The position numbers and the translations under genes are program-made. Positions 1 through 64,000 of a stretch of DNA of 64,000 nucleotides are shown here, one piece after another. Position 1 is the first letter of the stretch; each line of letters starts with the position of its first letter. The notes under the pieces were generated by a model that was not told where the DNA came from, did not search any database, and saw only the letters and a list, made by a program, of their open reading frames with translations. The DNA is from Mayamaea pseudoterrestris (lineage: Eukaryota; Bacillariophyta; Bacillariophyceae; Sellaphorales; Sellaphoraceae): the NCBI GenBank assembly GCA_027923505.1, contig BROI01000016.1, positions 558,001 to 622,000 on the forward strand, written 5' to 3'.

Positions 1-621
1 TTCGAGGCCATGAACGCCAATGAGCTCGGCGAAACTGCCGACACTACGGACAAGGCGGGTATTGCGGAAACTGCTGCTGCTGGTATTGCTGGTATTGCTG
101 CTGCTGCAGAGGCCAAACCTGCATCTGTTAATGAGTTTACCAACATTGGCGAACGTTTCATGGTAGAGCCAATGAACCTGGCTGCTCCGGCAACTGCCAC
201 TGCTGCTGCTGCACCACCTGCTGCAAGTCAAGCAGATACCGAATTTGTCACGGAGCTAAGAGGCGCAAATGTTTTTCCAAGTCAAGCCACGGGAAGCGGC
301 TCGGAGATTGACATTCCGTCGAGTGGATTCCGGCTAGGAAAAGTGTTGCAAATCTCAAATGTCGATCCGAAAACCAAAATGCTTATTGTTGCCATGAAAC
401 GTATCTTTCGCGGCCAAGTCACTATTAAACGAGAGCATGATTGGAGCGACTGGAGCGTTTCCATTCAGTTTTGGAGCTTTTTGACTCCTCAACTGACTGC
501 CAATGTGAAGAGAGAGCCTGATGGTGGCATTGGAGGTCATTTCAAGCTGGGCCGATTTGGTAGCAAGAAGAAATTGCCGTCTGGCCAGGACGAGAGAAAG
601 TCATTGACGTTGGAAGCATGA
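1..621 (+). CDS. Family A protein, probably 5'-partial at the window edge
   Basis: The reading frame is open from base 1; the first ATG is at 10, so the true start may lie outside the window. From that ATG it gives 203 aa. The first ~100 residues are Ala/Thr-rich low complexity. The last ~90 residues match the C-terminal domain of the gene at 2578-3663: a strand ending KREHDWSDWSVSIQF, then VKREPDGG, then FKLGRFGSKKKLPS, against KRERNWSIVVA, FEREPGG and FRLFRSKSKELPS there. No known domain is recognised. The other members begin with a hydrophobic leader, so secretion is likely but this leader is not visible here. I call it the first of five family A copies in the window; function is unknown. 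Confidence 0.6.
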   Translation, partial: FEAMNANELGETADTTDKAGIAETAAAGIAGIAAAAEAKPASVNEFTNIGERFMVEPMNLAAPATATAAAAPPAASQADTEFVTELRGANVFPSQATGSGSEIDIPSSGFRLGKVLQISNVDPKTKMLIVAMKRIFRGQVTIKREHDWSDWSVSIQFWSFLTPQLTANVKREPDGGIGGHFKLGRFGSKKKLPSGQDERKSLTLEA

Positions 622-2577
622 GACGATTTGCATGTACATACAAGAATTATCGCGGCTGCTAGTGGACAAGCCATTCGCTTTGTCATGACGGGACATGAGA
701 GACATGAGAGCCGTAAAGGCATCGATGGACACGGAAACTCAACAAAAACTTCATTTTTGGGCTGTGCAAATATGAGACATAAACATTATATACTTACATA
801 CTATACGTTTCATTCTTGACTACAAAGGTACTTCTTGTATGGGCAATCGCCATTAATGTACTGCTTCGTAATTGCGGAAGACGTTGTCGTTAACAATCTG
901 CAACGCTTCTTCAATCATCTAATCAAATGACGGTTCAGCCAACTGGAATCTCACTTTGATAAGTAGCATATCAAGTATACTGGAGCACGACCAACCAATG
1001 CTCCGTCAGAGAGTGCGGCGTATAAGCTTCTAAACTCCGCCTCGTTTCCGGACTGCTTGCATTCGGCACGTCGGTAAAGCTTGTGACGTGGCTCGCCGCT
1101 GATACATTAACTTCTGTGCGGCACTGTAAATTTGTTTTCCCCGTCAAATGAGCACTTTCCTAAATGAGTCGCTCGACTCTGGTCCTGCACCATCTCTAGT
1201 AGAAGTCTGACAGTGCAAAACGCAGTTCCTCGTCATTAATGAAACGTCGATCCAGACTGCAGATTACTAGTCCTTCACTTTGCATTCTGCATCGTGCGAT
1301 ACTCGCGCATTCGCTCCAAAAAGACTGAATGCGTAGTTACAACCTCTCAATGATCGGAACTTGATTGTGTAGCCACCATGCTCCGACATTTTGTCAACCA
1401 ACTCGTCCAACGTCGCCATATCATCTTTTTCCATCCATTAAAAGCCTCATCGATTGCATTTACACTCGCAGCGGTCTAGTGCCGGTTCTTTGCTGCATTC
1501 TTCAGCTTCGATTGAACAAAACTCTGTCGCGTACTTCAAATATGCTCGCTACAGCGCTTGCTCTCCATGTCTCACCTGGCAACCCAAAATGAGTCTCCAT
1601 TACCTTGTTCCTTTTGCTAAGATATTACCTCTACCCATCTTTGTACTAGCACGGCCCGGTATTGTTATCATGACGCATGAATTTTGTTGCACGCCACGAT
1701 CGCAATCGCTGCTATTATACCTTTTCAGTGTAGCCTTCATGCCAGAGTTACCGTTACTGCAAATGCTATCTGACTTCAGATTGCATGCCTAGTTCTGTCC
1801 ATGTAATTGTAACTACAGGCGATGATATAAAGACTACCGCTATAGAGAAAGACTTGCAAAATGGACGATCTTCGCCATGGTGTGGTCGGCTTGGCGCGGC
1901 GCTGCGACACCAATGTCCTACAAGTCACTGTGCGACTAGTGTACAGTACAGTTCAACGGGTCGTGCGAAAAAGCTTTTCGCCGCGTCTCGGAAGGCAATT
2001 GGAGTATCTGCAAAAGCAGCAACGTCGCCTCTCCTTTACAAAAGTGATGTTTGCACTGGGGCTTGGCGGCCAACTATAAAAAGCTGATAATGCGTTCAAC
2101 TGATTGTCCGAGTTGCACCTTGCACCTAAGATAGGATGAGTTGCTATTATAGTGCCGAACAGATTGCGCAAGCCAATCAGAATCGTGATTCAAACGTACC
2201 AAGCTCGCGCTTCAGCTGCATGACGCACACTCCAGTCTGATGGGCAGTCATCGTTGCGTGAGCAGCGTCGGCTTCGAAGGCTCTCGAAAGACACGAAGAA
2301 GATTCTCTTCGTATCATCCATTGCAGCTGCAGCTTCCATTCGGGCGCAGACCCAGATTCGAAAATGTCGCGCTATACTGTTTGTGACGTTTATTATTTAA
2401 TGAGCATGAAATATATACCTGGTGTCACAAGCTGTTTTTGCGAAACATCTGATCAAGTTGCACGTGCGTCAATCGATTGCGATTCCTGCTCCCAGCCGCG
2501 CCTGGTCGCCTTCATTTTTGTTCGGAAATTCCGAGCTAGCAAAGAAGAATCGAAAAAAGCCAGGAACAAGGCAAAAC
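622..2577. other. Intergenic region, no gene recognised
   Basis: About 1.95 kb without a convincing gene. The short open frames here (for example 1365-1592 and 1785-2087) have no recognisable domain, biased composition or paralogue elsewhere in the window. I see no tRNA-like fold and no repeat shared with other parts. Confidence 0.5.
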
Positions 2578-3663
2578 ATGCTCCTCTTCATTCTCCTCTT
2601 CATTCTTCTCTCCATCTCTCCCTTTGCCACCAGCTTTCAAGGTGCGCCGCACGATCCTTCGTTGGCGTTACAACCGACGACGATCCACGACTCGGCCGTT
2701 TCGCAGAACATGCATGAGGCTCGGGTTGTAAACAACCTTCAGCAGCAGCCATCGGATAGCATTTTCGATGCTTTGGATGTTTCTACCAAAACGTTTTCGG
2801 ATCAGCTATCGAGTGCTCCGGTACTTCAGGCCTTTCCTTTTGCTGGCACGGCGTCCTTGACGCCTTTTCCTGCCGCATTCAATCAAGGATTTTACGACGC
2901 TGCAGCTTTTCCAAATGGCTTTTCTAACAACACTCCATCGGCTGATGCAGCAGCAGAACTCCAACAGTTGCTCCATGAGCATTGCTACTCGTACGTGTTG
3001 AGTCAGTTTCAGATGCAAACCAATCAAGGCCCTTTTCAGGTGACGTCTCCGGTCCCGGAAGCTGCGGCTGTTCCTGCCGCGAAGGAGGAATCTGCCACCA
3101 AGGAAGAGAGCAACCTTGCTCCTGACGCCATTACGTTTAATGCTACCGCACCAAGCTCAGGTGCGAATGAATCCACGACAATCGCAATCCCCGATGACAA
3201 GGCCGGCGAGCGTTCCGTAGATGAACCTGCCGATGACTCCACGAACGTTGAGTCAGTCGAGGCTGTTTCCGAAATTGATTCGATCAAGGAAAATGTTGCT
3301 ACGAACGAGACCGCTTTAGAATCACACATCGAGCCTGGCCGCGATGAAGAAGCTCCTTCCAACAATGAACAAACGAGTGCGATTGTTCCAAAAGTACACA
3401 AGTTTGGATTCTTCGAATGGTCGACCGTCGGCAAAACCACCAAGCTTTCGCTTCCATTGAAGATCATCAACGCCAGTATCTCGTTCAAGAGGGAACGCAA
3501 CTGGAGCATTGTCGTTGCTGTCAAAGGTCTTGTTCATGCCGACGCTTCCTTTGAACGCGAGCCAGGCGGTAGCTTCCGTTTGGTGATTGACTCTGACATT
3601 ATTGAAGGCTCGTTCCGATTGTTTCGATCAAAAAGCAAGGAGCTGCCGTCCATTGCCAACTAG
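2578..3663 (+). CDS. Family A secreted protein, intact member
   Basis: 361 aa. The start at 2578 is chosen because it opens a clear signal peptide (MLLFILLFILLSISPFATS), although the frame stays open upstream to 2422. After the leader come about 260 residues rich in Ala, Ser, Glu and Thr, acidic toward the middle. The last ~85 residues form the conserved family domain: alternating polar/hydrophobic strands (LPLKIINASISF, NWSIVVAVKG, ADASFEREPGG, GSFRLFRS) with a basic-x-x-x-Trp-Ser motif. A truncated, frame-disrupted copy of the 3' two thirds lies at 10500-11245. The gene is 5' of the FkbM-like gene on the same strand. Role unknown; an extracellular or surface protein is inferred from the leader. 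Confidence 0.7.
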   Translation: MLLFILLFILLSISPFATSFQGAPHDPSLALQPTTIHDSAVSQNMHEARVVNNLQQQPSDSIFDALDVSTKTFSDQLSSAPVLQAFPFAGTASLTPFPAAFNQGFYDAAAFPNGFSNNTPSADAAAELQQLLHEHCYSYVLSQFQMQTNQGPFQVTSPVPEAAAVPAAKEESATKEESNLAPDAITFNATAPSSGANESTTIAIPDDKAGERSVDEPADDSTNVESVEAVSEIDSIKENVATNETALESHIEPGRDEEAPSNNEQTSAIVPKVHKFGFFEWSTVGKTTKLSLPLKIINASISFKRERNWSIVVAVKGLVHADASFEREPGGSFRLVIDSDIIEGSFRLFRSKSKELPSIAN

Positions 3664-4494
3664 CGGACGGTGCAAGGTCATTTTTTTTGAACACTTTGAA
3701 TATAAAAATGCATGAATGCATACACCCTACAAGACTATTCGCTACCCAACCGAGGGCCAAGGCCATGCCTTGCAGAGCATGACATGAAAAGGAACATTGC
3801 CCCGCCGAGAGCGGACTCCGAATTTTGACAGAAACATTTTTGATTCTAAGCGATGCAGGATCTCTTATATAAAACAACACAACTCTTGAACATGTAGTGT
3901 TGTCATTCATCATTTTGCATTCGCTCGGGTGATGCGCGTCGGCGACTATCTCGCCAGTCGTGTACCGGTGTGATGTTCTCCATCGTGTACCGGTAAGATG
4001 GGAGAGCAGCCAGCGTATTGAAAACTCGCCGGCCGAGCTACCGGTAGGTATCTTTCGTTCGCTAGCGACCGTGAAGTCGAGCTTTCACTAAACTTCCGAT
4101 CGACCCGATCGACCATTGGCAGCAGCATCCACTCTTGCCGTTTATAGCATACATTTGGTCTTTCACATTGATTCATAACACTAGATCTAGTAAGTAAGTC
4201 ACGCGGCAGCTAGCGCTGTGCTTTTTTTGGTCATCAGAGACGTATTGGTTCAGCTGCTGCTCCATTTGGTCGAGTTGCATCCGTTCTTTGTTCCTTCCTC
4301 GTCGGCAGTGGCAGCCGCTCTTTAACGCTCTATTCTCGTACACTTACACATCGCTCTTTATTTCATGCACCAATGCAAAAAAGGATCGACGATCGTCAGA
4401 TTCGGAGTTACTACTCTTCTGGCAAGCGCAACTCGTTCTTCATATTCGGAGTCACTACTCTTTTGGCAAGCGCAACTCGTTCTTCACATTCGAA
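3664..4494. other. Intergenic/5' leader of the FkbM-like gene, copy 1
   Basis: No gene. It is duplicated at 11246-12105 with small indels. It contains the 44-bp tandem repeat listed separately just before the start codon. Confidence 0.6.
4400..4487 (+). repeat. 44-bp tandem repeat, two units, in the 5' leader
   Basis: Two units of 44 bp, beginning ATTCGGAGTTACTACTCTTC at 4400 and again (with minor changes) at 4444, followed by a third start of the unit (ATTCG) next to the ATG at 4495. 44 is not a multiple of 3, so the open frame reaching up to 4288 reads the units in different frames. This argues that the extension is leader, not protein. Confidence 0.85.
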
Positions 4495-5654
4495 ATGAAT
4501 AGTTTAATCATCAAGTATGCACTCATTGCTTGGGTCATTGGCTGTGCCATGCTTTTCCTGGGCCAGCAGCTAAGCCTGCAGCATTCGCTCAAGATTCTCC
4601 TGTGGCTGCAGCCGGATGCAACGCATCAACAGCAATCCCTTGACAATTTTCTCTTGGAGCCAGAGCGAATGAACGTATTGTATGAGCCATCCTCCAGCGA
4701 AAAATATGTGGTGGATCATGCGGAGGAGCTGGGACTGCTCGCCAATACTTGGGAAAATATGACCACTCCGTCGTGTCGCATCTTTACGGATCCTGCTCTG
4801 CCAAACTATAGCAGTCTCCAAAGTTATCGCAAGGAACTTGTTGAGTATACGCAACGCACCGATGATTTTGAAACTGATATCAAAGACCTTCGCATTCCTC
4901 TCAGAGCTGGTGTGAACCGAGAAGAGCTCTGTTCCACTTTGGATTTGAACTTGCCAAGTATTTTCGAAGAATCGCAGCAACTCTCGCATGGCACTTTTGG
5001 ATACGCCGAGCCTTACTACCGCCAATGCGTCATCCGGACCTGTGCTTTGACCCTGAAAAGACGTACAAAGATCTCTTTACAATGACATATATGGTGCATG
5101 ACTGGGAGGTCATGTGCAAACGCTTGACACCGTTTTCGCGAACTGTCTTTATTGACATGGGAGCCTCTCTGGCCTTTTACGATAGTGCCAAGAATTCGCC
5201 AGCAGTCTACATTCTTGATACCTACAAGAAGTTTGGATTTGTCTTTGACCATGTGTATGCTTTTGAAATCACGGGGCAGGCGCCAACGAGTGTGTTTGAA
5301 ATGGTTCCGTCCAACATGCTTTCGCAGTACCATTGGATCAATGTTGGCGTCGAAGCTGATCCGGAAGCCAAGATGAATCCACTGCGCATGCTTTTAGAGC
5401 AGTTTACGGAGGAGGACTTTGTCGTGATTAAGCTTGACATCGACCATAGTGCGATTGAAGTGCCGTTGGCATATCAGCTACTGAATGACGATCGGTATAG
5501 CAAAATGGTGGATCAATTGTATTTTGAGCATCATGTCTTTCAATTGGAACTGTCACCCGCTTGGGCTGAATCCATGCAAGGAAGTATCAAAATGTCAATG
5601 GATCTCTTTGGCGGCTTGAGGAAAAAGGGCATTGCATCGCATTTCTGGATATAA
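4495..5654 (+). pseudogene. FkbM-like methyltransferase, copy 1, frameshifted
   Basis: Paralogue of the intact gene at 12106-13266. The start at 4495 opens the same N-terminal membrane anchor (MNSLIIKYALIAWVIG). Near 5010-5030 (YAEP region) this copy has one base fewer than copy 2, which throws the frame into an early stop at 5085. The rest, from RHPDLCFDPEKTYKDL onward, continues open in the next frame from about 5025 to 5654. Either copy 1 is a recent pseudogene or this is an assembly error. All other parts, including the SAM-binding-like motif FIDMGAS, are preserved, so decay is young. Confidence 0.75.
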
Positions 5655-6634
5655 AGCATTATAATATAGACCTTTTTATAGATTGTGAAAAACTTGTAAA
5701 GTAAACGAAGAGCTTGTGCTGACTGCCAATTGTAGTTTTGCTTCACCTCGTCCTCGCTTTTGTCGAATACGTAGCACGTCACCGACACGATGCAAGCTTA
5801 GACGATCCATTTGCTTTGTAGAATAGTAAAGCCTCTGCAGTACGTGCGGAATTGATCCAGTGTTACGGTTGCATTGAAAGTCGATACATCGTGTCCGACG
5901 CAGAGCAATGTCAGACGATAAATCAGTGTGTACCGGCTGACTATCCGCTACTGAATATTCATTTTCGTTATAAATGGGCCTCGCCAGACTGGACAGGAGG
6001 GACGCTGTTTGACGATAATCATCGGTGATAACGATGGATCATTATGTTGGCGACGCACTCCATCGTCTTGCTTTGTAAATGCTTCTGCAAAAGACAAATT
6101 GGATCATTAGAATTATGGAAGCTGGTTGATGTGCCCTAGCTGGGAGAGTGTTGGCACGAGTGGCACCTTTTTGAACGAACATTACTTAGATTCCATAGAT
6201 CCGTTCGACTCAAGTAATTAAGAAACATTTCTCTGTTGAGAGAACCGTTGCGCGCAGGGCGACTCCGTTCATGCGCGAAACCCAAATTTTGTCCCTGACG
6301 TGGTGAATGCAAAGTATCAATCAAGCACAAGTTCCTGAATAGCTGTTTTCGACACGGATGGACAGAGTGAACTTTCGCAAAGGTGAGCACAATGGCATCA
6401 TTGACGAGCAGCTTGCACCTTGTTTTGTCCACCTTTTGGACGACGACGTGCCACTTGACGCGACAAGCTTGACACGACGAGCGAAAGCGCATCTTTGGGA
6501 AGAGGCAGGCACGTGCGTATGTCCGTTTTTGGATCCGTTTTTGGATCCGTTTCTGTATCCGGTGTCGTCGCCACTCACAAAATCCGTCGTGGCCGAGATC
6601 TTTGAAGCACTACAGTTATAAAAAGTACGCAACC
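5655..6634. other. Intergenic region upstream of the Pro-rich gene, copy 1
   Basis: No gene supported. The last ~450 bp (6190-6634) are strongly conserved with 13860-14275 and probably hold the promoter of the Pro-rich gene. An open frame at 6358-6621 is partly kept in copy 2 but its 3' end loses frame through a 2-base indel. Copy 1 has a 12-bp tandem duplication (TTTTTGGATCCG, about 6524-6547) that copy 2 lacks. Confidence 0.5.
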
Positions 6635-8464
6635 ATGATGATCAAACTTGCTACTCTCTTGATTTGCCTTGCGAGTCCAGTGCTTGCTGTCCAGATTGAT
6701 TCGAACAAGGATGACCATCAGCAGCAGCAAGGACTAATGATGAGCAAGCCGACCGGCATGCGCAAGTTCGACGCGATCCGTCGTAGCTTCAATCGTTTCT
6801 TTGAGAAGAATCTCATTGCAACTATTGAGGAAGCTCAAGTTAGTATCATGGCCAATGCAAAAATCAAAGGCTCCACTGCCAGCAACAAGGCACCTTCAAG
6901 ACAGGAAGAGACGAAACAAGCCGATCCGATCATCTTGCCGAAGAAAGATCCGATGACATCGATGACAGACGGCAAAGAAACTGCCGAGGAGCTGTACGAG
7001 AAGAACTTTCACTCTGTTGTTGAAACTGCAGCAAGTCAATACGGCGAGAAACAAGTAATGAACTCGTTGGGTCAGCCTACTGACGGCGACTCTAGCGACA
7101 AGGAGGAACCCACGGCCAAACGCGCACCCTACTCGACGCCCGTCGAGGACAGCAAAACTAAAGAGAGGAGCCTTCTCGAGCCAGCTCTAGATATTCCTAC
7201 GCACGCGCCTTCTCTGGTACAAAATGAGTTTAGGCGTCCGATTAATGATTTTGTTTCGGTGCCACCTTCAAACTCTCCAACGACTCTTCCGACACCAGGT
7301 GAGCCTATGCATCCCAGCCTACGTCCGAACAACACCGTGCTTTCCCCGCAAGCAGCTTCGTCTTCAACCACAACAGCTGATCCATTTGGACGCTCAAGCC
7401 CATTCAAAGCAGTTGGACCAACCTTTGCTCCAACGAGCGACAATCCTCGCAACAACGTTCGCTCCAGAGCGCCAGCTCCACTACATGCGTCCAAAAAAGG
7501 AAGTAAAGGCTTGTTTGCCCCTGCTAGACGGCCGGTTCCACTTTTGGAGGAAACACAAGAACCAACATCGGCACCAGCGAGCGACTTGCGTCCACACAGT
7601 GACTTTCTTTCCCCGCTACCTTCGCAAGCTCCGTCGCTCGCATCTCGCAAAGGAAGTAAAGGCTTGTTTGCTCCGGTTCGGCGACCAAGCCCACTCTTGT
7701 GGGAATCGGAAGAACCAACATCGGCGCCAGCAAGCGACTTGCGTCCACACAGTGATATTTATTCGCCTCAACCCTCAATCGCTCCGTCAATGGCGTCTGC
7801 GAAAGGAAGTAAAGGATTGCTCGCTCCGATGAGGCGTCCGAGCCCACTCTTGTGGGAATCGGAAGAACCAACTTCTGCGCCAACAAATGACTTGCGGCCA
7901 CACAGTGACATGCATTTACCGCCTTTGCAAGCTCCACCACTCGCGTCTGCGAAAACAAGTAAACGAGTGCGCGCCCCGTTTAGGCGTCCAAGCCCATTGC
8001 TTTGGGAATCGCAAGAGCCAACTTCTGCGCCAACAAATGACTTGCGGCCACACAGTGACATGCTTGCACCACCCTCGCAAGCTCCCAGTGCAGCTTCCAC
8101 AGGCGTCACCGATAGAAATGAAGCCGATCCTAGCGTCCCAAGCCCTTTTGGACCGGTTGGTCCGAATGTTCCACTGCCTTCACAAGGTAAATCACCGGCT
8201 CATCAGTATCAACCAAGTCGATCTACAACAGCAGATCCAACATCAATGAGTCAAGCTTTCAGTTCAGCTCAAACCGATGAACGGAAGCAGAATGCGCCAA
8301 TCCATTATCCTACACTGGATCCGAGCGCGCCACTACCTGCGTCCGAGGACATCGCCAAGCCCTCAACACTACTTACTGGAATGCCACCTACTCCAACGTC
8401 CAAGGAAGTACCTCGGCCAGAATCCGCGAAGCCAAAAAAGGACGCGGCGCGAGTTGAGTTTTGA
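6635..8464 (+). CDS. Secreted Pro/Ser/Thr-rich repeat protein, copy 1
   Basis: 609 aa. The start at 6635 opens a signal peptide (MMIKLATLLICLASPVLA); the frame is open 33 bases further up but without a leader. Residues ~20-110 are charged and partly helical (FDAIRRSFNRFFEKN). The centre holds four imperfect repeats of 50-51 aa (about 7486-8100), each with SKGLFAP, RRPSPLLWES, EPTSAP and DLRPHSD blocks. The tail is Pro/Ser/Thr-rich. Such extended Pro-rich secreted proteins are often cell-wall or adhesive components, which is inference here. The near-identical paralogue is at 14276-16102; both copies are intact, unlike the other duplicated genes. Confidence 0.8.
   Translation: MMIKLATLLICLASPVLAVQIDSNKDDHQQQQGLMMSKPTGMRKFDAIRRSFNRFFEKNLIATIEEAQVSIMANAKIKGSTASNKAPSRQEETKQADPIILPKKDPMTSMTDGKETAEELYEKNFHSVVETAASQYGEKQVMNSLGQPTDGDSSDKEEPTAKRAPYSTPVEDSKTKERSLLEPALDIPTHAPSLVQNEFRRPINDFVSVPPSNSPTTLPTPGEPMHPSLRPNNTVLSPQAASSSTTTADPFGRSSPFKAVGPTFAPTSDNPRNNVRSRAPAPLHASKKGSKGLFAPARRPVPLLEETQEPTSAPASDLRPHSDFLSPLPSQAPSLASRKGSKGLFAPVRRPSPLLWESEEPTSAPASDLRPHSDIYSPQPSIAPSMASAKGSKGLLAPMRRPSPLLWESEEPTSAPTNDLRPHSDMHLPPLQAPPLASAKTSKRVRAPFRRPSPLLWESQEPTSAPTNDLRPHSDMLAPPSQAPSAASTGVTDRNEADPSVPSPFGPVGPNVPLPSQGKSPAHQYQPSRSTTADPTSMSQAFSSAQTDERKQNAPIHYPTLDPSAPLPASEDIAKPSTLLTGMPPTPTSKEVPRPESAKPKKDAARVEF
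7486..8100 (+). repeat. Four coding repeats of ~150 bp
   Basis: Four consecutive 50-51-codon units within the Pro-rich protein. The units differ at scattered positions (APARRPVPLLEETQEP, APVRRPSPLLWESEEP, APMRRPSPLLWESEEP, APFRRPSPLLWESQEP), while EPTSAP and DLRPHSD are constant. The same four-unit array is at about 15127-15740. Confidence 0.85.
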
Positions 8465-8880
8465 GTTTAGCAGCTATATGTGACGTTGCATAAGGCATGG
8501 TTACGTTAATCATGTTTGCAAATAGATCGCAAAACAATAGAATACAGAGAGTTTAGAGCTAATCAATGCATTATTTTTGCTTCATAATAAACTATCGTAT
8601 GCTCCATCGCGTGCGTAGGTATTTCTTTTACGTAAATTACGTGCTTCGGATAATCCGTTCTACTATTCGCCTCAGTAGCGCTTCGTGGAAAGGCGCAACT
8701 CCTGAAAGTCAAACCGCCAGCCACAATCAAATGCGCTGCAATAGGAAAGGGCGGGTGGCCCAATCGTATCAGCGCGACAACGAAAGTCGTATCTATTCAA
8801 CCATCTGCTAATGGCCCGCACCTTTCTCGACGAGGCGAAGAGTGAATCAACAATTAAACTAAATGCTTTACAGAGTCCTT
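8465..8880. other. Intergenic, convergent gene ends
   Basis: Separates the Pro-rich gene (+) from the MORN gene (-). Nothing recognised beyond likely 3' UTR sequence; it is partly conserved with 16103-16537. Confidence 0.5.
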
Positions 8881-10479
8881 CTACTCATCCTCGCCATCCC
8901 AAAAAAGGTACCTGCGCAAGGTTCCATCTGGGTGGAAGTCGGTAAAAAATCCATCCACAAACTCATCATCCGCGAATGTTCCTTCGCGACAAGTGCCGTC
9001 GCACAATTTGAGTTTGCCTGCTCCGTGGAAGTTGCCATCTTTAAACTCGCCTTCATAACAATTGCCGTTGCTCCAAATATATTTGCCCTGCCCCTCGAAT
9101 TTGCCGTTCAAAAAGCTGCCCTCGTACGAATTGCCGTCAATCCATGTAACTTTGCCGTAGCCATAAAGGAACTTGTCTTCTTTAAACTCGCCTTTGTACC
9201 AATCACCGTCGCTCATTGAAACTTTTCCTTGTCCCTCGTATTTGTCATTCAATAAATTGCCCTCGTACAAGCTGCCGTCTACATATGTAAGTTTACCAAA
9301 TCCATTTTGAAACTTGCCTTCTTTAAACTCGCCTTTGCACCAATCGCCGTTGCTCAATGTGAGTTTTCCTTGCCCATTAAATTCGCCATTTACAAAGTTG
9401 CCCTTGTACCCATTGCCGTCACACATCGACTCGCCGTAGCCATGTGGCTTATCTTGTCGAAACGTTCCTTCATACCACTGACTGCTGCTCCAGGTAAATT
9501 TTCCTTGCCCATCATACATGCCATTCACAAAGCTGCCCTTGTAACAAGCGCCATTGGTCAAAGTCAATTCACCATTGCCGTGAAACTCCCCGTCTTTTAT
9601 TTCTCCGTTGTAAACAGTTTTACCATCGGAGTCGACATAATGTAAAAGGCCTTCACTCATCTTGTCGTACTCCCAAATTCCTTTATACCCACTGCTGCCG
9701 TTGTCCTTTAACTGTTCGCCGTAGCCATGAGCAAATCCATTGCAATAATTTCCCTGGTAAATAGTTCTGCCATCGGAATATTTAAAGCAGCCCTGACCGT
9801 GCATCAGTCCATTGCGAAAGGTACCCTTGTATGATGATCCATCCTCGTATCGTTGTTCACCTTTCATTATTTGACCGTTGTTTATCTCGCCGATTGAGAT
9901 GCGCCGCATGTCATCCTCCAAGTCTTTCATCTCGTCCACCACTTGATCGTCCTTGGGTTTGCTGCCGTCTTCATTTTGGCAATCCATACCCGGCGGCCCT
10001 CCCTTGGGGACAAATTTACCTATTTTGATCCAATCTTCCAAGCAATACTTATCAAGAAAGCTCTCCAGCTTCCACTGGTCTACAGAGGCTTGAGTCCGCT
10101 CGTACTTGAATATCCTTTTTGCAACCCCAAGCACAAACGGTCTAAGCTGTGGACTCAGCTTTTCAATTTGTTGAGTATTCATACGAGATGTCATCTGCTT
10201 TACCAAATGATTGATCTGTTGTAGCTTGTCGAGCATCGCTCTTCTCGTGCTGTCGCTATGTCTCCACGAACCCTTGATCAGCTCGCGGCGATCGGACACA
10301 TCCAACAGGATCCACCAGAGAACTATGCACTTGCTAAACAAGGAGCGATCTGGGCCGATGAACTTGTATAGATTCGATGGAATCGACAGAATAGACTTTT
10401 CGCCTCGGTCAACCTTTTCAAACTCCTTCTTCAACTCTTCGTCTTCCAGTGCAAATATACCAGCGTCACTCACGGACAT
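8881..10479 (-). CDS. MORN-repeat protein, copy 1, N-terminally truncated by the duplication
   Basis: 532 aa from the ATG at 10479 (MSVSDAG). The frame stays open to 10539, but that stretch crosses the duplication junction and is antisense family A sequence. Residues ~1-160 hold the conserved domain also seen in the other MORN genes here (DRRELIKGSW, LRPFVLGVAKRIFKYE, DQWKLESFLDKY). Residues ~190-530 are MORN repeats of ~23 aa (patterns YKGxFxNGxxHGQG, YEGEFKDGNFHGAGKL). Compared with copy 2 it lacks ~250 N-terminal acidic residues and some MORN units near the end. MORN repeats typically bind membranes or scaffold proteins; the specific role is unknown. Whether it has a working promoter is unclear, because its original 5' region was lost. 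Confidence 0.75.
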   Translation of the reverse strand: MSVSDAGIFALEDEELKKEFEKVDRGEKSILSIPSNLYKFIGPDRSLFSKCIVLWWILLDVSDRRELIKGSWRHSDSTRRAMLDKLQQINHLVKQMTSRMNTQQIEKLSPQLRPFVLGVAKRIFKYERTQASVDQWKLESFLDKYCLEDWIKIGKFVPKGGPPGMDCQNEDGSKPKDDQVVDEMKDLEDDMRRISIGEINNGQIMKGEQRYEDGSSYKGTFRNGLMHGQGCFKYSDGRTIYQGNYCNGFAHGYGEQLKDNGSSGYKGIWEYDKMSEGLLHYVDSDGKTVYNGEIKDGEFHGNGELTLTNGACYKGSFVNGMYDGQGKFTWSSSQWYEGTFRQDKPHGYGESMCDGNGYKGNFVNGEFNGQGKLTLSNGDWCKGEFKEGKFQNGFGKLTYVDGSLYEGNLLNDKYEGQGKVSMSDGDWYKGEFKEDKFLYGYGKVTWIDGNSYEGSFLNGKFEGQGKYIWSNGNCYEGEFKDGNFHGAGKLKLCDGTCREGTFADDEFVDGFFTDFHPDGTLRRYLFWDGEDE

Positions 10480-10487
10480 ACTAGCGC

Positions 10488-10505
10488 GGCGCTGCAGCCT
10501 TTCAA
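10488..10505. other. Duplication junction with 9-bp microhomology
   Basis: The MORN sequence (as in copy 2, ...CTAGCGCAGCTTTT at 18274-18287) switches here to family A sequence (as at 2896-2920, CGCTGCAGCTTTTCC). Both parents share GCAGCTTTT (18279-18287 and 2902-2910). The junction reads GCGGCGCTGCAGCCTTTC, consistent with joining at that microhomology plus later point changes. Confidence 0.75.
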
Positions 10506-11245
10506 ATGGCTTCCAACACTCCAGCGGCTGGTGCAGCACAGAACTCCAACTTGCTCCACGAGCATTGCTGCTCGTACGTGTTGAGTCAGTTTCAAACTTT
10601 AGGCAATCGAGGCCCTTTTCGGTGACGTCTCCGGTCCCTGGGGCTGTTCCTGTCGCCGAGGAGGAATCAACTGCTACCAGGACGAAAGCAACCTTGCTCC
10701 TGACGCCATTGCTGTAAATGCTACTGCCTCAAGACCAGGTGCCGAATGGGTCACGACAATCGCCAAGCTCGACGACAAGGCCGGCGGGCATTCCCGTGAG
10801 ATGAACCTGCCGATGACTCCACGAACGTCGAGTCGGTCGGGGCTGTTTCCGAAGTTGATTCACTCATAGAAGATACTGCTGCGGGAACGAAACCGCTTAG
10901 AATCATTGAAGGAGCCCGCCGCGACGAAGAAGCTCCTTCAAACAATGAACCAACGAGTGCGATTGTTCCCAAAAGTGCCTCGAGTTTGGGTTCTTCGAAT
11001 GGGCGACCGTCGGCAAAACGACCAGACTTTCGCTTCGATTGAAGATCATCAACGCCAGTATTTCTTTCAAGCGGGAACGCAACTGGAGCATTGTCGTCGC
11101 TGTCAAGGGTCTTGTACATGCCGACGCTTCCTTTGAGCGCGAGCCAGGCGGTAGCTACAGTTTGGTGATTGACTCGGACATTATTGAAGGCTCGTTCCGA
11201 TTGTTTCGTTCTAGAAGCAAGGAGCTGCCGTCCATTGCCAACTAA
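10500..11245 (+). pseudogene. Family A gene, copy 2, 5'-truncated and frame-broken
   Basis: Aligns with 2911-3663. It lacks the signal peptide and the first ~110 codons because the duplication began inside the gene, and the frame is broken several times between 10560 and 11000. The last stretch (11039-11245) is still open and preserves the C-terminal domain almost unchanged (KRERNWSIVVA, DASFEREPGG, SFRLFRSRSKELPSIAN). Without a start region it is most likely dead. Confidence 0.8.
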
Positions 11246-12105
11246 CGGACGGTGCAAGGTCAGTCTTTTTGAACACTTTGAATATTTTAATGCATGAATG
11301 TATACAACCTACAAGACTATATTCGCTACCCAACCGAGGGCCAAGGACATGCCTTGCAGAGCATGTCATGAACAAGAACATTGCCCCGCCTATAGCGGAC
11401 TCCAAATTTTGACAGGAACATTTTTGATTCTAAGCGATGCAGGATCTCATTCATATAAAAACAACACACAACTCTTGTACATGTAGTGTTGTCATTCATC
11501 ATTTTGCGTTCGTTCGGGTGATGCGCGTCGGCGACTATCTCGCCAGTTGTGTACCGGTGTGATGTTTTCCATCGTGTATCGGGAAGATGAGAGAGCACCC
11601 AGCGTATTGAAAAGTCGCCGGCCGAGCTATGTAGGTATCTTTGTTGTCCGTTCATTTCGCTGTTTCGTTCGGCGACCGTGAAGGCGAGCTTTTCACCTAA
11701 CTTCCGATCGACCCGATCGACCATTGGCAACAGCATCCATTCTTGCCGTTTTAGCATACAATTGGTCTTTAACATTGATTCAAAACGCTACGTAGATCCA
11801 TTAAGTAAGTCAAGCGGCAGCTAGCGCTGTGCTTTTTTTGGTCATCAGAGACGTATTGGTTCAGCTGCTGCTCCATTTGGTCGAGTTGCATCCGTTCTTT
11901 GTTCCTTCCTCGTCGGCAGTGGCAGCCGCTCTTTAACGCTCTATTCTCGTACACTTACACATCGCTCTTTATCTTATACACCAATGCAAAAAAGGAACGA
12001 CGATCGTCAGATTCGGAGTTACTACTCTTCTGGCAAGCGCAACTCGTTCTTCACATTCGGAGTCACTACTCTTTTGGCAAGCGCAACTCGTTCTTCACAT
12101 TCGGA
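11246..12105. other. Intergenic/5' leader of the FkbM-like gene, copy 2
   Basis: Counterpart of 3664-4494, no gene. Holds the same 44-bp tandem repeat at its end. Confidence 0.6.
12011..12098 (+). repeat. 44-bp tandem repeat, two units, copy 2
   Basis: Units start at 12011 and 12055, with a partial third unit at 12099 touching the ATG at 12106. Same arrangement as 4400-4487, so the repeat arose before the large duplication. Confidence 0.85.
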
Positions 12106-13266
12106 ATGAATAGTTTAATCATCAAGTATGCACTCATTGCTTGGGTCATTGGCTGTGCCATGCTTTTCCTGGGCCAGCAGCTAAGCCTGCAGCATTCGCT
12201 CAAGATTTTCCTGTGGCTGCAGCCGGATGCAACGCGTCAACAGCAATCCCTTGACAATTTTTTATTGGAGCCAGAGCGAATGAACGTATTGTATGAGCCA
12301 TCCTCCAGCGAAAAATATGTGGTGGATCATGCGGAGGAGCTGGGACTGCTCGCCGATACTTGGGAAAATATGACCATGCCGTCGTGTCGCATCTTTACGG
12401 ATCCTGCTCTGCCAAACTATAGCAGTCTCCAAAGTTATCGCAAGGAACTTGTTGAGTATACGCAACGCACCGATGATTTTGAAACTGATATCAAAGACCT
12501 TCGCATTCCTCTCAGAGCTGGTGTGAACCGAGACGAGCTCTGTTCCACTCTGGATTTGAACTTGGCAAGTATTTTTAAAGAGTCGCAGCAACTTTCGCAT
12601 GGCATTTTTGGATACGCCGAGCCATTGCTTCCACCGATGCGTCATCCGGACCTGTGCTTTGACCCTGAAAAGACGTACAAAGATCTCTTTACAATGACAT
12701 ATATGGTGCATGACTGGGAGGTCATGTGCAAACGCTTGACACCGTTTTCGCGAACTGTCTTTATTGACATGGGAGCCTCTCTGGCCTTTTACGATAGTGC
12801 CAAGAATTCACCAGCAGTCTACATTCTTGATACCTACAAGAAGTTTGGATTTGTCTTTGACCATGTGTATGCGTTTGAAATTACAGAGCAGGCGCCAACA
12901 AGTGTGTTTGAAATGGTTCCATCCAACATGCTTTCGCAGTACCATTGGATCAATGTTGGTGTCGAAGCTGATCCAGAAGCCAAGATGAATCCGCTGCGCA
13001 TGCTTTTGGAGCAGTTTACGGAGGAGGACTTTGTCGTGATTAAGCTTGACATTGACCACAGTGCGATTGAAGTGCCGTTGGCGTATCAGCTACTGAATGA
13101 CGATCGGTATAGCAAAATGGTGGATCAATTGTATTTTGAGCATCATGTCTTTCAATTGGAACTGTCACCCGCTTGGGCTGAATCCATGCAAGGAAGTATC
13201 AAGATGTCAATGGATCTCTTTGGCGGCTTGAGGAAAAAGGGCATTGCATCGCATTTCTGGATTTAA
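12106..13266 (+). CDS. FkbM-like methyltransferase, membrane-anchored, intact copy
   Basis: 386 aa. The start at 12106 is placed at the ATG right after the 44-bp leader repeats and opens a single N-terminal membrane segment (LIIKYALIAWVIGCAMLFLG), i.e. a type II Golgi/ER orientation. The C-terminal half resembles the FkbM methyltransferase fold: FIDMGAS as the SAM-binding motif I, VYAFEI as the second strand with its acidic residue, and FVVIKLDIDHSAIEVPL in place of the family's K-x-D-x-E-G-x-E strand. FkbM enzymes methylate sugar or polyketide hydroxyls. The motif variants mean activity is unproven. It lies between family A and the Pro-rich gene; a role in modifying surface glycans is inference. 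Confidence 0.6.
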   Translation: MNSLIIKYALIAWVIGCAMLFLGQQLSLQHSLKIFLWLQPDATRQQQSLDNFLLEPERMNVLYEPSSSEKYVVDHAEELGLLADTWENMTMPSCRIFTDPALPNYSSLQSYRKELVEYTQRTDDFETDIKDLRIPLRAGVNRDELCSTLDLNLASIFKESQQLSHGIFGYAEPLLPPMRHPDLCFDPEKTYKDLFTMTYMVHDWEVMCKRLTPFSRTVFIDMGASLAFYDSAKNSPAVYILDTYKKFGFVFDHVYAFEITEQAPTSVFEMVPSNMLSQYHWINVGVEADPEAKMNPLRMLLEQFTEEDFVVIKLDIDHSAIEVPLAYQLLNDDRYSKMVDQLYFEHHVFQLELSPAWAESMQGSIKMSMDLFGGLRKKGIASHFWI

Positions 13267-14275
13267 GGCATTGTCAACGATATAAACCTTTTTAAATATT
13301 GTGAAATACTTGTAAAGTAGTAAAGAAATAGCTCTTTGCGGAGATGCAAGTGTTTGTTGGCCTCCCAACTGATAAAGCTGACTGCCGATTGAAGTTTTGC
13401 TTCACCTCGTTCTCGTGTGCTCCGTCTCGTCCCGCGCCGACGGCTTGAGCTCCACCAGCAAGGACGTTCGCGTTGTCGTTGCTGTTTTTTATACGTCAAT
13501 CTCGGAGTGACAAGACTGGGATAGTTCCTGATTACTGCGGTAATTGGTGCTACTTTACAGTCGGCGACGGTTTTATGATGGACCGCAGCTTGTTTCTTTA
13601 CAAGCATGCCGCGGCAGATTGGAAAGGGATGGACCTTTTTCGACAAAAGATAATCAGCTGTGAAACCATGGCGCGCTGCTTGACATACTTGTAAAGACGG
13701 ATCAGTATGTTGACGACGCACTCCGTCACTCGAAAATGTCTTGCTTTGTAAATGCTTCTGCAAAAGACAAAACTGTATCGTTACTGGTTGATGTGCCCTA
13801 GCTGAGAGAATGTTTGCACGATTGACACCATTTTGAACGAGCATTACTTAAATCCGTAGATCCGTTCGACTTGAGTAATTAAGAAACCTTTGCCTGTTGA
13901 GAGAACCGTTGCGCGCAGGGCGACTCCGTTCATGCGCGACACAAATTTTGTCCCTGACGTGGTGAATGCAAAGTATCAATCAAGCACAAGTTCCTGAATA
14001 GCTGTTTTCGACACGGATGGACAGAGTGAACTATCGCATAGGTGAGCACAATGGCATCATCGATCAGCAGCTTGCACCTTTCCTTGTCCACCTTTTGGAC
14101 GACGACGTGCCGCTTGACGCGACAAGCTTGACACGACGAGCGAAAGCGCATCTTTGGGAAGAGGCAGACACGTGCGTATGTCCGTTTTTGGATCCGTTTC
14201 TGTATCCGGTGTCGTCGCCACTTACAAATCCGTCGTGGCCGAGATCTTTGTTCAATACAGTAAAGGTACGCAACC
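13267..14275. other. Intergenic region upstream of the Pro-rich gene, copy 2
   Basis: No gene. The last ~400 bp match 6190-6634 and probably contain the promoter. The middle (about 13440-13690) shows little similarity to copy 1. Confidence 0.5.
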
Positions 14276-16102
14276 ATGATGATCAAGCTTGCTGTTCTTT
14301 TGATTTGCCTTGCGAGTCCAGTGCTTGCTGTCCAGATTCATTCGAACAAGGATGACCATCAGCAGCAGCAAGGAATGATGATGAGCAAGCCGATCGGCAT
14401 GCGCAAGTTCGACGCGATCCGTCGGAGCTTCAATCGTTTCTTTGAGAAGAATCTCATTGAAACTATTGAGGAAGCTCAAGTTAGTATCATGGCCAATGCA
14501 AGGATCAAAGGTTCTACTGTCAGCAACAAGGCACCTTTTGGACAGGAAGAGACGAAAGAAACCGATCCGATCATCTTGCCGAAGAAAGATCCGATGACAT
14601 CGATGACAGACGGCAAAGAAACTGCCGAGGAGCTGTACGAGAAGAACTTTCACTCTGTTGTTGAAACTGCAGCAAGTCAATACGGCGAGAAACAAGCCAT
14701 GAACTCGTTGGATCAGCCTACTGACGGTGAGACTAGCGACAAGGAGGAATCCACGGCCAAACGCGCACCCTACCCGACGCCCATCGAAAACAGCAAGACC
14801 AAAGAGAGGAGCCTTCTCGAGCCAACTCCTGGAACTCCTACGCACGCGCCTTCTGTTGTACAAGATGAGTTTAGGCGTCCGATTAATGATTTTGTTTCGG
14901 TGCCACCTTCAAACTCTCCAACGACTCCTCCGACAACAGGTGAGCGTATGCATCCCAGCCTACGTCCAAGTAACACCGTGCTTTCCCCGCAAGCTTCGTC
15001 TTTCACCACAACAGCAGATCCCCCTGGACGCCCAAGCCCATTCAAGGCAGTTGGACCAACCTTTGCTCCAACGCGCGACAATCCTCGCAGCAACGTTCGC
15101 TTCAGAGCGCCGGCTCCACTACATGCATCTAAAAAAGGGAGTAAAGGCTTGTTTGCCCCTGCTAGACGGCCGGTTCCACTTTTAGAGGAAACACAAGAAC
15201 CAACATCTGCGCCAGCGAGCGACTTGCGTCCACACAGTGACTTTCTTTCCCCGCTACCTTCGCAGGCTCCGTCACTCGCATCTCGTAAAGGAAGTAAAGG
15301 CTTGTTTGCTCCGGTTCGGCGACCAACCCCACTCTTGTGGGAATCGAAAGAACCAACTTCTGCGCCAGCAAGTGACTTGCGTCCACACAGTGACTTTCAT
15401 TCGCCGCTACCTTCGCAAGCTCCGTCACTCGCAACTGCCAAGGGAAGTAAAGGATTGCTCGCTCCGATGAGGCGTCCGAGCCCACTCTTGTGGGAATCGG
15501 AAGAGCCAACTTCTGCGCCAACAAACGACTTGCGGCCACACAATGACGTGCACTTGCCACCTTTGCAAGCTCCATCACTCGCGTCTGCGAAAACAAGTAA
15601 ACGAGTGCGCGCTCCGATTAGGCGTCCAAGCCCACTACTTTGGGAATCGCAAGAGCCTACTTCTGCACCAACAAATGACTTGCGGCCACACAGTGACATG
15701 CTTGCACCACCCTCGCAAGCTCCCAGTGCAGCTTCCACAGGCGTCACCGATAGAAATGAAGCCGATCCTAGCGTCCCAAGCCCATTTGGCTCGGTTGGTC
15801 CGAATGTTCCACTGCCTTCACAAGGTAAATCACCGGCTCATCAGTATCAACCAAGTCGATCTACAACAGCAGATCCAACATCAATGAGTCAAGCTTTCAG
15901 TTCAGCTCAAACCGATGAACGGAAGCAGAATGCGCCAATCCATTATCCTACACTGGATCCGAGCGCGCCATTACCTGCGTCCGAGGACATCGCCAAGCCC
16001 TCAACACTACTTACTGGAATGCCACCTACTCCAACTGCAACGGAAGTACTTCTGCCAGAGTCCTCTACACCAAAAACGAACGGGGCGCGAGTTGAGTTTT
16101 GA
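14276..16102 (+). CDS. Secreted Pro/Ser/Thr-rich repeat protein, copy 2
   Basis: 608 aa, intact, with the same layout as the gene at 6635: signal peptide MMIKLAVLLICLASPVLA, charged N-terminal part, four ~50-aa repeats, Pro/Ser/Thr-rich tail. Differences are mostly single residues and a few codons inserted or lost in multiples of three, which suggests both copies remain under protein-level constraint. The last ~15 residues differ more (TEVLLPESSTPKTNGARVEF against copy 1). Confidence 0.8.
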   Translation: MMIKLAVLLICLASPVLAVQIHSNKDDHQQQQGMMMSKPIGMRKFDAIRRSFNRFFEKNLIETIEEAQVSIMANARIKGSTVSNKAPFGQEETKETDPIILPKKDPMTSMTDGKETAEELYEKNFHSVVETAASQYGEKQAMNSLDQPTDGETSDKEESTAKRAPYPTPIENSKTKERSLLEPTPGTPTHAPSVVQDEFRRPINDFVSVPPSNSPTTPPTTGERMHPSLRPSNTVLSPQASSFTTTADPPGRPSPFKAVGPTFAPTRDNPRSNVRFRAPAPLHASKKGSKGLFAPARRPVPLLEETQEPTSAPASDLRPHSDFLSPLPSQAPSLASRKGSKGLFAPVRRPTPLLWESKEPTSAPASDLRPHSDFHSPLPSQAPSLATAKGSKGLLAPMRRPSPLLWESEEPTSAPTNDLRPHNDVHLPPLQAPSLASAKTSKRVRAPIRRPSPLLWESQEPTSAPTNDLRPHSDMLAPPSQAPSAASTGVTDRNEADPSVPSPFGSVGPNVPLPSQGKSPAHQYQPSRSTTADPTSMSQAFSSAQTDERKQNAPIHYPTLDPSAPLPASEDIAKPSTLLTGMPPTPTATEVLLPESSTPKTNGARVEF

Positions 16103-16537
16103 GTTTAGCAGCTATATGTGACGTTGCATAAGGCATGGTTGCGCCAACCATGTTTGCAAATAGATCGCAAAACAATAGAATACAGTATTTTTAGACTAAC
16201 CAGTGCATTATTTTTTGCTTGCTACGGTACTATCGGTATGCGCCGTCGCTTGTGCTGATATTTTCTATGCGCATATCACGTCATTTGGATTCTCCGTTCC
16301 ACTATTCGTATCCGTAGCGTCGTGGAGATGTGCAACTGTTGAAAGTCAAAATTCCTGCCACAATCAATTGCGCTACACCAGGAGAAAGCGGGGGCATTCA
16401 TTTGCAATTGCCACAATCAATTGCGCCACACCAGGAGAAAGCGGGGGCATTCATTTGCAATTTAATCATCCGCATCGGTTTTAATAAAGTGATGAGTGTG
16501 TTAACCTTTAAACTCAATAAGCTTTTGCGGAGTACTC
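16103..16537. other. Intergenic, convergent gene ends, copy 2
   Basis: No gene. Contains the 53-bp tandem repeat listed separately; the matching region in copy 1 has only one diverged unit. Confidence 0.5.
16357..16462. repeat. 53-bp tandem repeat, two units
   Basis: Unit begins GCCACAATCAATTGCGC at 16357 and again at 16410, each ending in CATTTGCAATT. The two units are nearly identical. Copy 1 of the large duplication has a single related stretch near 8720, so this arose after the large duplication. Confidence 0.85.
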
Positions 16538-19034
16538 CTACTCGTAGACCTCGCCATCCCGAAGAATGCACCTGCGCATGGTTCCATCTGGTTGGAACTC
16601 GGTATAAGTTCCATTTACAAACTCATCATCCGCGAAGGTTCCATCGCGCCATCGACCGTCGCTCAATCTGAGGTGGCCGGCGCCGTGAAAGTTGTAACCT
16701 TCAAACTGACCATCATAACAACTGCCGTCGCTCCAAATATATCTACCGTGTCCCTTGAGCATGCCATTTACAAATGTACCTACGTAACAATCGCCGTTGC
16801 TCAATCTGAGTTTGCCGGCGCCTTGGAAACTGCCATCAGTAAACTCGCCTTCATAACAATTGCCGTCGCCCATATTTGCCGGGCCCTTCGAGTTTGCCGT
16901 TCAAAAAGATGCCGTCGTACGAATTGCCCTCAATCCATGTAACTTTGCCGTAGCCATGAAGGAACTTGTCTGCTTTAAACTCGCCTTTGTACCAATCACC
17001 GTCGTTCATTGAGAGTTTCCCTTGCCCTTCGAATTTGCCGTTCCAAAAATTGCCCTCGTACGAATTGCCGTCGATATATGTAATCTGGCCATATCCGTTA
17101 TGGAGCTTGCCTTCTTTAAATTCGCCTTCGCACCACCCGCCGTTGCTCAATGTGAGTTTTCCTTGCCCCTTAAATTCGCCATCTACAAAGTTGCCCTTGT
17201 ACTCATTACCGTCACACATCGACTCGCCGTAGCCATGTGGCTTGTCTTGTCGAAATGTTCCTTTATACCACTGATTGCTGCTCCAAGTAAATTTCCCTTG
17301 CCCCTCATACATGCCATTCACAAAGCTGCCCTTGTAACAAGCACCGTTGGTCAAAGTCAATTCACCGTTGCCGTGAAACTCCCCGTCTTTTATTTCACCG
17401 TTGTAAACAGTTTTACCATCGGAGTCGACATAATGTAGCAGGCCATCACTCATCTTGTCGTACTCCCATAATCCTTTATACCCACTGCTGCCGTTGTCCT
17501 GTAACTGTTCGCCGTAGCCATGAGCAAATCCGTTGTAATAGTTACCCTGGTAGATAGTTCTGCCATCGGAATATTCAAAGCGGCCCTGACCGTGCATCAG
17601 TCCATTGCGAAAGGTACCTTTGTATGATGATCCATCCTCGTATCGTTGTTCGCCTTTCATTATCTGGCCATTATTTATTTCGCCGATTGAGATGCGCCGC
17701 ATGTCATCCTCCAAGTCTTTCATCTCGTCCACCTCTATATCGTCCTTGGGTTTGCTGCCGCCTTCACTTTGGCAATCCATACCCGGCTGCCCTCCCTTGG
17801 GGACAAATTTACCTAACTTGATCCAATCTTCCAAGCAATACTTATCAAGAAAGCTCTCCAGCGTCCACTGGTCTACAGCGGCTTGAGTCCGCTCGTACTT
17901 AAACATCCTTTTTGCAACCCCAAGCACAAACGGTCTAAGCTGTGGACTCAGCTTTTCAATTTGTTGAGTATTCATACGAGATGTCATCTGCTTTACCAAA
18001 TGATTGATCTGCTGTAGCTTGTCGAGCATCGCTCTTCTCGTGCTGTCGCTATGTCTCCACGAACCCTTGATCAGCTCGCGGCGATCGGACACATCCAACA
18101 GGATCCACCAGAGAACTATGCACTTGCTAAACAAGGAGCGATCTGGGCCGATGAACTTGTATAGATTCGATGGAATCGACAGAATAGACTTTTCGCCTCG
18201 GTCAACCTTTTCAAACTCCTTCTTCAGCTCTTCGTCTTCGAGTGCAAATAGACCAGCGTCACTCACGGACATACTAGCGCAGCTTTTAAACGATGGTCCT
18301 TGATTGGTTATTGCTGCTAGACTTGTCTTAGTTGTTGCGAATGTAGTCGCCTTGTTGATGCTGTGCGAAGCAACTCTGTGAGACACACACTGTTTCGCAG
18401 CAGGGCCATTCCGCTGCGCTTGAGCGTCGACGACGACGGCATCCATGTCTTCATCAATATAGTCGAGCATATCTAGCTCGAAATCGACTGACGGTGGGGG
18501 TGAATGACACATTCTTGCCGAGTTGTTATCACCCATAGTCTTTGGCGAAGGACTAGGACATAATTGAGCGACTTTCTTGGCAAGAGATATTTTCTCCGAG
18601 ATTTTCGGCAGCGGCAGCTCAGGCTTCTTGGTGTCGTTCAAAGTCGAGCAGTACTTCGTACTATCGCCATTGTGGTGCATCTTGGAGCTGTCAATATCTT
18701 CCGCAGCCTCGTTCTTTTGCTCAGATTCGCGAACCATGATGAAATCGTTCATGACATTGTTGAAATTGTCTGTGAATACTCCCTGGTCGAGTCCAGTAAC
18801 CATGATAAACTCGTTCAGGACTTCTTCGTTTTGCTGAATGTCAAGACTCTCCCATTCCTCCATCAGAATTGACTGACGAGTCGAATGGGCCTCATCATCC
18901 GTATCGAACGAAGAAGGCTGCGTCGTCGACGTCATCGACTCTTGCGATGAAATTGATGTCCTTCGTCTTGGAGTAAAGGGTCTCTCAGGTGCAGCAATCA
19001 TGCGCTTCTGCGGTGTAGCTGATCGAGTCGACAT
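16538..19034 (-). CDS. MORN-repeat protein, copy 2, full N-terminus, frameshift near the C-terminus
   Basis: Start at 19034 (MSTRSATPQKRM); the open frame to 19088 lacks an ATG. Residues ~1-250 are an acidic, Ser-rich region found in no other copy at full length. Then follow MSVSDAG, the conserved helical domain (~260-400) and a long MORN array. At about 16870 five bases present in copy 1 (inside KYIWSNGN) are missing, so the main frame stops at 16851, giving 727 aa. The next frame stays open to 16538 and carries about four further MORN units ending in TMRRCILRDGE, like the copy 1 tail. Either the C-terminus was recently lost or the assembly has an error. Divergent from the family A gene at 19342 across 307 bp. 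Confidence 0.75.
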
Positions 19035-19341
19035 GGATTTGTAGTATGTATGACAGGCTGATGAGGAAAGGGTCGGCAGCAAGTCCAAAGAAAAAATTGA
19101 GCGCGCCGTCGCGATGCGCGATCGGCGTCAAGCAAAAAGCGACGTGACGTGGCAAAATATGATCCCTAAGTATACGGGGCGGTTCGGAAAGGATAGAAAC
19201 TTTTGCTTTTTAAACCTTAAGTATTACAAATTGCCTCGATCGAACGTTGGAAAGGTTAGATAGTTGCTTCGACCGCGGCCAAGATGGACCTCATTTTCCT
19301 CACAAAAAGCAAGTTGCGCACGCCCGACACAGCCAAACACT
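19035..19341. promoter_or_regulatory. Divergent intergenic region between a MORN gene and a family A gene
   Basis: 307 bp shared by two outward-facing starts. It contains TTGGAAAGGTTAGATAG (about 19247), matched by TTGGAAAGGTGAGATCA upstream of the other family A gene (about 26516). It also holds an upstream ATG at 19284. Promoter function is inferred from position and this match. Confidence 0.4.
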
Positions 19342-19875
19342 ATGAACTTGATCAACCCATTGAAGCTTTTCACTTTGGTCAAGGCTGTCAAGTCGTGGGA
19401 GGCCGATGCAGCTACGACTTCGGCTGCAGTAGCCAAGGAAGACGAGCACGGGCACCTTGAGCGCTCATTTGATCGAACCGCAGTCATCTCTCTTCAATTT
19501 CGCAAAGTAACTGCGACGATACTCTTCAAGGCAACACGAGTGACTAAAGAGATAAAGCAAGTCGAATCAGGAACGTCGCGAGTCAAGGCAGAGCGTCTCG
19601 CGGGTGATTACTCGACGTCGGACCCAATGACGAGCCATACGACCGTTGCTTCAGTCGCGGGGCATGAGACAGCGAAGCTCCTCGATTCCGGTACTACTGA
19701 TGCTGCTACTGCAATCATCGTGGATGCGGAGGCGACGAATGGATCAAAACAAGTGCAAACCTTGTCGTCGCCGCAGTCGTCTCTCGGTCGGCCACACTGG
19801 AGTGTTTCCATCCAAATTACCCTCGGCCGTACTCGTCAGACGGAAATGACTGACCAAGCCATGCAGGTTCTTTAA
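19342..19875 (+). CDS. Family A protein
   Basis: 177 aa from the ATG at 19342 (MNLINPLKLFTLVKAVKSWEA), chosen because the same MNLI-x-x-LK-x-F start opens the paralogue at 26613. The leader is only weakly hydrophobic. A strand-rich block (ISLQFRKVTATILFKATRV) corresponds to the first family strands; an Ala/Thr/Ser-rich linker follows, and the C-terminus has GRPHWSVSIQITLGR, matching DWSVSIQF of the gene at 10-621. Convergent with the MORN gene at 20293-22464. An upstream ATG 58 bases before the start opens an overlapping frame (see findings). Function unknown. Confidence 0.6.
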   Translation: MNLINPLKLFTLVKAVKSWEADAATTSAAVAKEDEHGHLERSFDRTAVISLQFRKVTATILFKATRVTKEIKQVESGTSRVKAERLAGDYSTSDPMTSHTTVASVAGHETAKLLDSGTTDAATAIIVDAEATNGSKQVQTLSSPQSSLGRPHWSVSIQITLGRTRQTEMTDQAMQVL

Positions 19876-20292
19876 TGTCGGAATGCGGAACTCATTGCGT
19901 TTGAATACAAAGTTATTCTTCATGTATCTAGAGTTACTTTAGTGGCATATGCTCTGGCATGCGTTCGCTCTCGAATTAGTGCTTTATACTTCCATTAAAT
20001 CGTTTTGGCGCAAGCCTGTGGCTTGATAGGTGACCAATTTCAGTCGATGTTGTTGTCGGCGGTGTAGCGCATGAACGTTGTCTTTCGCCAAACGTTTCGC
20101 AGGCTCAAGATGGCGCACGTCCAGTGACAGCAAATAGTCACTTTATCGAGTAGCATTAAGTTAATTGAAGTGAGCCGAATCGCAATAAATAACCTCTGCC
20201 ATAGCGCGACCCGTGATGATGCCTGAGCAACTGCCTAGAACCTCTACTCCAGCTTCTCCCCGTGATGGTGCCTGAGCAACTGCCTAGATCCT
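19876..20292. other. Intergenic, convergent gene ends
   Basis: No gene. Includes most of a 49-bp tandem repeat at the MORN gene's 3' end. Confidence 0.5.
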
Positions 20293-20308
20293 CTACTCCA
20301 GCTCCTCA
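20211..20308. repeat. 49-bp tandem repeat at a MORN gene stop codon
   Basis: CCGTGATGATGCCTGAGCAA at 20211 recurs as CCGTGATGGTGCCTGAGCAA at 20260. The unit includes the last codons and stop of the MORN gene (minus strand, stop at 20293-20295), so the gene end was duplicated with its downstream flank. Confidence 0.8.
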
Positions 20309-22464
20309 CTTTCACAAACCTCAAACACACTTGTATGAACCTCCGTGTGTATCCCATCCACAAACTCGCCTTTTACAAAAATGCCTTTGTAAGATTCACC
20401 ATCGAACAGTGTCAGTTTGCCGTGGCCGTGGAACTCGCCTGCCTGAAATTCGCCCTCGTATCTGTCACCGGTACAAGATGTCCATATTCCATGCCCCTCG
20501 TAAGTGTTCATGTAAAAGTTACCCTCATACATTTCACCGTTGTCCCATGACAGCTTACCGTAGCCATGGCAGTGCCCATCTTTTAGCTTGCCTTGGTAGA
20601 CAGAACCATCGGCAGAGGCATACTGTCCATAGGTTTCCTCGATCAAGGCATCGGCCCAAGGCCCTTTGTACCAATTGGCGTTGCTACATGAAACCTCTCC
20701 TTGAAAAACTCCATTCTCAAATCTGCCTTCAAAGACAATGTCATCGGAACTAACGATGCGTCCGTGGCTTCTCACGTTTAAGGTATTCTCCCATGAGCCC
20801 TTGTACCAATTGCCAATGCTCCATGATATTCTTCCTCGAAATATACCATTTTCAAACGTGCCTTCGAAAACAGTGCCATCGAAATTAACTAGGCGCCCTT
20901 CGCCGGTAACCCACTTGTTGTTCTCCCAGGTACCTTTTAACCAATTACCTTCGCACAATGCTACTCCACCGTAGCCATGAAAAATTCCGCTTTTAAATTC
21001 TCCTTCAACGACAGTGTCAGTGGCGACGACGCAGCGGCCTCGGCCAATGACCCACTCGTCGTTCTTCCAAGTGCCTTCATACCAATCGCCATGGCTCATA
21101 AACGTCTTGCCGTTGCCATGGAAAAAGTTGTTTTGGAACTCGCCTTGGTAGACACTGCCATTAGAAAAAACCAAACGTCCTGGGCCGTGCATCAAACCAT
21201 TGAGGAAGCTACCCGTATACGATGATCCATTGTTGTACGTGAGGTGACCTTCAATGATTTTGCCGTCATTTACCTTGCCTATTGAGATGAGCGCCATTGA
21301 CTCTTCCAGTACTTCAATACTATCATCCTGTTGGCCCTTGAGCTTCCTACCCTCGACGATTTGGCAATCGACAATGCCACCTTTTGACTGCAATGCGTTG
21401 CTGAGCATTTGGCCATTGCTGATCCAATCTCTTAAACTCTGCTGCCCTTTTGACAGGAACGCCGATTTTGGATACGGAAGAAATCTTTCTAATTTCCACA
21501 GGTCCAGCGCGTCCTTGGTGATCGCAAATTTCTTGGCTTGGACGCCTTCGTACCTCGTTATAATCTTGGCAACACTAATGACAAAAGGCTGGCGCTGTCC
21601 ATTTACCTTCTCTTTTTGTTGCATACGAGCTGTCATCTCCTTGATTAACTCGTCAATCTCGGAAAAGACAGTCATTGCTTTCGCCTCGTCGCCGCTCCAA
21701 GCTCCACTGATCAGCTCGCGACGATCGGACTCCTTCAAGAGTGCGTATCCAGCAATGACTGCCTTGCGATACAGGGAGTGGTTGTCGGCAACGATGCGCG
21801 TGCAGTTGATGGACGTGAACGATGCTCCATTGCGAATTTTGTGAAACATATCAGATTGTACGAGTAAATAGAGAGCCCTGCTGACCAACATTCCAGCACA
21901 TGCTTCCTTAACGTTGACTCCTTCCATATTTGTTGATCCAGAACGTTTCGTCTTTATCTCCTTCAAATTATTCGGAGCAATAAGCGGTGCATGCGGTGCA
22001 ATCGGCGGCACATGCATGGGTTCTGCTGGGTCTGTCTGGTCCGATGCGGAGGCGAATCGGTTGCCACTCCCATTTTCATCCATGTCCATGTAGCCAGGAA
22101 CAAAGTCTATGTTAGCATCGCCGCAAAATTTCGAGCCAAAGTCGTCGTCAGCTACATCATCAGCTCCCAGTACTAGACCATAATATCCATGCACCTTTTC
22201 GTTCTCCGAGGCGGCAAACGACGAAGGGTCTTGTACGTCATAACCAATCTACTCGGAATCGTTCCAATAGCCATCTTTAAACATGTCAAAGCTATCGATA
22301 CTCTTCATCGTTTCGGTTTCTTCGTGTAGCAGTGGCGTCTGACGAGTCGACTCGAATGATTCATAGTGTGTCGAGTCGTCTTCGTCATCTCCATCCAATG
22401 AGAGCAAAGTTTTTCGTGGTGCAATGTCAAGTAGCTTGTCACCTACTACTGCTCGAGCCGGCAT
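20293..22464 (-). CDS. MORN-repeat protein 3, interrupted by one in-frame TAG
   Basis: An ATG at 22464 starts a 71-aa stretch whose composition and STRQTPLLHEE motif match the N-terminus of MORN copy 2 (STRQSILMEEW). It ends at a TAG (22249-22251), and the same frame then continues open for ~650 codons to 20293. I see no intron with plausible borders around the stop. The second part contains the conserved helical domain (GYALLKESDRRELISGAW, RQPFVISVAKIITRYE, LWKLERFLPYPKS) and then ~13 MORN units, several of them variants with Trp (WYKGSWENTLN). A downstream ATG such as MDMDENGSG (near 22089) could start a shorter protein. So it is either a nonsense allele, a shortened gene or a base error. 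Confidence 0.65.
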
Positions 22465-22503
22465 GATTAAATATTGTATGTAAGGTAATAGAAAGGTGTA
22501 ATT
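22465..22503. promoter_or_regulatory. Short 5' flank of MORN gene 3
   Basis: Only 39 bp separate the ATG from the first unit of the noncoding tandem array, so that array occupies the promoter position of this gene. Confidence 0.35.
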
Positions 22504-23821
22504 GTGGTAGGATATATCCGAACATGCTTCACGACATTAATTGAGGCGCTGCCACTGCGACTGCATGACGTTTCGTTTGTGGCGCATGCAATGACCCTCA
22601 CAATGACCGTGTTAGCTAATCCCAAAACACATTGCCTTACTTTACTGTTAGGAGTATGTGCTCAAAGAGTTATACACTCAATTACTGCTATATCTTGCCT
22701 CTCCTTGTCTTCTATATAGACAGAATTGTTGGCATCAAGCCATCAAATAGGGTTGCTTTGAAAACCAGTGTCAATTTGACTGTATCTACTACTTAGCAGT
22801 GTTTGTGCGCGCGGAGCGCGCAAAAGTCTTGCAAGCGTTGTGAAACCATTGATCCTACCACCTCCCCGCCCCGCGAATGTGTTTGTGGTAGGATACATCC
22901 GAACATGCTTCACGACATTAATTGGTGCGCTGCCACTGCGACAGATATGACGTCAAGCTTTCGGCGCATGGGCAACGACCCTTCGCAATGACCCCGTTAG
23001 CTATCCCAAGTAACATTGCTTTACTTTAAGAGTAGGCTCTCAAAAGAGCCATTGATTACTGTTCAATCTATGCAATCTCTAGTCTTTTCTTTTGTTCCAT
23101 AAAGACAAGATTGTTGGCATCTACCCATCTAGATTCTGGCTACAAATAAGCAAATTGATATGAGGCCAGTATTAATTTTACTTTTGTCTGCGGTTTGGCA
23201 GTGTATGCGCGCGCGAAGCGCGCGAAAGCCACTGCTCCCTAAAAAGCATTGATCCTACCACCTCCCCGCTCCGCGAATGTGTTTGTGGTAGGATATATCC
23301 GAACATGCTTCACGACATTAATTGAGGCGCTGCCGTTGCGACTCGATGACGTTTGCACTCGATGACTCTCAAAATGACCGTGTCGTTCTGCGACATCGCC
23401 TACCTTTTACAGTTGAACGAAGCTTTGTAAAGAATCGAGTCAATACTACGTGTCCTTTTATTGAATTTGTAGATATTTCCTTACTCGTATTGAATTTGTA
23501 GATATTTCCTTACTCAACCAATGCAGTAACATTTCCACAGCTTAGGTTGATGGTAACTGGCTATGAAGGACATTGAACTGCTCTGTAGTGTGGCCATTGC
23601 CTAGCAGTTGTATTAGCGCGCGCGAAGCGCGCGAAAGCCTTTGGACCCTTCATCTGTCCACTTCATCCATGCAGCAAAAGATTATAGCTTTTTATAATAC
23701 ATCTCATGTACCACCTGCAACGCAAGAGGCATCCCGACTAGTTGTGCGCAAAACGCGCGAAAGCCATTGTTCCAAGTTAAACCGTTGATCCTACCACCTC
23801 CCCGCTCCGCGAATGTGTTAC
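22504..23821. repeat. Three-unit noncoding tandem array with inverted ends and GC palindromes
   Basis: Each unit starts GTGGTAGGATAYATCCGAAC (22504, 22885, 23285) and ends ATCCTACCAC (22852, 23252, 23789), a 10-bp inverted repeat of the start. A conserved ~23-bp spacer (CTCCCCGCTCCGCGAATGTG) follows each. Near the end of each unit lies a GC palindrome such as GCGCGCGAAGCGCGCG (e.g. 23209 and 23614 regions). The first ~55 bp and last ~70 bp are conserved while the middles diverge, and unit 3 has two palindromes. Unit spacing is 381, 400 and ~537 bp. No coding potential seen. It lies immediately beside the Crypton gene. Confidence 0.8.
23459..23518. repeat. 29-bp tandem repeat inside array unit 3
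   Basis: TTGAATTTGTAGATATTTCC occurs at 23461 and 23490, the unit being 29 bp. Confidence 0.85.
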
Positions 23822-24111
23822 TATGAGTCATTCAGAGAATAATAACTGCATTACTATGGTGCAGACCCTCGACCCGGTACTGAACACGTTTTGGACTTAG
23901 TTGGTCCATGCGCGCCGGCCAATGGCCTCAACGCCGATGTTTCGCCAGAGTTTCTCCGACGACCGGTGATGGCTCCTCCGTAGAAACTCTACCACGGATC
24001 TACTTTTCTACAGAAACTCGCCTGCCGCAACTTCAACTCTGCTTTCTCGACGGACGCTTGCGAGATCAACCATGGACGACAAGTAACAAATAAAGGCAAC
24101 TACTAGCATTA
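23822..24111. other. Flank between the array and the Crypton gene
   Basis: No gene seen; may be the 3' part of the Crypton element. Confidence 0.4.
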
Positions 24112-26130
24112 TCAACGGCCACATTCACCAACGCCTTTGCAGCATGACTCACTAAACTTGATTGCAAATGTCCTTTCCCATCTACCGACGAACGCGTCTC
24201 TATCCTCGCCGCAATGTTTTTTGAAACAACGCGCGACGGGCGCCAACGTTCGAGCAAAATATTTCTTTTCCTTCGCATCAAGAACAATTCTTTCGACGCC
24301 ACCAATCGCCTCGACTCTATCATGCAGCTCCAGCAAGGCGTCAAGTTTCTGAGGAAGTGACTTCAACTGAGCAATCGTCTCTCGCCCCGCAAAGAAATTT
24401 GTTGGCGGCGTCGCATTCTTTGCGCGTTTGCTTGACGACGACGACGACGGTGGCGTAACTGCTGCAACCTTCTCTGCCTCAATCAACTGCTGCTGCTTAT
24501 AAATTGATTCGACGTGCCTTTTGTATCGCAAGCAAATGGTTTTGCAAGGATTACGAAGCTCCACTGGAACAGTCATGAGCCATTGCTCGAGGCAATCTCC
24601 TTCGACAGTCGACCACTGAAACTGCTGCGCCTCAATTACCAATGAGCGAACGTTGCGCGCCACGCCATGCGGCACTTTTAGTTGCAACACAAACTCGTCG
24701 GCGAGCTGGGCGAGTGATTTACCGGCATGCTCTTGGGGACTTGGTTGCGCGCCACCATTGTGAACGCCTCTGTATGCCTTGGCAAGCTCGTTTCCTGGGC
24801 TTGGATTGATTTCATTGGATGAAACAAGTGTATTGGCGTTCCCCAAATACAAGACGGCTTCTTCATGGCGCATGTGGCGAGCGTCGTATTGGCATATTCG
24901 CAAGTCCGCCTTTTGAAACGCCGCTTTCAAGTAAGCACCTTTGCGGAACGAGTGCATACCGAATCCCTTGCCTGTCTCAGGACCAAATAATTCAATAAAG
25001 CGCTCTTTTAAATACTTGAATATCGTTCCGTAGTCGAGTCGTTTAGTGCCTCTGTAGTCTCCGTCGTCGCGCCTCGTGTTTGCCCCGAGCGACCTGAGCG
25101 ACTGAAACAACCAACCTTTCTTAAGGCCAAGCAAATGCACCAACAGCAGCAGATGGCGGACTGGGCAGATGTCCGGATACTCATGGTCCGCCCAAAGATG
25201 AAAGTACTGTCCACGCGAGTCGGTCTTTCCGCGTATCTTGAGGCAGACACCGTTGATTCGTCCGTTTGCTTCGACGTGGAAGGACGACGCCTCAAAACTC
25301 TCCATTGATATCGTCAGCAACTCGTCGTCTGCTCTCAAATACAAGTTGATTGCAATCAGAACGGCAACCCAAACGCTCAAACCAACAAGTCCTTCGTAGA
25401 CAAGCAACGCGCCAAGTTTGCGAAGCTGCCATGGTGCAATGGCACAGGATCCGTGTACCTCGTAGTCCTTGTCGAGCAACTGTTTTTTTCCGTTGGCGAA
25501 TTTGAAACAATGTGTCGGCTGTCCAATACGTTTGATCTGACGGTTGCCAAAGTGTTCATTACATCCATGGCTATTTTGGTCGACGCGGAAAAGATTCAAA
25601 CAATCAACACACTTTTCCTTGAAAGAATCCTGCGCCTCGTATCCAATGGACATATGGAGCCATACAATGGCTGAGGCGAAGGCCTTCATGCTATGGTTAC
25701 TCTTCCATCCACCATTGCAACGAATTGGTTCATTGAAGTTAGCGTCACGGAGAAGCATCTCATCGTCGTCACGCAAAAAGGTGTTTGTGTCGAGTTTCTT
25801 CCAACGCAGAAACAACACCAGCGACTCAACCTTCATGGAAGGAACCTTGCCAAGACCAATAGGCCTCGGCAGAAGGAGAACAAGCATTGATTCCCAGTCT
25901 CCAATCATTGCGAGAAACCGCCAAAGCATCGAATAGTAAGAGAGGTAAGAAGTGATCTGAGTCTTCTCGGCCAAGACTGGTCCGTTGGTGTAGTGCCATA
26001 CATTACAGCGGAAGCGAAACGGAGGAGGCGACAGAGTGAATCCATTATGTGCCGCAGAAAGAACAAGCTCATTGTCAAGCTTGCTCTGCAGATCAGGGTG
26101 CAGAACGCACCATCCGCCGATTGAAGCCAT
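24112..26130 (-). mobile_element. Crypton-type tyrosine recombinase (DNA transposon)
   Basis: One uninterrupted frame of 672 aa from the ATG at 26130. The catalytic core of a tyrosine recombinase is visible: R266 in LYLRADDELLTI, a candidate Lys near 302 (RGKTDSRG), H393-x-x-R396 in GMHSFRKGAY, a His near 419-422 (ARHMRHEEA) and the nucleophile Tyr428 in AVLYLGN. HSFRKG is typical of Cryptons and relatives in stramenopiles. The C-terminal ~200 residues are low complexity (poly-Ser, KRAKN) followed by a basic helical region. No reverse transcriptase lies nearby, which argues against DIRS/Ngaro retroelements. Cryptons lack terminal inverted repeats, so the ends are not placed here. The open frame suggests a young insertion. 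Confidence 0.7.
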
Positions 26131-26612
26131 TGTTTTGTTAATGGCAATTGAAAGTCAAGGAGCCGCCATCGACACATTCTTTCATCGGCGAAATGTGAGG
26201 AGTACATGCTGTTTCGTGGCGCATTGGGAGCCTATTGCTGAGCGAGCCAATGCACTCCCGAGCCAGGCGAGCATTTCGAGGGTCGCGGGGTGAAGTTCAC
26301 CACGATACATCGCGGTGCGGACCTCACCTCACGTGCTCTACTTAACCCTCCAGTGCACGGTGATTAAATATCGTTGTACTCTAGCGTTATTATGGCGAAA
26401 GGATTGGCATCACATCATCAGCACGAACGAAATAATGATGATGAGCCCCGCTGCGACATGAGCAATGTCACGCACCGGGAACGTAGCACTTAAGATTAAA
26501 GCTAAAATAGAAAGTTTGGAAAGGTGAGATCAGAGGCGACATTTCCATAGCATAATGGGTACAATGCTCACAAAATCCAAGCTGCGCACCGCTAAAAAGG
26601 CAAGCCAACATT
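26131..26612. promoter_or_regulatory. Flank between the Crypton gene and a family A gene
   Basis: No gene. The last ~100 bp resemble the 5' flank of the family A gene at 19342 (TTGGAAAGGTGAGAT motif near 26516, upstream ATG at 26555) and probably hold its promoter. The rest may be Crypton sequence. Confidence 0.4.
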
Positions 26613-27302
26613 ATGAACTTGATCGAAACTCTCAAGATATTCCTTGTCGGCATTGCGGGCGTTCAGGCGACCCAGGATTGGACGCAGAGCATTCTTGCTG
26701 CGTCTGGCTCGGCCAAGGAACATGGCCTCGGGTCATTCTTCCGCCAATCCAAGGTAAAGAAGAATGCAGGCTTCGCATTCTCCCTTCCACATATCATGTC
26801 GATGGTTCAGTTCAATGCTTCAAAGGAGGAGGTCGTCATTCAAGTCCAACCGGGGACGACCCGCACCACCACCACGACGGGACCTTTTGCTGATGCCGAT
26901 CAGACGACAATGAATCCATTGACACTCCTTCGCATCGTTGACGAGGAAGCAACGAACCCCGTTGAAGCTGGCAACGGTGCGTCCTATGCCGTCAGTGACG
27001 ATGTGGGGACGACAAAGCTCCTCGAAGCCGGCAATGCTGCCATTTCGTTTCCTACCGCCACTGCTGCTGTTCTTGTTACGGCTGCTGATGCTGCTGCTTC
27101 TTCTTCTACTATTGTTCCTGACGATACAATGACCATGGATACTGCCGCCACTGACGCATCCAAGGATCAAGTCCTAGACTCGCCGGCAGCGCCGCCGTCG
27201 TTGGTACTGGGTAAGCGCAAGCCCATGTGGGGCATTGGCGTCAAGTTCAATGTTGCCTTTGGGCTAGCTCTTCACATGAAGACCGAACAAGACGTGCAGT
27301 AG
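26613..27302 (+). CDS. Family A secreted protein
   Basis: 229 aa. MNLIETLKIFLVGIAGVQA is a good signal peptide and parallels the start at 19342. Residues ~30-75 (KKNAGFAFSLPHIMSMVQFNASKEEVVIQVQPG) align with the family strands (TKLSLPLKIINASISF...WSIVVAV of the gene at 2578). A long Ala/Thr-rich linker follows, then GKRKPMWGIGVKFNVAFGLAL as the terminal strand pair with the basic-Trp motif. Convergent with the MORN gene at 27973-30338, as at 19342/20293. An ATG 58 bases upstream opens a second frame that overlaps the start of this gene. Function unknown. Confidence 0.65.
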   Translation: MNLIETLKIFLVGIAGVQATQDWTQSILAASGSAKEHGLGSFFRQSKVKKNAGFAFSLPHIMSMVQFNASKEEVVIQVQPGTTRTTTTTGPFADADQTTMNPLTLLRIVDEEATNPVEAGNGASYAVSDDVGTTKLLEAGNAAISFPTATAAVLVTAADAAASSSTIVPDDTMTMDTAATDASKDQVLDSPAAPPSLVLGKRKPMWGIGVKFNVAFGLALHMKTEQDVQ

Positions 27303-27972
27303 TTGTAAAACATATCTATCGATAGCAATAGAAATATGCATGTAGTAGAAGTAACTAAGTTGCCTTTGTGGGAAAAGCTATCGCTAGCCTGTGCGTTCGC
27401 TTAACTAACCGAAAGGATGTGAAGCTAATCCATCTTACTTTAAAAAAAGTGATAGACAGTTATGCCTCCACTGCAGCAGTCATGAGGCACACTACACGTA
27501 ACGAAATTTGGTCGTCACATCGCGGGTAGTTTAGCTACTGGTAGTCGTCGTTTAAAGTTTGAACTAAGCTCACGGCAATGGAGGCACGCGCACTTTCCGC
27601 AAAAACCATGCTTACTTTAATGAGTAAGCTTTAGCTTGGACATGAAGCGAGGCGCAAACGTGCCGGTCCGAGATGGGCTCGTCAATCTCGCCAAACGCCA
27701 AAGCATATCCAACGACTAACCGGCAAGGCAAACACATACTTAAAACCGTTTCGTAGACAATCAAAGCGGGCAAAAACTATCTACATTGCGGCAACGAGAC
27801 GAACCTGCTGTGCTCCTGCTGCAATCGCCAAATGTTCCATGGATCATGCCGTTCTCGTCTCCACAGTCAACTCTGCACAGTGCAAGTCATGAAGATCTTG
27901 CTCATTTCTCGCTTTGAAACAAGCTTACCAAAAAAAGATTTTCGCAACGGATATGCGCACCCCGTGTTGATT
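27303..27972. other. Intergenic, convergent gene ends
   Basis: 670 bp; no gene, RNA or repeat recognised. Confidence 0.5.
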
Positions 27973-30338
27973 CTACATTCTCACGGGCATTCCATTCCGC
28001 CATTGACCTTCATGGCGCAAAGTACCATCCGGATGAACCTCCTTGCCGTAACCATCCATCTCGCCGTGCAACCAGTTGCCCTCGTACCAGCCGCCGTCGC
28101 TCCACAACATCTTGCCGTTGCCTGAGAATTCGTTTTTTGAAAATTCGCCTTCGTAAACACTATGGTCCATAAATTCGCAACGTCCCTTCCCGTGTCTCAT
28201 TCCATTGACCCAGCTACCAGTGTATGTTGATCCATCCTGGTAAGTCATTTTACCTTCAATCATTTGGCTCTTTATGTACTCGCCTACAAAGACGCGACCA
28301 TAGGCAAACTCCATGATACCACGACCGTGCTTGTGACCATTCTTGAACTCGCCTTCGTAATAATCACCTTCACCGTTTGACAATTTACCATGACCAGTCC
28401 AACTTCCATGCTGCCAGTTGCCTGCTCAAATTGGGAAACATTGAAAAGAGTGAGCAAAATGCAACATGGTTACTTACTAGCACACATGATGAGGCCTTGG
28501 TATTCAACCTCACCTTCATACCAGCGACCAGCACGGTCATACTCAAGCCGCCCATAACCATGAGGCAAGTTCGTTGCTGAACTAATTGGCCCTGTATATG
28601 TCCCTTGTTCCCCGTATGGGTCGGTAATAACAAATGCTTGAACCGGATACGTCCCCGTGTCGGCCAAGCTGGAATGATCCGTACCATGCTCTCCCTTGTT
28701 GATATCGCTCTTGCCGTCACAAGGGACAGATGATTCGCTAGTTGACCCAGTCGATTTTCCTTCATTGCGGGAGAGATGAGCAACAGCAAAGGCTTCCAAA
28801 TCAGACCTTAGCTGCAAATTAGCCGCCATCAGTGCGCGTAAGGCGGCATCATGGCTGTTGCTCCATTTTGTATCTACTTTAAGTTCGCAGTCATGAAGCG
28901 ATGATCGCCCTGCCCGAGATGAGTCGTCCGCAAGTGACTCCGCCAAGGATACGCTTGTGTCGCTACGTTTGTATCTCCGACTTGTTTCACTATCATAGCT
29001 ATACCTGGATCGTTGCGACCCTCGTGAAGAATCGTCAGCAAGCGATGCGCTTGAAGCGCTACGTTTGTATTCCACACTTGTTTCACTCTCGTAGTCTAAA
29101 CCTTCAACGCCAGATCTAGAGTGATACGATCCTCGAGCTGAATTGTCTTCAAGCGATATATGCTGTGGAATAAGATCAAGACCAGGATCTTCAACGATCC
29201 ACTCCTTCAACGTTTGCTTTGTTTTCAAAAGATATGACTGTCCACGAGGTGGAAGGAAATTTTCCAGCTTCCAATTTGTAAGCTTGGCTTGAGGACTCTT
29301 CTCATAGATCTGTATTTTAGAAGCAATGCCTAGCACGTAGGGCTGGCGCCGAGGATCAATGTTTGAAATCGACTTCCCGTCCATACGCGCCGTCAGCTTC
29401 ACAGCCCACTCGTCAACTTGCGCGAATTTTGCCTTCGCTTTCGCGCCGTCGCTCTTCCACTGCCCGTGAATTAACTCGTATCTGTCGTCGTTGTCCAGCA
29501 GCGCATAACCAGCAGCAATAGCCTTGCCAAACTTTGTGCCATCGACGGGTGTAATACCTTCAATCCGGATTGACTCGATTGCTGCTCCTTTTCGGCCAAC
29601 CAAGTCAAATTTCCCGGCCTCAAACAGCTCAAAGAGCGCCTCGCTCACGGGCATCTTGTAGCATCGTCCCTGGACCTTTACTTTATCGTCCTGAACATGT
29701 TTCATCTTTTGTTTATATTGCGAGCGGGTCGTCTCGTGGAACAGTTGTTCCAAATTTATATCCACAGCTACTGACAGGCTTGTCTTGGCCACTGCGAACG
29801 AATTTGATGCATTATGGTGAGAAGCGACTTGATTATTTTCATTCTGTGCTGAAGATATACCATCGGGCTGCTGTTGATTGCCAATGGCGTATTCCGTCTC
29901 CGTGGCGTTCGCCTCAGCGTCGGACGGTTCCGGTGATCGACTAAAAAAAAGATCGGTCAGTGAATGGATCGACGAGGATTTGGAGCCATCCGAGCTACCA
30001 GAGCCGCCCTTGCTCAAAAATTGAGTCCAAGGATCAGGTGACGACGATTGTGCTTCTTTCTCGGAAACGGACAATCCATCGATGTTCGCTGTAACATTTT
30101 CCAAAATAGGCGTATGAATCGATGATGGCAGGCTTGAGTCCTGCCGATTGCAAGTTGAACTATTAGGTAATGGATCATCCCATTCTTGAGAAACTACCTC
30201 TCCTTCTGGCGACGCTTTGTGATCATCAAGGTACGACAGAAAACTGTCGTTCGAGAGAGAGAGAGCCGGAGAACTTGCGTTCGGCCTGTTCGCCCCTTCT
30301 GATTCTGATAATGCAGATGATTCCTTTTTGGTTGACAT
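27973..30338 (-). CDS. MORN-repeat protein 4, two exons
   Basis: Exon 1 is 30338-28478, exon 2 is 28421-27973. The intron 28422-28477 (56 nt) starts GTAAGT and ends TTGAGCAG, and splicing restores a MORN unit (CA-SNWQHGSWTGHGKL). Start at 30338 (MSTKKESS) because the frame further up has no ATG. Residues 1-200 are Ser/acidic-rich. A conserved helical domain follows (GYALLDNDDRYELIHGQW, RRQPYVLGIASKIQIYE, LTNWKLENFLPP), then Ser/Tyr/Arg repeats, a coiled segment and ~8 MORN repeats ending EVHPDGTLRHEGQWRNG. It is the only intact MORN gene here with a full N-terminus. Divergent from the LRR-like gene. Confidence 0.8.
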
Positions 30339-30640
30339 TCTCGAGCAGCACCAATCTTCACGGCTATTCTTATGAGCGGCTATATGCAATGGAAAGGTCG
30401 AAAGGATCGGCAGAAAAGTGCCGACGGCATGATTGTCAAGGTGTCGCGATCATCGTTTCGTCAGGTGTGCATCGTACCGGTTTTGAATGACGTCATCATG
30501 ACGCCGCCCATCAATCAATCCAATTCTGCACGAATGAAGCGCGGCATGCTCGTTTATCCGATCCACCTTCTGCCGCAAAGAGCGATCACAATTTGCAAGA
30601 GGTCCGTCTTCTACCCTCGCAGTTGGCGGTAGATATATAT
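30339..30640. promoter_or_regulatory. Divergent intergenic region
   Basis: 302 bp between two outward-facing starts. A TATA-rich stretch (AGATATATATATGTTATAT, about 30631) overlaps the start of the + gene. No other motif recognised. Confidence 0.35.
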
Positions 30641-32500
30641 ATGTTATATATCCGCATGATGCTATACCTTCTCATCAACACGTTGACTTCATGGCTGGGG
30701 CAGTTGGATGCACACACCATACTCGTCAAGCTCTTGACGACGACACTCGTCGCCTCGGCCATTTTGACGCACTTGGAAAGCCGTCGGAGTCGCAAACTGC
30801 TGGCGCAAATGGAGCAAGATGCACTGGACGATTCGTTGTCGGAGCTTGATCCATTGACGAATGATACAATACATATTCGATGGATGTGGGAGAATGATGT
30901 TCAAGGATTTCTGCATAATCTCAGAGAAGGATGCATGGCCATGGAATCTTCCAATCAGCATCGGCTACTGCGCATGACGATTTCCCTTCGACCGAGCCTG
31001 TTTTTAAATCTCGACAAAGACGCAGCTGAGCAAGTGTTGTCAGCACTCCGAGAGGCTCCGATTCAGGAAGTTACGTTTAACGATTCATTGGTACAGCCTG
31101 GTGAATTCAATCAATGGATGGATCTTTGCGAGTGCCTCGGATCGCTCACTACCTTGAAGCACGTCAAGTTTTTCGTCCAATTTGGAGACTTTCGAGCGCT
31201 AGCTGGTGCCATGCAGAGCTTCCGGCAAATATCGTTCCTGAGTCTCTTTGACAATGACGACAAAGTTGATCGGGAAAACTTTCATCGCACCTGTCAAGCG
31301 GAACATGTCGCAGCCATTGCTTTGGCATTGTCAAGTCATCCGAGTCTCCAAACAATCACGTGCCGTCTCGGAAAGGCAGCTTACGATGAAATGTTACCAA
31401 AAATATTACCAGTACTACCAACGATGCCACTACTGCGACATGTTATGATTTCCGAGACTACGTCAGCCGCAAGATCCATGACCGCAACTGTGATGTCTTC
31501 AGCTGTCAACGCCGCCATTACCTCAAATGATATGGGCATGCTACCACCAGAGATTTGCATCAGAAACCTGGAGTTTATGGATCATGATGGAGCGAGTCAG
31601 CATTTCTGCAATGGGCTAGCTGCCACCACGGCGAGTCGGATCCACTTGGACAATGTTCTAGTCGATCCAATTGCACTAGTCGCCGCACTCAAATCCTCCG
31701 ACATGGTGTACCTAAAGATCACCAATTGGCCCAGGAAACCAGCTACTCTACCAATCTTCTTGTCGGCGCTGGCCGCGACCATTTCAGACATGCGCATGGA
31801 GACGCTGGACTTGGAAAACGTCATTTCCACGTCCTTTGATTGCGGCTACGATTCAGGCAGCCATCTTGCCTTTGAGCAGGCCATTCATGAGCTCATCCAA
31901 GCCGCCTCGACCAATTCATCACTCCGTGTGTTGAAGCTTCCTTCGATTCGCTACACGAAGGAAATGGACAAGGCTGTCGCCGCCGTTATTCTCAACAAAA
32001 TGTCTGCTATTCAAGAGTTGACACTCTGCTGTCCTTGCATGCCATCGGAAGCCAAGGCTACCGATGATTACTCGAGCTTGTTGGACGCCCTTCACACGAG
32101 CTACACCAATGACAAGCATGAGGGTTCTTCGTCGTCAGCAACGGAGCCAAGCAGCTGCATTGTCAACTCTCATTCGAGCCCAATCGTTTGTCCCAACAAG
32201 ATTGAGTGTCCGCTGTTGTTAACGGCACTCAAGTCCAACTTTACCGTCCAGCACATTCAATTCAAAACGTGCAGTTTCGGCGACGCCTGCCGCGAGTCGT
32301 TCAGCGCGCAGTCGCAGCACATGGCCGCCGTACTGACCAAACTGAATCAAGCGGGCCGAAAGTACTTGGGCAGCGCACCCACGGATCGGCAACTGGCGCT
32401 GCACGTACTCGACAAGGTGCAGGATGACGCGAACTGTCTGTTCGTTCATTTGCAGGAGAATCCGCTGTTGATGTGTCAGCAGATTGGTAATAGTTTGTGA
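30641..32500 (+). CDS. LRR/RNI-like protein with N-terminal membrane segment
   Basis: 619 aa from the ATG at 30641; ATGs at 30656 and 30659 are possible alternatives. Residues ~5-45 are hydrophobic (MLYLLINTLTSW, LLTTTLVASAILTHL) and could anchor the protein. The rest is a series of irregular leucine-rich stretches (LTTLKHVKFFV, HPSLQTITCRL, MPLLRHVMISE, MRMETLDLENV, NSSLRVLKLPS, MSAIQELTLCC, NFTVQHIQFKT), each ~25-60 residues apart, as in ribonuclease-inhibitor-like solenoids. Such proteins mediate protein contacts. No enzyme domain is seen and the partner is unknown. Confidence 0.6.
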   Translation: MLYIRMMLYLLINTLTSWLGQLDAHTILVKLLTTTLVASAILTHLESRRSRKLLAQMEQDALDDSLSELDPLTNDTIHIRWMWENDVQGFLHNLREGCMAMESSNQHRLLRMTISLRPSLFLNLDKDAAEQVLSALREAPIQEVTFNDSLVQPGEFNQWMDLCECLGSLTTLKHVKFFVQFGDFRALAGAMQSFRQISFLSLFDNDDKVDRENFHRTCQAEHVAAIALALSSHPSLQTITCRLGKAAYDEMLPKILPVLPTMPLLRHVMISETTSAARSMTATVMSSAVNAAITSNDMGMLPPEICIRNLEFMDHDGASQHFCNGLAATTASRIHLDNVLVDPIALVAALKSSDMVYLKITNWPRKPATLPIFLSALAATISDMRMETLDLENVISTSFDCGYDSGSHLAFEQAIHELIQAASTNSSLRVLKLPSIRYTKEMDKAVAAVILNKMSAIQELTLCCPCMPSEAKATDDYSSLLDALHTSYTNDKHEGSSSSATEPSSCIVNSHSSPIVCPNKIECPLLLTALKSNFTVQHIQFKTCSFGDACRESFSAQSQHMAAVLTKLNQAGRKYLGSAPTDRQLALHVLDKVQDDANCLFVHLQENPLLMCQQIGNSL

Positions 32501-32850
32501 CGGTTTGTGACGTTAAACCAGCAGACAATACCGGAGGAGGCTGATAAGAATGTGTGGATCATCCGCAATAGTACATGCAGTACTAGATAGTTGTCTTACT
32601 TGATTTGTTGCGGCTGGCGCCATGATACATTTAGCTACCGGTAGAGTACCGGTACGTCGAAGAGTCCAAGTGCTCTCAATTAAAAGTCGTACCGGCTCAA
32701 CATTACGTCAGGATTAGGTATGTCGCATGCGACACAAATGTCACGCAACACGTTTCGACCGCTCATCCGCGACCATGAGCCTTCGTCAAGGTGCTCACTC
32801 TTAGTGAAAGACACTATACAAACTGACTGTAAATCGTTTACAGCTTTACC
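32501..32850. other. Intergenic region
   Basis: 350 bp between two + strand genes. Several ACCGGTA-type palindromic repeats at 32633-32660 (TACCGGTAGAGTACCGGTAC); no gene. Confidence 0.45.
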
Positions 32851-34044
32851 ATGTCAGGAGAACAACAAGACGAAGGTCTCATCGAGCAGCAAATGGATGA
32901 TAGTCAAAAGAATGAGACTCTAGCGGAACGTTTCGAGCGCGCCATTCGCGAATCCTCGTCAGAACCGGCCCACGCCATTATACTCTTCGAAACGCTCCAA
33001 GTTCAAGTCGCGCAACTATCATTATTTTCTGACAATGAGGAACTTGCCGACATTTCCACAAAGTCACTTCCATTTCTGTCACTCGAGCATCATTTGGCCA
33101 TGTGTCATATGAGTCTACCAATGCAACACGCCAACATGACGGAACGCTACACCAATCTGCAGCGCGCCTGCGACTACTGGACGGCCTTTTTGCAGCGACT
33201 CGATCAGTTGGAGCTACTCACCAAGGAGGAGCGAACGCAGTATCACGATTTGATGGAGCTTTCACAGCAGCAGGTTTCGTCGCATGATCATCAAGACGTT
33301 GCATCGTCGCGCGTCATGCCACCGCCCATGAACCGCGACGTGAAGATCCATCGCTTTCGTCAAAAACAAGTGGCGCTGCAGGAACGAGAGCGATTAGTTT
33401 CGTTGCAGCAGCGGCGGAACCGATTGAACATTAGTGAAACGGACGACTTGGACGGGTACGACTATGAATCGCTGCTGCGCAACTTGTATTTGAAGGCGCT
33501 TGAGATTGACAAGCTGGATGCCTTGGAGGAATGGTCCAGTGTCATTCGTGAATTGCCAATGATATGCATGATGCTTCAAAGGCAGACGCAACAAGGAGAA
33601 GCAGGCAATGGCACTACTGCTCCATCAACGGATGTACGCGCGCCTCCAGCAGCAGCAGCATTTAGCAACAACCACAGTAACAAACCACTGCAAGTGACGC
33701 GCATTACGCAAGACGCCGCTACCGGTCGATTGCAAATGCGACAGGAAGAGATTCGCTCACAAGTCTTTCAACCCGGCTGGACGCAACCAACCATGTCGCT
33801 CGAAGCATTGGCCGAGCGAGAAGTGTCCGACGCGTTGGAGCGACAGGCGCAACAAACGATTGCGGAAGCGAACCGCAAGCTGCAGCCGCGTCGGTTCGAC
33901 TTGCTGCGCAAGGATGGACTCGAGGACGACGCAAACTTGGTGGATGCCAGTGCTTTGCTCGATCGACAGTGGGACGACTGGAAGGAGGAGAATCCGCGTG
34001 GAAGTGGCAACAAGCGAGCCAATGTTGGTGATCGCAACTTTTAG
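32851..34044 (+). CDS. TAP42: TAP42/alpha4 (IGBP1)-like PP2A regulatory protein
   Basis: 397 aa. The N-terminal two thirds are helical (14-3-3-like/TPR-like in the family) and contain MNRDVKIHRFRQK. The C-terminus carries the family's most conserved block: MSLEALAEREVSDALERQ, then RRFDLLRKDGLEDDANLVD, then RQWDDWKEENPRGSGNK. TAP42/alpha4 binds the catalytic subunits of PP2A-type phosphatases and protects them, downstream of TOR in yeast and animals. Length agrees with the family (about 340-400 aa). Cytosolic by family knowledge. Its 3' end faces that of the UBLCP1-type gene. Confidence 0.9.
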   Translation: MSGEQQDEGLIEQQMDDSQKNETLAERFERAIRESSSEPAHAIILFETLQVQVAQLSLFSDNEELADISTKSLPFLSLEHHLAMCHMSLPMQHANMTERYTNLQRACDYWTAFLQRLDQLELLTKEERTQYHDLMELSQQQVSSHDHQDVASSRVMPPPMNRDVKIHRFRQKQVALQERERLVSLQQRRNRLNISETDDLDGYDYESLLRNLYLKALEIDKLDALEEWSSVIRELPMICMMLQRQTQQGEAGNGTTAPSTDVRAPPAAAAFSNNHSNKPLQVTRITQDAATGRLQMRQEEIRSQVFQPGWTQPTMSLEALAEREVSDALERQAQQTIAEANRKLQPRRFDLLRKDGLEDDANLVDASALLDRQWDDWKEENPRGSGNKRANVGDRNF

Positions 34045-34177
34045 TTGCGGAATGTCATTGTTCAGTCATTTGCGTTTAATAATTGTACTAAACAGCAAAG
34101 AGTAGGTTATATAATGAAATATGTATATATATTGTGCTGCAGTAAAACGGATTGAATAAAGCGCGGTCGTAAATATT

Positions 34178-35510
34178 TCACTCGCCATCGCCATCATCAC
34201 GAGGTGGCGTATACGGAAGCGTGCGCAATCCGCAAACGACTTCATCCCAGACCGAGTGATCGACTCGATCAAAGTTCACCTTCATCAGTGCCAGCAGGTT
34301 CAAGTAGGTCATCAAGCGGTAGAGCTCTTGGTCGCGACTAGCAGACGATTTCTTGCGATGGTACGCCTTGCACTTTAATCCGGACGACATGTTGAGGGCA
34401 AAGTTGCGCGACAAGTCGTCAATGTGAATGGTATTGTGACTACCATACTGCGGAAACTTGCTCCAAATGAGTTGCAGCGGTTTCACGTGATGGACAAAGG
34501 TGGTGCCGTCGCGCTTGGTGGACTTGACTGTAAACATGGACGTTTTGTCCAAAACAAAGAGAAACTTGTAATTATTCGTCATGAGCATTCCAAGCTCAAT
34601 GAGTTTGGTTTCCAGCCACCGCCAGCTTGTCTGCGACCAAACGACCATGTCATAGTTCTCGTAGGCGCTGTATATATGTAAAAGTGGTTGATGTGAGTGA
34701 GCCATCGCATGCGTTTCCATTGCCTACATTATGAATTGCAGCAGCATGCATACTTGGTAAGAAACTCGTCCATATGAGGCCGCTTCATGGAGCCAGGTGT
34801 TACTCCACGTTCAATGATCTGTCGCGACGAAAAGTCGAGCAAAGTATGATCCAAGTCGAGAACCTGTTTCGTAAGCAACGAGACGTGTGAGTCAAACACA
34901 ATCAGAGCGCTCACGCAAATACACACGACACGACAGCAGTATTTACCAACAATGCTTTTCCTGGTCGGGGCTGGTTCATCAAATGGACGGCTGTATGCTC
35001 GGTGAACTGCGCCAGCTTTTCGCCAGTGGCAACGTGCTCCAGCCACTGATCCGAGCCAGCTGTAAAGTCAAGCTCAAAGTCGTCAATGACATCCGGCATG
35101 TCGGAAGCATTGCGATTGATGGGATCAATAAAGATGCTCTCCTCTGGAGTTCCCATGAGAATGAATTGATGAGTCATAATGCTTATGCTTGCGTTCGTTG
35201 CTGCGGCAGCCGTCTTGCTCTTGAGACTTTCCAGCGTGAGCGAGTCCGTGACGTTCTTGGCGCCTCCATCGCGCGCCACGAGCCCGACAAGCTTTTGTCG
35301 CTTGGGTAAAATGTGCGTATGCGATGCAAGCATTTCCTTGACTTGCAAAATGGTCGTCGTGGGGTGCAAATTGGTGAGTTCGATCCGTTGCTTGTTGAAT
35401 TTGGCAATGAGCGTGACACCAATGTAGTCGAGTGCTGGAGTTTCGGACTCGGTCACGACGATTGACGCCGAATCTAGCGTCATTGATTCTTTTAGATCGT
35501 CTTCACTCAT
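34178..35510 (-). CDS. UBLCP1: Ubiquitin-like domain CTD phosphatase (UBLCP1-like), three exons
   Basis: Exons 35510-34947, 34863-34754 and 34667-34178; introns of 83 and 86 nt (GTAAAT...AACAG and GTATGC...TACAG) keep frame and give 387 aa. Start at 35510 (MSEDDLKES). Residues ~30-110 form a ubiquitin-like domain (VTLIAKFNKQ, TTTILQVKEML). The HAD phosphatase site VLDLDHTLLD falls exactly on the first splice junction (D191, D193). MKRPHMDEFLTNAYENYDMVVWS follows, then a second motif with IHIDDLSRNF. UBLCP1 dephosphorylates nuclear proteasome 19S components in animals. It is longer than human UBLCP1 (~318 aa) because of an insert between the two domains. Confidence 0.9.
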
Positions 35511-35963
35511 TGTAAATGAGTAAATGAGTGCAAGTAAACGGCTTTTGTCCAAGAATACAAAGCAATAAGCGGCAAAGACAAATTCATGCTTGGTGCGGTT
35601 TTCGCGTGTTGGAAAAATTAAAAATCGCACTGGTACTCGAGAAAGAATTTACACCCCCGGTATATAACCTAGCTGCTGGTGATCTACTGGGTTTCAGGGT
35701 TTAGTTTTGAGCCTCATTGTGTGCAGCAGGGGATTTCATGAGGGAATTGAAAGCAGCCTTTTTCTTGCCGTGCCCTGGCACCGGCACACAGTGGGCAAGC
35801 AGGGCTTTTATTGGCTATCTTCTTCTCTCTTATCTTTGTGCTACCAAGGTCACAAACGCGGGATTTTGTTTTGCAAATATTCTGTGTTGCCTTTAACTAT
35901 CTATTTACTTGGATATAGCGTTGATGGACACATACGTTTTGTTAGAATCATGATTATAATGGA
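35511..35963. other. Intergenic region
   Basis: 453 bp upstream of the phosphatase start; no gene recognised. Confidence 0.45.
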
Positions 35964-38780
35964 CTATATTGATGGAATGATGCTTTCACCGGGAGCAAAT
36001 ATATCACCCGGCCGGTCAATTAACTTTGACTCGGTCTGTGGACCAGTGTTCAAACTCTTGGCGTTTCCGTATATTGCCACTTTGCTTTCCGCTTCGGGAG
36101 TTGCAAGGCTCGATGACGACGGTATCAAGTTGACGAGTGAAGGCGGGACCAGTAGCGCATCAATTTCGTAAATCAAGTCTTGCTTGGTCAAGTAGAATCC
36201 TGCCCCAGTACCCCTTGCTTCGTTGAAGCGCAGCAACTTGCCACTTGCTCCAGATCGCGTTACTGTCACGGTGATGGATTCTCCCTGCATTGTGAGATAT
36301 TCAAATGTGCCAAAGTCAAGCTCTGAAAACGGAATCAATTCCACAATGACGTGATACAAAAGCACCTCCTCCAGCACGGCCTGGTTGCTTGGATTAAGCA
36401 AATAATCAATTGTTTCCTGCGGCGTGTTGGTAAGTGCTATGTTATTGGGAGCGCAAAGGGTCGAGTCGACAAGCATGGCGAGCTCGCGCTGTAGCTGCGC
36501 TGTTTGAAAGAGCGCACTCAGCTCGCTAAAGGTACTTGGCAAGGCTGCCAAGGCAGTTCTTGGGTTTAAAAAGAACCAATATGGCAAGATGGCAGCGTCA
36601 ATCTGGTGGAGGACGCCATTCGTTGCAATTGTATCAGCAGCAATCACGTTAATGGGCACTTGCTTTCCAGCTGTGACACTCGGGGTGACTAGCTGGATGG
36701 ACCCGTTGGTCGTAACATCAATAACAATTTGCAGATTGTTTGTCATGGTAATTGATAAGCCATCGACTAAGCTGTTCGCAAGCAGCTCTTGCGTAGCGAG
36801 GTGGTATTGAGCCAAGTTTGTAGCATGCAGATCGTACTGCGGAGTCGTCAGCTTGTTGTAGTATGCATCGCCAACGGTGTTTTTCAAGGCTGCGTTTCCT
36901 GGTGCAAACAGTGTGAATGGACCACTATCAGGATTATTGAGTGGGCCGCTAACTCCAGCAACCTCGAGGAGCGTCGCGATGCCGGTGAATCTTGGTGTGG
37001 TGGAAACAATTGTGAAAATTGTTGACGTTTGAGTTGCAGGAGCTCGCGTTGGTCCAGGCGCGGGCGATGGAATTGCAAAGTCGGGCGGAAACAATACTTG
37101 TGGCGACTCGTATAGGACATTGTACTTGGCCAAGTAAAAGACACTGGACCGAATGTTGTTGAAGAACAAGTCAATGGTACCCCCTGGTCTACGCTCGCGA
37201 CGACTCATGACGATGGCATCGCCCTGGACGGATGTAAAGCTTGTATCTTCAAGTGGATAGTCGGTAAAGTCAATGACCGAATTGATAATGTGATACTCCA
37301 GCACTTGACGAAGAACTTCCGGATTGCTAGTCAAGTAAGTCAACGTCCGTGCAGGTAGTGCGTTGAACGCTGCATTCGTCGGAGCGATCAGAGTCGTAAA
37401 GGCCGATGTAATCACGTCCTGCAGTCCAGCCACCTGAATCAAGTTTAGCAAGGTGCTGTACCGGTTTGGAATCTCTTCCATGACGCCATTCAAATTTAGA
37501 AATACCCAGTACGGCGACAATACTTCAGGAACTCGGTGCAAAATACCATTTGACGCCATCTGCTCTCGTGGAAGCAACAAGACGTTTGATGTTTTCCCTT
37601 GACTGGCAGAAAATGTTTCCAAGTAAACGTTGTTGTTCGTAACGTTAATTGAAATTGGCTCGTTGCCGAGCATATTTAGCTCGAGTCCATTCGTCAAGTC
37701 GCTCGTTTTATAGGCAGACGTTTCCGTAATGTGATTGGTCAACAAGTTTTGCAAGTGCAGTCCAAAGGCTGAGTTTGTGATGAGTAGCTGCGAGTAGTTT
37801 GACCCAAGTCGTTCAAAAGCATTATTGTTTGGAGCAAAGACGGTGATTGGATCTTGCATTGCGAGCAAATCCTGCAAGTCAGCCGAAATGACGGCTTGTT
37901 CCAGTGTACTCAAGTTATCAGCCGCCTGGATCAAGTTCCAAACTGTTTGCGGCAGACCGACTGATGGTGCAAGTATTGGTTGGATATTTGGACGATTAGT
38001 GGGACTTTGCGATTGCGGACCTTTGGATGGCGTTTTTGTCGGCCTTGGTGTCGGACGTAGCGTTGGTTCTGGAATTCGAGGTCCCTGTGATGGTCGAAAT
38101 GTGGGACGAAGAGTTGGCGCCGATACTGGAGGTCTTGCAGACGGCGGAAGGATCGGTGGCGTAGTGGGTGTTTTCGTCGGCCTTAGAGTAGGTCGAGGAG
38201 CTATGGGAGCTTTTGCTGGCGCCATTGTCGGTCTCTTGCTCGTACTAGGAGACTTGCTAGGACGGGGAGTAGGTTTTTTTGTAACTGGTCGGCTGGTTGT
38301 CGGACTTTGGATTGGCATGCTAAAGCTGCTTTCAATGGCTCCACTGCCACTTCCAATCGTCAAGATTTCGTCCCATGCGAGTACATCCTTGTTTTCACCG
38401 TCAGCCAAGGATGCAGAGAAGCTTGCAAACTCGTCGCTCATGTTGTGGCTAGACGACTCCTTGATGATGGATGGAGGTGCGAAAGTGATGGCATCGGCAA
38501 TGGACGACGACGGAGCAGGAAATTGCGTATCCACTTGCCGCTGCTGCTCCGGAGCAACCGTATCCGGTGCATCAGCATAGTACGACGTACTTAGTGTGTC
38601 GAGAAAGTCTTCGTGCTTGACAGTGGTCTTGGAAGATTCGTCGGTGGTTGCGGATGTTGCTTGGTTCCCTCCGACCAGTTTCCTCGTTCGTAGCAAACCC
38701 TGCTGAAGCTGCGCCTGCGACGAGGTAGTAGCGGCTGCAAGCCAAAGCAGTGGGAGACTGTAGCGTGAGTTGAGCTGCAT
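35964..38780 (-). CDS. Secreted four-fasciclin-domain protein with Pro/Thr linker
   Basis: 938 aa from the ATG at 38780. Signal peptide MQLNSRYSLPLLWLAAATTSSQA. Residues ~60-170 are Ser-rich. Residues ~170-280 are an 'RPT-x-P' linker (RPTKTPTTPPILPP, RPTFRPSQGP). Then come four FAS1 domains, recognisable by TVFAPNNNAFERL, TTLIAPTNAAFNAL, FTLFAPGNAALKNT and TLCAPNNIALTN and by the YH-type second motif (LEYHIINSV, LLYHVIVEL). Domains 1 and 3 resemble each other (ending YWVFLNL/YWFFLNP), as do 2 and 4, so the protein is an A-B-A-B duplication. FAS1 domains mediate adhesion and matrix contacts. No C-terminal membrane segment is visible, so it is probably a matrix protein. Confidence 0.85.
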   Translation of the reverse strand: MQLNSRYSLPLLWLAAATTSSQAQLQQGLLRTRKLVGGNQATSATTDESSKTTVKHEDFLDTLSTSYYADAPDTVAPEQQRQVDTQFPAPSSSIADAITFAPPSIIKESSSHNMSDEFASFSASLADGENKDVLAWDEILTIGSGSGAIESSFSMPIQSPTTSRPVTKKPTPRPSKSPSTSKRPTMAPAKAPIAPRPTLRPTKTPTTPPILPPSARPPVSAPTLRPTFRPSQGPRIPEPTLRPTPRPTKTPSKGPQSQSPTNRPNIQPILAPSVGLPQTVWNLIQAADNLSTLEQAVISADLQDLLAMQDPITVFAPNNNAFERLGSNYSQLLITNSAFGLHLQNLLTNHITETSAYKTSDLTNGLELNMLGNEPISINVTNNNVYLETFSASQGKTSNVLLLPREQMASNGILHRVPEVLSPYWVFLNLNGVMEEIPNRYSTLLNLIQVAGLQDVITSAFTTLIAPTNAAFNALPARTLTYLTSNPEVLRQVLEYHIINSVIDFTDYPLEDTSFTSVQGDAIVMSRRERRPGGTIDLFFNNIRSSVFYLAKYNVLYESPQVLFPPDFAIPSPAPGPTRAPATQTSTIFTIVSTTPRFTGIATLLEVAGVSGPLNNPDSGPFTLFAPGNAALKNTVGDAYYNKLTTPQYDLHATNLAQYHLATQELLANSLVDGLSITMTNNLQIVIDVTTNGSIQLVTPSVTAGKQVPINVIAADTIATNGVLHQIDAAILPYWFFLNPRTALAALPSTFSELSALFQTAQLQRELAMLVDSTLCAPNNIALTNTPQETIDYLLNPSNQAVLEEVLLYHVIVELIPFSELDFGTFEYLTMQGESITVTVTRSGASGKLLRFNEARGTGAGFYLTKQDLIYEIDALLVPPSLVNLIPSSSSLATPEAESKVAIYGNAKSLNTGPQTESKLIDRPGDIFAPGESIIPSI

Positions 38781-39085
38781 CGTTTTTTACGGTCAAACAA
38801 GTGCGACGGGTTTGCTCTCTGTCATTTTTTGTTGTTGCAACAAAGAATGAAGTTGCGCCTTTTAGCGATGAGGTGCGTGACCGACTGTTGCCCGACCGGC
38901 GCGCGCGCCAACGGGTCTGTGACATCATTTCAGTGCCGGATCGACAGCTACCTTCCTCGGGGTCTACCGGTATTGTAGGTCAAGCTGCCAGCTTTAACGT
39001 AGCACAATATGCTCGCAAGTAGACGCATTAAAAATAAATAACAATGAATTATAAGCCATATAAGTTCCCCATTTAACAATCGCAT
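38781..39085. other. Intergenic region
   Basis: 305 bp between two minus-strand secreted-protein genes; no gene recognised. Confidence 0.45.
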
Positions 39086-40393
39086 CTATTTTTGTTCCTT
39101 CAAGGATCGATCCGTCGGAGCAGCCTTGGCGGACGGCGCAAGCACCGAAGCCTTGACTGACGGCGCAACGTTTGGTCGCGATCTGGATGGTCTCCTGCTC
39201 CTCATTCTCTTGGCGGATGGTGCAAGAATTGTTGGCGTCTTTTGTGAAGCAGACGGCGGTAGTACTGGCGGAGGCGTCTCCGTCACATATGACGGACGTT
39301 TCGTCCCTGGTAGTCCAACATCTGATGGGGCTCGCACTGGTGGCGGCGTCTCCGTCACATAAGACGGACGCTTGGTGCCAGGTGGTCCAACATCCGATGG
39401 AGCTCGCACTGGCGGAGGTGTCTCCGTCACATATGACGGTCGTTTCGTTCCAGGTAGTCCAACATCTGATGGTGCCAACACTGGCGGAGGCGTCTCCGTC
39501 ACATAGGACGGTCGCTTGGTTGCAGGTAGCTCCACATCCGATGGTGCACGAGTTGGCGTTTGCTTGTGCGAAAAGGCTGGCGGTAGAGCGGGTGCCTTCG
39601 TTGTTCCCTTGTGCGACTTTCGGTTCGGCCGCGGTGCGCGAGCAGGTGCAAGGGTTTCTTCCTCCGAATACGACGGTCGCTTGGTGCCAGGCACCTCGAC
39701 ATAGGACGGTCGCTTGGTGACAGGCACTTCCACATCTGATGGAGGCAGCACTGGTGTGGGAGTCGCCGGTCGTTTCGTGCTTGGCGGTAGCACTGGCGAC
39801 GGCGTCCTGTTCATCATTGTGGGACGCTTTGTTAAACCCGGAATCTTGTAGGCTGGTCGCCTGGTTGCTGGCAATGGCTCCGTTGGTGCCGGCAGTGGAA
39901 ATATAGTTGTCATCGTCATCATCATTTGCTTTTTGGATGGTGGCATGCTCATGCTGGCAGAGTATCCGCTGGCGGCAAACTCGCTTAGCCACGAGGATGC
40001 TTCGTCCTCGTGCTCATCTTCGGTCGTTGTGATTCCAAAGTGACTCTCCCACATTTTTTCGTCTTCTTCCTTGACGAGAGCAACTGATGGAACTATCGTG
40101 GGACTGCTTATTGTTGATGCAACTGTTGGAATGAGCGTTGGAATGGCCGTACTAGGAGCCGCTGAAACTGGAGCAGCTGACACTGGCACATCCGTCAAAG
40201 CAAACACAATGGGTTCCACCTCTGGCAATGGATCCTCCTCAAATTTGTAGGGAACGTTATGAACGGCAATGCGGCGGGCGCGCACAAGCTTTGACTGCTG
40301 CTGTTCCTCCTCCTCATGGTTGTTGCTCGCTGTAGCGGAAACAATGGCCGTCGCCCCAAAGGAGATTGACACAAAGAGACTCTTCACCTTCAT
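39086..40393 (-). CDS. Secreted Pro-rich repeat protein
   Basis: 435 aa from the ATG at 40393, chosen for its leader (MKVKSLFVSISFGATAIVSATA); the frame to 40498 has none. Residues ~25-170 are acidic and Thr/Ser-rich. The C-terminal half is Pro-rich, with units of PSDVGLPGTKRPSYVTETPP (~25 aa) repeated four times (about 39250-39520) and shorter TKRPSY variants before them. The final ~50 residues are basic (RMRRRPSRSRP-like). Extended Pro/Lys/Tyr motifs of this kind suit a wall-bound or crosslinked structural protein; that is inference. It sits between two fasciclin proteins on the same strand. Confidence 0.75.
   Translation of the reverse strand: MKVKSLFVSISFGATAIVSATASNNHEEEEQQQSKLVRARRIAVHNVPYKFEEDPLPEVEPIVFALTDVPVSAAPVSAAPSTAIPTLIPTVASTISSPTIVPSVALVKEEDEKMWESHFGITTTEDEHEDEASSWLSEFAASGYSASMSMPPSKKQMMMTMTTIFPLPAPTEPLPATRRPAYKIPGLTKRPTMMNRTPSPVLPPSTKRPATPTPVLPPSDVEVPVTKRPSYVEVPGTKRPSYSEEETLAPARAPRPNRKSHKGTTKAPALPPAFSHKQTPTRAPSDVELPATKRPSYVTETPPPVLAPSDVGLPGTKRPSYVTETPPPVRAPSDVGPPGTKRPSYVTETPPPVRAPSDVGLPGTKRPSYVTETPPPVLPPSASQKTPTILAPSAKRMRSRRPSRSRPNVAPSVKASVLAPSAKAAPTDRSLKEQK
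39250..39540 (-). repeat. Coding tandem repeat, four ~75-bp units
   Basis: Each unit encodes PPV-x-A-PSDV-x-x-P-x-TKRPSYVTET. Units are nearly identical at the DNA level, pointing to recent expansion. Confidence 0.8.
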
Positions 40394-40724
40394 CTCTTGT
40401 ATGTGCCTTGACTTGTATGTTTGATGAAAGCGTCGTCTGTCTTGTTGTGTATATAGGCCTGCACCTATTTTCGAAAATTTGCCTCCCTCCACAAGCAAAA
40501 GGTGCGACAGATTGGCGATGGCTCGCCCGGCTTGCTTTCAATATGGAAAACTCTCTCACGAAGAGTACCGCTACGACGAAGATATGCAAAGCAAAGCCAT
40601 CAAAGCAGCCCAGACCCTGCCGACACAAAACTTGACTCGTCGTTACTCTCTCCTATTCTACCAATCGAAACCTGGTGACTGTAGTAGTCTTGGAACCAAG
40701 TCACATAGAATATCATTTTTAGCC
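40394..40724. promoter_or_regulatory. Divergent intergenic region
   Basis: 331 bp between the Pro-rich gene (-) and the polyQ gene (+). The + frame is open here from 40479 with an alternative ATG at 40518, so part could be coding. Confidence 0.35.
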
Positions 40725-41769
40725 ATGCGAAATCCCTTTTCATCGCGAGACGCCCGAGCAACAAAAAATCATGACGACGACGACTCGCAGCACCAGCATG
40801 AACACACTTACGATACAATTAGCAGTAGTAGCATGACTGACCAAGACGATGCCTATTCCATGGCACCATCCATTCTGCTGCGCCGCAAGACGAGCGCTCC
40901 CTCGTGGAGCTCCTACCAAACGACTCCCATCACCAAGCTCTACGAGCTCAATCAACGAGTCTTGGTGGCCTTTGACTCGTCTCTTGCAGTATTGATCAAG
41001 CAGCAGTCGCAACAACAATCACATCAAACTCACCTGCATCAAACGCTTGCAATGGGACTACAGTTTGTGGAAACTGCCATTGTGGAACTGCCAAAGCATG
41101 GCTACTACTTGAGCAAGCGCCACGAGCGCGATCGCATGCAAAGTTGCTTGGAAGCCGTACGCGTCACGCGATGTTTGCAACAAGACGTATTGACGCAGCT
41201 GGAGCAGCAAGCGAACGAAGCGCCGACGGAATCGCTGCATAACTTGATGAAACATGTCCAAAAGTTGTCCGACTTGGCGCTTTGGCGCGTGCAGGAAGCG
41301 TCGCAGGATCAAGCTGCCGTCGCGTCGGCCAAGGTTCCTGCAACGAGTACTACTAGTCAAGATAGTAAAGGCAACAAGAGTAATGTTCCAGCAGGCGATA
41401 CCAATGCTTCAGCATCTGCATCATCATCCATCTTGTCGTGCGAGCCGCTCTCCAACTGGGATTGGGTCACATGGTGCCAGGAACTTCCAGACGTTTTGCA
41501 ATGTCCGCCAACCATGGCGCCTCCGCCAGCGTCGGCTGCTGCTGCCGGTTCGAGTGATACAAGCAGCACAACAAGCCCGGCACTCTTTGGAACAAGACCA
41601 GTCAAGCAGTCGTCACTGCTGGATGATTCCGAGTATGTGGTGGTGGAGCGAAACATAAATGATGCAGCGTCAAGTGGTGTTCCCCAAGACAATCACGATG
41701 CAAGCAGTATACTCGAGTCAGTGTCTATCAAGCAAGCTCAAGTTACCGCAATGCGAAGAAACCGCTCCC

Positions 41770-41804
<35 letters not shown>

Positions 41805-43037
41805 GACCACGAAGTGATACAGCCTGCAGTCTCGCAATCTACATCCACATCTTCATCGTCGGTTGCTGCCGTCAAGCCAGTTTCCTCCGAAACGTCGTCA
41901 ACGGCAGGATCGGTCTCGACCATGCGGACGCGATACTACCGCGCACCGCAGCATCAACAACAGCAACAATCTACAGTATCGCAAGCAAAGGGAATGGAGG
42001 AGCGGCGGCGGTTGGAGCAGGCTCTATATCTTTCGGGGTGGGATGCAACATCCACCACGAGTATGGATGCATCCGCCAGTCGAATTGAACCACGAAAGGC
42101 AATTCCAAGGACAAAAAACGTGGCATTACCAACGAAACAGCATAAACCTGCACCTGATGGAGACATTGCTTTGGATCGAGAACCATCGCCGACATCTGCA
42201 TCATCGGCACTTCCGTTTGAAACACTTGCCAAATTCTATCACGAGGACTTCGATCAGCTGCGATCATCGGGTCACGTTCGCATTAGCTTTGCAAATACGT
42301 ATCAGGGTCGCATTCCTGGATCCACCAATGGCTGCACGGTGATTGCTCCACTATTGTGCATTCATCATTTGCTCGATCACCAAGTACCAGATCCAGGCTT
42401 GCCAGACGCTGTGATTCAACACGTTATTGATGACGAAACACCGGCAATACTATCGCAGCTACGCAATCAACTCGGACTGTCGGAACATGCGTTTTTGATC
42501 CCATCCGATGCTCACGAGTATTTGATTGAGAATGGACAACTGTCGCAGGATCAGTTCTTTGACGTGATTGGAGGCAACGTATTGGACGATGATCACTTGT
42601 TAAAGTTTGTCACGACGGTGCAGACAGCTAGCAACCACAAAGTGGCTGCCTGTTTGTTTTTTCATGAGCACGTAATAACGATACTCAAGCTCCAACGTGA
42701 TGACAATCGCCGGAACACTTCGTATTGGTATGATGTGATTGATGGATTGCCGCTCAAGGAAACGTTGGGTCGCATTGGACAGTCGGACGATTCGCTGCTG
42801 GGTGCACTGACATTGACGGAATCGGAAAGCATGTTGTCGCACGCGTTTCTCCCAAAGACGGCGCGGATCCGCTGTTTGACTGCTGAAGCCTTGACGGCTT
42901 GCTTGCGATGGTACGCCTGCAGCAAGTTTACGCCGGAGAATGTGAATTACATTGACCAATACGCATGGAGCGATAATTCGTGTGACTTCGACCCGCGAGT
43001 CTTTCAAGGGTTCGTATGGGGTTCCATCGACCAATGA
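40725..43037 (+). CDS. PolyQ protein with helical N-terminus and possible cysteine-peptidase-like C-terminus
   Basis: 770 aa from the ATG at 40725 (MRNPFSSRDAR); an ATG at 40518 in the same frame would add 69 aa. Residues ~70-200 are helical (LYELNQRVLVAFDSSLAVLIKQ). A low-complexity centre includes 11 consecutive Gln. The last ~280 residues are well-ordered: GSTNGCTVIAPLLCIHHLL, then CLFFHEHVITILKLQ, then YWYDVIDGLPL. The order Cys, His-before-strand, Asp/Asn-after-strand is that of papain-fold peptidases, but I cannot name a family. The triad C/H/D is a proposal from motif order only. Convergent with the fasciclin gene 173 bp away. Confidence 0.55.
41771..41803 (+). repeat. GCA microsatellite, 11 units, coding polyQ
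   Basis: An uninterrupted run of eleven GCA triplets encoding eleven Gln (CAG codons, last one CAA). Likely length-polymorphic. Confidence 0.95.
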
Positions 43038-43210
43038 TTTGTTTCGCTTAGCCGTGAGTGAGAACGGATGGCGATGGACTGCAACAACTGCCATGTGACT
43101 CTGCTGCCAAGAATACATCCAAGATCGAAGATATGTACTTAAAGCAGAATCCGACAATTAGTTACTATTTGTAAGTTATAAATTATGATAATGGTTTTTG
43201 GCCAAACTGA

Positions 43211-46198
43211 CTACAAACCTGGGAGAGTCATCCCACTCGGCACGAGGACCTCACCAAGCTGAATGCGACCACCATATTTTGATAAGAACATGAAGCCAAT
43301 TTGCGATACCCCATTGAGGGAGATTGCAAAGTTGTTGCTATCGATGCGAAGAGTCACGCTGTCGCCTTGTGCAGTAGCCACATCCACGTCTTGGTTGACG
43401 GGGAACTCAATCGGATTCAAAATAATGGGCAAAAAATGATACGAGAGAATGGATTTAAGGTCCTCCACGTTGGCTGCATCCGTCAAGTAATTAATAGTCT
43501 CGTCCGGTAGGGCTGCAAACGCGTCATTGTTCGGAGCAAGCAATGTGGTGCCAACAGAAGTGGCGATGGTCTCAGTCAAGCCGGCGAGTTCAATTAAGTT
43601 GAGCAGAGTAGAAAATCTACTACCTTGACTGATGACGTCGATAATGTTCTGATAGTACCAAATTGGCGTCAGAATCGCATCCGTCAAGAAAATGGCTCCG
43701 TTGGACGTGAGGATGGGTGGTGATCGGACTGGAATTTCCTCAGCAAGCCCAGAATCCGAAGCAATTGTCGCAATGAAAGCGTCACCAGAGTCGTCAACTT
43801 TGACAGTGGCCTGTTCCCCGCTGTTAAGTTCAAGCACAGTCCCATCCTCCAATGTTTCCAACGTATCTTGTACCGTGATATGGTTCGACGCCAAGCTCTG
43901 CAGGTGCAAGAAATACTGTCGGTCGGTAACCAAAGTTTCAAGGTACGCCGCATCAAAGTCGGCAAACGCTGATACCACCGGAACAAACACAGTCTGAGCC
44001 GAGTTACCGGCCAGACGGTTCAGAATTTTGGCGTTAGTAAGAACGGTCAGAAAGGAGGTGGCATCTACATTTGATATAATTTCCTCAGCTATATCTCGGC
44101 CCGACACGCTTGGAGTTGGTCTTGAGGTTGGTTCAACTCTGGGAATGCTAGACGGTCGCGTAATTGGAGGAAAAGTAGGACTTGCCACTGGTGATCCGAC
44201 TGGCGTTGTCGTCGGAGCGGGCGACAGTGCGGGTGCCAAGGTTGACGCCGTTGGTGATGCGGGTATCTCAAAGCCTCTGGGCAGCAACACTTCTGGCGAC
44301 TCGAAGCGAATACTGTATTTGGTCAAGAATATACTGCCGACACTCGTCACTCCGTTGAAAGTCGTCGCTGCAGTATTTTCGGCGGATCGCTGCACGAGCA
44401 CCACAACATTGCTGCCTTCCACTGACTTGACCCTTACGCTTTGACCAAGCGGATACGCCAACGGGTTCACAATCTCGGGCAGCAAGTGATACGTCAGCAC
44501 TTGCTTCAAGGCATCCACATTACTTGTCAGATACTCGGTCACTTCTGGTGCCAGAGCGGCAAAGGCTGCATTATTCGGAGCAATCAGAGTCGTGCCTTCC
44601 GTGCTTGCCACAATTTCCATCAAACCGGCTTGATCCAGTAGCGTCAAGAGCGTTCCGTACGTGTCCGACTGAACCTGCATCAACGTGATCAAGTCCAAGT
44701 AGTACCAGACTGGCAGCAGCAGCGACTGCACCTTGTACAAGACGCCATTGGTCGCCAACTCGCCGGAGGATGGCAAGTTGACAGCATCGACGTAGTCAAA
44801 TGTTGAGGCAAAGGTGGCAATGACAAAACTGGCATTGTTGCTTGACTCAATGACACTTTGTTCCTGCGAAAGCATCGTTAACGCTTGCCCATTCTGAAAC
44901 GTTTCGTAGCTACCTTGCAACGTAATGTGATTATCAACAAGACTGCGCAAATGCAAAAAGTAGTCTTCATTCTCCAGTAGCATGGTCGAGTAGGTATTGC
45001 CAAGCACGTTGAAGGCATTGTTTCGGGGCGCAAATAGGGTTTGTGGAGTCGACGTGTCAACCACATTTTGGCGACCCGCCGCGTCAATGAACGTTACAAA
45101 TTCCGATCGGGAAGAGTCGTTTTTGATTAAATCCAATAGCGACTGGTCTGTTGGAGTCGACGGTGCTGTCGCAACTGGAGCGTTCGTTGGCGGAGCTGCA
45201 ACGGGCAAGCTGGAGAGAATAGTTGGAAAACCAGCGGGTGCAGTCGTCGCAAGGTTTGTCGGTCGAGGCGTCGGTAACGGCGCCGTAGGACGAGTAGCCG
45301 GAGCTGATGTAGCAACGGGAGCAGCCGTCGGCGCAATCACTGGAGCAGGCGTAGCAATAGGGGCGAGCGTTGGAGCCGCCACTGGACTTGGAATTGGCAT
45401 ATTTGACGGAAATGCAACTGGAGTAGCGACTGGAACATTAGTTGGGACGGCAACAGGAGCAAATGTGACGGCTACTGGAGTTCCAGTGGGGACGCTAACA
45501 GGAGCAGTGGTGACAGCCACTGGAGCAACAACTGGTGCATTTGTGGGAAGAGTCACTGGAGCAGCGGCAACTGGAGCATTCGTTGGAGCCGCAGCTAGAC
45601 TTGGCCGCGGCGTTTTCGGCAAATTTGTAGGACGAGGAGCCCTCGTGGGTCGAAGCGCAGTGTCGGTTGGTGCTACACTGGAGGCTGGAGCAGTCGTCGT
45701 CGTTGATGTATCAGTTGGTCGAGGCGTTTTCGGAGCTCGCGTTGGACGCACTGGAGCGCCAGTGGCTGGGAAAATGTCGGTTGGTGCATTCGATGCTATC
45801 GCAACTGGAGCGTTCGATGCACCATTCGTTGGACGGGGAGTAGTTTCCACTCCCGTTGGACGAGTTGTTGTTTCCAAAGGTGTGGTGGGGCGTGGCGTAG
45901 GATTCGTTGGAAACAAGTCGGTGGGAGCCGCGCTGCCTTCAGACGCTGGTCGAGGAGTCCGCGATGGTCTTCTCGTAGGACGCTTGGTCGATGATGATGC
46001 CGTTGGAGGAGGTAGGGAACTCTCCTGCAGCAACTGCTCCCATGACAAGCTGCTCGTGGTAAATTCGTCCGCGACGGCTTGACTCATGGTCATGACGTTG
46101 CGCTCATTTTGGTCGCGTTGGCGCAAGGAGCCATCGGCCTTGGCCAATGGCGACTTAAGTAGCAGCAAGAAACTTGCCGCCTTGATGAACCTCATCAT
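43211..46198 (-). CDS. Secreted four-fasciclin-domain protein with long Pro/Thr/Ala linker
   Basis: 995 aa from the ATG at 46198 (MMRFIKAASFLLLLKSPLAKA, a signal peptide); the frame is open to 46360 without a leader. Residues ~70-380 are a long linker of RPT, TNAPVA and APTNAP motifs. Four FAS1 domains follow, marked by TLFAPRNNAFNVLG, TTLIAPNNAAFAAL, TVFVPVVSAFADF and TTLLAPNNDAFAAL, with YH motifs LTYHLLPEI and LSYHFLPII. Order is again A-B-A-B. It is a paralogue of the protein at 35964-38780 with a longer linker. Divergent from the SET-domain gene across 254 bp. Confidence 0.85.
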   Translation of the reverse strand: MMRFIKAASFLLLLKSPLAKADGSLRQRDQNERNVMTMSQAVADEFTTSSLSWEQLLQESSLPPPTASSSTKRPTRRPSRTPRPASEGSAAPTDLFPTNPTPRPTTPLETTTRPTGVETTPRPTNGASNAPVAIASNAPTDIFPATGAPVRPTRAPKTPRPTDTSTTTTAPASSVAPTDTALRPTRAPRPTNLPKTPRPSLAAAPTNAPVAAAPVTLPTNAPVVAPVAVTTAPVSVPTGTPVAVTFAPVAVPTNVPVATPVAFPSNMPIPSPVAAPTLAPIATPAPVIAPTAAPVATSAPATRPTAPLPTPRPTNLATTAPAGFPTILSSLPVAAPPTNAPVATAPSTPTDQSLLDLIKNDSSRSEFVTFIDAAGRQNVVDTSTPQTLFAPRNNAFNVLGNTYSTMLLENEDYFLHLRSLVDNHITLQGSYETFQNGQALTMLSQEQSVIESSNNASFVIATFASTFDYVDAVNLPSSGELATNGVLYKVQSLLLPVWYYLDLITLMQVQSDTYGTLLTLLDQAGLMEIVASTEGTTLIAPNNAAFAALAPEVTEYLTSNVDALKQVLTYHLLPEIVNPLAYPLGQSVRVKSVEGSNVVVLVQRSAENTAATTFNGVTSVGSIFLTKYSIRFESPEVLLPRGFEIPASPTASTLAPALSPAPTTTPVGSPVASPTFPPITRPSSIPRVEPTSRPTPSVSGRDIAEEIISNVDATSFLTVLTNAKILNRLAGNSAQTVFVPVVSAFADFDAAYLETLVTDRQYFLHLQSLASNHITVQDTLETLEDGTVLELNSGEQATVKVDDSGDAFIATIASDSGLAEEIPVRSPPILTSNGAIFLTDAILTPIWYYQNIIDVISQGSRFSTLLNLIELAGLTETIATSVGTTLLAPNNDAFAALPDETINYLTDAANVEDLKSILSYHFLPIILNPIEFPVNQDVDVATAQGDSVTLRIDSNNFAISLNGVSQIGFMFLSKYGGRIQLGEVLVPSGMTLPGL

Positions 46199-46452
46199 CC
46201 TATTTCGGTCGGCGCTTTGTTGTTTGAAAGATTGTAATTCCATAGTATGACAATTTGAAACGGTAGAATGCGTTACATCGCCAAAGGCGATCCTTGCGAG
46301 CAAGCCGAGCCCTGAAAGTCGGAACGGTACACACTTTAGTCTTGGTGCGACAAGCCGCATTCAGCGTGCCCGACCGCGGCCGCGCAACTCCCCATGACAA
46401 CAAAATCCTTCCTCGCTGCTTCGTCGGCAATGCTAGTGAAGCAATAACAATA

Positions 46453-49400
46453 ATGAATCAAGATAATACAATTGAAATAGAAGACTCGGACGATGATTCA
46501 TCCATTGAGTTTCTACAAGTCCGTCGCAGTCCGACAGCAGCAGCAAGACCGACCGTAGCGACAAGCGGCAGCAGTCACCACGCTGCAGCTACTCTTGATG
46601 ACTCTGACTCGAGCGATTCCGAAACCAACCAGCAGGAGCGGCAGCGACGAAGACGAGCTCTTTTGAACAATCGGTACCAGCCGCATTCAACGCGCGCGAA
46701 GGAAATTTTGTTGATTGATTCGAGTGACGACGATGATGACGAAGTCTTGACGGTGCATGACGATGATAGTGACGTAGAAGAAATCTTTGATGCAGTCATG
46801 CAGGACAGTGACGAAGCTGTTCATGATGAGCTGCTTCGTCATGGATTGGAGGCGGACGATGAAGCCATGGATGAATGTGACATTACGTCGCAGTCTGCGC
46901 CAGCCAAGGGAGCGAGCCACTTTGCCATGCTGGATATGAGTATTTTACAAGAAGCTCAAGGGAAGAATGTAGCGACGGCTGCTACACTAGCCGCTCCAAA
47001 CGCCACGCAGCAGCAGCAAGGAACGAATGACGATGGCGACTACGATAGCGACACTAGCTGGAACTGCAGTATTTCGCAATACGATATCAGCGACGACGAG
47101 CTATGCCAAAAGTCGGAAGACATGCTTGGCTATGACGATGAGGGTAATCGACTCACTTTTGAATACTGGACTCGGTTGAAGGCATTTGCGCAGCAAGCCA
47201 AAATTGAAGGTATTTCGTTCAAGGAATATACGCTTCAACGTTATGCGCAGTGGCAGGCAGAACGAGAGGAAAAGGCGGAGCGACGACGACTTGCTGCTAT
47301 TGCCATGGAGACTTCGGCTCGCGCCATGGAAATCGAAGCGCAGCAGCATGGGCAAAAGCCTGCTGCCCAAGCTCACCTTATGCAACAAGACAATGTGCTC
47401 ATGGAAATTGACGAGGAGCGACACAAGACGGCAAAGGTTTCCAAGCCCTCATCAAGATCTGTCAGGCGACCTAAAGAGTCGGCCGAAGTACGAGCCCTTG
47501 CGGACTCGCTCACTTGTCCACCCTTACAACCGTTTCGAATTTCCCAAATGAACAAGGAAACCAAGCCCAAAGCTCCGAGTCCGCTCCAGCCAAAACAGAT
47601 CAAGACGCACAAGAAGAAGGAAATTGAAGTTGAAATAGAGCAGACGTATGAGACATATGAACTTATGTTCGAAGACAAGGAGTTCATGACTGAGGTCAAG
47701 CACTTGTGCTCGCTTTACCTTGATCCAGAAACGAACCTTCCAGTAAAGAAGCTGACGCTGCACAAGCCTGGCTCGCACAGTACGTTTCTTTGGTGCGGAG
47801 TAGCGTTCATTGTGTTAGACGTTGATCTTACATTGTTGCATCGTGTACTCCTTTCTCAGACACTATGTACGATTTTCTCATCACGGTCAAGCCCTCCAAG
47901 ATTGCGAACGGTGGGTACGGAGCCTTTCTAAAGTACGTTGGGGCGCGACGGCTGATTAAGAATGCGTATGAGCGTGGGCGGCGTGCCATGAAGGAGTACA
48001 AACTTTGTGAAACAGAGGATACGGAAGCAGTTTTGCAGGCCGTTTCTGCCACGGGTCACGGAGTCGCCGTCAAGTTGACAGGCGATTGCTTGGAACACAG
48101 CAACAGTACTTATATTCACAAGGAACATAACACTCCTCCACCAAGTATTCAAAATGGAATCGGGTTGCTTGGCATGTTCACCGAGGATGACTACGAAGCA
48201 GCTCCGAATGTGACATTTGAAACAACAACCTACTGCGTCAGCCTTGGCTGTTACGGACCATTTCGTAAAGAGGATCGTCTCGACGAAGAAACGTATACAA
48301 TCAAAAATTATATTTTCGGCAACGGCCCTGCAGAATACGCCTTTGATGTTCCGGAGAAGATTTACCCATCTAACCTGCGGCACATCTGGCACGTTGAAAA
48401 CAGTCCTAAACTTAAGGGCCGACAACAAGTCATTGATATAACAGACGATTTTGGAATGCCGCATGAGATAGCGCGTAAAAACATTCCAATGTGAGTTTCT
48501 GTTAGTGCTTAGATGCCGGCAAGCCTTTTTCAAACCTGCCAACTGATCAATCTTCTCCCTTTATTAAAGGTACGTGAATGAATGCTCGCCGAGAATTAGC
48601 TTTGAAGAGTAAGTACCAACTCAACATGAAACATGTCTTGAAACTACTTGACATGGAATGACTCACCCTTGCGTCAACTATCAGGCGAAAGATTATAAAG
48701 AATGTGTTTTTGGTCAACCACGACGAGCGACGCGTTGACTATCTGATTTATTTGGTGCGTATAAAATTCTGTTGGCATCAGCTCTCAATGTTCGACAATG
48801 TATCCGCTCACACAAAAGTTTCTCTGTACCAAGGCTTACAAAATGAATGAAGGAGACGAGGAAGAGCTCGTCACCGAATATGGCACGTCATACGATGACA
48901 TGCGCAATCGCCAAAATTATGGTCCGAAACTTGGTGTGAAATCCGATAGTCATTTTCCCAGTCGATTGGAACGAGATAATAGTATCAGACGCAGCAGTAA
49001 AGAGCACATCGATTCTGTTGATAACTTTCCAGAACTAACGGCTTTGCTCGTTTGGGTTCAAGAGACATGGGAGAAGTTGTACAAACTTCCACAATTGGAC
49101 GACCGCCTCGTTGTCGCGGTCGTTCGGATCCAGGGGTTGCTGGAGCATTTCAAAAGCAAAATTGAAGCGCTTATGATAACTCTGGATATCGATCTCCGAA
49201 GAAGAGAGCTATATGGCTCGCTCGACTGGTATTGTCAGGTCGCCGCACGCTCTTGTCTTGATTTAATCAAGGATATGCGGATATCAGAACCTTTGTACTT
49301 CTACTCTACGAAGTCGTCATCTGCATTGGATGTTGCACTTCAAGAGACGCAGGAACAAGTTCTCTTTGCAGTTTCTGAGAAGGGTGTAATTTGGCCTTGT

Positions 49401-50503
49401 GAAGAGTCTGTTTGGACGAAGGCAGGAGGGCGGTTGCTTGAACAGTGCTCGTTGAGCATTGCGAAAAGGCAACTACAACTTGCGCGCGGCGATGCAGTGC
49501 AGCAGCAATTTGCAGCCTCGATGAGTGAGGCGCTGGAGTCACTTAAACTCAACGAAAATATGGTGTTCGAGTCGGGTCTGCGAGAATTTGACCGCGAAAA
49601 GTTTGTTTTGCAGGAGAAGATCGACACTGTGCGACGCGTTTTGAATGAAACAAAGCAAACTCGAGTAGATTACCGTCTCATTAACTGCCAGACCCCAAAA
49701 GCTTTGTTATTCGGAACTCTTGGTCAAGCAAACGCTTTGAATTTGGATTTCGATGAACTGTGTGACGCACGATTTATTATGACGCTAGATGGTGACATCC
49801 ATGACGGCGATTACAAGCCTCTCGCGAGTGTTCCTCAACTTGAACGCACCAGAGGATATACGTTTTGTAATGACTTGTGGTACAAAGTTTGGCAGATTGG
49901 GTAAGCTTGATAGCTCTTTTCACACCTTGACAAGACCTGCTGAGGCCATTGCTCACACGATTGTTTTCCAGTTTCCCAGTGCTTGTTTTTCAGAAGACAT
50001 ATCCTAAAGATTTACCTATCCAATTCCCTGTTGAATGTGTAGCAAAAAAGCTTGGAATTGATCCATTATTCCTCACGCATGCCATTGAAAGTGGAATGCA
50101 TACGTCTGCAGTCGACGTTGACCTATCCATCTTGCTCGACCACCATGCCGCAAGTGCCTCAACTAAGATTGAAAAACAAAACAATCGATACATGCTATCA
50201 CCCACCCGCAAGGGAATAAAAAGCATCGCGGATGTTGCGCGGAAACGATCAAGCAATGCGCCCGTGGAAGTCTACCGAGGACCACCAACCAGAAATATTG
50301 GCCGAGAATGGCCAGCAGGTTGGCTTCAAAAAGGATTTGAGCGACAAGGTGGGAAATTCAAGGGACATGTGGACTATTACTGGTATACCCCGGTACTGGG
50401 ACGGAAAATACGGAGCATTGCACAAGTCCATGAGTTCCTTGATTCTTTGGCACGCAACGGTGGAGACGAAGAAAAGGCATGGAACCCAAAGTTTGGTTCG
50501 TAA
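46453..50503 (+). CDS. SET-domain protein with SUMO-interaction-like motifs, six exons
   Basis: Exons 46453-47779, 47860-48490, 48570-48608, 48685-48754, 48834-49900 and 49972-50503. All introns (71-80 nt) have GT...AG borders (GTACGT, GTGAGT, GTAAGT, GTGCGT, GTAAGC) and keep frame, giving 1221 aa. Start at 46453 (MNQDNTIEIEDSDDDSS). The N-terminus repeats acidic, hydrophobic-flanked motifs like SUMO-interacting motifs (IEIEDSDDD, ILLIDSSDDDDDEVLTV). Residues ~448-710 read as a split SET domain: PSKIANGGYGAFLK, YVNECSPRISFE (the N-H-x-C-x-P-N position) and GDEEELVTEYGTSY. SET proteins methylate lysines, usually on histones. The Asn-x-x-Cys motif is degenerate and a long insert separates the parts, so activity is uncertain. 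The last 500 residues are helical and unrecognised. Confidence 0.65.
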
Positions 50504-50741
50504 GCTTGGCTAAGGAAGCATTTAAAGTAGCTTTCTTTTGCTCTCCACTTATTCATACTCGTATGTAGTGCCGTAATGAAAAATCAAAGCCATAACGTGG
50601 CCGCGTCATCAGTTTACAGTCGTGCTCGTTCAATAAAAGTAATTGAGGATAGCTTTGTCGCACTGCATTCGGCAAATTGGTGTGTAGTTGCTCATTTACA
50701 ATTTGTTCAAACTACCTATCGCGTTCAACGCAAACGAACCG

Positions 50742-51851
50742 TCATTTCCCACACGGAATTTTAGAGTCTATCCAGGCAATCTGTCCACCAAAGTGTTCAG
50801 CATCCAGTCGACGGATCATTGCAAACAGCTTTCGCCTGGTTTGAGCATCCACATTCGTCGAATGGCCGCCGGCGCCACTTTCTCCGCGGCTGCCTTGTGG
50901 CGCTTGATCATTCTCAGCAAGGTTGAAATGCGACAATGTCATTCCACTATTGTGATAGAAGTAATCCAGCCATTCCTGCATTGACTCGCGCATGGGTACC
51001 GTCGTGACTGTCTCGAAACATTGTATCATTGTGCGATCTTTGATCCATGGCACAAGAGTGGCGAGCGCCAAGTGCACAAAGGTTCCATGCTTGCCATAGT
51101 GCCGTCGCATGACCCACTCCACGTAGACACGCAAGCCAATCTCTGTCGGTTCATGCGCCAGCAAGTGACAAAGTGAATCATACGACTGCAGCGTCAACTG
51201 CGGTAGGCTCGTGATCCAGTTTCGCCAGTCTTGATGATATCGAAGCGGCAGCGGATGAACGAGCTCCTGACCAAACTCGTTGCGCCAACACTCCATGCCC
51301 GATCTATGGTAGACGAATCCACTCAGTAAGGAGGAATAAATGTTTCGTAGAATCAGCATTGCCTTGACATCCGTTTTCGGCCATTCCGCAGTCGAAATGT
51401 CAATGGCTTCCTGTCGAACGAAAATGTTGGTGAAATTGTTTCGCTCAAGCCGTGGACGCAGTTCGACTCCAATTTTGCGACTCCATTCGTAGCCCATCTT
51501 GTGAGCTCGCGCCACCATGCGACGGCAACAAGTCTTGTTTGTGTAGTTGTTGTTGCAGTTGCATTGAAGGTTGATAATTGGTAGAGGAGGTAAATTGCTA
51601 ACATTGATGGTTCCAGTGAGTCGCCATTCGTCGACGATTGATTCGCCAAACAATGGAATATATTGCTTCAATTCAATCGTCTCATTACGAAATGACTTGA
51701 CATGATCTTTTGTAGCACTAGCATTAGTATTAGTTCGACTATTCATGAGCTGGAGCAAGTGAATGATTGTAACGCCGACGAGGAACTTGACGACTGATCG
51801 AGGGACGCTCCGACGACATGCGACGAACCGTTCCGCTGCCATTTTGGGCAT
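50742..51851 (-). CDS. Sulfotransferase-like type II membrane protein
   Basis: 369 aa from the ATG at 51851, or 366 from 51842 (MAAERFVACRR). One membrane segment near the N-terminus (VVKFLVGVTIIHLLQLM), then a Cys/Asn-rich stem (LQCNCNNNYTNKTCC). The catalytic part has AMLILRNIYSSLLSGFVYHRSGMECW, which resembles the 3'-PAPS-binding R-x-P-x-x-x-x-x-S segment of carbohydrate sulfotransferases, though Pro is replaced by Ile-Tyr. No clear 5'-PSB loop is visible, so the family assignment is tentative. If correct it would act in the Golgi on glycans. Confidence 0.5.
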   Translation of the reverse strand: MPKMAAERFVACRRSVPRSVVKFLVGVTIIHLLQLMNSRTNTNASATKDHVKSFRNETIELKQYIPLFGESIVDEWRLTGTINVSNLPPLPIINLQCNCNNNYTNKTCCRRMVARAHKMGYEWSRKIGVELRPRLERNNFTNIFVRQEAIDISTAEWPKTDVKAMLILRNIYSSLLSGFVYHRSGMECWRNEFGQELVHPLPLRYHQDWRNWITSLPQLTLQSYDSLCHLLAHEPTEIGLRVYVEWVMRRHYGKHGTFVHLALATLVPWIKDRTMIQCFETVTTVPMRESMQEWLDYFYHNSGMTLSHFNLAENDQAPQGSRGESGAGGHSTNVDAQTRRKLFAMIRRLDAEHFGGQIAWIDSKIPCGK

Positions 51852-52364
51852 CACTAACAATGACTGCGTCTCTCAGGCGAAAACAGCAAGACCGCCACTA
51901 CGCCGCCTGCATCCGTCCCAGCCTGATGAGAGCAGCAGAGCCGTCGCATGATCGTTTGACGAAACGGAGGGTGCACGGTGCGCGACTTCGCGGCAAGGTG
52001 GTGTCTTTTCATACGTGCTTAGCGACGCTCGGCTGCGCCATTGCACCTGCTCTTTCGATACGATGATGCTGCAACAAGGTTTTGCCCTTCTTGCTTCTAA
52101 TTGACGCTTTAAACCAATCTCTTATTTCTATGAGTAGTCTTGTCTGCAATGCTGGACTTGATAACGTAGCAAGGAATGAAGGCGGAATGTCAGAACCAGT
52201 GTGACTAAATGGAACTGGGACTCAATCATAACTGCTGTGACACACACTTGACGTCGGAAGTTTCTTCGAGCGAAACTTCCAACGCAACTTTGGACTTTGA
52301 TGTGAGCCTGCGGTAGCTCGCATTTCATTATTTTCGATTGTTTCAATCGACTGATTGAAAGAGA
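51852..52364. promoter_or_regulatory. Divergent intergenic region
   Basis: 513 bp between two outward-facing genes; no gene or motif recognised. Confidence 0.4.
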
Positions 52365-53405
52365 ATGGCTCGAGGTTACAACAAGCGTGACCATGGCTGG
52401 ATAATTTCGTCAACGCCGCCGCCAGTTGATAGTGCAAATGGCAGCAGCAGCGACAAGCGAATGCGGCGACTGGACGTGACGCCGTTTCCATTGGATCGTC
52501 CCATTCATGTTTCTAGCCAAGTCACAATGCTTTCGCTTTGTGTCAATCGAAATCTTCGAGATGCAAGCTTGAGGAGCAAGATTCAAAATTACTACAAGGA
52601 GATTCTTTTGAGTGACATTCTCGAGCAAGTCGACGTGATTCATTGGAAGCTGCTGCATGTCAAACAATCGGACATTCAGCTCCAAGCCATTGTTCAAGAA
52701 CTGACTGGTTATTTGAAATGCTACTCGGATAATGTTCCGTTCATGTTCACCATGATGGTCCTTCTGGCTGGTCTCAAGGGCCAAGCTCGCTTGGAGTCGA
52801 TGCGCAAGGAACTTGTATTGTCGTTTGTTGCTTCATTTCTTTGCATCACGCAAGCTAACGAGTACAAGCTTGGAGCGCATTTTGTCACCTTTGTGAGCAA
52901 AAGTCTCGACGACTTTAATGATCTTCGTCGACGTCAAGTATGTTCGAACTGGAACGCTCGCTTTTTGTCGCGACTCTTGTGTTTGGACGCTGCCGAAGTA
53001 TTACTGCGCATGGCCAACGACATGAAGTCCTACACAAGCATTCGACCAAGCGAAAAAGAGGAAGGTGAACTGGCGCAGAATTCCATATATTGTCTCACTT
53101 ACGAAGTAATTACCTTCTTGATGCAATGCATCGATGAGGATGGTTTGCTCCGTCGCCAGCACCATTCCTTGCTGGCGCAACTAACCTTGGCGCGTCGCGC
53201 ATTGACGGCGGAGATCGATGACATTGACAATGATCTCGCTTTTCAAGTGGCGGAGAAGGAGGAGGCGGAGGGATACTTTGACTACAACGATGGCAACAAT
53301 GACGACCATGAAAACAAGTACTGTCGCGAGGCGCCAGGTACGACAATTTCCAAGCGAAGAGTTGAACGAAAGGCAATCATCTCGACCCGTCACGCGGTAT
53401 TGTAA
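52365..53405 (+). CDS. Unrecognised helical protein
   Basis: 346 aa. A short polar N-terminus (RGYNKRDHGW, SSSDKRMRRLD) is followed by ~230 residues of helices (LSDILEQVDVIHWKLL, VPFMFTMMVLLAGLKG, ELVLSFVASFLCITQ, LTYEVITFLMQCIDEDG) and an acidic tail. The helical repeat and the phrase around FMFTMMVLLAGL faintly recall the MIF4G region of nuclear cap-binding protein 80, but this is too weak to name it. No signal peptide. Confidence 0.55.
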   Translation: MARGYNKRDHGWIISSTPPPVDSANGSSSDKRMRRLDVTPFPLDRPIHVSSQVTMLSLCVNRNLRDASLRSKIQNYYKEILLSDILEQVDVIHWKLLHVKQSDIQLQAIVQELTGYLKCYSDNVPFMFTMMVLLAGLKGQARLESMRKELVLSFVASFLCITQANEYKLGAHFVTFVSKSLDDFNDLRRRQVCSNWNARFLSRLLCLDAAEVLLRMANDMKSYTSIRPSEKEEGELAQNSIYCLTYEVITFLMQCIDEDGLLRRQHHSLLAQLTLARRALTAEIDDIDNDLAFQVAEKEEAEGYFDYNDGNNDDHENKYCREAPGTTISKRRVERKAIISTRHAVL

Positions 53406-53965
53406 TTTTGTATAACATGTATAATGAAGTAGTGTGGTACATTCCGCCTTAGTAAATGTAGTACGAGTTATAAAGACACTTTACGGACCGGTGGGGTATG
53501 GAGCTCACGAGCATGCGCAGCAGCACGTTGACTGAACAAAGTACTTCATTCAAGTGTCATTTGCTGTCCGATACTTTTCAGCTATGGCAGCTCGAGATGG
53601 ATTTAAAAGGCTCGCGTCCTTGACTCGGACAACCCTGCAAAAGCTTTCGCAGATGGCAATGTTGTCGTGAGGAAGACGCACGGAACATGACGCACATCGT
53701 TCTATGGCCCTGACTCGTGTGACGCATCGCTCGGATGCGAAGGCTTAACCAAATTATTATTGCCATTGGCTGCAATTGATTTCCAAAGCACTAAACTTGC
53801 GTACAAGAAGCCCCTTTTTCTGGACGGTTGCTGATTGAAAATGTCAATCTGTAATCGTGCTATGCTTGACATTCGTCATTATGTCTGATTGAACCAACCA
53901 TAATGTCAAGACAGACATTTCGGATATTCGGAACAACATTAAGAATTCTACGGACAAACGGCTTA
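53406..53965. other. Intergenic region
   Basis: 560 bp with no gene recognised. Confidence 0.45.
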
Positions 53966-54508
53966 ACAGTGCTGGACAGCATAACCTGAATAAGCAGTCA
54001 TATGTCCCGAAGCCAATGATATTTTTCCCTTTAAATCTAGCAATTGATAGAGCAAGGCTTAAAGAATACAGGGTCCAAGTTTGGTGAAAATCGCTTCGGC
54101 ACATCTAGAGGTGCGCCAGCTGTTGTGATGGATTTTTGCAACCGGGACTCGTTTCGCCACTTTTCACAAGCGCGTTTCGCATCGCCAAAATGGACCAATT
54201 TCACCACCCAGCGATAACGAAGGAACGACAAGTGCTGAAAAGCTACAAACACAACGATCCGTTCGTATACACCCACAAGGTGATGATGTAATGTTGTACT
54301 TCATGAAAATGATGTAAATCAGGTCCCAGAGGCTGCATCACATTTGAGCCAAAACCCCATTTTGGCACCTTGGGTCATTAATATCTTTCGACACCATTGG
54401 TTGCTTGACGTAATGAGGGTCATTCCTGAGTCGTATTGATGAATACTCCATGATGAAAGCCCTAATTCACGAATCTAAACTTATTCAGGTTATGCTGTCC
54501 AGCACTGT
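53966..54508. mobile_element. Mariner-like MITE, 543 bp, 29-bp perfect terminal inverted repeats
   Basis: Left end 53966-53994 (starting ACAGTGCTGGACAGCATAAC) is the exact reverse complement of right end 54480-54508. CAGTGCTGG is a start typical of Tc1/mariner elements. TA precedes the left end and AA follows the right end; counting from CAGT instead, AA and TA, so a TA target duplication is nearly but not fully preserved. The interior has no transposase frame, so this is a nonautonomous element. Perfect ends suggest recent activity. Confidence 0.8.
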
Positions 54509-54694
54509 AAGTAAAGGCAATTGCACTTCATGTCGGAGTCTTCATCATGACATGTTCAAAACACTTAACCGCGACCGCACAACCTTCTCGTCGCGTTGCA
54601 GTAATTTTTCGCTCCACAAAATTACACCGTCAGAACAAACGAGTCGCGTTCTTTACAGTTATAAAGCTGCATATACTCCAGCAAGATCAACAAC

Positions 54695-55424
54695 ATGTCT
54701 ATACTACAGTACTTGGAGGAGCACTTTGGCTGCGACTGCAACTTTACAATCATTTCCGACAATGCGAAGTCCCTCGCATCCAGTCAGCCGCGCCGTGCAA
54801 CGCAAACGTCGGCACCAGCACAAGTCAGCCTCCTTTCCACCTAGCAAAGGCAGGAGACGGTCATGTGCACGACGAGCATCCCATCCGCAGCCCCCGCAGC
54901 CGCAACGAAAGCAGAGTAACCGGCGATCGACGAGTCGGTGGGAGGGAGCCGCCGTGCAAAAGGATCATCAACTCACGCCAGTCATGCGGGGCCGAAGAGC
55001 TATCGGCTGCGTGGAGCGGCAATGTGTCAGCGACAAGCACAATATGAGTCTAGACGACGTCATGGAAGGGCTTTACATTCAACCGGATTCACTGCAGGAG
55101 CAAGACTTGGTCATGAAGCTTCCGTCGCGCCAAGACTCGTCGCCCGACTTGGCAGCAGCTGCGGCATTATGCTGCTACACGTCACCGGAGCGTAGAACCA
55201 AACAAGACTACTTGCTTTCACAGCAAGGACGAAGACTATCGCTCTGTCACCTTTCGCCGCCGCAACCACTCACTAGTAGCAGCGACCATGGTCCCAGCCG
55301 CGATGTTCGACCACGCATGCCCGTCAAGACCAACTCGTCCACGTCAATGAACAACAGCAGCAGCACTTCGAAGCGATGGATGATTCTCAATAATATTGAC
55401 AGGGCCATGATTGGGACGCAGTGA
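54695..55424 (+). CDS. Uncertain gene, basic/low-complexity protein
   Basis: The best-supported stretch is MSLDDVMEGLYIQPDSLQEQ from the ATG at 55044 to the stop at 55424 (126 aa), which looks like real protein. Upstream, the same frame is open through a basic Arg/Ser/Pro-rich stretch back into the MITE, so its first ATG at 54450 cannot be the native start. In a second frame an ATG at 54695 gives MSILQYLEEHFGCDCNFTII, also protein-like, ending at 54843. These may be two parts of one gene joined by an intron or broken by a frameshift; no good splice pair was found. Function unknown. Confidence 0.3.
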
Positions 55425-55916
55425 ATTGTGAAACTTGACAGGAGCGTTACAACATGCTTGCATACCATAGTGTATCTGGAGCTAAAATATAACAACAACA
55501 TGTACTTTTGTAATGCTAACTGCGCCACCATGTATGCGCGCGTCCTTGTAAACAATCAAGTCATGTCAAACTATAACATGGCATTTTCCGGTAGAATACT
55601 AGTTGTCCATGATGCGCGTGTAGTAGGATGATGGAACGTGGTTTGTCTCGCTTGTAAGACTCGGAACTCGGAGCCACCGCTCAACGATTTAACTAGCTGG
55701 GAGTTGGCCCAAATACTGGGCGCACCATACCCCGCATTACACTCTTGATCAAACATGGCATCATATAAAGTGAACTCGTATCCTTGTATTATTTATATCG
55801 GTTCACTAACCACTAATTACGATCCAAGGTGCGACTACTGCTCGCACCCACGGTCGCTTGCAAATTTTTACTTCGTTTCGTTGTACTACTCGAGTCCTCC
55901 ACACTCTTCCCTTTGC
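55425..55916. other. Intergenic, convergent gene ends
   Basis: 492 bp; nothing recognised. Confidence 0.45.
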
Positions 55917-57029
55917 TTACAACCCCTTGGTAGTGTCCTGTCCAAGCTGCATGAGCGAGTCATCAACCTGCTGGACAATCTCCGAGTGACTGTACTTTTC
56001 CGCGTCACCGCCCTCCTTTTCAATCTGCTCCTTGATCCAAAAGTACGTCTTGCCAAGTCCCTCCTTGATAGAAATGGTCGGACACCAGCCAAGCTTTTCC
56101 AAGATCAAAACGTTATTGGAGTTGCGGCCACGAACACCCATGGGCCCATCAATATGCTTGATCGGCAAGTTCTTGTTCTCAAACGACATGGCAATCTTTC
56201 CAAACTCAATCATGTCCACCATTTCCGTTGTTCCCATGTTAATAGGAACATCGCAGTCACTAAACATCAACCGCAAGACTCCCTCCACGCAGTCATCAAT
56301 AAAAGTAAACGACCGCGTCTGCTTGCCATCACCCCACATTTCAAAATGCTCCGTACTGGTCAACGCCTTGCGGCAAAAGGCGGCTGGCGCCTTTTCACGC
56401 CCACCCTTCCAGGTGCCGCGCGGACCGTAAATGTTGTGGAAGCGCGCGATGCGAATCTTGAGCGGAAAGTCGCGTCCGTACGCCAAGGCCATTTCCTCGG
56501 CGTACAGCTTTTCGAGTCCGTACATGTCCTGCGGACGCGCCGGCCAGGCGTCGGATTCCGCCAAGCCGGGGTTGGCCGGGTCCTCCTGCTTACTCTCGTT
56601 GTAGACGCAGGCGCTGGAGGCGTAGAAAAAGTCGTGGCACTTGGCGCGGCGGGCGGCTTCCAGCATGTTCATGCTAATGGCCGTGTTGTTGAAAGCCAAG
56701 ACGGACTCGTTGGAAACAATGAAGCCCATGCCTCCCATGTCAGCCGCAAGATTGTAGACTTGGGTGCAGCCTTCGCAAGCCTTGCAGGCAACCTCGAGCT
56801 TGCGAAGGTCATCGAGGATGAACTCGTCGCAAAACTCCTCGTTGCTCATGAACTCGTTCTTCTTCCAGTCGACGACGATAACGTGGTAGCCGGCAGCCTT
56901 GAGACGCTTGGCAATGTGCGAGCCAATGAAGCCGGCGCCGCCACCGACGCACACCTTGGCGCCATTGCCGGCGGGAAGCGTAAAGGGACGAAAGGTGCTT
57001 GGGTCGGGAGGAGCTTGGTTGGAGGACAT
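55917..57029 (-). CDS. GME: GDP-mannose 3,5-epimerase
   Basis: 370 aa, close to plant GME (~375 aa). It is an extended short-chain dehydrogenase/reductase fold with the NAD-binding glycine motif GGGAGFIGSH (29-38), the NLAADMGGMGFI segment characteristic of GME, Ser-Ser at 138-139 (YASSACVY) and the catalytic Y170-x-x-x-K174. FHNIYGPRGTWKGGREKAPAAFCRK is also a GME signature. The enzyme converts GDP-D-mannose to GDP-L-galactose (and GDP-L-gulose), feeding ascorbate and L-galactose-containing polysaccharides. It is cytosolic with no leader. The first ~20 residues are a short Pro-rich extension. The codon usage is more GC-rich than its neighbours, as expected for a highly expressed gene. Confidence 0.95.
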   Translation of the reverse strand: MSSNQAPPDPSTFRPFTLPAGNGAKVCVGGGAGFIGSHIAKRLKAAGYHVIVVDWKKNEFMSNEEFCDEFILDDLRKLEVACKACEGCTQVYNLAADMGGMGFIVSNESVLAFNNTAISMNMLEAARRAKCHDFFYASSACVYNESKQEDPANPGLAESDAWPARPQDMYGLEKLYAEEMALAYGRDFPLKIRIARFHNIYGPRGTWKGGREKAPAAFCRKALTSTEHFEMWGDGKQTRSFTFIDDCVEGVLRLMFSDCDVPINMGTTEMVDMIEFGKIAMSFENKNLPIKHIDGPMGVRGRNSNNVLILEKLGWCPTISIKEGLGKTYFWIKEQIEKEGGDAEKYSHSEIVQQVDDSLMQLGQDTTKGL

Positions 57030-57459
57030 GGTGATGGTGAATGAACTTTGCTTTGGAGAGAAGATTCAGGATTTGATGCAAGGATCAAGTAAATGTATCG
57101 ATTACTTTATCAAGTTTGCAGCAGATGAGATCAATGCTCTCGGTTATTGTGGTCTTGCTACGAGAGGTTGGCCTCGGACTTTTGATGGATCCTTTGGCCT
57201 CGATGCGTGTTGTTGTGTGGACCAAAATGACTGCAGAGCCGATTTGGAATGACCCTTTTCGCCATCGTGGCATCCGATCCAATCAAAGCGAGTACCGAAG
57301 CGATGCTCAGCTATCTATCATAAACGTACTGTTAAGCTTTTACGATAGCCGTACATGCCGGCAAACTTCAGGCTTTAACTCACTACAGCTCATATAAACC
57401 AGAAACTACAGACGGTTCATGCTTATAATCATAGTCTCAAGTAATCGGTAACTTTTTCA
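57030..57459. other. Intergenic region
   Basis: 430 bp upstream of GME; contains its 5' flank, no other gene seen. Confidence 0.45.
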
Positions 57460-59224
57460 TCATTTTATTTCCAAGTCGGCTGCCTTTGGGACTCCCAAAA
57501 CATCCAACTCCTTGTTGCAGTTCCACATGTAGCATGGATCAGGATATCCATGCGGTCCTTTGCAACGACTCGTCTTGTGGTGGATCGACGACCAAGTGAC
57601 GCAGTCGGAAGCGCCAGTCGTCAACGACGTTCCAACGGTAAAGGTGAGCCCACGCGTAAAGGCATATGCAAGTCGCGTCAACAACTTGCGGCCTAGCTCA
57701 TCGTCAGGCAAGTATGCCACGCGACGAGTTCCGCTGAATGACCTTCCGGGGTTGCTGCGGCGAGTGAAAACATAGACGAAGGCGTTAGGTGCGATCATTT
57801 TGTAAGAGCGCGAAGCTATGCAGCGTTTCAAAAACGTACGGATGATAATTCTTTTGAGCGCCGCTCGGAATGTTATATGTTATCACAATTGACTGTGTTG
57901 AGCTGTATCCTTCGCAGGCAATCCAGGGATTTGTTACAATCTTCATCGAGCCCGACGGCATCTTGCCTTGTGGCTCCGCAAAGTTGGCGCAGCAGAGCGG
58001 ACAGCGACCCGAATGGGCAGCCGCACTTAGTATGCAAGCGTAATGAAACTGGTGGTTGCAACCAGACACTTGGCCGACTTGTTGTGTTTGGAGCGGAAGG
58101 AGACAAATAACGCAGCCGCTGTTTATAACCGAACGCAGGTCGACCGCAAGAATTTTGTCCCGCACACTCAAGGAGAGAGAGTCTGGAGCAGTGTACATAA
58201 TGGTCTTGCTTGGTAAAGGTCGAAAAAACTGGCCGACAAAACTTGACAAACACGGAAACCCTATCCATATGCGGTGAACAGTATTGGCGTCCGCCTGCGA
58301 GTTAAACATGAGATCAATGAGGCATTGAATCTTATCTCGATATTCAAGGATTTGATCCTTCGGGTCATATGTGCAATGCATGAGAGGGACGCACTGCGCT
58401 GATGAGCGAACTACAACGAGAGGGCCCCATTGAAATGTATATGCATTCGACACCCATCGGCTAGTAGTTCCTTTCAACCGAGCGACGAGCAGACAGACTG
58501 GACCAAAGCCTTGGTTGCGATATGTAGTGTGGTCGTCGCAAAAATATATACCCTCACCGAAAGATGACCCATTTGAGCTTGCAACAATATTCCGGGAGCT
58601 GCGATCCTTTGGAGTCAAGAGCCCATACTTTTGGATGTTTATCAACGAGGATTGCGTCGTATAATGAAACGATAAGTCTATTCGAGTGCTGATTTTCATG
58701 GACTTGAATTCCTTCTGCTTCTCGAGCATGCGTGCGACCAGTTCGATAAGATCGTTGTGTCCATTATCGCTCATGAGGCTGATGTCAGCTGTATAACGCC
58801 CATAGCCTCGCTTAAGCAGCACGTGCAACTCAGCGAGGCAATGCACAAACGCTGCAGCCTTTGTCGACAAGGTTTTTGCATCAAATTTGGCTTGTAACCA
58901 CTTGGCAAATAGACTATCGAGTTCGATAGATGGATCTGTCGGACTAGGTGTCGTTTTATATGTAAGCATTGGAGTCATGCGACAACCAGCGGACATGCAG
59001 AACCCCTTGACTTTTTCGGCCGCCTTGTCCAGGACACGTAGGGCCACATTGGCGATGGAAACAATGAAGTCAAGCATACAAAACATAACGGATACTAGTG
59101 AGCTAGAATGCGTTGTTTTGGAAAGCACAGGAATGATGATTAATGCTTCCACTTTCTTGAATTGGCGTGGGAGACGGTCGAAAGTTGTCACGTTTCGCGG
59201 TAAAATCCAAATATCAAACGTCAT
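57460..59224 (-). CDS. PARP-like ADP-ribosyltransferase fused to Deltex RING-DTC E3 module, two exons
   Basis: Exons 59224-57840 and 57754-57460; the 85-nt intron (GTACGT...CGCAG) lies in the DTC domain and splicing restores HPNPGRSFSGTRR. 559 aa from the ATG at 59224. Residues ~45-70 are hydrophobic. Residues ~180-255 resemble a PARP catalytic fold: FHYTT (H187, HG-T position), QKYGLLTP, then SSFGEGIYFCDD (Y227). Residues 371-411 are a RING (CVIC, CNHQFHYAC, CPLC). The DTC domain follows: SIVITYNIPSG, TRRVAYLPDDELGRKLL, GLTFTVGTSLTTG, SIHHKTS, HGYPDPCYMWNCNKEL. Deltex RING-DTC proteins bind NAD+/ADP-ribose and ubiquitylate ADP-ribosylated targets or ADP-ribose itself. Having both activities in one chain is the notable point. 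The third PARP catalytic residue was not located. Confidence 0.8.
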
Positions 59225-59772
59225 ACCGGTAGTCACTTAGTTTCTCATATCGATGCAGCCTTTTAGGGCGTCGATGCAGCTCTGCTCTAGTACTGGCATG
59301 CGATATACTAAGCCATAGACAGACGTTGTAACAGTTAGAGCAAGCCAAAGCTTTCACGTGATGAGGATTGAAAAATTGCAGACAGCTGTCGCTTGAATGA
59401 CACGGAGTGCTCCAATGACATCAAGAATGGCACAGATGAGCAAAGAGGCATGTTAAAGGCTATGAAGAATAACAATGAAGCATTCCAATTACGATGTGAT
59501 ATTAACCGATAATGGTTGTAAGCAATTCGTCATCTCGTGGTTTATTCGTCGTCTTTTTTGTTTTCGCGGGCAAAACAAGTTGTGTCACACCGTTACTCAA
59601 ATCACAACATTGGTAAAGCGCGGGCAGCAACTCGAAAAAATCTCGAAATGCGCTCTCCGTGGCTTGCTCATCATGGAGAATCACTTGTCCCTCATTCTTC
59701 GCTTAAACCTGGCAAACAGCGAATACTACATGCAGATTAATACTAGAACAATCTGCGAGAGCGCCTTCACTA
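59225..59772. promoter_or_regulatory. Divergent intergenic region
   Basis: 548 bp between the Deltex-like and BTB genes; no gene or motif recognised. Confidence 0.4.
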
Positions 59773-60861
59773 ATGATATCTACGATTCTGGGACGAGCGA
59801 GCGCGAAGAGAGTAGTATGGATTACGGATTCGCCCGCCGATGAGACGGTAAAATTTGCGCAAGAGAGCGTGACGAGTCTGAAATTGGAGGCAGAGGTAGC
59901 GACCGAGCCGAAGGGAACGGATGTTTTCGTGCTGAACATTGGAGGCAAGGAGACGGCGACGACCTTTCGCAGCACTCTCACAATCATCCCAAACAACATG
60001 CTAGCAGATAAGTTCAGCGGTCGCTGGGATCACAACTTTCACAGAAGCAAGGATGGCAGCTACCTTGCCTTGATTGATCGCAAGCCCGAGCTCTTTGTGC
60101 CACTCTTAGATTTTTTACGCGATTTGAGTGTCATGACTCCTCATGACAAGCAATCGCTTCCACCAATGACACCGTCGTTCACCAATCCTTTAGACGAATC
60201 ACAGTTCCGCCGCATGGTTGACGGATATGGTTTGACGACTACTCTATATGCGTACGATATCTACGAATTTGGCAGGCTGTTGCTAACGTGGAATTGTCGC
60301 ACATGTCTATCGACAGAATGCTCTGTGATGGACGTTTTATTGGAGAGAGATCCTGCACCGGAATGTCGCGCTCGCTACTTTTGTTTGGATCGCCCAGAAG
60401 GATCGCTTGGAGTCAGTCACGGTCGTAAAGTGAAAGCTTTTGAGGTGTTGGTGGGGCGTAATAGTATGTGCCATGTTGGTTGGATCCATCGAGGCACGTT
60501 CTTTGGCAATAGTATGATGGAACTTGAAGCCGAGACCAGAGATGTTCTGTTTTGCTGCAACATTAACCGAGTTGGTTACAAGAATGGGCAAGGCCGGTCA
60601 ATTGATTGCAAGTTGCCCAAATTACACCGCGACGATGAATTCCGAATCCATTGCAACAAGCGAAATGATACCGGCGAGTTGGAATTTCGAATTGACGGCG
60701 TTCCTATCGTTGCATCAAACAACATCCTGAAAGAAAATCAAGTAAAACATTTGTGTTTTAGTACATTGTTTGGTTGGTCAGTTCCTCAAGATTATGAGAT
60801 GATACCCTACCTTTGTGTGACGGCTGGCGTGTGTCGGTTCTCGGATATCGAACTGGAGTAA
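59773..60861 (+). CDS. BTB/T1 (KCTD-type) domain protein
   Basis: 362 aa from the ATG at 59773. Residues ~50-115 form a T1-type BTB domain: VFVLNIGGKETATTFRSTL, NNMLADKFSGRW, GSYLALIDRKPELFVPLLDFLR. This is the tetramerisation fold of potassium channel N-termini and KCTD adaptor proteins. No membrane segments follow, so it is not a channel. The C-terminal ~170 residues (KVKAFEVLVGRNSMCHVGWI, DVLFCCNINRVGYKNG, LEFRIDGVPI) read like a SPRY/B30.2-type sandwich with low confidence. BTB-adaptor proteins often recruit substrates to cullin-3 ligases; that would be thematically close to the neighbouring E3 gene but is not shown. Confidence 0.75.
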   Translation: MISTILGRASAKRVVWITDSPADETVKFAQESVTSLKLEAEVATEPKGTDVFVLNIGGKETATTFRSTLTIIPNNMLADKFSGRWDHNFHRSKDGSYLALIDRKPELFVPLLDFLRDLSVMTPHDKQSLPPMTPSFTNPLDESQFRRMVDGYGLTTTLYAYDIYEFGRLLLTWNCRTCLSTECSVMDVLLERDPAPECRARYFCLDRPEGSLGVSHGRKVKAFEVLVGRNSMCHVGWIHRGTFFGNSMMELEAETRDVLFCCNINRVGYKNGQGRSIDCKLPKLHRDDEFRIHCNKRNDTGELEFRIDGVPIVASNNILKENQVKHLCFSTLFGWSVPQDYEMIPYLCVTAGVCRFSDIELE

Positions 60862-61091
60862 ACTGATCTGTAAACATGTACCAATCGACATAGTTTCTCC
60901 TCCGCCGCATGATCCTTGTCATTCTCTTGAAAGCCTTTTATTGTGCTGCGGACTTTTGATACAGCACGCGCCTACTCGAAAGCTTGCCCCTCGGCCCATG
61001 CGGCTGAAACTATCGGTCTATTATATGCGCTTTTACTCACGGCGTAGACTAAATGTTAGCACCAGCAAAGCGTACGGCTGCGAATTTACTG

Positions 61092-62994
61092 CTATCTCAC
61101 CGACGAGTTTGAATTCCACTTTTCCAATGCCGCGCGCTTGTCGTCAGCACAGGTGACCAACCATTGGCAACACATCCAAAAGTTGGGGTCTTCCAGCTCC
61201 AAGAAGCATTGAAAGTCGTTCACTGGTGCAGCCCCACACCCAGCGCTTAGTAAATCTCCAAGTAAAATGTGAAAATTGGAGCAGCAGTTGGCCAGCGTCA
61301 CGCGAGCCAGCAACTGGAACTGAAGGGTTGTGATGGCAGACAAGAGGCTGGCGTCGCGACTTATAGTGGAGGCTGCACTGGTAATGTACCCAGTGTCAGG
61401 ATTCACATCATGAATGTTTGACGCTATTTGGAATGGAAAGTTTGGATTGTTGGTAGAGAAGTTTTGCTGATCGCGAACCATGGCAGTTGACTCGGTCGTA
61501 AAAATGATGGATGGCATTGCGGCAGTCGAACTAAGAGAAATGTTTTGCGCTTGTGAAAACTTGGACCAAACAAGCTTTGTTGCTTCGATATGTTGCTGAA
61601 ATGTCAGACAATCGCTTTCAGCGTCACATTTGTCAGAAGCTGAGTAAGCAATAAGGTTAGCACTTGATTCGCTCCCTCGAGCAACGCTTTTCCGCACACT
61701 CAAACTTACCTCGCACCGGCAAGCCGACGGAAAACTCCGAATCAATTGAATTCCTCGCCTTCAAATCCTCCAACAAATCCTTCATTTGCTTGGCCTTGTC
61801 TCGTCTAGGTCTCAAGGCATACACTGCTAGCGCATGGTGAGCCTTGGTGTTGGCGGCGGGGTAAGAATGGCCACTGCGCGGCGGGTCTGGCGTCAATATA
61901 TTATCGGCTGCCTGATACAAGAGTTTCTTGAATTGGTCATTGGCGCTGGTAAAGTGCTCCTCGATCAAACTGTAGGAGTGGTTGCGCAGTCGCTCGGCTG
62001 CCAGTCGTGGGGTGTGCCCCTGATTCCAGTAGTACAATCGCACTTGCCACACCTTGTCATTTTCGTGCCCCGCAGGAGGTATACCATGATCGTACATGGA
62101 ATCCGCCTCCTCCTTGGTCAAAAAGTACGCCTGCTCCAAATCCTGTTCCGTCAAGACGCACGGGGTGCTTGGCATGAAGAAGCACTGCGTGTCGCGCCGC
62201 GCACGCTTGCCATCGTCGCACGAGACTTGCGCCCAGGGAACTTGGAGAAACTCCTCACTTCCCACCGGCGAATCGTTCACCCAAATCACAATCCGATCGG
62301 CAATGAGAGCATGCAAGTATCCATTGATCATGCCCAGTCGAACGTTGGCGCCAAGTCCAATGGGCGACGATAATCCAATGGCAATGTACTTGGCGTTGGA
62401 ACACTCGTAGTCATATGGTCCAACTGTTGACGCTGGTGGATAGCAATCGATTCCCTTGGACGCTTGCTCCTGCCGATGCTTTGCTTCGCGTCGAGCGTGC
62501 CGAGTTTGATGGTAATGCATGCTCCAGTAGACGAGTCGCATGGTCCATTGCTTGATTATGGCTGCATCCGTAATTGCGTCCATCGATTGCAGCTCTTGCT
62601 GATCAGTGAATTGCCGAAAGCGCGATCCATCCGCGCAAATGGATTGGTCCAATAAGTCTTGCAGAAAGTAGTCATGCCCAAAGCTGTCCAAACGTTGCGA
62701 CAATGGTGGAAGAATGTCCAAATCCAGCAGCGAGGAATCATTCACGTTTCCCATTCGCGCGCCCTGCAACCACTCGGGCGAATTGACTGAAAAGCAAGCG
62801 TTGAAGCTATTCTGATGTTGATGCAGCTGTTCATTGGCAGTCGTCGATTGCTGCGCCAGCGGCTCGTCCGCCGCTGAAAGCAAATGCTCTTTCGTCGACT
62901 TGCTCAGAAAAAAGGTGAAATTGAAAACGACGCTCAACAAGACAAAGAGGAGAAACCATTGGCGAATCGATCGAGCGCCAATTGGCAATGCCAT
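61092..62994 (-). CDS. Type II membrane glycosyltransferase-like protein, two exons
   Basis: Exons 62994-61710 and 61639-61092; the 70-nt intron (GTAAGT...ACTCAG) joins VGLPVR to ASDKCDAESDCLTF. 610 aa from the ATG at 62994. One N-terminal membrane anchor (QWFLLFVLLSVVFNFTFFL) suggests the Golgi. KYIAIGLSSPIGLGANVRLGMINGYLHAL and DRIVIWVND resemble the start of the GT-B nucleotide-sugar-binding half of fucosyltransferase-like enzymes. SDKC-x-x-ES-x-C-x-x-F recalls a motif of stramenopile glycosyltransferase-like proteins (from memory). The C-terminal ~180 residues include a serine/threonine stretch and FTTESTAMVRDQQNF. Acceptor and donor are unknown; with GME nearby, a GDP-sugar is possible. 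Confidence 0.6.
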
Positions 62995-64000
62995 ACGTGT
63001 TAGACTATTGAGTGTGAACTGAAACAATCTCTATGTCTGCATGTGCTTTCGTGCTTGTCAGTGAGAAAAGTCATTTTCACTTTGGAAAAGAAAAACGGCG
63101 TTGGGCCGATTTTTGGAATGGCAGCAACCGCGCCGGCGCGCGTAAAAGTGTCGTAGCGTTACCACGATCAATACCGCTAAGACTATTCGTTCTGTCGACC
63201 ATCAACAACGACTCGTCCAATAGTCACATGCTGCTTCATTCCTTTCTGCTAATATTTCAATGAGCCAAGCATCAACGCGACTACGAGTAGCTGGAGTAAC
63301 TGGTATTGATATCATTCGAAGCGACGGTCATCGAGTGACTGCTTGAGAAAGAGTCGGAACGACGAGACTGGCCGATACAAAGGTGGGCGACAATCGTTGT
63401 CTTACCAAGATGGCTGTGGCTGTGAAAGGCGTCGCGATAAGGCCAGGCATCCAGAGCATGCCAGATGATGGCATTGACGCCTTTGACTTGACGAATGAGG
63501 AGTTTTACGATTTGGTTTATGGGTGCCGCGGTAGGGCTGCCCACACGCCAATGCGCAGAACGTTCCGTCATGGGTCATGGATGTTCGCAAGCAGCACGAG
63601 CCAGCAGCTGGCATCTTAATATTACAAAATTCCTTCATTGGCGTAGTTGGAAATCAGAGGAGTATTATTGACGCAAGTTCACATTATTTAAGGTAAATGG
63701 TTTGTCGGATGGATTCGCCGCGCAAGTAGGGCGTGTTATACTTGTCGTGACATGCGGCTAGTCAAGTGCAGGCATTAAGTTGCGAAGCTGATCCGCGCAC
63801 TTGACGCGTCGGGTTAGTGAACAAACACTCCCTTAACCATGTCAACGCTTTTGAGGTCATTAATGGCAGATTTCGCTAATCGTACCAATCGAGTACTGCT
63901 TTCTCCTGCCCCAAGGTGCGAGCTATAAGGTGGAGCGGCAGGCCAAACGCGAGACGCGATAGCGATTGATTTACTCGTCGTTGCTGGCTTGGGACCTAGT
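62995..64000. other. Right end of the window, no firm gene
   Basis: About 1 kb. An open frame at 63383-63619 (+) encodes up to 78 aa, including FDLTNEEFYDLVYG, which could be an exon of a gene continuing past the window or chance. No tRNA-like fold or repeat was recognised. Confidence 0.3.

Follow-up and report, generated by a model that had tools for sequence, protein, structure and literature searches.

A diatom gene that probably encodes a Deltex-type E3 ubiquitin ligase carrying its own divergent ADP-ribosyltransferase-like domain

In animals, the Deltex ligase DTX3L is used together with separate poly(ADP-ribose) polymerase family members, PARP9 or PARP14. A locus of the diatom Mayamaea pseudoterrestris raises the question of whether a single algal chain combines an ADP-ribosyltransferase (ART) of the PARP type with the RING and Deltex C-terminal (DTC) domains of such a ligase, and whether it would then write ADP-ribose-ubiquitin marks by itself, as a first-pass annotation proposed. 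The locus was analyzed within a window of 64 kb from contig BROI01000016.1, which is the whole stretch of DNA considered and to which all positions below refer. The gene was modeled as two exons:

57840..59224, minus strand: exon 1, 461 codons plus 2 nt, with the N-terminal region, the ART-like domain, a linker, the RING and the first part of the DTC (open frame, spliced model)
57755..57839, minus strand: predicted intron of 85 nt, GTACGT...CGCAG, canonical
57460..57754, minus strand: exon 2, second part of the DTC, C-terminal tail and stop codon

The spliced product is 559 amino acids long, starting from an ATG at 59224 and ending with a stop codon at 57460, with a single intron; the coordinates and protein length of the first-pass annotation were right. 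An in-frame stop lies four codons 5' of the ATG. Two observations favor the 85-nt splice: the DTC profile is then matched at positions 1-133 of 133, and the alignment with DTX1 and DTX2 passes the junction, at HPNPG, without a gap. Reading through the intron leads to a stop after ...NDRT, with a short unrelated tail and loss of the DTC catalytic residues, and intron retention as the main form was rejected since it costs the DTC its catalytic His and Glu. A single uninterrupted frame of 461 codons takes in the ART-like segment, the RING and the start of the DTC (its first 43 residues of 132); therefore, there is no stop between the two halves, and a transcript of its own for the first half was likewise rejected. 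A tblastn search of the protein against the window recovered the gene and, besides it, a single weak stretch (E, 0.11); the window therefore contains no further copy. It is very improbable that two adjacent genes, or a pseudogene, have been taken as one here. The gene model is a prediction from the sequence, and the codon signal in the ART segment is weak, with the coding frame ranking first among the three forward frames and not above the reverse strand (statistics trained on five ORFs of the window), whereas the stop-free frame shared by the ART-like segment, RING and DTC start and a lone intron that restores a full-length DTC speak against such an artefact.

The Deltex half is the more clearly defined of the two:

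57992..58114, minus strand: RING-H2, residues 371-411 (Pfam zf-RING_2, 2e-7)
57490..57970, minus strand: DTC, residues 419-550, split by the intron (Pfam, 7.1e-43)

By homology, the C-terminal half is a Deltex module, consisting of a RING followed by a full-length DTC. The RING ligands read from the sequence are C371, C374, C389, H391, H394, C397, C408 and C411, and the DTC profile is matched over its full length in the spliced protein. The relatives of this half in the PDB are DTX1, DTX2 and DTX3L, with alignments to 6y22_A and 6y5n_A, and the DTC is 47 to 48% identical to those of the three human proteins. The RING and DTC of the first-pass annotation are thus confirmed by Pfam and by structural relatives. 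In the alignment with 6y22_A, in which the DTX2 residue number is the chain residue plus 387, H520, H530 and E544 correspond to DTX2 His582, His594 and Glu608; His594 is a residue that we take to belong to the ADP-ribose pocket. From structural and mutant data, His582 and Glu608 of DTX2 are proposed to act by activating the ADP-ribose 3'-OH (passages of PMC7615817). The matches of H520 and E544 therefore indicate that the algal DTC bears the catalytic pair used by the human enzymes to ubiquitylate ADP-ribose. Both features of the Deltex family, the C-terminal order of RING then DTC and the equivalents of the catalytic DTC residues His582, Glu608 and His594, are present. WWE repeats, which mark the DTX1/2/4 subgroup, were not found by Pfam in the whole protein at an E value of ≤10; DTX3 and DTX3L are likewise not known to have them. 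Pfam found no macrodomain, KH or RRM at the same threshold, NCBIfam matched only rad18, on the RING and below threshold (E, 0.56), and a PADLOC scan gave no match. The algal protein resembles human DTX1, DTX2 and DTX3L in its C-terminal RING-DTC and its catalytic His and Glu, but differs from them in having no WWE, KH, macro or RRM domain by Pfam at this threshold and in that its chain includes an ART-like segment.

That segment, located in the first half of the protein, presents the harder part of the question:

58526..58738, minus strand: sub-threshold Pfam PARP (PF00644) match, residues 163-233, profile positions 31-94 of 199
58364..58681, minus strand: ART-like core, residues 182-287, aligned with PARP12 and PARP15, where H187, Y227 and L269 take the positions of the H-Y-[ILE] triad

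PARP was the top Pfam family for the region in all five inputs covering it, with E values of 0.024 (whole protein), 0.0051, 0.0025 (residues 158-289), 0.1 and 0.0046 and scores of 14.6, 16.8, 17.8, 12.5 and 16.9 bits, respectively, none of which reaches the curated cut-off, 26.7 bits. One slice also gave three weak matches to unrelated Pfam families (E, 0.063 to 0.24). Two controls, the PARP12 and PARP16 catalytic cores, scored 101.3 bits each against the same profile, and the segment is therefore far from a typical PARP. Of the three families that the first-pass annotation had named for an HMM search, RING and DTC were thus recovered and PARP reached only a sub-threshold score. A profile built from the catalytic domains of five PARPs (PARP1, tankyrase-1, PARP12, PARP15 and PARP16, from PDB chains) scored 15.4 bits on residues 159-289 and 12.9 bits on the whole protein. 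When the slice was shuffled 20,000 times, no shuffle reached 15.4 bits (19,156 were reported; best, 11.7). The hhalign comparison gave a probability of 87% and a P value of 3.6e-6, and in a repeat the score was 38.4, compared with 20.3 for the best of 200 shuffles (none reached it) and with 7.0, 11.5 and 13.6 for three segments elsewhere in the protein. The tested slice was picked with the location of the match already known, and the local alignments of both the profile and hhalign span 20 to 22 columns around GxGxYF (SSFGEGIYF), so the result amounts to homology at the level of motifs and not to a full domain match. In the multiple alignment with PARP12 and PARP15, the segment shares F-H-x-T, G-x-G-x-Y-F, an A-R strand and a terminal P-L-V-V-V...Q-x-x-P, at 22% identity to PARP12, and the Q-x-x-P-...-Y after the triad is common to the segment and the aligned PARPs.

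By these comparisons, the segment has a distant similarity to PARPs that is above chance. The claim of a PARP-like segment holds to that extent and falls short of the Pfam cut-off. It would be mistaken to place the segment directly before the RING, as some 80 residues (288-370), for which Pfam gives no match, separate the two. The union of an ART-like segment and RING-DTC in a single polypeptide, in turn, is supported by the one open frame together with the profile evidence. We consider it unlikely that the segment is not an ART and that a chance GxGxYF occurs in an unrelated or lineage-specific N-terminus of an ordinary Deltex ligase. Such a chance match would fit a signal packed into 20 to 22 columns and a phmmer search of the PDB with 216 amino acids from the PARP-like region that gave nothing at an E value of ≤10. 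It would also fit with the lack of a usable fold model, since two single-sequence AlphaFold models had mean pLDDT values of 34.3 (exon 1, 461 amino acids) and 33.4 (ART core, 152 amino acids). Foldseek with the latter single-sequence model gave 84 matches at an E value of ≤10 and none at ≤0.001, with no ART among the 50 of these 84 that were listed. However, no shuffle of either series reached the observed scores, PARP was the best Pfam family in every input, and the FHxT and Q-x-x-P motifs agree as well.

Taken as a whole, the gene product is probably an E3 ubiquitin ligase of the Deltex type that also contains a divergent ART-like domain of the PARP type, and the question becomes whether that domain would be active. 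H187, Y227 and L269 form an H-Y-L triad by an alignment at 22% identity, of which HMM and hhalign anchor only the Y block. H-Y-L is the triad of the active mono-ARTs PARP14 and PARP15, as described in passages of PMC9189837. From Y227 to the third motif there are 42 residues, compared with 64 in PARP12, 68 in PARP15 and 72 in PARP16 (counted on the sequences). In place of the nicotinamide-binding motif HG[TS], which occurs as HGT or HGS in all five PARPs of the profile, the segment reads F-H-Y-T, with Tyr188 instead of Gly; this Gly is presumably the nicotinamide-binding glycine. The two hydrogen bonds on which nicotinamide binding depends are provided by a glycine and a serine (passages of PMC9189837), and the inactive PARP13 reads YAT at the HG[TS] place (passages of PMC7955679).

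On these motifs, it is doubtful whether the ADP-ribosylating half is active. H187, Y227 and L269 line up with an H-Y-L triad but are accompanied by HYT and by a short stretch before motif 3, and the likelihood is therefore divided between an active mono-ART and a pseudo-ART like PARP9. An active, self-contained writer, in which the ART would attach mono-ADP-ribose to a target, to ubiquitin or to itself for the RING-DTC to ubiquitylate, is a tentative possibility within the preferred explanation. It draws on the alignment of H187, Y227 and L269 with the triad of PARP14 and PARP15 and on the intact catalytic residues of the DTC, and is weakened by the replacement of the HG[TS] glycine, the shortened stretch and the sub-threshold Pfam match. 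The other form of the same explanation, a scaffold with an ART fold but no catalysis, as in PARP9 (Q-Y-T) or PARP13 (Y-Y-V), is a substantial possibility, still short of probable. The segment would then bind ADP-ribose, NAD or a partner and steer the RING-DTC onto ADP-ribose made by other enzymes. The change of HG to HY, at a place where the inactive PARP13 has lost the motif too, agrees with this, as does the pairing of DTX3L with PARP9, which is listed as inactive in passages of PMC9189837; since PARP9 is itself a degenerate ART, a noncatalytic fusion is a natural alternative. In contrast, the alignment keeps the triad His and Tyr in the algal segment, whereas PARP9 and PARP13 have lost the His. 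We regard a PARP9-like pseudo-ART as about as likely as the self-contained writer. The latter, as first proposed, is thus possible: its ubiquitin half keeps H520, H530 and E544, and its ADP-ribosylating half is doubtful because of HYT and the 42-residue stretch.

A mechanism can be proposed on this basis for the Deltex-type ligase with its ART-like domain. The RING would engage the E2~ubiquitin conjugate. ADP-ribose, either free, NAD derived or protein linked, would sit in the pocket of the DTC. His520 and Glu544 would activate the ADP-ribose 3'-OH to attack ubiquitin, in the manner proposed for human DTX2. The ART-like domain, which lies in cis in contrast to the separate PARP of animals, would either mono-ADP-ribosylate targets through its H-Y-L triad or, with the HG glycine lost, act as a pseudo-ART that positions a substrate or partner. 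The sequence itself establishes the gene structure, the RING, the DTC with its catalytic residues and the similarity to ARTs; the ART fold, the binding of NAD, any activity and the substrates are predictions in this scheme. It is doubtful that a single algal protein would write mono-ADP-ribose and then, in cis, esterify that ADP-ribose with ubiquitin.

Compared with known systems, the protein is similar to the complex of DTX3L with PARP9 (and PARP14) in that a Deltex RING-DTC is joined with a PARP-type domain, which in PARP9 is a degenerate ART. However, DTX3L and PARP9 are separate animal proteins with macrodomains, and the algal protein is one chain with no macrodomain by Pfam. The ART-like segment shares FHxT, FGxGxYF, Q-x-x-P and an alignable H-Y-L with the H-Y-I/L mono-ARTs PARP12, PARP14 and PARP15 and with PARP16 (FGEG), but differs from them in having HYT rather than HG[TS], a shorter stretch before motif 3, a low identity (22% to PARP12) and a score below the Pfam cut-off. 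PARPs joined to E2-like UBCc and to U-box domains (the U-box in Dictyostelium) are described in passages of PMC2964712 and PMC4245714, the latter also including UBA and RWD. These fusions likewise combine an ART and ubiquitin modules in a single protein; the ligase module of the algal protein differs in belonging to a family whose substrate is ADP-ribose itself.

Searches of phage, plasmid, viral-contig and genome-contig sets, with eukaryotic genome collections outside their scope, listed no ART-RING-DTC protein. Searches with exon 1 gave 8 stretches in genome contigs and 5 in viral contigs, with relatives in neither; by tblastn, exon 1 matched only two phage records (E = 1), both on the PARP-like segment, and no plasmid at an E value of ≤1. 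The phage matches count in favor of the ART-like reading, as the one record examined shows weak PARP/Tpt1/Arr similarity of its own. In viral contigs, a DTC search gave 9 stretches, none confirmed, and the alignment searches for DTC and PARP gave 47 and 46 stretches, respectively, with no relatives. DNA patterns for PARP motifs gave 6, 17 and 9 stretches in viral contigs, which make 31 loci (L004-L034) as one locus was shared. Their frames look by eye like phage ARTs, and the best Pfam match of one fragment (L007) was ART-PolyVal (4.9e-5, below its cut-off). These frames were left out of every fold and significance test; trial alignments with the phage ART pieces looked misaligned, and the pieces were kept out of folding. 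A 137-amino-acid hypothetical protein of Bacillus phage vB_BsuM-Goe26 (L001:1498-1911) is weakly similar to PARP, Tpt1/KptA and rifampin ADP-ribosyltransferase (E, 0.05 to 0.08) and is possibly an unannotated small ART.

The DTC alignment search of genome contigs gave 16 stretches with one relative, from Endozoicomonas. This is a 1,040-amino-acid protein of Endozoicomonas cretensis (OODV01000002.1, L002:3277-6399) in which Pfam matches a macrodomain in two stretches (4e-15) and a DTC at the C-terminus (7e-53) but no RING at an E value of ≤1. By its domains, it is an ADP-ribose reader combined with a Deltex DTC in a bacterium. Among 398 genomes sampled from the phylum of Endozoicomonas, a DTC occurred in E. 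cretensis alone, and the PARP family was found in none of 95 genomes of its order, a count in which the controls were undetected too.

The surroundings of the algal gene and its N-terminus include the following:

59039..59098, minus strand: hydrophobic stretch, residues 43-62, mean hydropathy of 2.12 over 19 residues
55917-57029, same strand, downstream: NAD-dependent epimerase gene (Pfam Epimerase, 1e-43)
59773-60861, divergent, upstream: BTB_2 protein gene (Pfam, 1.8e-7)

Residues 43-62 are possibly a membrane helix or an amphipathic helix, and residues 1-183 alone had no Pfam match at an E value of ≤10. A 66-amino-acid open stretch 5' of the gene (59502-59702, minus strand) might be an extra 5' exon; it had no Pfam match at 0.01. 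Neither the epimerase nor the BTB_2 neighbor suggests a functional link. Elsewhere in the window, a tandem segmental duplication at 2895-18283 (2895-10490 versus 10487-18283) has three pieces of 85.5, 91.5 and 92.5% identity and similar ORFs in its two copies. A 672-amino-acid ORF (24112-26130, minus strand) without a Pfam match at 0.01 contains an HSFRKGAY...R-H stretch, which we take to be reminiscent of tyrosine recombinases (Crypton/DIRS-like). Two large proteins with proline/threonine-rich regions, at 43211-46360 (minus strand; four fasciclin stretches, 2.6e-46) and 35964-38780 (minus strand), resemble each other by eye.

No publication joining Deltex, an ADP-ribosyltransferase and a diatom was found in the literature searched. 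The word Deltex is absent from the main text of the PARP surveys PMC2964712 and PMC4245714 and from PMC9503650 and PMC7955679. An ART-Deltex fusion is not mentioned in the portions considered of papers on ADP-ribose-ubiquitin and Deltex (PMC7615817, PMC12687431, PMC13224862, PMC10810221 and PMC8424196), and no such protein appears in the titles or abstract openings among the matches listed for PARP, Deltex, DTC and RING fusions. Passages of PMC2964712 report no PARPs in the diatoms Phaeodactylum tricornutum or Thalassiosira pseudonana, passages of PMC4245714 report at least two in Thalassiosira oceanica, and a Deltex homologue, named by KEGG orthology, is given for the brown alga Ectocarpus in part of PMC3879662. 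The occurrence of an ART-like segment and RING-DTC in one chain is a real observation, and the architecture appears, on the evidence available, to be a new variation on known ART and ubiquitin-module combinations; a precedent that is unpublished or exists only as an annotation is quite possible.

The hybrid mark ADP-ribose-ubiquitin was described only recently, and most work on it has used human enzymes. Joining an ART-like domain to RING-DTC in one protein outside animals would argue, as a "Rosetta stone," for a functional link between the two activities, and it would offer a small recombinant protein for a joint test of writer and ligase. It would also carry the pathway to algae, in which PARPs are reported to be patchy in passages of PMC2964712 and PMC4245714. 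If the bifunctional enzyme acting in cis is true, the ADP-ribose-ubiquitin mark would be made outside animals by a dedicated protein.
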